From a virus, in the IMG/VR virus record IMGVR_UViG_3300027969_000384, positions 1-26,188 of that record: 26,188 nucleotides of DNA. One strand, written 5' to 3'. This document shows positions 1 to 26,188 of this stretch, piece after piece. The notes beneath the pieces were generated by a model. That model had not been told where the DNA came from. It did no database searches and saw only the letters and a program-made list of their open reading frames with translations. Within the stretch, counting starts at the first letter, position 1; each line of letters starts with the position of its first letter. The translations under genes were made by a program, and so were the position numbers.

Positions 1-14
1 ATGTTAATAGACAT
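1..14 (-). CDS. Start of a gene running off the left edge
   Basis: Only the first codons (ATG TCT ATT AAC) are inside the window, so no product can be named. The start is supported by a good ribosome binding site, AAAGGA, ending 7 nt upstream, and by a sigma70-type promoter about 190 nt upstream with no other gene between. It is probably an early gene with a long leader. Confidence 0.55.
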
Positions 15-197
15 TTCTACATCCTTTCCAGACTATTTCTCATAGCATACTCCCAGGAACATCCTGGTTTTGATCTTTCGATCGAGGTCTCGGTCGCAAC
101 CTACGAGATTTATGTTCGAATTGCTACGGAACAAGCAGGCATCTCGAGATTATGTTACCCTGCCCGCCCATCGAACTACTCACCTCCCCGCCCATGC
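15..197 (-). promoter_or_regulatory. Long structured 5' leader of the left-edge gene
   Basis: About 183 nt lie between the predicted transcription start near 197 and the ATG at 14, which is long for this compact genome. A perfect 6-bp stem with a 3-nt loop sits at 53-67 (CCAGGA/TCCTGG). A small GATC-GAAA-GATC hairpin lies upstream, near 78-89. A 13-bp direct repeat with one mismatch (ATGGGCGGG[C/G]AGG on the minus strand) occurs at 159-171 and 183-195, period 24. No U-tract follows the hairpins, so they are not an ordinary terminator. I see no ORF or tRNA here. It could be a regulatory leader or a small RNA; which one is not shown. Confidence 0.4.
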
Positions 198-203
198 CAT
201 GCA

Positions 204-232
204 AGTATAGCAGGAACCAGGAAAGGTGTCAA
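204..232 (-). promoter_or_regulatory. Sigma70-like early promoter
   Basis: On the minus strand TTGACA (232-227) is separated by exactly 17 nt from TATACT (209-204), with a TGC extended -10 immediately before it. It lies in the gap after the 138-aa gene and points to the gene leaving the window at the left edge. It is the closest to consensus of a set of similar promoters in this window. Confidence 0.85.
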
Positions 233-234
233 GT

Positions 235-651
235 CTAATCTGGCTCGCCTTGGCCCACAGTGTTACCATCTTCGTCGGACAACTCCAACGGGCCTAGCAG
301 GATGTAGTCGGTATCATCACAGGACCAACCCAACTGTTCCATGCCATCGAAGTAGTCTTCTTCCCAAGCGGCCATGATCTCGCTCTGTTGTTCTTCAGTC
401 ATGTCAGCAGGCCAGTCCCATTCGGCCCAGCAACCGTCATCCATGTTATCCAGTTCCCAATCATAATCGCTTTCGCTGAGATTGTATTCGTCTGGATTTG
501 CTAGGTCAATCTCGGGTTGTTCATCGCTTTCGCAATAGAATGTGCCCCAACGATAGCCTTCTGTGCGGACGATAGTTTCGCCATCTTTACGCCAGAATTG
601 TTTTTCCACAGCATTCTTTTTGTGCTGTGTTTTCAGTGTCCACATTGCCAT
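235..651 (-). CDS. Highly acidic Trp-rich phage protein, possible DNA mimic
   Basis: 138 aa from the ATG at 651, 2 nt after the preceding stop, with GGAG upstream; the open frame extends further but overlaps that gene. The first 40 residues are basic (KKN, EKQFWRK). From about residue 41 to the end (98 residues) there is not one Lys or Arg, while I count 34 Asp/Glu and several Trp. Such composition is known from DNA-mimic proteins that block restriction or other DNA-binding proteins (Ocr is the classic example), but no homology to those is claimed. It looks like a family of short proteins found in T4-like phages of aquatic bacteria. It is the last gene before the left promoter. Function unknown; the mimic idea is inference. 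Confidence 0.8.
   Translation of the reverse strand: MAMWTLKTQHKKNAVEKQFWRKDGETIVRTEGYRWGTFYCESDEQPEIDLANPDEYNLSESDYDWELDNMDDGCWAEWDWPADMTEEQQSEIMAAWEEDYFDGMEQLGWSCDDTDYILLGPLELSDEDGNTVGQGEPD
481..509 (-). promoter_or_regulatory. Candidate intragenic sigma70-like promoter
   Basis: TTGACC (509-504), a 17-nt spacer and TACAAT (486-481) occur on the minus strand inside the acidic 138-aa gene. The hexamers and spacing match the promoter at 5672-5700. Being within a coding sequence, the match may be imposed by codons (Ile-Asp-Leu ... Tyr-Asn-Leu), so it is only a candidate. It would serve the left-edge gene together with the stronger promoter at 204-232. Confidence 0.3.
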
Positions 652-653
652 GA

Positions 654-851
654 TTAGTTCTCCGGTAAATCGCCGCCTGTGCAACTGCCATCCTCAAACC
701 ATTGAGCCATGGCCTGCTTGCGATATTGTGCCAAGTCTATCTGCCGGCGGCGTTCCAGCATCTCAGCATATTGCTCTTCCGAGAGTGCGTGGCTGGCATC
801 ACACCGGCCTTCAGGATTCAATGTCCTGCCGCAGTCGCACATCACTTGCAT
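654..851 (-). CDS. Small Cys-containing phage protein
   Basis: 65 aa. The ATG at 851 overlaps the upstream stop as TAATG, implying translational coupling; a second ATG three codons in is an alternative. The N-terminus has C5-x-C7 and C17 (CDCGRTL...GRCD), with another Cys near residue 57, suggesting a small metal-binding knuckle, followed by a charged helical stretch (EEQYAEMLERRRQ). No family recognised. It is part of a chain of short overlapping early-type genes. Confidence 0.7.
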   Translation of the reverse strand: MQVMCDCGRTLNPEGRCDASHALSEEQYAEMLERRRQIDLAQYRKQAMAQWFEDGSCTGGDLPEN

Positions 852-1066
852 TATGAATCACGATCCATTTCGCATGCTTCGCGCACAAGGCTCAGGACCT
901 CATCCACATTGATGCACAGGATCTTGGCCTGCACATAGTCGCCTTTTTTGTTGCGACCACCGGCTTCTACCATGAAGCCATTGTCATACATGTGGATTGA
1001 GAAGTTGTCATTTACTTTGACCAACTTGTCTCCAAGTTTATTCACTGTCTTTGCTGTTGCCATCAT
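851..1066 (-). CDS. Small conserved-type phage protein
   Basis: 71 aa, beginning with two consecutive ATGs at 1066 and 1063. AAGGAG lies only 3-4 nt before the first, so the second may be the true start. A basic N-terminus (TVNKLGDKLVKV) is followed by an alternating hydrophobic, probably beta-rich middle and an acidic end. No recognised domain. Its stop overlaps the next ATG. Confidence 0.75.
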   Translation of the reverse strand: MMATAKTVNKLGDKLVKVNDNFSIHMYDNGFMVEAGGRNKKGDYVQAKILCINVDEVLSLVREACEMDRDS

Positions 1067-1073
1067 TTTCTCC

Positions 1074-1283
1074 TTAAAAAGTTCTTTCTGGGGGTTTATT
1101 CATTTCCAACGCTGTGAGGATCTTGTTCTTGACCAAGGTGGATCCCACACATACACCTCGACCACCACATTGGTCGATACAGAAAGCAGCAGCGATGCGA
1201 ACCAGCCGTTCCACTGCTTCTGTTTGCTCGGGTGAGTATTTGAGTCCGGCTTCACTGGCCATGCGTTCGATCAATGAGTTCAT
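1074..1283 (-). CDS. Small helical phage protein
   Basis: 69 aa from the ATG at 1283, which overlaps the previous stop as ATGA. A TTG at 1298 and an ATG at 1292 in the same frame lie inside the upstream gene, so 1283 is preferred. The middle has two closely spaced Cys (FCIDQCGGRGVCVG) with a third six residues on, reminiscent of a small metal site, between two amphipathic helices. Function unknown. Confidence 0.65.
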   Translation of the reverse strand: MNSLIERMASEAGLKYSPEQTEAVERLVRIAAAFCIDQCGGRGVCVGSTLVKNKILTALEMNKPPERTF

Positions 1284-1558
1284 TGATAACATTTCCAAGT
1301 GGCCAGATCATAATCCCAATGCCGTGTGTCGTAGAAGGCTAGTTCCACTTCGTATCCAAACACACCCAACATGATTCTAGCACCTGCGTGGTCACCTTGT
1401 AGTGTCCATTCAAACTGTAGATTGATGATACGGCCCGTGCGGTATCCATTGAACTCCCAGGCCTTGTTCTGGGTGATCAATCTTGATTTGCTCCACAGGA
1501 TATCCCAAACCTTATCGGTTCGCCATGGATTGGCAATGCTGAAGTCGAGATTGATCAT
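1280..1558 (-). CDS. Hypothetical phage protein, 92 aa
   Basis: 92 aa. The ATG at 1558 overlaps the SGNH gene's stop as ATGA. Rich in Trp and aromatic residues (NPWRTDKVWDILWSK, RHWDYDLATWK) with alternating beta-like segments; likely a small beta sandwich. No signal peptide, membrane segment or known motif. Tight coupling on both sides argues that it is genuinely translated. Confidence 0.7.
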   Translation of the reverse strand: MINLDFSIANPWRTDKVWDILWSKSRLITQNKAWEFNGYRTGRIINLQFEWTLQGDHAGARIMLGVFGYEVELAFYDTRHWDYDLATWKCYQ

Positions 1559-1950
1559 TGTGTCTGTTCCGCTAGTTTCTTATAGCCAGCCCAACTGGGA
1601 TGTATTTTGTCAGCCTGAAGATTCAAGATTGGTAATACCGTGTCTCCGTGGTCTTTTGCTACTATCCGAACCATCTCTTGTACATCGGGTTTGATTGCTG
1701 GCAATATCCAAAACACTCGGTCAGCATCAACTCTGCCCCTGAGTTGTTGTAGTTCCCATAGTGTGCGAACACCTGCATGATCATTGGAACCTAGACTGAT
1801 AATCACAGTTTTTGCATTGAGATTTTTATTTGAATTCTGTTTGTTCCATTGCCAACTGTTGATCCCACCCTTGGCATAGGCCACGCATTCGGGTCTATAC
1901 TGATGTGTGCCAACTGCGATACTATCGCCAACAATCAAACAATCAATCAT
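1555..1950 (-). CDS. Minimal SGNH/GDSL-type hydrolase
   Basis: 131 aa, starting at the ATG at 1950 that overlaps the preceding stop as ATGA. The SGNH blocks are visible: GDS with the nucleophile Ser at residue 10, Gly near 28-29 (YAKGG), GSND with Asn at 56, and DKIHP with Asp114 and His117. The family hydrolyses ester or acyl groups on lipids, sugars or cell-wall polymers. No signal peptide, so it acts in the cytoplasm or is released at lysis. At about 130 aa it is shorter than typical bacterial members (around 200 aa) but keeps all catalytic positions. Substrate unknown. Confidence 0.75.
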   Translation of the reverse strand: MIDCLIVGDSIAVGTHQYRPECVAYAKGGINSWQWNKQNSNKNLNAKTVIISLGSNDHAGVRTLWELQQLRGRVDADRVFWILPAIKPDVQEMVRIVAKDHGDTVLPILNLQADKIHPSWAGYKKLAEQTQ

Positions 1951-2171
1951 TGTGCTTTCCAAGTCTTCCAATGGCCACAATCTCTACAATGTGTTCCAGT
2001 CACGCTATCAGTTCCATTCATGGCCACCCATGTGATTGGTTTGGTATATCTGTGATTGCCAGTTGAACAGATTTCTTTACGGCGGTCTCGTGCGGTCATG
2101 TGATCGCCAAACACCAACCAGCCCCATCCTGCCAGGGCTGTGATGAACAACGCAGCACTGAAGTAGATCAT
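1947..2171 (-). CDS. Small membrane-anchored, possible zinc-ribbon protein
   Basis: 74 aa; ATG at 2171 overlaps the upstream stop as ATGA. Residues 3-21 form one hydrophobic segment (FSAALFITALAGWGWLVF), followed by a basic stretch (ARDRRK) that would sit in the cytoplasm. The rest has C35, H40 and a C62-x2-C65-x-H67 cluster, a plausible single metal site. No named family. Confidence 0.7.
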   Translation of the reverse strand: MIYFSAALFITALAGWGWLVFGDHMTARDRRKEICSTGNHRYTKPITWVAMNGTDSVTGTHCRDCGHWKTWKAQ

Positions 2172-2407
2172 ACAATCTTGCCCAACACGCCGTAGATCAA
2201 TCGGTCCAGTTCTTGCTGGTAGTCCGGGTTGCCCAGTCGACGCTTGTGCCAGATTGACTCCAGCAACAGTCGCATCTCATCAGCATCCACACCCTTGGTG
2301 TTATAGCCTACGCCACGATTCTCCAACTCTTCGATCAGGTCGTCGGTTTCGAACTCCGACATGTCAACATCAACTTCGACTTCTGTATAAATGGTTTTGT
2401 ATGTCAC
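2168..2407 (-). CDS. Small acidic conserved-type phage protein (GTG start)
   Basis: 79 aa from a GTG at 2407 with AGGAAA about 9 nt upstream. The N-terminal half is acidic (VEVDVDMSEFETDDLIEELE). The second half has Arg and Tyr (WHKRRLGNPDYQQELDRLIYGVLGK) and reads as two amphipathic helices. It resembles short conserved proteins of T4-like aquatic phages. Function unknown. The stop overlaps the next gene's ATG. Confidence 0.75.
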   Translation of the reverse strand: MTYKTIYTEVEVDVDMSEFETDDLIEELENRGVGYNTKGVDADEMRLLLESIWHKRRLGNPDYQQELDRLIYGVLGKIV

Positions 2408-2430
2408 GGTTTTTTTCCTGCTTAAAAATT

Positions 2431-2661
2431 CTAGCCACCAAAGTGTTTGATCACAGCATCCAGGTGGTGAATCATGATTTCGTTTCCGCTCACATCTTCA
2501 GGATGCAACCAGTATCCGTCAGGATTGGCGTCAGTCCGGGGATTTTTCTTCCACTCCGAGAGTTCTTTCTTGAGATAGTTTCTCTGCTCTTTAAGAGACA
2601 GCACAGTGATCCGATCGGCTGCTTCACCGTCTAGTGTGATGGGACCAATTCTTTTGCTCAT
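2431..2661 (-). CDS. Hypothetical phage protein, 76 aa
   Basis: 76 aa; ATG at 2661 overlaps the ligase stop as ATGA and is preceded by AGGAG. A short strand region is followed by a charged helix (LKEQRNYLKKELSEWKK) and a second helix near the end (IMIHHLDAVIKHF). No known motif. It is probably co-translated with the DNA ligase; whether it is a partner of that enzyme is unknown. Confidence 0.75.
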   Translation of the reverse strand: MSKRIGPITLDGEAADRITVLSLKEQRNYLKKELSEWKKNPRTDANPDGYWLHPEDVSGNEIMIHHLDAVIKHFGG

Positions 2662-4040
2662 AGTTTATCTCCTGCTTCAAATCCACGGAATCTCACAAAT
2701 CTTGGGAACCTCAAACTGTAGGTTCCGTCTTGGTTTTGGGTGACTGCGTCAGCTTCGACTTCAACCACATGATCAAGCAATGTATCGCGTGAATTCCAAT
2801 ACCGCTGGCGATCATCGTCGCTAAAACCGCTACCAACATTGACTCTGATGTTTCGTTCATTGTCTACTCCTTCACAGATTATAGCACCCAAGCGGTCCGC
2901 ATTGCGACCAGTTCCTTGTTCAAACCCCACAATATTGAGATCAACTGTTATGGTGGGCTTCCATTTCATCCAAAAGTCTGACCGCTTGCACTCGTAAGGG
3001 GCATCCAGATTCTTGATCATGATGCCTTCGAATCCGTTCTTCACAGCGTCTTGGGCATAACGATTCATCTGATCATGCCCTTCGGCTGTGTCCAGATCCA
3101 CTTCATGCCCTGACATCACACGCAAACAATCAGTCTTGTCAAATCTGTTTCGTAGATTCTCCACCCACTTCAAGCGGAGGTGTTGGCGGGTATTACAATG
3201 CCCTTCTTTGAACTCATTCAACGGAATCAGATCAAACACATGATATACCATGCCTTCGGTTTGGGCATCGTTTTTGCGGTGTGCTTGACGCATGAGTTTC
3301 TGGAAACTCTCTCCCACGATCTCACCATCCAAGACCACACCACCCGGTCCCATGCCGCCCTTGACCGTGCCGTTGGCCACATTCATTAAAGCATCTGCGA
3401 TCTGTGGAAAGTTAGCAAACTCTTTGCCATTGCGGCTATACAAGGTCACGCTGATAGGAGTGACCACTGCCAACACACGCACGCCATCCAGTTTGACTTC
3501 CAGGCGTTTGATGCCTTTCATCTTGGCCGGACGATCTGTTGAGTCCTGTGCCAACTGGCATGAGAACACTGGAATGCGATATTGTGTTCGGCCCAACACC
3601 TTGTTCAGGGTCTTGTCTGTTATGCCACAGCGGAGGTCTTTGCGGATCACTGGCACACATACCAAGTTCCACTCATCGCTGTCGAACTCTTCGCTGATGC
3701 TCTTTATGAGATCTCTGGCTGCATGGCCACTAGTGCTGCGAGTGCGTAGTGCTTCCAACAGACCCCAGAATCGTGGCCACGGATTGGCACGACCTGTGAG
3801 TCCAGCGGTCTCAGGCAGTTGCTTCACATGGAAGGTATGGAAGGGATTGTAGGCTTGGTAGCAGTTGAACAAAAAAGCCTGTGCATCGGCACTGCCAAGT
3901 TTCGCAGCCATCAAGGCTTTTTCAATAACCTTTTCCTTGTGGAGGCGGCTGTCGGACTCGGCCAGTTCCGTTATCCAGCCAGACGACATGGTGCCCTCAT
4001 AGCGTGGATCATCAATGTCGTATGTGAATTCATTTGTCAT
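2658..4040 (-). CDS. ATP-dependent DNA ligase
   Basis: 460 aa, close to T4 gp30 (487 aa). It seals nicks in duplex DNA during replication and repair through a lysyl-AMP intermediate. Nucleotidyltransferase motifs run in order: motif I KLDGVR with the adenylated Lys at 183, YSRNGKEF at 202-209, LDGEIV near 237-242, motif IV EGIMIK at 338-343, and motif V around WMKWKP at 357-362, followed by an OB-fold-like C-terminus. The N-terminal 170 residues form the helical DNA-binding domain of phage and LigB-type ligases (CVPVIRKDLRCGI). A GGAAG site precedes the start. The small gene after it overlaps by ATGA. Confidence 0.95.
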   Translation of the reverse strand: MTNEFTYDIDDPRYEGTMSSGWITELAESDSRLHKEKVIEKALMAAKLGSADAQAFLFNCYQAYNPFHTFHVKQLPETAGLTGRANPWPRFWGLLEALRTRSTSGHAARDLIKSISEEFDSDEWNLVCVPVIRKDLRCGITDKTLNKVLGRTQYRIPVFSCQLAQDSTDRPAKMKGIKRLEVKLDGVRVLAVVTPISVTLYSRNGKEFANFPQIADALMNVANGTVKGGMGPGGVVLDGEIVGESFQKLMRQAHRKNDAQTEGMVYHVFDLIPLNEFKEGHCNTRQHLRLKWVENLRNRFDKTDCLRVMSGHEVDLDTAEGHDQMNRYAQDAVKNGFEGIMIKNLDAPYECKRSDFWMKWKPTITVDLNIVGFEQGTGRNADRLGAIICEGVDNERNIRVNVGSGFSDDDRQRYWNSRDTLLDHVVEVEADAVTQNQDGTYSLRFPRFVRFRGFEAGDKL

Positions 4041-4043
4041 TAT

Positions 4044-4505
4044 TTACTTCCGTTGTTGCTTGGTCAATGCACACACAAATAAGAACTGGTCGTATGCTGC
4101 TTTCACTGCCTCATTGGTCAATAGGTTGGCGGCTTCTTGTTCCAATGCCTTCAAGCCTGCCTGAGCAATATCCCAAGAACTGGCTCCATTCAATGTGCAT
4201 AGTTCATCACCAAACTCTTTGGCCAACTTCTTCCATGCTCGTTGTTGGCCCAGTGTGATAGGAGTTTGCTTGGGTTTCATTTCACTGGCCTTTTGCATGG
4301 CTTGAATCATGGCGTCTTCGGCCACCCGAGCAGCCGCAATCAAGGCAGCATAATCAGGATCGATGTTGTATCTGCGACTCTGCCCACCTGGATAGCATAT
4401 CACAAGATGGCTGCCTTTGCCGAAACTATCTGTCAAGTCGCTATCGTATTCGGCCACAGGAACATATTTCCTGCCCACCTTTTCGTAATAGATTTTTTTT
4501 ACCAT
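4044..4505 (-). CDS. Conserved-type phage protein (KKIYYEKVGRKYVPV family)
   Basis: 153 aa. The N-terminus (KKIYYEKVGRKYVPVAEYD) and the YPGGQSRRYNIDPDYAALIAA segment match my recollection of a protein widespread in myoviruses but never assigned a function. The rest is mainly helical with an Ala/Glu-rich middle. It overlaps the preceding gene by 7 nt and ends 3 nt before the ligase ATG, so it is in the same transcription unit. No catalytic motif visible. Confidence 0.8.
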   Translation of the reverse strand: MVKKIYYEKVGRKYVPVAEYDSDLTDSFGKGSHLVICYPGGQSRRYNIDPDYAALIAAARVAEDAMIQAMQKASEMKPKQTPITLGQQRAWKKLAKEFGDELCTLNGASSWDIAQAGLKALEQEAANLLTNEAVKAAYDQFLFVCALTKQQRK

Positions 4506-4909
4506 GAACTGTTGTAGAAAACTTTAAGTCCCAAAAACGCTTCGGCCTTGGCTTCACGCACGAATTTCAAATCGTGTTCGCGATAATGATCGTCAGCATC
4601 GTTGCCGAAAAAGAATCCCGAGGTGCCAGGCAGGTTTTTGTCGCGGATATCCTGTTCCAACTGTTCAAGGTCGTTCCAGGTGAGTTCCAGTTCGTCGCCG
4701 TTGAATTCACCATTGTTGCCTCGAGATGTCCACAAGCGATGCATCCAGCCATGCAGGTTAGGATGCTTACGCCAATAAGCGATCTCGCGTGGTTCGGTTA
4801 CACTGGGATTTACCATTGCACCTTTTTCTTTGTCCCACGCCTTTCCTTCGTCGTAGTCTGCCAGGGCACCAGCCTTGGCAGCCACATACGCATACATGTC
4901 CAATCCCAT
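4499..4909 (-). CDS. MGLDMYAY-type conserved phage protein
   Basis: 136 aa. The start MGLDMYAY, the WRKHPNLHGWMHRLW segment and the GFFFGNDADDHY segment are typical of a small family common in phages and prophages, sometimes carried in databases under unrelated enzyme names. No biochemical function is established to my knowledge. The conserved His, Trp, Asn and Asp residues suggest a binding site. The ATG overlaps the previous stop as TAATG. Confidence 0.8.
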   Translation of the reverse strand: MGLDMYAYVAAKAGALADYDEGKAWDKEKGAMVNPSVTEPREIAYWRKHPNLHGWMHRLWTSRGNNGEFNGDELELTWNDLEQLEQDIRDKNLPGTSGFFFGNDADDHYREHDLKFVREAKAEAFLGLKVFYNSSW

Positions 4910-5262
4910 TATTCATCATCCTTGTTTGTCACTACGCCATCTTTCAATGTTTTCAATAACTGACGATTACGCTCATCTTGTTCTTTGCGGCCTCGCTTGG
5001 TGTCAATGTTTCGATCAACAACCATGCGATCGTAATGTCTTGCCCACACGATACCTTGCATGAACTGATCAGCACCCTCTAATGAGCCGGCAAACAAAAT
5101 AGCATCACGAGTGTAGATGGGCAATGAGTCTTGTCCCCACGGCACCAATGCCACATTGTCTGCATCATAGTCATCGTGCCTGTAAGGGGCAAACTTCATG
5201 CCCAGTATGAGTGCTCGGTCCTCGAGCTCTCGGATCTTTTTGATTGTGCTCCAGCCTGCCAT
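4909..5262 (-). CDS. Hypothetical phage protein, 117 aa
   Basis: 117 aa, with a weak ribosome binding site 5 nt after the preceding stop, suggesting coupling. An N-terminal helix (IKKIRELEDRALILG), a central mixed region (DNVALVPWGQDSLPIYTRDAILFAG) and a basic C-terminal helix (DTKRGRKEQDERNRQLLKTLKDG) are visible. No known domain. Confidence 0.75.
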   Translation of the reverse strand: MAGWSTIKKIRELEDRALILGMKFAPYRHDDYDADNVALVPWGQDSLPIYTRDAILFAGSLEGADQFMQGIVWARHYDRMVVDRNIDTKRGRKEQDERNRQLLKTLKDGVVTNKDDE

Positions 5263-5267
5263 GATGT

Positions 5268-5639
5268 TTACTTGGTGCCGTAAGCAGCCTGCATCAGTGC
5301 ATCCACTTCTGCTTCAGTGACTTCCACAGGTGCTTTCACAGCCTTGGCTTTTACCGCCTTGACTTTGACTTTAGACACACGCACCTTCAGTGTGCGAGCG
5401 GGCTTGGCTTTGGCTTTAGGAGCCACCTCTGCGCGGAGTGCGTCCTGCACATCAGCGAAAGCAGGCAGGGTCAACAGATACGCCACAGCACCTGCCTTGT
5501 CCATGCCGGAAGGCAGTTCAACGATGTTGATAGCGGTGTCACCCAGTTTGGCCAGTTGTTTGGCACGAGCGTCAGAGTTAGCAAAACGAACCTTGACATC
5601 ACCTTTGAGAACGGAAGTACCAGCGAAAGTAAAAAGCAT
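5268..5639 (-). CDS. Basic phage protein with histone H1-like Lys/Ala/Val tail
   Basis: 123 aa with a strong ribosome binding site (AGGAGG, 6 nt spacing) and its own sigma70-like promoter 30-60 nt upstream. Residues 1-70 look like a small folded domain. Residues about 75-102 contain 12 Lys/Arg among Ala, Val and Pro (AKAKPARTLKVRVSKVKVK), the composition of H1-like nucleic-acid-binding tails, and the last 20 residues turn acidic and helical. Strong expression signals plus the basic tail suggest an early nucleic-acid-binding protein. Function not demonstrated; the codon-level repeats of AAG GCN may vary between relatives. Confidence 0.8.
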   Translation of the reverse strand: MLFTFAGTSVLKGDVKVRFANSDARAKQLAKLGDTAINIVELPSGMDKAGAVAYLLTLPAFADVQDALRAEVAPKAKAKPARTLKVRVSKVKVKAVKAKAVKAPVEVTEAEVDALMQAAYGTK

Positions 5640-5671
5640 AAAGCCTCCTAGAAAGTTAACGAATGAAATGT

Positions 5672-5700
5672 ATTGTAAACGAAAAACGGTTACTGGTCAA
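5672..5700 (-). promoter_or_regulatory. Sigma70-like early promoter
   Basis: TTGACC (5700-5695), 17-nt spacer, TACAAT (5677-5672) on the minus strand. The -35 box overlaps the last codons of the preceding gene. The predicted start near 5665 gives a leader of about 26 nt containing the AGGAGG of the basic 123-aa gene. Confidence 0.75.
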
Positions 5701-5983
5701 CCACATCGACCCAGATGTTGCGACCGTAAACATTGTCTACCACAAACCCGGGCGAGCAAGGGCAAGAGCAACCGGCGTATTGGCTCCACTTGACTTTGGT
5801 ATCTGGATTCCACCCTAACTGAGTGAACAGTTTGGGCAGCACTTCTTTGCGGTAGACGGTGTGTGGGCGAGTGTTGCGGTTGGACAGATTCGCCAACAGC
5901 GACTCGCCTTGCGGGTGAACATAGATACGAGTCTTGCTGTATTTGCCATGTTGCTCACCAACTTGAACTTTTGCTATTTGCAT
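5690..5983 (-). CDS. Small Cys-cluster phage protein (CSCPC motif)
   Basis: 97 aa. The ATG at 5983 is chosen because AAGGAG lies 7 nt upstream; an upstream extension of the frame would overlap the previous gene by about 100 nt. The distinctive CSCPC cluster (Cys72, 74, 76) followed by SPGF suggests a metal-binding loop. The N-terminal half is beta-like (MQIAKVQVGE...KTRIYVHP) with basic residues. The arrangement recalls an unassigned family of short phage proteins. Function unknown. Confidence 0.8.
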   Translation of the reverse strand: MQIAKVQVGEQHGKYSKTRIYVHPQGESLLANLSNRNTRPHTVYRKEVLPKLFTQLGWNPDTKVKWSQYAGCSCPCSPGFVVDNVYGRNIWVDVVDQ

Positions 5984-6008
5984 CGGATGCTCCTTGCTGC
6001 TATGTAGT

Positions 6009-6194
6009 TCAATTAAAATTTTCGGCTGTAATGTGTTCCAGATCTTCGCCGTGGAAGTCAGTGTAGATGCCCAGCACATGCCATTGCAAAAACTCTTTGA
6101 TTTGAGCATCAGTAGGGGTCACACCGCCGTAAATCTCGGCAGATCGTTTGATGTTGTTTATGACGTTTTTTGGGACGTTAATGGTAACTTGCAT
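6009..6194 (-). CDS. Small early protein, 61 aa
   Basis: 61 aa from the ATG at 6194 with CGGAG upstream; the longer open frame to 6317 runs back through the promoter, so it is rejected. The start MQVTINVPKNVINNIKRS resembles the beta-strand/helix start of a ribbon-helix-helix protein, but the remainder does not give a clear match. Transcribed from the promoter at 6228-6256, which leaves a leader of about 27 nt. Confidence 0.7.
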   Translation of the reverse strand: MQVTINVPKNVINNIKRSAEIYGGVTPTDAQIKEFLQWHVLGIYTDFHGEDLEHITAENFN

Positions 6195-6217
6195 TTGGAA
6201 CTCCGGTTTGTTGCTGT

Positions 6218-6258
6218 GTATGTGTGTATTATAGCAGTTTGGACAATACGGGTCAACC
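6218..6258 (-). repeat. Dispersed promoter repeat, copy 1
   Basis: A 41-nt segment matches 6534-6574 at 34 of 41 positions without gaps; the core 32 nt match at 28. It holds the complete promoter and a few transcribed bases. The second copy lies 316 nt away in the same orientation. Confidence 0.75.
6228..6256 (-). promoter_or_regulatory. Sigma70-like early promoter
   Basis: TTGACC (6256-6251), 17-nt spacer, consensus TATAAT (6233-6228), preceded by a TGC extended -10. The -35 box overlaps the stop codon of the 56-aa gene. It drives the 61-aa gene and those beyond. Confidence 0.88.
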
Positions 6259-6423
6259 GATTTCACCAACTTCAGTTGCGATTTCGTCTTCTGCTGGCAT
6301 GCTTTCCAGCACATCATATACCATGCTCAACGGGATGCCCAAGCGACGAGCGATGCGAACAGGGTTCTCGCCCTCTTCCAACATCAGTTCGATTTCCATA
6401 TACAGATCTGACATCTTGCTCAT
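6253..6423 (-). CDS. Small helix-turn-helix-like protein, 56 aa
   Basis: 56 aa, too short for many gene finders. After an acidic helix (DLYMEIELMLEEGE), residues 22-40 (PVRIARRLGIPLSMVYDVL) fit a helix-turn-helix: helix, ARRLGIP turn, and a second helix. Similar short HTH proteins occur in T4-like cyanophages, as I recall. It lies between two early promoters and may bind DNA; the target is unknown. Only a weak GGGG-type ribosome binding site is present, so it may be coupled to the 28-aa ORF ending 6 nt upstream. Confidence 0.7.
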   Translation of the reverse strand: MSKMSDLYMEIELMLEEGENPVRIARRLGIPLSMVYDVLESMPAEDEIATEVGEIG

Positions 6424-6429
6424 TTTTGA

Positions 6430-6516
6430 TTACCCCAAATAGTGAGTGTGTACGATTACAACAAGGGCCAGATAGGCACCAACTACAATCCCAACTAGCA
6501 AACCTAATAAAAACAT
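6430..6516 (-). CDS. 28-aa single-membrane-segment peptide
   Basis: The first ORF after the promoter at 6544-6572, with AGGAG 6 nt before its ATG. It encodes 28 residues, nearly all hydrophobic (MFLLGLLVGIVVGAYLALVVIV) and ending in HTHYLG: one membrane segment with almost no loop. Position, ribosome binding site and promoter together support translation. Small membrane peptides of this kind in phages often target host membrane proteins or superinfection, but nothing here shows which. Confidence 0.6.
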   Translation of the reverse strand: MFLLGLLVGIVVGAYLALVVIVHTHYLG

Positions 6517-6533
6517 CTCGTGCTCCTCGTTGC

Positions 6534-6574
6534 GTATGTCCATATTATAGCAGTTCGAGCAATACCGGTCAACC
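6534..6574 (-). repeat. Dispersed promoter repeat, copy 2
   Basis: Partner of the repeat at 6218-6258 (34 of 41 identical, same orientation). This copy lies directly after the strong terminator that ends the porin unit, forming a terminator-promoter cassette. Confidence 0.75.
6544..6572 (-). promoter_or_regulatory. Sigma70-like early promoter after terminator
   Basis: TTGACC (6572-6567), 17-nt spacer, TATAAT (6549-6544), with a TGC extended -10. It starts 3 nt beyond the terminator's U-tract and so restarts transcription for the early region below the porin. The predicted start near 6537 leaves about 20 nt of leader before the 28-aa ORF. Confidence 0.88.
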
Positions 6575-6575
6575 C

Positions 6576-6607
6576 CACAAAAAAACCCTGCTCTGGGCAG
6601 GGTTTTT
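6576..6607 (-). terminator. Strong rho-independent terminator after the porin
   Basis: A perfect 11-bp inverted repeat (6581-6591 with 6597-6607; GC core CCCTGC/GCAGGG, 5-nt loop) is followed on the minus strand by a run of Ts. The symmetric A/T arms make it potentially bidirectional. It lies about 40 nt after the porin stop. Confidence 0.9.
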
Positions 6608-6650
6608 GTTGTTTTTCTGCAACTATCTGCTGCAAACTACAGTTGGCAAT

Positions 6651-7550
6651 TTAGAAGTTGTATTCTACGCCCGCACCGTATTGTGTGACATCTGTGGTTG
6701 TGTCGATGAAACTCCAACGAGCATTGAAAGTCAATGCCTTGTTCATTGCATAAGCAACACCTACACCGCGCCCGGTTTTGCCAGTGTCGGTTTCACCGTA
6801 ATTGGCCAGCACACTCAATTGGCTGGTGATTGCTTGGCTTACACCAATGCTCTTACCAGTTGTGCTTACATTAGATGCCACGTCGCTGCTGTACAGACCA
6901 AACACTGTGGTACCAGTACTGGCCAGGTTGTATTTCACACCAATGATATTGCTGGAACTAGAGATGCCATCGTCGTAACGAGCAAAGGTGGCACTGATTG
7001 GTCCTTGTGTATAGTCGATGCTGCCCGATGTGGTATTGGCGGTACCAGCGACTTCGCTGTTGGCCAATTGATAGTTAGCAGTGAATCCAGCGATAGGTGC
7101 GCTGCTCACAAACAATGCGTTCTGAACACGTGACCCTTGTGCATTATGCACAGTGCCCACGATAGTACCATAAGCATTACCAAACGAATCAAAGTTATCT
7201 AATGCACGAACTGCTGAGTGTTTATCACGGCCCATGCCCAAAGAACCCAGATTGTTGCTGAGATCAAATCGAGCAGTGCGGTCGCCTAGTGTAGTAGCAC
7301 TTGGCGCATCTACAGCAACACCAGTTTCGAGAATGGCAGTAGCAGTGATACCACTACCAACATCACCGGTGGCTTTGAATCCCAAGCGAGTGGAATCATT
7401 GGTCAAGCGAGTAAGAGGGCTAGCGGTACCCAGGGTGTATGATTCTTCGTACACACGAACTTTGCCGTAGACGCTGACTTGAGGAGCGGTTTGTGCTGAA
7501 GCAGCACTTGCGGCCAATGCCAGGGCCAAGAGTAAAGCATATTTCTTCAT
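6651..7550 (-). CDS. Outer-membrane porin (Gram-negative general porin type)
   Basis: 299 aa from the ATG at 7550 with AAAGGAAAA upstream. Residues 1-19 are a signal peptide (MKK, a Leu/Ala core, ASA before the cleavage site at Gln20). The mature 280 residues show alternating beta strands, the porin signatures TRLGFKATGDVGSGITATAILE and LGMGRDKH...FDSFGN (constriction-loop region), and a C-terminal Phe after YNF, the outer-membrane insertion signal. This matches general diffusion porins of Burkholderiales-like bacteria, but is shorter than their usual 330-370 aa, consistent with trimmed loops. It follows a virion gene and ends in a strong terminator. No clear promoter is visible upstream. A host porin gene captured by a phage could alter the phage receptor or permeability; that role is inference. 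Codon use looks like its neighbours. Confidence 0.9.
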   Translation of the reverse strand: MKKYALLLALALAASAASAQTAPQVSVYGKVRVYEESYTLGTASPLTRLTNDSTRLGFKATGDVGSGITATAILETGVAVDAPSATTLGDRTARFDLSNNLGSLGMGRDKHSAVRALDNFDSFGNAYGTIVGTVHNAQGSRVQNALFVSSAPIAGFTANYQLANSEVAGTANTTSGSIDYTQGPISATFARYDDGISSSSNIIGVKYNLASTGTTVFGLYSSDVASNVSTTGKSIGVSQAITSQLSVLANYGETDTGKTGRGVGVAYAMNKALTFNARWSFIDTTTDVTQYGAGVEYNF

Positions 7551-7624
7551 GAAGTTTTCCTTTTTAAAAATTGTTAGGTGTGCTTGTGGCACAACATTAC
7601 TTAGTAATAATACTGATATCCTTG

Positions 7625-9562
7625 CTATTTTACGACCAAATTGGCTGCTTCTGCCTCTGAATAGGTACTAGGAATCAGATTTGCCTGTGGCGGAACTGTA
7701 TCTGGTGTACTAGGAATAGTAGTGTCAAATCCTATATTCACCGAACTAAGGAATGCCTCATTACGGCCTTGTCTCAAACAAGCCACTATGGCCTGCCCCC
7801 CTTGTGTGTTGAGATCAGCCACAGTCTCAAGGAATTGACTAGGCCCATTCTCTTCGGTGTCGAGTCCGTAATTAGGTAAGTTTTGTACAAACCCCATAAT
7901 AGGTCCACGACCTGTGGACGGTAATGCACCGATATCGATAGTAGCCAATGATAGATTGGTTCTTTGCCGACTTAGACTCGCAGCCATGTCTGTGAAATTG
8001 GTATTGAGATTGCCACTCTGTGCAGGATAAGAACTTTGGATTCCAGATACTTCAGATGCTGCATTACTGATCAATGCATTCAATGCTGCATCCACATTGC
8101 CATAATTTCCTTCTCCTGGACCAGGAGGGATGACCACATTACCAAGATTACCCACATTATAGTCGCCATTCACCGTGGCTGTCATCCTGTTGTACGTCAC
8201 AATCAATGTGCCAAATATGCCTGCTGTATTCATAGAGTTGATCGTAGTGGTTACATTGGTTAGATCACTGGTAAAAGGTATCCCCACTGCTGCTCCTAAT
8301 AGATCAGTCAATACCAAGGTGCCATTGGGCCCAGAGCCAGTGGCATAATCCGCAGCATAAAATGCTGCCACCGATGCAGGCACGGCTTGTTGCAATGCAG
8401 ATATAGCAGGAAGATCTCTAGTGGTCTCCATGTTACTGAAAGCTGCTGCTAATTGAGGTAAGGTAAGACCACTGACATTTTTAATCTGCTGTAAACTGAC
8501 TTGGATGGCTTTGCTAGCCAAGGCCTGATCTGGTGGCACGATTCTACTCAGGCGTTGATAAGGTATAACAGTGAGACTACCTTGTACCAAAATAAACTGC
8601 GGTAGATAAAATAACAGTTTAGAATTTACCGTTGCTTGATTATTATCGTAAATGGCTCTCAACACCGATGTAGTATCTTGATTATAAACCCGTACTGTGA
8701 GGCTGGGATAACTGTTGGGAAATATCTTCACAGGGTTCAACAAATCCGCCATGGTTTTAATGTATGGTGTGGTCACCCTGAATATAGCCAACACTTGTTC
8801 CAAGTCTGTGCCAGTAATAGTGGTCATAGCCAAGTAGGCTCGTCGTTGTACTGAATCATCTACTTCGGCATCTGGATTGGTCAGTTGATCAATACCACTA
8901 TCGGTGAGTCCTACCTGTGTTAATGCTGTGCTGATGCTGGGAGGTATATTGGTCACTGTGCTTAGTTGACGTAACAATGCTGCCGGAGAGCCAAAATTAC
9001 CTAAATTATTGAGATCAATAAGATTGCCTAATGCAGTGAGATCTGCACCGAATGTTTCCATAGCCAAAGTCACATCAGTTAGACTACCGGTGATCAAACT
9101 ATTCATAGTAGTAAATGTTGATCCTAGGTAAGTCTGGCTGTTGATGCTGCTATTGATATAATCATTGGTGGCGACCACATATCCCTGTGCAGCAGGGAAC
9201 ACCTGAGCAAAAACTGTGGTGCTACCATTACCAAGGTCTTGGGTTGCTTGTGAGTTGATTATACCTGTGAATCCCGACAAGGCGTTGGTACCTAAACTAG
9301 AATAGGCTGCGGGAGTATTGTCGGCCAACGCAGGCACAGTTCCTGTGCAAAATGTGACCATGTAACTTAATGTATTACCGCTAATGTTAGCAGCGGTATT
9401 AGAATAAGCAGCATTGACCGCGGTAAAATATGTCGAAATCAACGAAGTGCTATAGTATGCACTATCTGCCGCTGTCCATGTGTTGGCCACACTCACTCCA
9501 TTATTATTGCTCAGTGTAGCACCGGCAATCATCTGTAACGGGGTTAATACACCAGTGACCAT
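7625..9562 (-). CDS. Large predicted virion (baseplate/tail) structural protein
   Basis: 645 aa starting 2 nt after the PAAR stop, so probably translated with it. Rich in Thr, Ser, Asn, Ala and Leu, with many short hydrophobic repeats, no signal peptide, no membrane segment and few charges, as in phage structural proteins. The N-terminus (VTGVLTPLQMIAGATLSNN) resembles that of large proteins next to PAAR genes in T4-like aquatic phages, as I recall. Its place directly after the spike tip suggests a tail or baseplate component. No catalytic motif recognised; exact role unknown. Confidence 0.65.
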   Translation of the reverse strand: MVTGVLTPLQMIAGATLSNNNGVSVANTWTAADSAYYSTSLISTYFTAVNAAYSNTAANISGNTLSYMVTFCTGTVPALADNTPAAYSSLGTNALSGFTGIINSQATQDLGNGSTTVFAQVFPAAQGYVVATNDYINSSINSQTYLGSTFTTMNSLITGSLTDVTLAMETFGADLTALGNLIDLNNLGNFGSPAALLRQLSTVTNIPPSISTALTQVGLTDSGIDQLTNPDAEVDDSVQRRAYLAMTTITGTDLEQVLAIFRVTTPYIKTMADLLNPVKIFPNSYPSLTVRVYNQDTTSVLRAIYDNNQATVNSKLLFYLPQFILVQGSLTVIPYQRLSRIVPPDQALASKAIQVSLQQIKNVSGLTLPQLAAAFSNMETTRDLPAISALQQAVPASVAAFYAADYATGSGPNGTLVLTDLLGAAVGIPFTSDLTNVTTTINSMNTAGIFGTLIVTYNRMTATVNGDYNVGNLGNVVIPPGPGEGNYGNVDAALNALISNAASEVSGIQSSYPAQSGNLNTNFTDMAASLSRQRTNLSLATIDIGALPSTGRGPIMGFVQNLPNYGLDTEENGPSQFLETVADLNTQGGQAIVACLRQGRNEAFLSSVNIGFDTTIPSTPDTVPPQANLIPSTYSEAEAANLVVK

Positions 9563-9564
9563 GT

Positions 9565-9858
9565 TTATGCGGCGAACACATCAAAGCTGCCAGTGGCTAT
9601 GCGAGTGCATGCAAGTAATGGATCACCTATACGTGCTACAGGACGTCCGTTTACAAAAACTGAACGACTGCCCATAATAATTGGTGCCACATGTGGCGGG
9701 CATACCATTGGAGCCGGTAGCAAATGAGGACTACTGATATCTCCTAGGGCAGCCAAAGGTAACCCATTGACAAATACGTTAGGACTACCTGTGGCAATCA
9801 CATAAGGACTGCAATGTGGTATTCCTATATCACCCAATCTCGCTACTGGTCTTCCCAT
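9565..9858 (-). CDS. PAAR-domain tail spike tip protein
   Basis: 97 aa from the ATG at 9858 (GGAGA 8 nt upstream). PAAR proteins form the sharp metal-containing cone on the VgrG/gp5-type membrane-piercing spike of contractile tails. Seen here: repeated GRPVARLGD / NGRPVARIGD turns, SPNVFVNGLPLA and SRSVFVNG hairpins, and candidate metal ligands His15, Cys16, His45, His56 and Cys83. Length is normal for the family (about 95 aa). It overlaps the previous gene by 29 nt and precedes the large structural gene. Confidence 0.9.
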   Translation of the reverse strand: MGRPVARLGDIGIPHCSPYVIATGSPNVFVNGLPLAALGDISSPHLLPAPMVCPPHVAPIIMGSRSVFVNGRPVARIGDPLLACTRIATGSFDVFAA

Positions 9859-10048
9859 ACGCTTTCTCCATAAGTTGCATAAGACGATCTGGCCAGGCAT
9901 CTATCTCTTCGTGCTGCTGGTGGGTATGCGGCCCTGGAGGAATTTCTGGAATGAATTCTAACACATGGTCTAGATCATCGGGTATGGATTCGTATTGATC
10001 ATACACTTCAATAACATCATGCCGCATGATCACGAACCTATGTCCCAT
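9830..10048 (-). CDS. Small conserved-type phage protein before PAAR
   Basis: 72 aa from the ATG at 10048, or 65 aa from the ATG at 10027. The first ATG lies only 4 nt after a perfect TATAAATA late promoter, so an mRNA from it would be leaderless or start inside the codon; the second ATG has AGG about 10 nt upstream. The sequence (DVIEVYDQYESIPDDLDHVLEFIPEIPPGPHT..QHEEI) is acidic with a Pro-rich middle and a C-terminal helix. It resembles short proteins of T4-like marine phages. Function unknown. Confidence 0.7.
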   Translation of the reverse strand: MGHRFVIMRHDVIEVYDQYESIPDDLDHVLEFIPEIPPGPHTHQQHEEIDAWPDRLMQLMEKAYGKTSSEIG

Positions 10049-10052
10049 ATTG

Positions 10053-10060
10053 TATTTATA
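10053..10060 (-). promoter_or_regulatory. T4-type late promoter TATAAATA
   Basis: Exact match to the T4 late promoter consensus on the minus strand. It precedes the small protein, PAAR and large structural genes, all expected to be late. Confidence 0.75.
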
Positions 10061-10069
10061 GTAGAAAAA

Positions 10070-10360
10070 TCACACCAATTGTATATTGGTGGTGCTTTGC
10101 ATGTATTGGTCAGCAAAGGTTTTATCGCTGGCCACAGCCACGGTCACTGTAGTTTTGCTCAAAGAGATATCTTTGTCTGGTGACACAGTAAACAAATAAG
10201 GCATAAGCCCAGGACCTTTAGCACCCATGGCAATGACCATGGGTTTTGAAAGTTTGTAGTGTGTAGCAGTTTCTTCATTGAGTCTGGCCACTAGTTCCTC
10301 ACCTGATGTGAGTTTGAATGTGACTACTTCATTTGCGCTGACGCCTTTATCTATTAACAT
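10070..10360 (-). CDS. Sm-like-fold candidate phage protein, 96 aa
   Basis: 96 aa; ATG directly abuts the glutaredoxin stop (TAA-ATG). The N-terminal half (GVSANEVVTFKLTSGEELVARLNEETATHYKLSKPMVI) has the strand pattern of a small Sm/Hfq-like barrel: V.F.LTSGEE..A.L.....Y.L..P. The C-terminal half is less defined. Similar proteins occur in T4-like cyanophages, as I recall, without known function. The fold is inferred from pattern only. Confidence 0.75.
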   Translation of the reverse strand: MLIDKGVSANEVVTFKLTSGEELVARLNEETATHYKLSKPMVIAMGAKGPGLMPYLFTVSPDKDISLSKTTVTVAVASDKTFADQYMQSTTNIQLV

Positions 10361-10606
10361 TTAATCTCCGTATCCGCCGGCGGTTTCTTCAATGTATTTT
10401 CTCAGTTCTGTGAATCCGCCAACGTGATTGTTGTTCACAAAAATCTGTGGTACTGCTCTTGCTGTGGGCACTGCTGCCAACAGGTCTTCTCGGGTGTATC
10501 CATGCCCGATTTTCTTTTCTTCGTATGCGATGTTGCGTTGCTCTAATAGAGCTTTGGCTTGGTCGCAGAAGGTACAGTTGTCTTTGCTCCAGACTATGGC
10601 TTTCAT
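10361..10606 (-). CDS. nrdC: Glutaredoxin (NrdC-like)
   Basis: 81 aa thiol-disulfide oxidoreductase that would re-reduce the phage ribonucleotide reductase. Active-site C11-T-F-C14, the cis-Pro motif VPQIF near 52-56 and a GG-F-EL glutathione-site motif (GGFTELRKYI) are all present, so it is a dithiol glutaredoxin and not a CGFS Fe-S type. Length is typical of T4 NrdC-like proteins. The gene follows nrdB by 11 nt with AAGGA upstream, in line with co-expression. Confidence 0.92.
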   Translation of the reverse strand: MKAIVWSKDNCTFCDQAKALLEQRNIAYEEKKIGHGYTREDLLAAVPTARAVPQIFVNNNHVGGFTELRKYIEETAGGYGD

Positions 10607-10617
10607 TTTGTTTTTCC

Positions 10618-11721
10618 TTATAGATTGGGTAGTTGGTCGTAATCGAGACTTTCGCTCATCACGCCAATAACATAGTTAGTTGATTCGTTCTCTTGCAGTG
10701 CAGTTTGTTTCTTCGAAGTATCTGAATGCTTGTTGAACCATGGAATGGGTGTGTTTCTGGGTGCAGGAGATTGATACTTGATACCGATATCTTTAAGTGC
10801 TCCTACTGCTGTGTAATCCACAAAGTCTTTGAGAATATTGGCATTGAGACCAATCACCGGTCCTCGGTTAAACAAATAGTCCGCCCAGTCTTTTTCTTCT
10901 CGTATCACATCCATGTATAACTCGTATACCTCGGCTTCACATTCTGCTTTGGCTTCTGCGAAGCGCGGATCTTCTTTGATCACTTGGTTGATCATAAACG
11001 CTGTCCATTCTTTGTGCAACAGTTCATCCTGCAGGATCAAACTGATGATGTTACCATTACCGATGAAGATTTTGTTCTCCACCATGGCCAGGCTTGTGGC
11101 AAACGATACCATAAAACGGAATGCCTCTAGTGCGTAACTTGCGTGTAGTGCCATCCAAATTGCCCGGATGTGACTTTTTTCATTTACTGTTTTAGGATTG
11201 ATCTCTTTGAAGCAATTGAGTTCGTGCAGTTTATCATAGTAGTTGCCCACCGAACTTGCCATGTCAACGATCTCTTGTGTGTCGTGAATGGTGTTGAACA
11301 CTTCTTTGGGCACATTGTAAATATTGCGGATGATATGACTGTAACTGCGGCTATGGATGTTGGTCTCAAAGAAACTCCAGTTATACATCAAGGCTTCCAG
11401 TTCAGGCAGGCTCACACAGGGTGTGAATACCTGTGCTGGACCACGACCTTGTAAACTATCCAAGGCTGTTTGCCGCAATAGGTTTGAGGTGAAGATATGC
11501 TTCACAGCATCACTTGCATCTTTGAAGTCGTTGGCATCTTTGCTGAGACTAATCTCTTCAGGTACCCAAAAGAACCCACGAGCGGTCTGTTCGATCTTTT
11601 GTATCTTGTTGTATTTGACTTCTTCGAATCGTTGGATGGTAACTGGGCCCTCGGGGTCCAAGAACATCTTGCGATTGAGATAGTCTGTTTTTGTTGTTAG
11701 GTTGTATTGTGCTTTTGACAT
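10618..11721 (-). CDS. nrdB: Ribonucleotide reductase small subunit (class Ia, NrdB)
   Basis: 367 aa, as E. coli and T4 NrdB (about 375-390). It carries the diiron-tyrosyl radical that drives dNTP synthesis with NrdA. Visible ligands and radical Tyr: Asp88 (TALDSLQGR), Glu119 and His123 (ETNIHSRSY), Tyr127, Glu199 (LEAFRFMV), Glu233 and His236 (QDELLHKEW). Other spacings equal E. coli NrdB, but Glu119-His123 has one residue more than the E-x-x-H of E. coli and T4. The C-terminus (SLDYDQLPNL) is the usual NrdA-binding tail. The ribosome binding site is weak; translation probably follows from the small gene 1 nt upstream. Confidence 0.95.
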   Translation of the reverse strand: MSKAQYNLTTKTDYLNRKMFLDPEGPVTIQRFEEVKYNKIQKIEQTARGFFWVPEEISLSKDANDFKDASDAVKHIFTSNLLRQTALDSLQGRGPAQVFTPCVSLPELEALMYNWSFFETNIHSRSYSHIIRNIYNVPKEVFNTIHDTQEIVDMASSVGNYYDKLHELNCFKEINPKTVNEKSHIRAIWMALHASYALEAFRFMVSFATSLAMVENKIFIGNGNIISLILQDELLHKEWTAFMINQVIKEDPRFAEAKAECEAEVYELYMDVIREEKDWADYLFNRGPVIGLNANILKDFVDYTAVGALKDIGIKYQSPAPRNTPIPWFNKHSDTSKKQTALQENESTNYVIGVMSESLDYDQLPNL

Positions 11722-11722
11722 T

Positions 11723-12034
11723 TTATTTTTCTATTATTTCGATTGAAAATATTACACCGGTTTCTTTGATCCATTTATCCCAATATATCTGCCAGGTAGG
11801 ATCTGTGGGTTTACCGATATCTAGTGTAGTTTTATCTTTCCATTCATATCCTACTTCAGGAACTAATGTTAACAACCCATCGTCTATCAACTGTTGTCTA
11901 AATGCTAATTGCCTCGACTGAGATTGTGCAAATTCATCTTGCTCTGCCGGTGTCAAGGTTTTGATCCAAGATGGAAATTGTATCGGGGTTGTTCCTTCGG
12001 GCCATGTGTATACAAATTTTGAAATTACTCCCAT
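11723..12034 (-). CDS. Unknown 103-aa protein between nrdA and nrdB
   Basis: 103 aa with TTAGGA 8 nt before the ATG. Trp-rich (YTWPEGTTPIQFPSWI, PTWQIYWDKWIKE) with a central Gln/Glu helix (PAEQDEFAQSQSRQLAFRQQLIDDG). No known domain, signal or membrane segment. It ends 1 nt before nrdB. Insertions between nrdA and nrdB in phages are often homing endonucleases, but no LAGLIDADG, GIY-YIG or HNH motif is present. It may be a small accessory or virion protein. Confidence 0.7.
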   Translation of the reverse strand: MGVISKFVYTWPEGTTPIQFPSWIKTLTPAEQDEFAQSQSRQLAFRQQLIDDGLLTLVPEVGYEWKDKTTLDIGKPTDPTWQIYWDKWIKETGVIFSIEIIEK

Positions 12035-12043
12035 GTTTATTTC

Positions 12044-14359
12044 CTAAAGTTTGCATGCTTCGCAGTCTTCTGCATCATCAAAATCAATGGGCATGAGTGG
12101 TGCATCTTCTGCCACCTCTTTGCTACCTTGCTTGTTGATCAGGCTATAGTAAAAAGTTTTCAATCCCCACACATGCGATTGCATGAGGTTCTTGGCTATC
12201 AGTGTGGTAGGTACTTTGCGATCTGCAAAGTGTGCAGGGTTGTAGAATGTGTTGGTTGAAATACTTTGATCCACATATGCTGCGATCACTGCTGCGGTTT
12301 TGAGATAGCCTTCACAGTCCTTTTGTTCCCACATCATCTGATACTTGTTTTTCAATTTGTGATATTCAGGAACCACTTGCACAAAACTTCCTGCTTTGCT
12401 TTCTTTCACACTGATCAGACTCATTGGCATTTCAATACCATTGGTTGAGTTGATCACCACTGAACTGGATTCCACCGGTGCTACTGCCATCTGTGTAGCA
12501 TTACGCACACCATGAGTTTTCATGTTGGTGCGTAGTGTTTCCCAATCCAGTTCGGGAGAAAAGTCAGTGAGTTCATTCACGCCCTTGGCTCGCAATTCCC
12601 AAGGAAATACTCCTTTGCCGTAGCGTGTGTGTTCGCTGCCTAAACATGCGCCGCGTTCTTGTGCCAATTCCACTGACGCTTCGGTGAGATAGAAAGCCAT
12701 GTGTTCCATCCAAGATTTGATCTCAGCTAGAGCATCCTTCTCCCCGTAACGCAGGCCTCTCTTGGCGTGCCAGTAGGCAAGGTTTGTGATGCCGATGCCG
12801 AGTGGTCGGATCTCGTCGTTGGACAGTTTTGATTGGATGGATAAGAAGTCTTGGTAATCAAGAATGTTATTGAGACTGCGGTGCAGAATGCGGGCAGCAC
12901 GGCGAATATCTTCTGGATTACGGAAGGCTCCCCAGTTGAGACTTCCCAATGTGCAAAGTGCGATGCGACCATCAGTATCATCCAGCCGCTTAAAGGAACG
13001 AGTAGGTAAAAGTATTTCACAGCAAAGGTTACTCTGGTAGATGGTGTGATATTCCGGATCAAACGGTCCTTGGTCCATCACATTGTCGATGAACACTAGA
13101 TATATACGTCCAGTGTCTGTTCGTTCTTTGAGAATACCACTCTTGAAAACTTCTTCCGCAGCCATCGTCTTCTTACGCAGGCCTTTCTGCTTTTCATATT
13201 TGCAGTAAAGTTCTTCAAACAGTGCAGTATTTTTATAAAATGCTTCATATAAGTCAGGAACCTCGTTAGGGTCAAAGAATGTTATGTTTTCTTTGTTCTT
13301 GAAACGCCGCCAGAAAAATGCGGATAGAACCACACCATAATCCATGTGTCGAACACGGGTTTCTTCTGTGCCTTGATTGTTCTTGAGAACAATAAGATCA
13401 TCAAACTGATGATGCCAAATAGGATAAAAAACAGTAGCACTTGCATTGCGGATACCTCCTTGTGAGCACGAGCGTAAGTCACCGAACCACTTCTTCAAAA
13501 AAGGTATCATGCCGGTATGCATGATTTCTCCACCACGGATAGGCGATCCTAATGGCCGCAACCTGCCAATCTCAAGACCAATGCCGGCACGCTTGCTGGC
13601 ATACTTGGCCATCATTTCTCCCGAGGCAAAAATGCTATCCAAGTCATCATCACTACGGATAAGAACGCAAGAACTGAATTGCTTGGTAGGTGTTCCCAAT
13701 CCAGCCAACACAGGGGTAGCGAGTGTAAACAGACCATCACTGGCTGCATTGTAGTATTCCTTGATATACCGCATCCTGGCTGTGTTGGGCTCTTCCTTAT
13801 GGAACACTGTGGCCGCTGCAACCATGTAACGAACTTGAGGTGTTTCATATGTTTCCTTAGTAGCACGATTTTTAACAAGATATTTTTCAATCAACTGCTC
13901 AATAGCAGCATAACTGAGATTTTCATCCTTGTCATGATCGATCATGTCCTGCATGCGATTCCAGTCGTCCTCGCTGTACCACTCTAACAGTTCAGGAGTA
14001 TAAAGACCCGTGGCCACATTCTTCTTAACTATATCATAAAGGTGAGGAGGATCGTAACTGCCATATACGTCTTTGCGTAGCATTGATAGGCGTTGTTTGC
14101 CGGCCACGTATTGGTAGTTGGTATGTCCTACATCAGGATTAGATTCTACATCAATGAGATCCACAATGGCTCTGAGTGTGATACCATCAATCTCCTTGGT
14201 TGTGATTCCATCGTAGAAATGCATCTGTGCTTTGATCTCTACCATGCTTTGACTTACGTCTGCTATACCTGAACATACCTTGGCAATCTGTGTCTGCCAT
14301 TTTTCCAATGCCAACGGTTCTTTCTGACCGTTTCTTTTGATAACTGTGATTTGTGTCAT
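12044..14359 (-). CDS. nrdA: Ribonucleotide reductase large subunit (class Ia, NrdA)
   Basis: 771 aa, typical for class Ia (E. coli 761). It reduces ribonucleoside diphosphates to deoxy forms. The N-terminal ATP-cone allosteric domain is present (VIKRNGQKEPLALEKW). Active-site residues: Cys231 (FSSCVLI), Asn444, Cys446 and Glu448 (NLCCEI), and Cys469 (ALCTLGSLNWG). The radical-transfer Tyr pair (TFYYS) and the redox-active C-terminal CEAC pair (Cys766, Cys769) are also visible. It forms an operon with the 103-aa gene, nrdB and glutaredoxin. The ribosome binding site is weak (GAGCAGAA), 6 nt after the upstream stop. All catalytic residues are intact. Confidence 0.97.
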   Translation of the reverse strand: MTQITVIKRNGQKEPLALEKWQTQIAKVCSGIADVSQSMVEIKAQMHFYDGITTKEIDGITLRAIVDLIDVESNPDVGHTNYQYVAGKQRLSMLRKDVYGSYDPPHLYDIVKKNVATGLYTPELLEWYSEDDWNRMQDMIDHDKDENLSYAAIEQLIEKYLVKNRATKETYETPQVRYMVAAATVFHKEEPNTARMRYIKEYYNAASDGLFTLATPVLAGLGTPTKQFSSCVLIRSDDDLDSIFASGEMMAKYASKRAGIGLEIGRLRPLGSPIRGGEIMHTGMIPFLKKWFGDLRSCSQGGIRNASATVFYPIWHHQFDDLIVLKNNQGTEETRVRHMDYGVVLSAFFWRRFKNKENITFFDPNEVPDLYEAFYKNTALFEELYCKYEKQKGLRKKTMAAEEVFKSGILKERTDTGRIYLVFIDNVMDQGPFDPEYHTIYQSNLCCEILLPTRSFKRLDDTDGRIALCTLGSLNWGAFRNPEDIRRAARILHRSLNNILDYQDFLSIQSKLSNDEIRPLGIGITNLAYWHAKRGLRYGEKDALAEIKSWMEHMAFYLTEASVELAQERGACLGSEHTRYGKGVFPWELRAKGVNELTDFSPELDWETLRTNMKTHGVRNATQMAVAPVESSSVVINSTNGIEMPMSLISVKESKAGSFVQVVPEYHKLKNKYQMMWEQKDCEGYLKTAAVIAAYVDQSISTNTFYNPAHFADRKVPTTLIAKNLMQSHVWGLKTFYYSLINKQGSKEVAEDAPLMPIDFDDAEDCEACKL

Positions 14360-14365
14360 TTCTGC

Positions 14366-14785
14366 TCAATATAGTTGTTGTTTTACTTCGCTTTGCGCGA
14401 TGTGATGTTTGCTTTGTTGGAGGTTGGTATTTAAGCCAAGGTCTCGCCCCCAATTCAATATATATTTTCCGCCTTGAACTTGGACTAAATTGCCCTGTTC
14501 GGTTTCCACTAGCACAGCATCTTGTATATCATCGCGATCCAGCACAGTGATAGTATACAGGATTCCTAGCCCGCGAGCAAGATCACAATAGATATTGTCG
14601 CTCAAAAGTTGCCAGGGATCAGGCCAATCTTGCCGATCGTCCCAGTGCAGATGATATGCACGCCACGGGGTTTGTTGCCACCAGGTATTGATTTCTGTCA
14701 AGGCATCGGGTGTAGGGAGATCTCGAACACGATCGCGCAATGCTGTCCACGCCGCTAGGCGTTGTTCAAAGGTTGAACACCACAT
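14366..14785 (-). CDS. Conserved-type phage protein, 139 aa
   Basis: 139 aa; the ATG at 14785 overlaps the tail-spike stop as ATGA, so the longer frame upstream is not used. Trp-rich (INTWWQQTPWRAYHLHWDDRQ), followed by DPWQLLSDNIYCDLARGLGILYTI and a beta-like C-terminal part. The WPDPWQLLSDNIYC..AR.LGILYT segment is like a conserved protein adjacent to structural genes in T4-like aquatic phages, as I recall. Function unknown; possibly a tail-assembly helper. Confidence 0.75.
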   Translation of the reverse strand: MWCSTFEQRLAAWTALRDRVRDLPTPDALTEINTWWQQTPWRAYHLHWDDRQDWPDPWQLLSDNIYCDLARGLGILYTITVLDRDDIQDAVLVETEQGNLVQVQGGKYILNWGRDLGLNTNLQQSKHHIAQSEVKQQLY

Positions 14786-16383
14786 CAAGCAAGTCTGGTT
14801 ACTGAATAATTTATAGTGGCACCGGATCCGGTACTGGTAGTTGTAGCCAACCAACTTACAATGCTGGCTGTTTCACTTACAGAGAAAGTCACGCCGGTCG
14901 ATGCATTTTGTACACCTGTGTCGGATCCTTGCAATCCAGTGCCTGACGCATCTGTGCCGGCTACAATAGTATACACACCAGTCCTGGTACTGGTATCTCT
15001 AACTATGGTGTAGTTGATCTGAATGGCACGAATCGCTGTGGCATCAAAGGTCAATATAGTTTGCGACGCAGTATTATCTAGCAATGTACCATGTACTCCG
15101 GTTTCACGAACATACACACCTTGTTGCGTTTGGCTGGCTCCTTCAAATGCTATGCTGACTCCGGAATTGATGTTGATACGAGGGTAGGTACCGGAATATG
15201 CAGTGGTACGTTGGAACATGTCACCAATGCTGACATTGTTCTGCCCTACGAAATCAATTACCGAGGCAGCGGGTGCTGTGGTTCCATTGAAGTGATTACC
15301 TACATCATAGAACACATTGTACCCACTGGCATTTAATCCAGTATTGGCTGCGATACTGATACCCTGCTCATAGATGTTATCAAAAACATTGCCCAAGATG
15401 CGGAATCCTGTAGGACCACCATTGACCGGGGTAGGATCACCCAACAAGATGCCTTGATACAAGGTATCAAATGTGCTTTCAGTGATCAACACACCGGCTA
15501 CTTGATTGGGAGTATTCACTCCCCAGGTTGTACCACTGAACAAGCATCTACGGAAAGTGATGCTACTACATACCAAACTTAAAGTGGATGCAAAGCGAAC
15601 TCCGGCTATGTTGTCAACAGTATCTACTAGATCAGTAGTGGTCAATGACCCTTGGAAACTCACATCTACAAAAGTACATTGTTCGGCATCTTCTACCAAG
15701 AACACATCCACCAGATCCAAACTCTTGAATCCCATGTTAGATATCGTTATATCTCGCGGCGGTGTGGCACCGTTGTTGCCGATGTTCACACCTGTTTGTT
15801 GAAGGCTATCTCCAAATCTTGCCACATACTCACTGAGAGCAGAAGTAGGGCTAGATATGTCCATCACGATTACGCTGGAATTGATGCCTTCGCCACACAA
15901 CATTGCATATGGGGGGATCACAATTGATTCATTAACTAGGTATTGACCGGCCGGGAAGAACAACGAACGACGTATTTGTGGATTTGATTCTCTACAATAC
16001 AGTTGATACAAAGCACGGTTGATAGCCTCTGTATCATCTGTAACGCCATCACCCACTGCACCAAAGTCTAGTACACTGGCATATTGATCCAGCCATTGCT
16101 GGAGATTTAAACTTACTGGGCTGCCCGATGTGGCACCAGTCTGCACAGTATACCCAGCAGCCTCGCCTTTGTAAGTGTATGCACCATTTACCAGTAAGAA
16201 ATCTGAGAATTCAGTGAGAACTTCAGTGTTACCAATTACTGGAGCGCCTTCTTGCAATGTGCCATTGCCGATGAACAATCGACGTTCATCAATAGCCCAG
16301 CCTAATTCTGCACCGGCCAATTGAGGCAGGTTTTCTGCTAGACCTTTGCGGTTTGTTATTCGTGATACTTGAACTATTGCCAT
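14785..16383 (-). CDS. Tail spike/fibre with pectate-lyase-like beta-helix
   Basis: 532 aa. Residues 1-60 (VQVSRITNRKGLAENLPQLAGAELGWAIDERRLFIGNG) match the conserved N-terminal virion-attachment segment seen in many phage fibre proteins. Residues 106-121 (DFGAVGDGVTDDTEAI) are the start signature of the pectate-lyase-3/glycosyl-hydrolase-28-like right-handed beta-helix, and residues to about 420 show the expected repeating turns (NVSI, VSFQGS, RILGNVF). The last 110 residues are Thr/Ser/Gly-rich, probably a receptor-binding tip. It would bind or cleave host surface polysaccharide. A catalytic pair cannot be assigned by eye. Confidence 0.85.
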   Translation of the reverse strand: MAIVQVSRITNRKGLAENLPQLAGAELGWAIDERRLFIGNGTLQEGAPVIGNTEVLTEFSDFLLVNGAYTYKGEAAGYTVQTGATSGSPVSLNLQQWLDQYASVLDFGAVGDGVTDDTEAINRALYQLYCRESNPQIRRSLFFPAGQYLVNESIVIPPYAMLCGEGINSSVIVMDISSPTSALSEYVARFGDSLQQTGVNIGNNGATPPRDITISNMGFKSLDLVDVFLVEDAEQCTFVDVSFQGSLTTTDLVDTVDNIAGVRFASTLSLVCSSITFRRCLFSGTTWGVNTPNQVAGVLITESTFDTLYQGILLGDPTPVNGGPTGFRILGNVFDNIYEQGISIAANTGLNASGYNVFYDVGNHFNGTTAPAASVIDFVGQNNVSIGDMFQRTTAYSGTYPRININSGVSIAFEGASQTQQGVYVRETGVHGTLLDNTASQTILTFDATAIRAIQINYTIVRDTSTRTGVYTIVAGTDASGTGLQGSDTGVQNASTGVTFSVSETASIVSWLATTTSTGSGATINYSVTRLA

Positions 16384-16404
16384 GGGAGTCCTAATTCTGT
16401 GCTG

Positions 16405-16412
16405 TATTTAGC
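16405..16412 (-). promoter_or_regulatory. Late-promoter-like GCTAAATA
   Basis: GCTAAATA lies 21 nt before the tail-spike ATG in the short gap after the nuclease gene, with TAGGA downstream as ribosome binding site. It differs from T4 TATAAATA at two positions but matches the element at 19178-19185 exactly. Confidence 0.45.
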
Positions 16413-16430
16413 CAGAATCCACTTGGGCTG

Positions 16431-17147
16431 CTAGATGTGCCGGGTGTAGTATTCTTCTACTTTGCGCCACCACAGATCACGATATCGATCATATTCTGTG
16501 CCCTCTAACACAAACTCTTGGTACTGCGGTTTTGAGATAAGATTGTGAGCGGCATCAACATCAGGTTTCACACACATCAAAATCACACCTTTGCGTATTT
16601 TTGTGCCATGCAGTTCATTGTGTGCTTCTGCATAGGCGCATAACTGCACAAAATAATCATCAATCCATTCACGCTTTTTGGGTTTGTTGGTTTGCTTGTA
16701 ATCCAGGATTGATTCATCATTTAAGTGTATACCAGCACCATCAGTTGTGCCTGCGTAGATCTTTGGAAAGTACAGCGGAACTTCTATGCCCCAAAATTCA
16801 CTTACATTTTTCAATCCATCACGAATCACTGTTTTGGCCATCTCGTGGCTTGACCAAGAAAACGGGTTAGTTCCTCGTTCTTTGATCTCACCCTTCTTTA
16901 CATAGTCCTCAAGATAGGTGTGCATCCTGGTGCCACGGTTGGCTGCTTCTGTGGTTATCTGCTGTGCTTTTTCTACCCCTACAGCACGCCGCCAATTGTG
17001 TAGTGCTGCCTTGCTGGCTTCACTTTTGGTCTTGTCCAGGATTGTGGTCACACTTGGTAAGTTGTTGCCATCAGGTGTGGCATAGAATCGTTTACCCTCT
17101 ATTGTGACTCGGGGTATAGGTTGATAGTTAAATTTTGGATTGTACAA
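16431..17147 (-). CDS. PD-(D/E)XK exonuclease, RecB/Cas4-like
   Basis: About 238 aa from a TTG at 17147, one nt after the iscA stop; a longer frame to 17237 overlaps iscA and adds an unlikely N-terminus. Nuclease motifs: His76 (RGTRMH), Glu122, Asp136 (GTTDGAG), Asp149-x-Lys151 (LDYKQ) and the QLCAY box at 168-172, the order of RecB-family nucleases. There is no four-Cys arrangement, so unlike Cas4 and AddB it should not carry an Fe-S cluster. Annotated as exonucleases in related phages, as I recall; likely roles are recombination, DNA-end processing or host DNA breakdown. Start confidence is moderate. Confidence 0.82.
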   Translation of the reverse strand: MYNPKFNYQPIPRVTIEGKRFYATPDGNNLPSVTTILDKTKSEASKAALHNWRRAVGVEKAQQITTEAANRGTRMHTYLEDYVKKGEIKERGTNPFSWSSHEMAKTVIRDGLKNVSEFWGIEVPLYFPKIYAGTTDGAGIHLNDESILDYKQTNKPKKREWIDDYFVQLCAYAEAHNELHGTKIRKGVILMCVKPDVDAAHNLISKPQYQEFVLEGTEYDRYRDLWWRKVEEYYTRHI

Positions 17148-17148
17148 G

Positions 17149-17472
17149 TTAAACTCTAAAACTTTCTCCACATCCGCAGCGATCGCGCTCGTTAGGATTA
17201 GAGAATTCGAATCCTTCGTTAAGCCCTTGGCGCACATAGTCCACGGTCATACCTGAAAGATATACTTCGTGTCGTTTGTCCACTATCACAGAGAAACCTG
17301 GTTGAGCATAGTTTATTGTGGTATCGTCGGTAGTGTGTTGATCAACGTATTCTAACACATAAGCCAGTCCAGAGCAACCTGTAGTTTTCACTGCCAGTCG
17401 AATACCCACGCCACCGCGTTTCTCTAGTAGTCGTTGGATTTTGATTCGAGCAGTGTCAGTTAACGAGATCAT
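17149..17472 (-). CDS. iscA: A-type Fe-S carrier (IscA/ErpA/HesB family)
   Basis: 107 aa, the family's standard length. A-type carriers hold and pass on Fe-S clusters from the IscU scaffold. The three ligand Cys are present: Cys33 (TGCSGLAY), Cys99 and Cys101 (RCGCGESF), with the FEFSNPN segment before them. IscA, ErpA and HesB cannot be told apart by eye, so the symbol is a family name. Its ATG lies 17 nt inside the end of iscU, a tight overlap implying coupled translation. Confidence 0.92.
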   Translation of the reverse strand: MISLTDTARIKIQRLLEKRGGVGIRLAVKTTGCSGLAYVLEYVDQHTTDDTTINYAQPGFSVIVDKRHEVYLSGMTVDYVRQGLNEGFEFSNPNERDRCGCGESFRV

Positions 17473-17842
17473 GCCTGTTACGGTAATCTGCTACTGCGGC
17501 TTTGATAGCGTCTTCAGCAAGGATGCTACAATGGATTTTGACTGGTGGCAGCGCGAGTTCTTGAGCAATCTCTGAATTTTTAAGAGCTGCGGCTTCGTCC
17601 AACGACCTACCTTTAACCCACTCGGTAACGAGACTACTCGAGGCAATAGCACTGCCGCATCCGTAGGTTTTAAATCTTGCGTCTGTGATGATGCCATCTT
17701 TTACCTTGATCTGAAGTTTCATTACATCACCGCATGCAGGTGCTCCTACCATACCGGTTCCAACATCGTCATCGTCCTTGGCGAAGGATCCTACGTTGCG
17801 TGGGTTTTCATAATGATCAACTACTTTGTCTGAATATGCCAT
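17456..17842 (-). CDS. iscU: Fe-S cluster scaffold IscU
   Basis: 128 aa, full length for IscU. It is the scaffold on which IscS and iron build a [2Fe-2S] cluster. Conserved residues are intact: Cys37 and Asp39 (PACGDV), Cys62 (YGCGSAIASSS), and His104-Cys105 (IHCSILAEDAIKAA). The LPPVK motif (98-102) bound by the HscA chaperone is also intact, so it should work with the host HscA/HscB machinery. No iscS is in the window. A sigma70-type promoter sits directly upstream, and AAGGA lies 7 nt before the ATG. Confidence 0.95.
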   Translation of the reverse strand: MAYSDKVVDHYENPRNVGSFAKDDDDVGTGMVGAPACGDVMKLQIKVKDGIITDARFKTYGCGSAIASSSLVTEWVKGRSLDEAAALKNSEIAQELALPPVKIHCSILAEDAIKAAVADYRNRHDLVN

Positions 17843-17856
17843 AGATTGTTCCTTAC

Positions 17857-17885
17857 ATTGTAAGCGATTTACTACACGGTGTCAA
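17857..17885 (-). promoter_or_regulatory. Sigma70-like promoter of iscU
   Basis: TTGACA (17885-17880), 17-nt spacer, TACAAT (17862-17857). A short perfect stem (GTTTG-GAT-CAAAC, 17889-17901) lies just before it, at the end of the preceding gene. The predicted start, near 17850, leaves only about 8 nt of leader and would not include the full AAGGA site. Confidence 0.8.
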
Positions 17886-17895
17886 TCTGTTTGGA

Positions 17896-18243
17896 TCAAA
17901 CGCCGCGATTCTTTTTCAGTGCGGATTGTGCGGCGTTTGCCACGATGTCTTGTGCTTGGTTAACTGGCATTTGTACCGGTCCGGTTTCTTCACCACCTTT
18001 GAATGTGAGTTCTGTAGCATCGGGACTCATAGGATTGAATATACCGTTAAGTGGAGGTTGACCTACCAAAGTCTGCAGAGTCTCAGCATTGATATCTATG
18101 CCCATGCTCTGTGCTCGGTTAATAAATGCCTGCACTGGCATTTGCATTTTGGCAGAAGTGTCTTCGGCACGACCAGCAGCAAACCGGGCCAGGGCCATGA
18201 GTCTGTCTGCTGTATCGTCGGCTTCTACTTCATTGATCCGCAT
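17896..18243 (-). CDS. Small hypothetical phage protein, 115 aa
   Basis: 115 aa; ATG overlaps the previous stop as TAATG. Ala/Met/Gln-rich and helical, with a segment that resembles part of a scaffold or virion accessory protein (RLMALARFAAGRAEDTSAKM, then PVQAFINRAQSMG). No known domain. Expressed together with the 303-aa protein; it ends just before the iscU promoter. Confidence 0.7.
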   Translation of the reverse strand: MRINEVEADDTADRLMALARFAAGRAEDTSAKMQMPVQAFINRAQSMGIDINAETLQTLVGQPPLNGIFNPMSPDATELTFKGGEETGPVQMPVNQAQDIVANAAQSALKKNRGV

Positions 18244-19154
18244 TATCTGCGTCCACGACCTAGAGCTGCTGCTGGCGCGGCTGCACCTGGTTCTTCGGGT
18301 ACAGGTACTTCTGCTGCCACTTCGACTTCACCTTCTGGAGGAGGACCGGCAAGGCCCATCTCGCCACCGGGCGGCATGCCTGCTTCGGCTCCTGGCATTG
18401 CCACAGGACCTTGGCCAGTGACCACTCCTAATGCTTGTTCCAGTTGTTGTTTGCTACCTTGCAAGTTCTGTACCAATCCACTGAGTGCTGATTGTGCATC
18501 GTTGTTGAATTGTGCTGCTTGTTCTTGGCCAATCTGATTCTTGATACTATCAACCAAAGCAGGCAGTTCTTTGAATTGCATCTCGGTGCTGTCTTCGATC
18601 ATGTCTTGCATCTTGTCAACCATATCTTGTGCAGCCAACACCACTTGGGCTTGCTGTACTTCACCTTCGCTGAGGTAATAACCATTGGATCGAGCACGTT
18701 GACGCCATTCCATGGCGGTGACAGCGGTCTTTTCTTTGTTGAGTTGGTTCTGCAGATCTGTAACTTCATCTTTCTTGGTCTGAAGTTCGGTTTCCATTTG
18801 TTTGATCTTGGCTTGTTTTTGTTGAGCCATCATGGCAGCGTTTTGTTGAGGATTCATTCCCGGACTGTTCGGTGTTCCAGTTTGAGGATTCTGTTGAGCC
18901 ATTTCATCTTCGTAGATCCGGTCAGCCAGCGCCTGTTCCATCATCATCATCTTGAGATAAGCAGGATTCTTTTCGCTGTGATGGCGAGCAGGGCTAGAAC
19001 GCACTTCGCTCAACACACCGCGCACTTGGCGATACATGCTGTGCAGTTGCTTGCGATTCAGCGAATCAATTTGCACTCGTTGATCAAAATGACCCTCGAA
19101 TACTTTAGCGATTTGTTGTGTAGGGCGTGTTACGGCCAGTTCGTTTAGTTTCAT
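18243..19154 (-). CDS. Coiled-coil, Pro/Ala-rich-tail phage protein
   Basis: 303 aa; ATG at 19154 with GAGGAAA 6 nt upstream. Residues about 65-110 are Met/Gln-rich (KMMMMEQALADRI, NPQQNAAMMAQQKQ). Residues 112-150 form a clear coiled coil (KQAKIKQMETELQTKKDEV...QNQLNKEK). Residues 150-245 are further Gln-rich helices, and the last 60 are Pro/Gly/Glu/Ala-rich, ending GRGRR. Such a layout fits a scaffold or internal virion protein. Similar proteins are seen in T4-like aquatic phages, as I recall, without a function. Confidence 0.7.
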   Translation of the reverse strand: MKLNELAVTRPTQQIAKVFEGHFDQRVQIDSLNRKQLHSMYRQVRGVLSEVRSSPARHHSEKNPAYLKMMMMEQALADRIYEDEMAQQNPQTGTPNSPGMNPQQNAAMMAQQKQAKIKQMETELQTKKDEVTDLQNQLNKEKTAVTAMEWRQRARSNGYYLSEGEVQQAQVVLAAQDMVDKMQDMIEDSTEMQFKELPALVDSIKNQIGQEQAAQFNNDAQSALSGLVQNLQGSKQQLEQALGVVTGQGPVAMPGAEAGMPPGGEMGLAGPPPEGEVEVAAEVPVPEEPGAAAPAAALGRGRR

Positions 19155-19596
19155 CTGAGTTTCCTCGTAGTTGCCAGTATTTAGCCAAATTTATACATTT
19201 CGCTAGTTCTTTTTCCAGTATCTGGCTTTGCTCTTGCCTGGCACTTGTCTTGTTGATCAAGTTTTCCCAGGTGTGCCCGGATGTGCGCTCAGCTAGGCTG
19301 CGCCGCACATATATGTCATTTCGCAATCTTACAATAGATTGATCTAGTTCTTTGATCTGTCTAGCTAGATTAAGATGGTTTAAATTATCCGCTATGCACC
19401 AGGCCAGGGCGGATTTTGTTCCTGAAAATGTGCCAATGTTGTCATCTCTAACACACACTTGGAACAAGCCCTCTTTAGGATGTATAGTGTATTTGCCAAA
19501 TGCACGGTATTTTTCTCCGTCCTCAATGATCACTTGATCAAGGATACGCGGCAGTTCTCGTTCTGCTAATGCAGCAAGTTTGCGACTGGCTTTCAT
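19105..19596 (-). CDS. Conserved-type phage protein, 163 aa
   Basis: 163 aa from the ATG at 19596, which overlaps the preceding stop as ATGA. It begins with a helix (KASRKLAALAERELPRILD), then a beta-like segment (KYRAFGKYTIHPKEGLFQVCV), then long charged helices with possible coiled coil (LARQIKELDQSIVRLRNDIYVRRSLAE). Its 3' end overlaps the following gene by 50 nt, unusually long for this window. Function unknown. Confidence 0.75.
   Translation of the reverse strand: MKASRKLAALAERELPRILDQVIIEDGEKYRAFGKYTIHPKEGLFQVCVRDDNIGTFSGTKSALAWCIADNLNHLNLARQIKELDQSIVRLRNDIYVRRSLAERTSGHTWENLINKTSARQEQSQILEKELAKCINLAKYWQLRGNSDETKRTGRNTPYTTNR
19178..19185 (-). promoter_or_regulatory. Late-promoter-like GCTAAATA
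   Basis: GCTAAATA, identical to the element before the tail spike, lies 23 nt before the ATG of the coiled-coil 303-aa gene, inside the end of the previous gene. Confidence 0.4.
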
Positions 19597-19853
19597 GCTA
19601 ATACGTAACGTGATACTAGCCACCCCACCGTGGCAATAAGAAATCCAATAACACCTATGCCCCAACCAATCAATTGATCATTGCGTTTGGCGGCCATTCC
19701 ATGAACCATCTCATGAACTTCTGTTATCATAGTTTTTAAACTACCGATACTGGTGTTAGCTGATGCCAATTGAAATTCAAGATTACGATAGCGCTCGGCA
19801 CACAGTTCAACGTGGGCTTCGAGGCTTTTCTTTTCAATATCTGTGGTGTCCAT
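19593..19853 (-). CDS. Coiled-coil protein with C-terminal membrane segment
   Basis: 86 aa from the ATG at 19853; a TTG at 19880 in the same frame lies inside the previous gene. Residues 1-50 are acidic and heptad-like (KSLEAHVELCAERYRNLEFQL...MITEVHEMVHGM). Residues 60-85 (LIGWGIGVIGFLIATVGWLVS) form one membrane segment near the C-terminus. This is the layout of XhlA-like phage membrane proteins linked to lysis, but the likeness is only in architecture. It could be part of a holin or spanin system or a virion accessory. Confidence 0.75.
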   Translation of the reverse strand: MDTTDIEKKSLEAHVELCAERYRNLEFQLASANTSIGSLKTMITEVHEMVHGMAAKRNDQLIGWGIGVIGFLIATVGWLVSRYVLA

Positions 19854-19857
19854 GAAG

Positions 19858-20268
19858 TTATTTATGGTCCAGAGACTCAAACCAAATGTTCACATCTGGG
19901 TGTAATAATGTTGTAAGTTCTTGTTCTACATAGTTTATTACAGGAACGCCGTTACAGGATTGTTTTAATCGGCCCACTGGATCATTGTCAAGTCGAAATA
20001 CATCTTCCTGATCTGTGTCAAAATCAAACTGCCATTGACGCTGATTTAATCTCACAGGAGATATCCGCAAAGGTTGTGTGTATAGACTTACCAACTGCAT
20101 CAGTGTTTCCCAATTGCGTTGTTGGTTACGGCTGCGTAACCAGGTGGCCTGATCTGTCACTGATTGTCCTTGTTGGTCAGTGATGGGCAAGGTATTGGGA
20201 CGAAAATGCCCGGTAATGCCAGTGGGTCTACAATCAAAATCTGTGGTTACTCGTATGCTTAGGGTCAT
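19858..20268 (-). CDS. Conserved-type phage protein, 136 aa
   Basis: 136 aa, ATG at 20268. The start (TLSIRVTTDFDCRPTGITGHFRPN) and RSRNQQRNWETLMQLVSLYTQP are characteristic of an unassigned conserved protein near structural genes of T4-like aquatic phages, as I recall. A CGTAAATA late-promoter-like element lies just 4 nt before the ATG. The end overlaps a CATAAATA element before the next gene. No enzyme motif. Confidence 0.75.
   Translation of the reverse strand: MTLSIRVTTDFDCRPTGITGHFRPNTLPITDQQGQSVTDQATWLRSRNQQRNWETLMQLVSLYTQPLRISPVRLNQRQWQFDFDTDQEDVFRLDNDPVGRLKQSCNGVPVINYVEQELTTLLHPDVNIWFESLDHK
19859..19866 (-). promoter_or_regulatory. Late-promoter-like CATAAATA
   Basis: Overlaps the stop of the 136-aa gene and lies 5 nt before the ATG of the 86-aa gene. 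It differs from the T4 late consensus only at the first base and is identical to the element at 20810-20817. Confidence 0.4.
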
Positions 20269-20272
20269 ACAG

Positions 20273-20280
20273 TATTTACG
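20273..20280 (-). promoter_or_regulatory. Late-promoter-like CGTAAATA
   Basis: Lies 4 nt before the ATG at 20268 and directly after the terminator at 20284-20312, where transcription would need to restart. Two mismatches to TATAAATA. Confidence 0.4.
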
Positions 20281-20283
20281 GCC

Positions 20284-20312
20284 AAAAAAAAGCCCTGGAA
20301 ATAAACCAGGGC
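20284..20312 (-). terminator. Rho-independent terminator after the 145-aa structural gene
   Basis: A perfect 7-bp GC-rich stem (GCCCTGG/CCAGGGC, loop of 7 nt) is followed on the minus strand by eight Ts. Lies about 20 nt after the stop. Confidence 0.92.
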
Positions 20313-20333
20313 CTGTTTTTACCGCGTTGCGGA

Positions 20334-20771
20334 TTAAGAGTTGTAACCAGTGTTGAAGTTGGTTCCGCTTGTGGTGAACACAGCGTTACCGGCACATGAA
20401 TTCAACTGGATGTCTTGACCGCCTGTTGACACTGTAGCAGCATTGGCTGTGGCCAACAGTGTTACATTGCTGTAAGCGCCTGTAGGATACAGAGCCAGGT
20501 TCAGTATTGTAGGTGCAGCTGGGCTGACCTGATACATTGCCACTGTAGATTTGGTTTGAACGGCTTGCAAAATGTTATTGATGTAGCCATTGACGTTACC
20601 AGAAGTAGTCAGTGCAGCGTTGGCGACCAAGCTGAAGAAATCCAGCTTGGGACCTTGGAAGTTAACCGATCCGGTGTTAGCGATGTTTGCGGTACCTTGA
20701 ATGTTACCATTGGCCGTGTCCATGTTGAACACTGGTTGCATCGTACCGTTTGTTTTTGTAAATCCTGCCAT
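20334..20771 (-). CDS. Predicted abundant virion structural/decoration protein
   Basis: 145 aa. Thr/Asn/Ala/Gly-rich beta-type sequence with few charges (MAGFTKTNGTMQPVFNMDTANG, GPKLDFFSLVANAALTTSG), as in small phage head or tail proteins. It has its own late-promoter-like element, the good ribosome binding site TAGGAG at 8 nt, and a strong terminator, so it is an isolated, probably highly expressed unit. That architecture and composition suggest an abundant virion protein. Similar proteins occur in T4-like aquatic phages, as I recall. The exact position in the virion is unknown. Confidence 0.75.
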   Translation of the reverse strand: MAGFTKTNGTMQPVFNMDTANGNIQGTANIANTGSVNFQGPKLDFFSLVANAALTTSGNVNGYINNILQAVQTKSTVAMYQVSPAAPTILNLALYPTGAYSNVTLLATANAATVSTGGQDIQLNSCAGNAVFTTSGTNFNTGYNS

Positions 20772-20809
20772 TTTAAAATCTCCTAAAAAGTGGGTTTTTG
20801 CCCTACTCT

Positions 20810-20817
20810 TATTTATG
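20810..20817 (-). promoter_or_regulatory. Late promoter CATAAATA
   Basis: One mismatch to T4 TATAAATA, at the first base. It is 38 nt before the ATG of the 145-aa structural gene, leaving a leader of about 30 nt with the TAGGAG ribosome binding site. Confidence 0.65.
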
Positions 20818-20843
20818 AATCTGGCAAAAAAACTCGGAGTTGG

Positions 20844-22823
20844 CTAGTTGTTTCTGGCTTTATTTCTAGCAGTGAAGTCAAATCTATTCACTGCTTTGCC
20901 ATAGCCTGCAGGGGTAGCAAACACCCATCCTTCATTGCCCGGTACTTGTGCATCTAACTTGCCCAGCAGATCCAGTTTCAAATCATGCAGCAATTCAAAC
21001 AATAAGAACGCAGCGGCTAGCCCTTGTTCGTTTGAGGTGGGGCTACGCAAATACTGCGCTATGTTGCTGACCTTTTGTTGTGTTTGTGTCTGTTGCAACC
21101 AGGACATGAACCCAGGCACTAGGTCACGGAAATCACCTGTGTACGCAGCATGTCTTGGATCCACACGCTTGTTGATGTAATCTATAGCCAACTTAGCCAA
21201 GTCGGTGATCTTCATGGCTCGTAATTCCATGGGATTGAACAATGTGTCTATGGCTGCTCGATTCTGGCGCAGCAGTGTTCGGATCTTTTTTGCTATGTCG
21301 TTGTTCTTGGGCACAGATTGAGCATAGATCGGTTCAATCAAAAGCAATCCTGCTACAGGATTAAATCTCACGCCGCTGAGTGGTTGCTTTTCTGCATCTG
21401 CATCCGCATACATAGTATGTACTGCTACGCCAACTTCACTGTTGGCTATTTTTTTTCCTAGATCACTGGCCACCGGAATACGATATGTCACAGTGTTGGG
21501 TCTAAATACCAAGTTTCCAGCAGACTTATAAACTGCACCAGACACAATTTCTGCTTCTGTTGCTGGCAACGGGTCATCGGTTTTGGTCCAGTACACTAGA
21601 TCACCCTTGACATACCCACGGAAATTTTCGGGTGTGGCTGCTTCTAAATATGGCCAGATAGTTTCGTATGTAGGCAATAGGGTTTCAATTCTATCGGCTT
21701 TATTACCTTTAGCAGCAGCATTGGCATCTCTTCGAGCCATGTCTGTAGCAACCTCATCGGTACTGGTAAACAATCTTTCCGCAGTGAATCCTGCATCATC
21801 TGTGAGCACAAACTCACCGGTTTCGGGTTTACGACCAAACACCACAGCAGGTTTACCATCCCATTTCACCGAACCTGTCTTGGGATCAGCATAAAATCCA
21901 TCAGCTATTTGCAGTGCTCGATCTACTCCTGCTGATCCACTACGGAATATGTAATCTTCCAAGTGCTCAATGCCCTTGGCTTTGCCGCCCACAGCCACAG
22001 GTTCTTGTTCGTACAGTTGATATGATCGCTTGGTTTCGATCAAGGGTTGCATGCCTTGATTCACAATGCGATCGCGCAAGCGAGCCAGAAAGTTGGCATC
22101 ACTTTCACGCACGGTCATTTCGGGCTCTCGAATACCTTCGCTGGCTAGATACTCACGGAAGTCTTTTACTTTGGACTCGCGATCAGGATCATTGCTGAGT
22201 GCAGCATAGATTGATTCTACATTCTTTAAGTTGTCACGAGTGGCACCGCGACCTAACAATACACTGGCCACATAGTCAGGATCTAATCCGCCACGAACCA
22301 ATTCATTTGTAGTTCGAGAGAACATGCCGTTAGCACCAACTTTTAGCCCTTGTTGTTTGGCTATGCTCGACATTAATACATTTCGATTCATGCCTTTGTA
22401 TTCTGAGTCCTCGCCACCACTGTAATAAAACCCGCCCCAGTCTAGGTTAGGAAAGAACATAAAGTCAGTCTGCACAAATCCACGATTGGCATCGCCGGCG
22501 ATAGGAGTGCGTAGATGTACTTCGCCCCGCTTGCTCACATATTCTCTAGGATCCAAGCCTTGGCTTTGCACAAATTGTGTAAGTATACCGGCTAGTTGGT
22601 CTTTGCTTACTTCATTGAGATCCACAGCGAGATCCAAGTCGCCAGATGAGGGTTTCTTGCCCGTGGACCCTAACCAACGCTCCTGGGGGAATTCTATGCC
22701 GGTTACTTGTTCTATCCAACGTATAGTGGCAGGAATATCTTGACGATTGATTCGTTGTGTGAGCGACTCACCATCTTTGGTTTTGAATACGTTTCCGCCT
22801 TCTAGCAGTTTATTGATTTGCAT
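20844..22823 (-). CDS. Two-domain protein: nucleotidyltransferase-like plus KxDG-containing domain
   Basis: 659 aa. The N-terminal domain has a polymerase-beta-type nucleotidyltransferase signature: G52-S53 (GSTGKKPSSGDLDLAVD) with Asp62 and Asp64, and a third acidic residue at Asp120 (VQTDFMFF). The second half contains VKWDGKPAVVFGR (Lys320, Asp322, Gly323), which resembles the KxDG motif I of ATP-dependent ligases, followed by a FVLTDDAGF segment and FRGYVKGDLVYW. The last 150 residues are helical. Such proteins occur in T4-like aquatic phages, sometimes called structural. The first domain is well supported; ligase-like activity is inference. It overlaps the previous gene by 14 nt. It may modify a nucleic acid or protein, or be a virion-packaged enzyme. 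Confidence 0.75.
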   Translation of the reverse strand: MQINKLLEGGNVFKTKDGESLTQRINRQDIPATIRWIEQVTGIEFPQERWLGSTGKKPSSGDLDLAVDLNEVSKDQLAGILTQFVQSQGLDPREYVSKRGEVHLRTPIAGDANRGFVQTDFMFFPNLDWGGFYYSGGEDSEYKGMNRNVLMSSIAKQQGLKVGANGMFSRTTNELVRGGLDPDYVASVLLGRGATRDNLKNVESIYAALSNDPDRESKVKDFREYLASEGIREPEMTVRESDANFLARLRDRIVNQGMQPLIETKRSYQLYEQEPVAVGGKAKGIEHLEDYIFRSGSAGVDRALQIADGFYADPKTGSVKWDGKPAVVFGRKPETGEFVLTDDAGFTAERLFTSTDEVATDMARRDANAAAKGNKADRIETLLPTYETIWPYLEAATPENFRGYVKGDLVYWTKTDDPLPATEAEIVSGAVYKSAGNLVFRPNTVTYRIPVASDLGKKIANSEVGVAVHTMYADADAEKQPLSGVRFNPVAGLLLIEPIYAQSVPKNNDIAKKIRTLLRQNRAAIDTLFNPMELRAMKITDLAKLAIDYINKRVDPRHAAYTGDFRDLVPGFMSWLQQTQTQQKVSNIAQYLRSPTSNEQGLAAAFLLFELLHDLKLDLLGKLDAQVPGNEGWVFATPAGYGKAVNRFDFTARNKARNN

Positions 22824-23058
22824 GACTACGCCTTACGGTTCTAGCAAATCTGCCTGCATCCCGGGTACGGATTGCATTCAGCAGTTTGCGTGTGAGATTC
22901 TCTGCTTGCTCCGGTGAATATGAAGCATCTATCTGTTCTAACAAGTTGATGGCACCAGCAATGATATTCGAGGCGCGGCTTTCTATTATCAAGTCACGTT
23001 CACGCTCGATATACATAGAATCTAATTCTTCCAACAGACTACGGGTGCGTTTTTGCAT
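22810..23058 (-). CDS. Small helical conserved-type phage protein
   Basis: 82 aa from the ATG at 23058 (a TTG at 23067 is 3 codons upstream). AAAGG lies 12 nt before the ATG. Charged helices throughout (KRTRSLLEELDSMYIERERDLIIESRASNIIAGAINLLEQI...AENLTRKLLNAIRTRD). It resembles a small conserved protein seen beside structural genes in T4-like aquatic phages. Function unknown. Its last codons overlap the start of the 659-aa gene. Confidence 0.75.
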   Translation of the reverse strand: MQKRTRSLLEELDSMYIERERDLIIESRASNIIAGAINLLEQIDASYSPEQAENLTRKLLNAIRTRDAGRFARTVRRSHANQ

Positions 23059-23079
23059 TGTGTTCAAGGGCCTTTGAGT

Positions 23080-23087
23080 TATTTATT
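23080..23087 (-). promoter_or_regulatory. Late promoter AATAAATA
   Basis: One mismatch to T4 TATAAATA. It is 21 nt before the ATG of the 82-aa gene, in the short gap after the SGNH-like gene, and would drive it and the 659-aa gene. Confidence 0.6.
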
Positions 23088-23104
23088 GGTTTTTGTGATA
23101 AAAA

Positions 23105-23809
23105 TCAAAAGTTTATCCTGGACATGGTGTTCCAGATTTCTTCACGATCGGGATCATACGCAGTCCATTTGTGATTGCAAATGCGATTATGTAATTCTTT
23201 AGAAAGTACTGGATTTATTTCTATTCCGGCAGCCGGCATGATCGATTCGACTAACCATCGATAATGCAGCAACGGCAGTGGTTGTATTTCGGTCCCTCTG
23301 CAATCTAAATTGGCTGCAAATTTATCTTGCTCATCGTTACTGGTATCAATGTATCTAGCATTTTGTTGTAAAACATATGCGGATATCAGTTTTTTTTGTA
23401 TTTGTTGTCTCTGCAAAGATTGATCGGGCTGTATGTAAAAATTATGATATGTTTTGATAGCATCCTGCTCACTGGCACTACTACACCACCATAATCCGTT
23501 GTTGGTTTTATAAGTGTTACAATGATATACCAAATCGGATTTTACAATATCTGCCCACTGATTATCTTGTATGAGTTTATCAAATCGTTGGTGGTTCGGC
23601 CACTGAAAAATCACTGTGGAATATTCAATGTTATGAGCAAGCAGTTCGTTGATCAAGAATTCGTGGCCTGCGCCAACTGCACTTATCACAGTCACGTCGA
23701 GATCGGGCCTTAGTGCTTGTAAGATTTGTGGCCATTCGGGCCATATGTGCCCATGAGCATAACCATCCCCAAGACAAAATACCTTAGTAGTATCTGTAGT
23801 ATCTTCCAT
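23105..23809 (-). CDS. SGNH-like protein with altered nucleophile motif
   Basis: 234 aa from the ATG at 23809; the frame upstream opens with a TTG inside the previous gene. The start (VFCLGDGYAHGHIWPEW) has the position and shape of SGNH block I, but the Ser is Gly (GDG). Further segments fit the same fold: VGAGHEF, VIFQWPNHQRFD and a final PLLHYRWLVESIMPAAGI, where a His usually lies. If so it would be catalytically dead or use another residue. It overlaps the previous gene by 26 nt and shares its AT-rich composition. Fold call is by pattern, moderate confidence. Confidence 0.6.
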   Translation of the reverse strand: MEDTTDTTKVFCLGDGYAHGHIWPEWPQILQALRPDLDVTVISAVGAGHEFLINELLAHNIEYSTVIFQWPNHQRFDKLIQDNQWADIVKSDLVYHCNTYKTNNGLWWCSSASEQDAIKTYHNFYIQPDQSLQRQQIQKKLISAYVLQQNARYIDTSNDEQDKFAANLDCRGTEIQPLPLLHYRWLVESIMPAAGIEINPVLSKELHNRICNHKWTAYDPDREEIWNTMSRINF

Positions 23810-24428
23810 GTGCCAGTTCAAATTCTGCTTCGTGATATCTTTTTACCAAACTGTTATTCCACAGATTTGGATCATATAAAAAAGAATTTAAACTTTTCCA
23901 TCGATCCATGTGTTTTTTAATTTCTGTCCCGGCCACTAGATCATAAAATTCTGTTGTAGTTTCTACAATGTCTGACAACTCTAAATTTTGATATTGTGGG
24001 ATAGCACCAAATGCTTGTATGTAGTTTTTTGCAGTCTCTCTTTGTTTGTCAATGAGTTCTATATCAGTTAGGTGTCTGATATGATCTTGTTTAGAAAAAT
24101 ATAGATTCCATGCCCTGAGCCATCGATAAATTTTGCTCCTAGTGGTTTCTGTTGTTATTAGAATAACTTGATCGCACATCGAAAGGTCCGCGCTGCCTGG
24201 CCAACAATGTGTTCCAATGACTTTATTATGATCTTTAGACTCTGTTAAAAAACGACTAAATTTAGATTGATCAAAGTTTGTAAAAATTGATTCCGAGTCA
24301 CCAATTTTTCCATAATAATGACTTATTGACGCAATCCCGCCATCTTCATACACAGGAGAAAACTTGTTTTCTAAAATGTCACATAGTAATCCGCCGGCGG
24401 CATAATGTGGGAAACACAATAATTTCAT
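23784..24428 (-). CDS. Sulfotransferase-like candidate
   Basis: 214 aa; ATG overlaps the helicase stop as TAATG. The start (KLLCFPHYAAGGLLCDILE) has the strand-Gly-Gly-helix shape of a nucleotide-binding loop as in sulfotransferases, and VIGTHCWP...VILITTETTRSKIYRWLRAWNLYF recalls the second PAPS-binding segment of that fold. The match is weak and I recognise no named family with certainty. The DNA here is visibly AT-richer than the helicase gene. It pairs with the following SGNH-like gene, and the two may act together on a surface molecule or glycan. Confidence 0.55.
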   Translation of the reverse strand: MKLLCFPHYAAGGLLCDILENKFSPVYEDGGIASISHYYGKIGDSESIFTNFDQSKFSRFLTESKDHNKVIGTHCWPGSADLSMCDQVILITTETTRSKIYRWLRAWNLYFSKQDHIRHLTDIELIDKQRETAKNYIQAFGAIPQYQNLELSDIVETTTEFYDLVAGTEIKKHMDRWKSLNSFLYDPNLWNNSLVKRYHEAEFELAHGRYYRYY

Positions 24429-25870
24429 TAGCCGGCCTTTATCTTGCCCAACAACTCCTTGAGCTTGGTGCTTTGAACATCTGCTGTAATCTTTGGTGTA
24501 GGATCCAGTGGGTCAACGCCGGGTTTGGCCTGTGCTCGTTCCCATTTCACAGGTGCTGCGGCGTCTGCTGGTGCTACACTGGCACGAGCCTTGATTGATT
24601 CCATCACGCTGCTGGGCTTACGGAATCCGTTGTCCGATTCGTCTCCACCTGCATCTGTGATACGCATTGTATCAATGTCGTATTCCAGATCAATCTTCTG
24701 ACCCACCCCTGTTGAACTTCGACTCTTCATACATTGTATCTGATACTTGCCGCGTTCTTTCATTGAACGTGATGTCAAGATACCAAACACATTGTCTGCT
24801 GTGTTGATCTTTGAAATACCACCTGAGATATGACTGTGATCAAACTCTACTTCTTCCACTGCTGATCGATTCAATTGCGATGCGGTTACCATGAGCATCT
24901 GTAGTTCCTTGGCCAAGTTACGCAGTTCTTCCGATACATACTTGTCTTTAACAAACAAGTCATTTGGGCTGACCTTTGCACTAACTGGCATCAACAAGTC
25001 CAAATAGTCGATCATCACAAAGTCTACCCGCTTGCCTGTTTGGATCTGATACTCTTTCAAATAAGCACGGATGTCATTGATATTGCTTTGTGCCGGCAAT
25101 CCTTTCACCTGATAGTTTCCGCTCTTCTTGGCTACCAGTTTGACTTTGAGTTCTGCTGTGTCAATGTCCTTGCGGATATCCTTGGTGCTCATGTTTGTAA
25201 GCATGGCATCTGTTCTTAATGAAGTGAGTTCTTCACTCAGTTCCAATGTGATATACACACCACTGAGTCCTTGCTGTACCCAGTTCAATGCTATGTTCAT
25301 CATCACAAGACTCTTACCTGATCCTGACCCACCTGCAAAGATGTTTAATTCTCCGCGACTGAATCCACCATACAGCAGCCGATCCATCTGTGGCCAGCCT
25401 GTTGATACTTGGCCGCCCGATTCAAAATACTTGCGTATACGACCGGCCGGATCAGCAAAGTAGTCTGTGCCCATGTCCTTGGTCAACGAAATCTGCACAG
25501 CATCCTTGATCAGTTTCTCTACAGGATCATAATCACCCTTTTCCAACAAGTCTGCTGCTTTCAATATAGCTCGTTCCAGCTCTTGTCTGCGAGTGAATGA
25601 TTCAAACTCGTTCATAAACCATTCAAAGTGTCCTTCGTTGAGTTCGGGCACTGACTGTAGTCGGATACCGGTGGTGGCTGCAATCTGTGCGCGATCGGGC
25701 AGAGTCTTATACTTGTCCCCGTGCTCTTTGATAAACGCAGCCGCAGGTCGCAGGCTTTTATCAAAGTTCTCTGGATTGTAGATGTTCTGCACACGCACAT
25801 AGCCTTGTGCGTCCTCCAACATCATTTCCAAGAACAAGCGTTGTACATCAACTCCGTAGTCTTTTAACAA
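24428..25870 (-). CDS. Replicative DNA helicase (T4 gp41/DnaB type)
   Basis: 480 aa, as T4 gp41 (475). Hexameric 5'-3' helicase at the replication fork, partner of the primase encoded just before it. The N-terminal 150 residues are the helical primase/helicase-interaction domain. The RecA-like core follows with Walker A GGSGSGKS at 180-187, catalytic Glu near 211 (TLELSEEL), Walker B VMIDYLDLL at 285-293 and the H3 box TASQLNR at 329-335. The C-terminus (from about 420) is Ala/Pro-rich. The start is a TTG at 25870 with AAGGA 9-10 nt upstream; no nearby in-frame ATG would keep the N-terminus. It overlaps the primase end by 23 nt. Confidence 0.95.
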   Translation of the reverse strand: MLKDYGVDVQRLFLEMMLEDAQGYVRVQNIYNPENFDKSLRPAAAFIKEHGDKYKTLPDRAQIAATTGIRLQSVPELNEGHFEWFMNEFESFTRRQELERAILKAADLLEKGDYDPVEKLIKDAVQISLTKDMGTDYFADPAGRIRKYFESGGQVSTGWPQMDRLLYGGFSRGELNIFAGGSGSGKSLVMMNIALNWVQQGLSGVYITLELSEELTSLRTDAMLTNMSTKDIRKDIDTAELKVKLVAKKSGNYQVKGLPAQSNINDIRAYLKEYQIQTGKRVDFVMIDYLDLLMPVSAKVSPNDLFVKDKYVSEELRNLAKELQMLMVTASQLNRSAVEEVEFDHSHISGGISKINTADNVFGILTSRSMKERGKYQIQCMKSRSSTGVGQKIDLEYDIDTMRITDAGGDESDNGFRKPSSVMESIKARASVAPADAAAPVKWERAQAKPGVDPLDPTPKITADVQSTKLKELLGKIKAG

Positions 25871-26188
25871 GATTTTTCTTCCTTAGTTCTATTTTGATTT
25901 TACTGGTTTCACGATTTTCAAATATAGTTAGCAAAGTTGCCAACCTACCATAACGAACCACACTGTCATTCACATCCTTGATGTCCTCTGGCCAAGGTGG
26001 CATGCTTACTGCCCATCCTAGTTCCACAGCACGATCTACCAGTTCCATTCCTGCCAGGTCCTGATCGGGTACCACCGTGATCTCCTTGCCTAGACTGCGG
26101 ATCAATCTAGCCTGCTCATCACTTATGGTGTTGTGCATCACTGCTAGACCACCGATGCATAATGCATCAAATATACCCTCTACCACAA
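25848..26188 (-). CDS. DNA primase, C-terminal TOPRIM part (partial)
   Basis: The 3' end of a gene that enters from the right edge; about 113 residues are visible. TOPRIM motifs are clear: VEGIFDAL (catalytic Glu) and VVPDQDLAGMELV (the DxD metal site), as in T4 gp61 and DnaG-type primases, which lay RNA primers for lagging-strand synthesis. Its stop is 23 nt inside the helicase gene, the usual primase-helicase order in T4-like phages. The N-terminus, where the zinc-binding domain would be, is outside the window. Confidence 0.85.
   Translation of the reverse strand, partial: VVEGIFDALCIGGLAVMHNTISDEQARLIRSLGKEITVVPDQDLAGMELVDRAVELGWAVSMPPWPEDIKDVNDSVVRYGRLATLLTIFENRETSKIKIELRKKNLVKRLRS

Follow-up and report, generated by a model that had tools for sequence, protein, structure and literature searches.

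Porins carried by phages are not without precedent. The lc gene of the lambdoid phage PA-2 is a lysogenic conversion gene encoding a porin of the enteric OmpC group, for which an effect on the receptor has been reported. As for T4-like phages, the nutrient genes described so far act, to our knowledge, mainly in the periplasm or the cytoplasm, and we know of no porin encoded beside the pstS of cyanophages. This last gene, in T4-like cyanophages, is reported to use the phosphate-sensing mechanism of the host (Zeng and Chisholm 2012, cited in PMC3686209). A viral ompL located next to glnK-amtB has also been reported (PMC8115048, ISME J. 2020), which offers a published parallel of a viral porin linked with nutrient uptake, in that case of ammonium. 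Finally, the T4-like genome of the Pelagibacter phage HTVC008M contains a gene of similar length to ours, annotated as "outer membrane porin," and 57 further marine loci are of the same kind.

Here, we have analyzed a stretch of 26,188 bases corresponding to one IMG/VR virus record (hereafter the window), in which a porin gene is encoded. The first-pass annotation of this DNA considered a porin unusual in a T4-like genome, which it is not, since HTVC008M belongs to a set of 58 marine porin loci and 36 loci of a freshwater type were found in addition. The porin in the window is phage-borne like lc, but its profile finds Omp32 and PorB rather than the OmpC group. It also differs from the HTVC008M porin, which can be aligned over only 26% of the query with 37.5% identity, falls into a separate, long-branched clade, and has neither pstS nor plcP annotated at a distance of up to 12 kb. 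The viral ompL trio is of Bacteroidetes type and is thought by its authors to have been acquired together from a host (PMC8115048), whereas adjacency of a porin and pstS is essentially absent in the bacteria that were sampled. As in cyanophages, the pstS genes described here are phage genes, with Pho boxes here too, but their PstS is of Burkholderiales type. As far as the open-licence literature goes, a phage-specific porin family spread across T4-like phages (on contigs of up to 303 kb, with Gp23) and its recurrent pairing with pstS/plcP are new; no report of lake phages that pair a porin with pstS was found in that literature, an absence that in itself carries little weight.

Fold and loops of the phage porin

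The porin ORF (Table 1) encodes a protein that starts with an N-terminal signal, MKKYALLLALALAASAASA followed by Q, and ends with GVEYNF, that is, both a signal peptide and a C-terminal Phe are present. These two features, together with the 16-stranded model and the Omp32 match described below, bear out the earlier view that the porin is complete, and the ORF reading agrees with the mature length of ~280 aa that had been proposed. The net charge of the mature protein is slightly acidic (18 K+R vs. 21 D+E).

Table 1. Coordinates of the porin gene, its neighbors and its regulatory sequences in the window
Feature	Position	Strand	Basis
Porin gene, 299 aa (signal peptide and ~280-aa mature, predicted 16-stranded barrel)	6651..7550	-	ORF, model, relatives
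Signal peptide MKKYALLLALALAASAASA, probable cleavage before Q20	7494..7550	-	N terminus conserved in alignment A2
Ribosome-binding site AAGGA, before the ATG start	7558..7562	-	Direct reading; kept in homologues
CTAAGTA element, clade-conserved, like T4-type late (N)TAAATA	7598..7604	-	Homologue comparison
Sigma-70-like promoter TCGTAA-N17-TATTAT, weak, at chance level	7607..7635	-	Motif reading
C1 protein, 645 aa	7625..9562	-	Immediately precedes the porin in the window and 30 relatives
PAAR spike-tip protein, conserved block	9565..9900	-	Profile matches, gene order
Glutaredoxin, conserved block	10361..10606	-	Profile, gene order
NrdB, conserved block	10618..11721	-	Profile, gene order
NrdA, conserved block	12044..14359	-	Profile, gene order
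Hairpin of 12 pairs resembling an intrinsic terminator, directly after the porin	6581..6607		Sequence
Early-type TTGACC-N17-TATAAT promoter belonging to the following transcription unit	6544..6572	-	Sequence

Structure prediction yields the β-barrel that the first-pass annotation led us to expect. An AlphaFold2 model based on 29 phage sequences (pLDDT of 76.6, pTM of 0.73) has exactly 16 strands, and the region corresponding to L3 (residues 110-142, i.e., 33 residues) lies between strands 5 and 6 and contains two short helices. By its match to Omp32, L3 is predicted to sit inside the pore as a constriction. The top structural match is indeed Omp32, the anion-selective porin of Comamonas (Delftia) acidovorans (PDB 1e54, 2fgq), with a Z score of 26.6 over 265 residues and 22% identity; PorB and BpsOmp38 are within 1 Z of it, and OmpC/OmpF only ~2 Z lower. 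In a profile search of the PDB, Omp32 again comes out best (E of 8.6e-9), followed by PorB (0.008), while OmpC is not matched. Omp32 thus has in common with the phage protein its 16-stranded fold, the best profile match and the conservation of its aligned arginines 38, 75 and 133, but the phage protein is ~50 residues shorter, has shorter extracellular loops and is carried by a phage. The Pfam family Porin_4 matches 18 of the 29 phage homologues (L007 with 79.6 bits for a cut-off of 27); hmmscan reports no Porin_4 match for the window protein itself. The best explanation for this protein is a general-diffusion porin that is specific to phages and belongs to the Burkholderiales/Omp32 type.

Three arginines, R55, R91 and R141, are invariant in the phage porins and align in the profile alignment with R38, R75 and R133 of Omp32, which we take to be constriction residues. 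On their own they are no proof of anion selectivity, since they are common in bacterial relatives too. More telling for a predicted anion preference are the basic residues conserved in the clade of the window (K30, R32, H111, R115, H135, K206 and R278), with D or N prevailing at the R32 position in relatives, and an L3 that is less acidic than in bacterial relatives (2.8 vs. 4.0 D/E, with similar K/R).

The loops on the outside are short, as had been guessed from length alone: the aligned L4-L8 regions are 12-18 residues long, compared with means of 20-27 for 41 Burkholderiales porins (311-447 aa). Among all regions, mean entropy is at its lowest in L1 and L2 (0.25 and 0.27). OprP is characterized by a pore-lining L5 with an arginine ladder (PMC3706956). 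In our model L5 has ~5 residues (DGISS) and no Arg, so that the ladder of the phosphate-specific OprP/OprO type is missing. A viral structure library contains phage proteins named OmpC and OprO/P.

Relatives, gene order and origin

A protein scan of IMG/VR returned 13 loci with 64-100% identity to the window porin, one of them identical to it, and a profile scan returned 36 loci with 59-83% identity to the L013 porin (L013 itself left aside). As far as each contig reaches, cluster analysis shows that the order nrdA, nrdB, glutaredoxin, C3, PAAR, C1, porin is common to the window and 30 loci (29 plus L001). The context differs in five loci, namely L009-L011 (which have the same sequence), L029 and L035, while the sequence upstream of the porin in L013 is too short to judge. 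Because the gene recurs in 36 loci, 30 of them in the same order and one with an identical porin, an assembly chimera, which had been raised as a possible objection, is excluded.

The T4-like character proposed earlier is backed by a gp41-type helicase and the Nrd proteins in the window and by Gp23, which is encoded on porin contigs of 303 and 231 kb (no Gp23 is found within the window itself). The porin also lies, as had been noted, among virion and early genes, with PAAR and the 645-aa C1 protein upstream and early-type promoters downstream. For C1, no relatives were found in isolate phages and no match in Pfam. No integrase is named among the window ORFs that were profiled, and scans of the window with Rfam and for tRNAs found nothing.

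Several other features were observed on these contigs. In the window, adjacent genes for IscU-like and IscA-like iron-sulphur assembly proteins (17149-17842, minus strand) are preceded by a promoter-like TTGACA-N17-TACAAT site, and a similar pair occurs in L130; a tail-spike-like protein encoded at 14785-16383 (minus strand) contains a domain of pectate-lyase type and weakly matches Mtd_N. Elsewhere, the porin copy L018:2856-3764 has an in-frame stop near its C terminus (pseudogene or sequencing error), a small cytochrome c gene (L029:9564-9872, Pfam Cytochrom_C) lies directly upstream of a porin, and members of a B12-binding radical SAM cluster are found near the porin in L009-L011 (6629-8836), L007 and L032-L034. 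On the porin-bearing contig L038, nrdA is split (554-4923) by inserted sequence that contains an intein-like segment as well as a 538-aa ORF (1488-3104), and genes that by eye are ClpX-like and Hsp20-like occupy 18338-20313.

The porin is under purifying selection, as shown by pairwise comparison of 14 clade members (median dN/dS 0.16, maximum 0.29). A maximum-likelihood tree unites all freshwater-type phage porins in a single clade (99/95) that is separate from the Burkholderiales porins sampled; nesting inside one host genus, the other outcome envisaged for such a tree, was thus not found with a bacterial sample restricted to Burkholderiales. The HTVC008M-type porins are placed next to this clade on a long branch, and their placement is unsure. 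Recent capture from a host was not seen, the best match to the porin profile in 399 Burkholderiales genomes scoring only 76 bits (E of 5e-21), and a pattern scan of genome contigs found no host source for the porin. As for the hosts, the best bacterial matches of the phage PstS (65-69%) are mostly in Comamonadaceae but also in other Burkholderiales, which together with the porin type points to freshwater Burkholderiales as probable hosts. The freshwater habitat is presumed from the sample numbers and from the host group.

Phosphate genes and regulatory sequences

The gene order in L009-L011 and L029 is porin, pstS, a gene for a PlcP-like calcineurin-type phosphoesterase and a glycosyltransferase gene; the L011 PstS exceeds the cut-off of the NCBIfam PstS model. 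L035 has porin-plcP-glycosyltransferase, and one or the other arrangement (porin-pstS-plcP-glycosyltransferase or porin-plcP) is found in L009-L011, L029, L035, L130, L140 and L206; plcP and the porin are also close together in L137 and L184. A scan with phage PstS gave 46 viral loci, 39 of which have at least 500 bases upstream of pstS. In 13 of these 39, a porin of the same family lies directly upstream on the same strand, at 83-113 bases, although the independent cases are fewer because some loci are near-copies. Among 67 bacterial pstS loci, a single one has any porin at a distance of up to 6 kb, which speaks against the pair being a captured host operon. Since the first-splitting branches of the freshwater porin clade all have a pstS/plcP context, this context may be old.

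In the window and most of its relatives, the porin adjoins nrd/PAAR genes with no phosphate gene adjacent, and the 6.65 kb downstream of the porin in the window hold no phosphate-uptake gene. Among window-type contigs that reach far enough, however, five of six carry pstS and/or plcP ~20 kb downstream: pstS at ~20-22 kb in L022, L023, L031 and L036, and plcP at 18-24 kb in L022, L024 and L031. The exception is L005, with neither gene in the 26 kb downstream of its porin. The phage from which the window derives may likewise carry pstS/plcP outside the window.

The PlcP assignment is putative and follows from family resemblance. Host PlcP homologues are 50-54% identical and were not seen beside a glycosyltransferase in the four loci examined. 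PlcP/LpxH-like phosphoesterases (L011:12086-12859; L107-L186) are very common in viral contigs (at least 600 stretches), in several loci followed by a glycosyltransferase, and match only five records of the isolate-phage collection, including the pelagiphage Mosig. The pstS genes at L011:11005-12000 and 45 further viral loci (L187-L232) are of Burkholderiales type, and host-type Pho boxes accompany many of them.

Pho boxes were sought with a matrix trained on 40 host pstS promoters, of which it recovers 37. By the same test, boxes are present in 33 of 54 phage pstS upstreams and 20 of 96 plcP upstreams, counts that are not independent because loci overlap. Phages other than cyanophages thus apparently use the phosphate-starvation switch of the host through the Pho boxes of pstS. 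Pho control of the porin was not found: none of 33 porin upstreams has a Pho box, and the upstream of the window porin is likewise at chance level. Where the porin and pstS adjoin, they are separated by hairpin-like sequence, and in L011 the Pho boxes (ATGTAATATTACTGTCAC...) lie between the two genes, past this sequence. Since the boxes sit after the hairpin-like sequence and none precedes the porin, the latter seems to be its own transcription unit.

The porin promoters vary by subclade, from TTGACA/TTGACT-N17-TATAAT in L005/L007 and TTGACA-N17-TATTAT in L011 to the weak TCGTAA-N17-TATTAT of the window type. The CTAARTA element upstream of the porin is conserved and resembles elements before virion genes; in the window, T4-type late (N)TAAATA elements precede those at 16411 and 19184. 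Downstream of the porin, three similar early-type promoters, TTGACC-N17-TATAAT or TACAAT, were observed on the minus strand (6572-6544, 6256-6228 and 5700-5672).

What the porin may do for the phage

The explanation that we favor, with a probability of roughly 0.55, is that the porin forms an outer-membrane channel raising the entry of phosphate or other small anions into the host. In other words, because the porin is kept under selection and often occurs in the same genome as phosphate-scavenging genes, the virus probably helps phosphate uptake by the host cell during its own multiplication. The porin would be expressed and exported during infection and inserted, presumably as a trimeric channel, in the host outer membrane, where it would let more small nutrients, most likely phosphate or other anions, pass into the periplasm. 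The PstS encoded by several related phages would then hand phosphate to the host Pst transporter, while the PlcP-like phosphoesterase and the glycosyltransferase may free phosphate from lipids. More tentatively, at somewhat less than even odds, these genes might form an envelope-wide phosphate set, comprising an outer-membrane porin, a Pho-controlled PstS, and a PlcP-like phosphoesterase and glycosyltransferase recycling lipid phosphate, that phages built up themselves instead of taking over an operon from a host. Several observations go against a role in phosphate uptake: with no Pho box in 33 porin upstreams, a response of the porin to starvation is a candidate only, most porins lie beside nrd/PAAR genes, L005 has neither pstS nor plcP in the 26 kb downstream, a hairpin-like sequence stands between the porin and pstS where the two adjoin, and the charge of the protein is slightly acidic.

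Some of these observations would suit a general channel for nutrients and metabolites, with no preference for phosphate, that sustains uptake after host gene shut-off. Such a channel is what the general-porin fold suggests, OmpF and PorB being equally close within ~2 Z, and neither the location of most copies away from phosphate genes nor the lack of Pho boxes would be surprising. We nevertheless consider it unlikely, though the first alternative to which we would turn, since adjacency to phosphate genes is recurrent in phages and nearly absent in bacteria, and the extra conserved basic residues lie in or near the aligned constriction region. That the phage porin replaces or dilutes host porins, leaving loop-binding phages unable to attach (receptor masking or superinfection exclusion), appears improbable. 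While L4-L8 near the minimum for a barrel would leave tail fibres and colicins little to bind, and the possible own promoter and terminator resemble those of a moron, L1 and L2 belong to the best-conserved parts of the protein instead of being diversified, no mechanism removing host porins was seen, and the benefit would be short-lived in a lytic T4-like phage. Moreover, the recurrent pstS/plcP association has no place in this account. Of the functions put forward in the first-pass annotation, uptake of nutrients through a different channel is thus the best supported, by this very association, while a receptor swap as in PA-2 finds no positive evidence.

A late envelope protein, expressed with virion genes and assisting lysis or altering the outer membrane, is very improbable. 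It would explain why the porin comes directly after the PAAR and C1 genes and has a CTAARTA/CTAAATA element resembling the ones that precede virion genes, but not the consensus-like TTGACA/TTGACT-N17-TATAAT promoters in L005/L007, nor why a full L3 and the constriction arginines are kept, as in a working channel.

If the porin indeed serves phosphate uptake, freshwater bacteria would have even their outermost permeability barrier reshaped by phages in order to gain phosphate. The porin offers a concrete test of whether the supply of phosphate limits phage production in lakes, and its pared-down barrel could help to identify the porin loops on which phage attachment depends.

Follow-up and report, generated by a model that had tools for sequence, protein, structure and literature searches.

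A T4-type phage gene joining a predicted family X polymerase to a DUF6267 ligase-fold domain, with prohead-protease-like sites in its leader and linker

A single gene of an environmental phage of the T4 type encodes a protein in which a predicted minimal family X polymerase (PolX) is joined to a ligase-fold domain of the DUF6267 family, and both the short leader before the first domain and the linker before the second carry an [LI]xE pattern resembling the cleavage sites of T4-type prohead proteases. The window is the whole stretch of 26,188 nt analyzed here (positions 1 to 26,188 of IMG/VR record IMGVR_UViG_3300027969_000384), and the features of the gene and its surroundings are listed in Table 1. 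Computation established the classes of fold, the conservation of the motifs and the pattern of cleavage sites. We lean toward the reading that the product is a head-packaged, protease-split polymerase-ligase pair that repairs gaps or nicks after injection, its likeliest target being the incoming phage DNA.

Table 1. Features of the fusion gene and its operon (positions in the window; / marks a proposed cut)
Feature	Position	Strand	Basis
659-aa PolX-like/DUF6267 ligase-fold fusion gene	20844..22823	-	single ORF, ATG start
Proposed capsid-targeting propeptide: leader MQINKLLE, residues 1-8, putative cut LLE/GG	22800..22823	-	leader pattern, disorder
Palm and thumb domain resembling family X polymerases, residues ~9-236 (14-203 in the fold match)	22116..22799	-	hhalign and VIA-align
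GS motif, residues 52-53	22665..22670	-	motif position
D62-x-D64 metal-binding motif in SSGDLDLAV	22632..22640	-	invariant, 36 relatives
D120, third catalytic Asp (QTDF)	22464..22466	-	invariant, 36 relatives; aligns with PolX QVDLRV Asp
Putative interdomain protease site 1, LIE, residues 261-263	22035..22043	-	linker pattern
Putative interdomain protease site 2, LYE, residues 270-272	22008..22016	-	linker pattern; 251-276 pLDDT <50
DUF6267 domain (PF19782), ligase-superfamily fold, residues 277-659	20847..21995	-	Pfam and model
Motif I K320-W-D-G (predicted adenylated Lys)	21855..21866	-	K, D, G invariant
Motif III-like G407-D408 (RGYVKGDLVY)	21600..21605	-	invariant
Insert separating motifs III and IV, all helical (residues ~508-626)	20946..21302	-	model secondary structure
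Motif IV E631-G-W-V	20922..20933	-	E, G, V invariant
Motif V-like K643-A-V-N-R647	20883..20897	-	K, R invariant
Small upstream gene, phrog_11854 (listed virion structural)	22810..23067	-	same operon, overlaps fusion start; conserved neighbor
T4-type late promoter box ATAAATA	23080..23086	-	TAAATA conserved in relatives

The fusion gene and its relatives

The AlphaFold2 model of the whole fusion protein has a mean pLDDT of 87. The residues on which the initial annotation based a two-domain call lie where it placed them: the GS...DxD...D triad comprises GST from residue 52, DLD at 62-64 and D120 inside QTDF (118-121), and in the second half KWDG occupies 320-323, with VVFGR from 327. Both calls, a Pol-beta-type nucleotidyltransferase and a KxDG-containing domain of ligase fold, have held up, the former being more precisely PolX, and fold searches with the predicted structures led to Pol beta/lambda for the N-half and to polynucleotide ligases for the C-half. 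These whole-domain matches imply that in the model D62, D64 and D120 cluster and Lys320 lies in a pocket.

In an initial scan, 413 relatives came up among viral contigs. Eighty IMG/VR loci were retained; they are 66-100% identical and mostly encode the full-length fused protein, and broader searches found both halves in 189 ORFs, some of these loci overlapping on the same contig. No record in the public phage collection spans 80% of the fusion protein; there the C-half was matched in cyanophage, Methylophilales phage and Stenotrophomonas phage records, and the N-half in two jumbo phages, Sinorhizobium phage Phosso and Agrobacterium phage Atu_ph07. Pfam, PHROGs and NCBIfam returned DUF6267/phrog_455 and noise, apart from one weak thumb match, and neither the full protein nor the N-domain profile found a useful match when the PDB was searched by sequence only.

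The N-half resembles a minimal family X polymerase

As a single sequence the N-half matched no family, and single-sequence Pfam scans of its relatives gave one thumb match only (0.0079). When 36 N-domain relatives were aligned, G52, S60-G61-D62, D64 and D120 were invariant, and comparison of this alignment by hhalign with the palm-thumb region of bacterial PolX genes (retrieved with the Pfam thumb model) gave a score of 46.1 and an E-value of 3.2e-6, which refers to one comparison at low Neff. All motifs are collinear with those of bacterial PolX (GS..SGDLDLAV vs GS..TVGDLDILV), and further collinear segments pair QTDFMFFPNLDWGGFYYSGG with QVDLRVIEPEAWGAALLYFTGS and RNVLMSSIAKQQGLKVGANGMF with HNIVLRKLAQELGLKLNEYGLF. 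The highest score against 60 column-shuffled PolX profiles was 18.9. CCA/poly(A) enzymes, at 15.0 vs 46.1 for PolX, were rejected as the family of the N-half, as was RlaP, whose score of 17.2 lies within the shuffled controls and whose Pfam model (PF10127) matches none of the 36 members.

The structural comparisons agree with this. VIA-align superimposes model residues 14-203 on the palm and thumb of Pol beta/lambda with Z 9.9 and an rmsd of 3.4 Å over 160 residues, and the top Foldseek rows are PolX, including African swine fever virus (ASFV) PolX (5hrb, TMt 0.52), at E-values that are weak (best 2.6e-3). Only about 13 residues precede the matched region, and the 8-kDa lyase domain is absent; that domain is found in cellular PolX and not in ASFV PolX, so that it is not universal for the family. 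Because the PolX score exceeds those of CCA, RlaP and the shuffled controls, we assign the N-half as a divergent minimal family X polymerase of palm and thumb, with catalysis predicted. A pattern scan of the genome collection found no cellular relative of the N-domain.

The C-half is a DUF6267 domain of ligase fold

The Pfam DUF6267 model matches the protein with 91.9 bits against a gathering cut-off of 27 (E 1e-26 for the domain alone), and the C-half also falls in PHROG 455 (phrog_455); the literature that we searched does not mention DUF6267. In alignments of 51 and 56 homologs K320, D322, G323, G407, D408, E631, G632, V634, K643 and R647 are invariant, and their succession is that of ligase motifs I, III, IV and V, with GD in place of GE in motif III and KxVxR as motif V. 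G407-D408, E631-G632-V634, K643 and R647 thus add further ligase-superfamily motifs to the KWDG reported previously.

Modeled alone, the C-half has a pLDDT of 92. Polynucleotide ligases fill all of its best 50 VIA rows (Z 8.3 to 6.2), with Naegleria RNA ligase (Z 8.3), REL1, T4 Rnl2 and human DNA ligase 1 at the top. Since Foldseek gave weak E-values (best 0.019), we base the ligase assignment on motifs and fold pointing the same way; hhalign of DUF6267 against three single ligase sequences was not significant. Together they support the C-half as a ligase-fold enzyme of predicted activity. A helical insert of ~120 residues parts motifs III and IV, and no C-terminal OB domain is recognizable in the model, in which 12 mostly disordered residues follow motif V. 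A T4-type DNA ligase is also encoded in the window (2658-4040), so the DUF6267 domain is not the phage's only ligase.

A protease-site pattern in leader and linker

The gp21 protease of T4 cuts after L/I-X-E (PMC9026906). Among the relatives, which are not phylogenetically independent, [LI]xE before GG ends 41 of the 42 distinct leaders of fused proteins; these leaders are 4-9 residues long, with Glu always at P1, Leu or Ile at P3 in 41 and eleven different residues at P2. As a base rate, of the 342 genes predicted in two related phages, 12 have [LI]xE[AGS] within the first 16 residues, and in Stenotrophomonas phage DLP6 the DUF6267 gene and the neighboring cytidylyltransferase gene are two of the five genes that have it. 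The linker tells the same story, subject to the same dependence among relatives: [LI]xE is present in 86 of 86 distinct interdomain linkers (96 of 96 with a wider pattern) and in all 13 linker clusters, vs 2.8 expected on shuffling, and most of the longer linkers have two such sites. In the model, pLDDT falls below 50 (disordered) at residues 1-8, 237-244, 251-276 and 652-659.

The standalone N-domain relatives of Phosso and Atu_ph07 start with MGG, which corresponds to the position right after LLE in the fused protein. Proteins consisting of DUF6267 alone mostly have longer leaders, such as MKSFQTFLNE/A, MKKFSTYLAE/A and MNRFAQYISE/A, that resemble the T4 internal-protein signal; seven of them have no leader. 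The [L/I]xE pattern of leader and linker, as read from these sequences, is a new observation here, and we infer from it that the protein is targeted to the head and processed by the prohead protease, which would separate the two enzymes.

We also note that the gp21-type proteases of Phosso and Atu_ph07 (L239:1432-2061 and L240:1426-2055) have LLE/GGGLN and VVE/GGGLN near their own N-termini, possible self-cleavage sites that look like LLE/GGN of the fused protein. The DUF6267 proteins of Melnitz EXVC039M and DLP6 bear leaders, and two further Melnitz proteins (L086:4887-5972 and L254:5855-6523) have T4-like ones, MQGFKTFLSE/A and, before a P-loop domain, MKTFAELQE/G, and are candidates for other packaged proteins.

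Late expression and genome context

The initial annotation had the gene expressed from a late-type promoter, and conservation bears this out. The ATAAATA box lies just before the phrog_11854 gene and not directly before the fusion gene, and within the window alone such boxes are not above chance (4 found vs 3.1 expected); however, all 98 distinct relatives have TAAATA upstream of the phrog_11854 gene, compared with 2.6% of random stretches, so late expression is well supported.

The operon sits downstream of a DnaB-type helicase gene. Between the two lies a gene (23105-23821) with an SGNH-hydrolase-like start (CLGDGYAHG), whose place is taken by other genes in some relatives. The window also has IscA- and IscU-like genes (17149-17842), and the 87% identity of the IscU-like protein to proteins of Rhodoferax, Acidovorax and other Comamonadaceae suggests, from sequence likeness, a Burkholderiales host.

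Indications of virion packaging

Virion delivery had been raised as a possibility, together with a check of the virion proteomes of relatives. The gp21-type sites at the N-terminus and in the linker give it strong indirect support. The cytidylyltransferase adjoining DUF6267 has been detected in virions of cyanophages S-SM1, S-CREM2 and S-SZBM1 (PMC3037559; PMC10665884; PMC9146016), and that of S-SZBM1 has the leader MRFRQFIIE/A; the DUF6267 protein of the same phage, S-SZBM1_141, has no leader and is absent from its virion list. The numbers are small, and the direction of this contrast agrees with packaging of leader-bearing proteins.

A gp21-type protease and the major capsid protein gp23 were found in five of five isolates checked, and the gp23 pro-sequence region has an invariant LxE in four aligned sequences. 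In the 21 fragmentary contigs that carry the fused gene we found no gp21 (S77) protease, and T4-type gp23 is present in two of them only and as pieces. In one of the two (L268:14291-15833; G014:74291-75833) the major capsid gene is seemingly interrupted by a repeated element: the gp23 frame stops after GVQPMT and enters one of several small ORFs with LRWS/LKWS-like tails, which occur also at 10365-10670 and 14291-14602.

A proposed function and its alternatives

We infer the packaging, cleavage, enzymatic activity and substrate of the pair as follows. The first eight residues of the late-expressed precursor would act as a T4-type capsid-targeting propeptide and carry it into the prohead core, where a gp21-type protease would cut after [L/I]xE, at LLE8/GG and at one or both linker sites (LIE263 and LYE272), to free the minimal family X polymerase and the ligase-fold enzyme of the DUF6267 family. 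Both may then be packaged and, along with the genome, injected into a new host, where the polymerase would fill a short gap or add a few nucleotides, and the ligase half, adenylated on Lys320, would seal the nick, most probably in incoming phage DNA. The T4-type DNA ligase that the phage also encodes and the seven leaderless proteins of DUF6267 alone count against this reading.

The same packaged and cleaved pair might act on RNA instead, restoring and resealing tRNA or other RNA that anticodon nucleases of the host have cut early in infection, a role proposed for RlaP-Rnl pairs. The lack of an OB domain in the ligase half, together with best structural matches to the RNA ligases of Naegleria, trypanosomes (REL1) and T4 (Rnl2) (Z 8.3 to 6.9), counts against the DNA reading and keeps RNA repair in play as an unlikely but serious contender; the partner gene in Atu_ph07 is moreover named RNA ligase in UniProt, with a weak match to Pfam RNA_ligase, and jumbo-phage RNA repair joins Pol-beta nucleotidyltransferases with RNA ligases (PMC7824862). 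Yet DNA ligases score only slightly lower in structure (Z 6.9), the nucleotidyltransferase is PolX-like and not RlaP- or CCA-like, and no kinase or phosphatase partner was recognized next to the fusion gene. DNA also fits better with packaging alongside the genome, and it is this, with the PolX type of the polymerase, that makes us favor DNA repair; as a substrate, DNA is at least as likely as RNA.

Two other readings dispense with either packaging or nucleic-acid repair. The failure to find gp21 in the 21 fragmentary contigs with the fused gene, which also tells against DNA repair by a packaged pair, speaks for an enzyme that stays unpackaged and works late on replicating or to-be-packaged DNA, its motifs having nothing to do with gp21, as does closeness to the DnaB-type helicase gene. 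We think this improbable: leader length and the middle position of the motif vary freely, yet L/I and E are kept in 41 of 42 leaders, the same motif is kept across linkers of very different sequence, the standalone relatives begin exactly at the proposed cut and the leader-bearing neighbor protein is present in virions. The second reading has the protein injected as an effector to nucleotidylate proteins of the host or small molecules, like T4 Alt acting on RNA polymerase. It could borrow some credit from the packaging of Alt, itself a modifying enzyme, by T4 and from the linkage of cyanophage DUF6267 to an NMNAT-like protein and not to a polymerase; with all ligase motifs kept, including IV and V, and a second, polymerase-type domain with its thumb attached, it seems very improbable.

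Returning to the packaged pair, a broader proposal can be made, which we offer tentatively and would rate at somewhat under even chances. A phage polyprotein would be cut in the prohead into polymerase and ligase, a gap-filling and sealing kit that every virion injects, and the ligases that T4-type phages widely deliver in their virions would include the DUF6267 family, whose partner would be PolX in one lineage and, in cyanophages, an NMNAT-like enzyme. DUF6267 is common in aquatic phages of the T4 type but unannotated, and it here gains a fold and a likely role, and family X polymerases are indicated in abundant phages; if the proposal is true, a capsid protease can free two repair enzymes from one precursor within the head.

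Comparison with known systems

The closest precedent of the fusion is PgVPolX of Phaeocystis globosa virus, a PolX fused to an NAD+-dependent DNA ligase, for which gap repair by such a fusion has been described (PMC5537341). Both proteins combine in one chain a family X polymerase at the N-terminus with a ligase at the C-terminus, suited to short gap filling and then sealing. PgVPolX, at 1093 aa, has an 8-kDa lyase domain, and its ligase is of the LigA type, whereas the phage protein has a minimal palm and thumb, a DUF6267 ligase-fold domain and putative protease sites, and the phage fusion looks as if it arose independently. The pairing of two nucleotide-transfer domains stands as the initial annotation described it, though it has precedents in PgVPolX and in the jumbo-phage RlaP that accompanies RNA ligases. 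The latter is alike in that a Pol-beta superfamily enzyme is associated with a ligase (PMC7824862), and differs in that the similarity of the N-half profile to RlaP is not above shuffled controls. ASFV PolX shares the minimal palm-thumb architecture with no separate lyase domain, but its gene is separate from that of its ligase and its identity to the N-half is very low (10%).

In its short L/I-x-E N-terminal leader, late expression and predicted prohead entry and injection, the protein is like the T4 internal proteins and Alt (PMC9026906; PMC9958956). Those include no polymerase-ligase pair, and the phage protein, whose packaging is predicted, differs by the proposed internal cut that would give two enzymes from one precursor.

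By its C-half the protein belongs to the cyanophage DUF6267/phrog_455 family (T4-GC 71) and shares its invariant residues. In cyanophages, the members consist of a single domain or are joined to an HxGH cytidylyltransferase-like domain (S-PM2 A0A0M6VVW4), not to PolX. Simple replacement of the cyanophage cytidylyltransferase by PolX was rejected, since a CTP_transf_like protein is also encoded on contigs that carry the fused gene; it is of another type (GGFDP.HSGH), lies elsewhere and has no leader.

The N-domain accompanies a ligase-like partner in two ways: it is fused to DUF6267 here, and in Phosso and Atu_ph07 its gene lies next to a different ligase-like gene. In these two phages (L082:3806-6501 and L083:4043-6591) an RNA-ligase-like gene, a leaderless PolX-like gene and a third conserved gene are clustered, and the ligase-like partner in Atu_ph07, named RNA ligase in UniProt, is a weak structural match to DUF6267.
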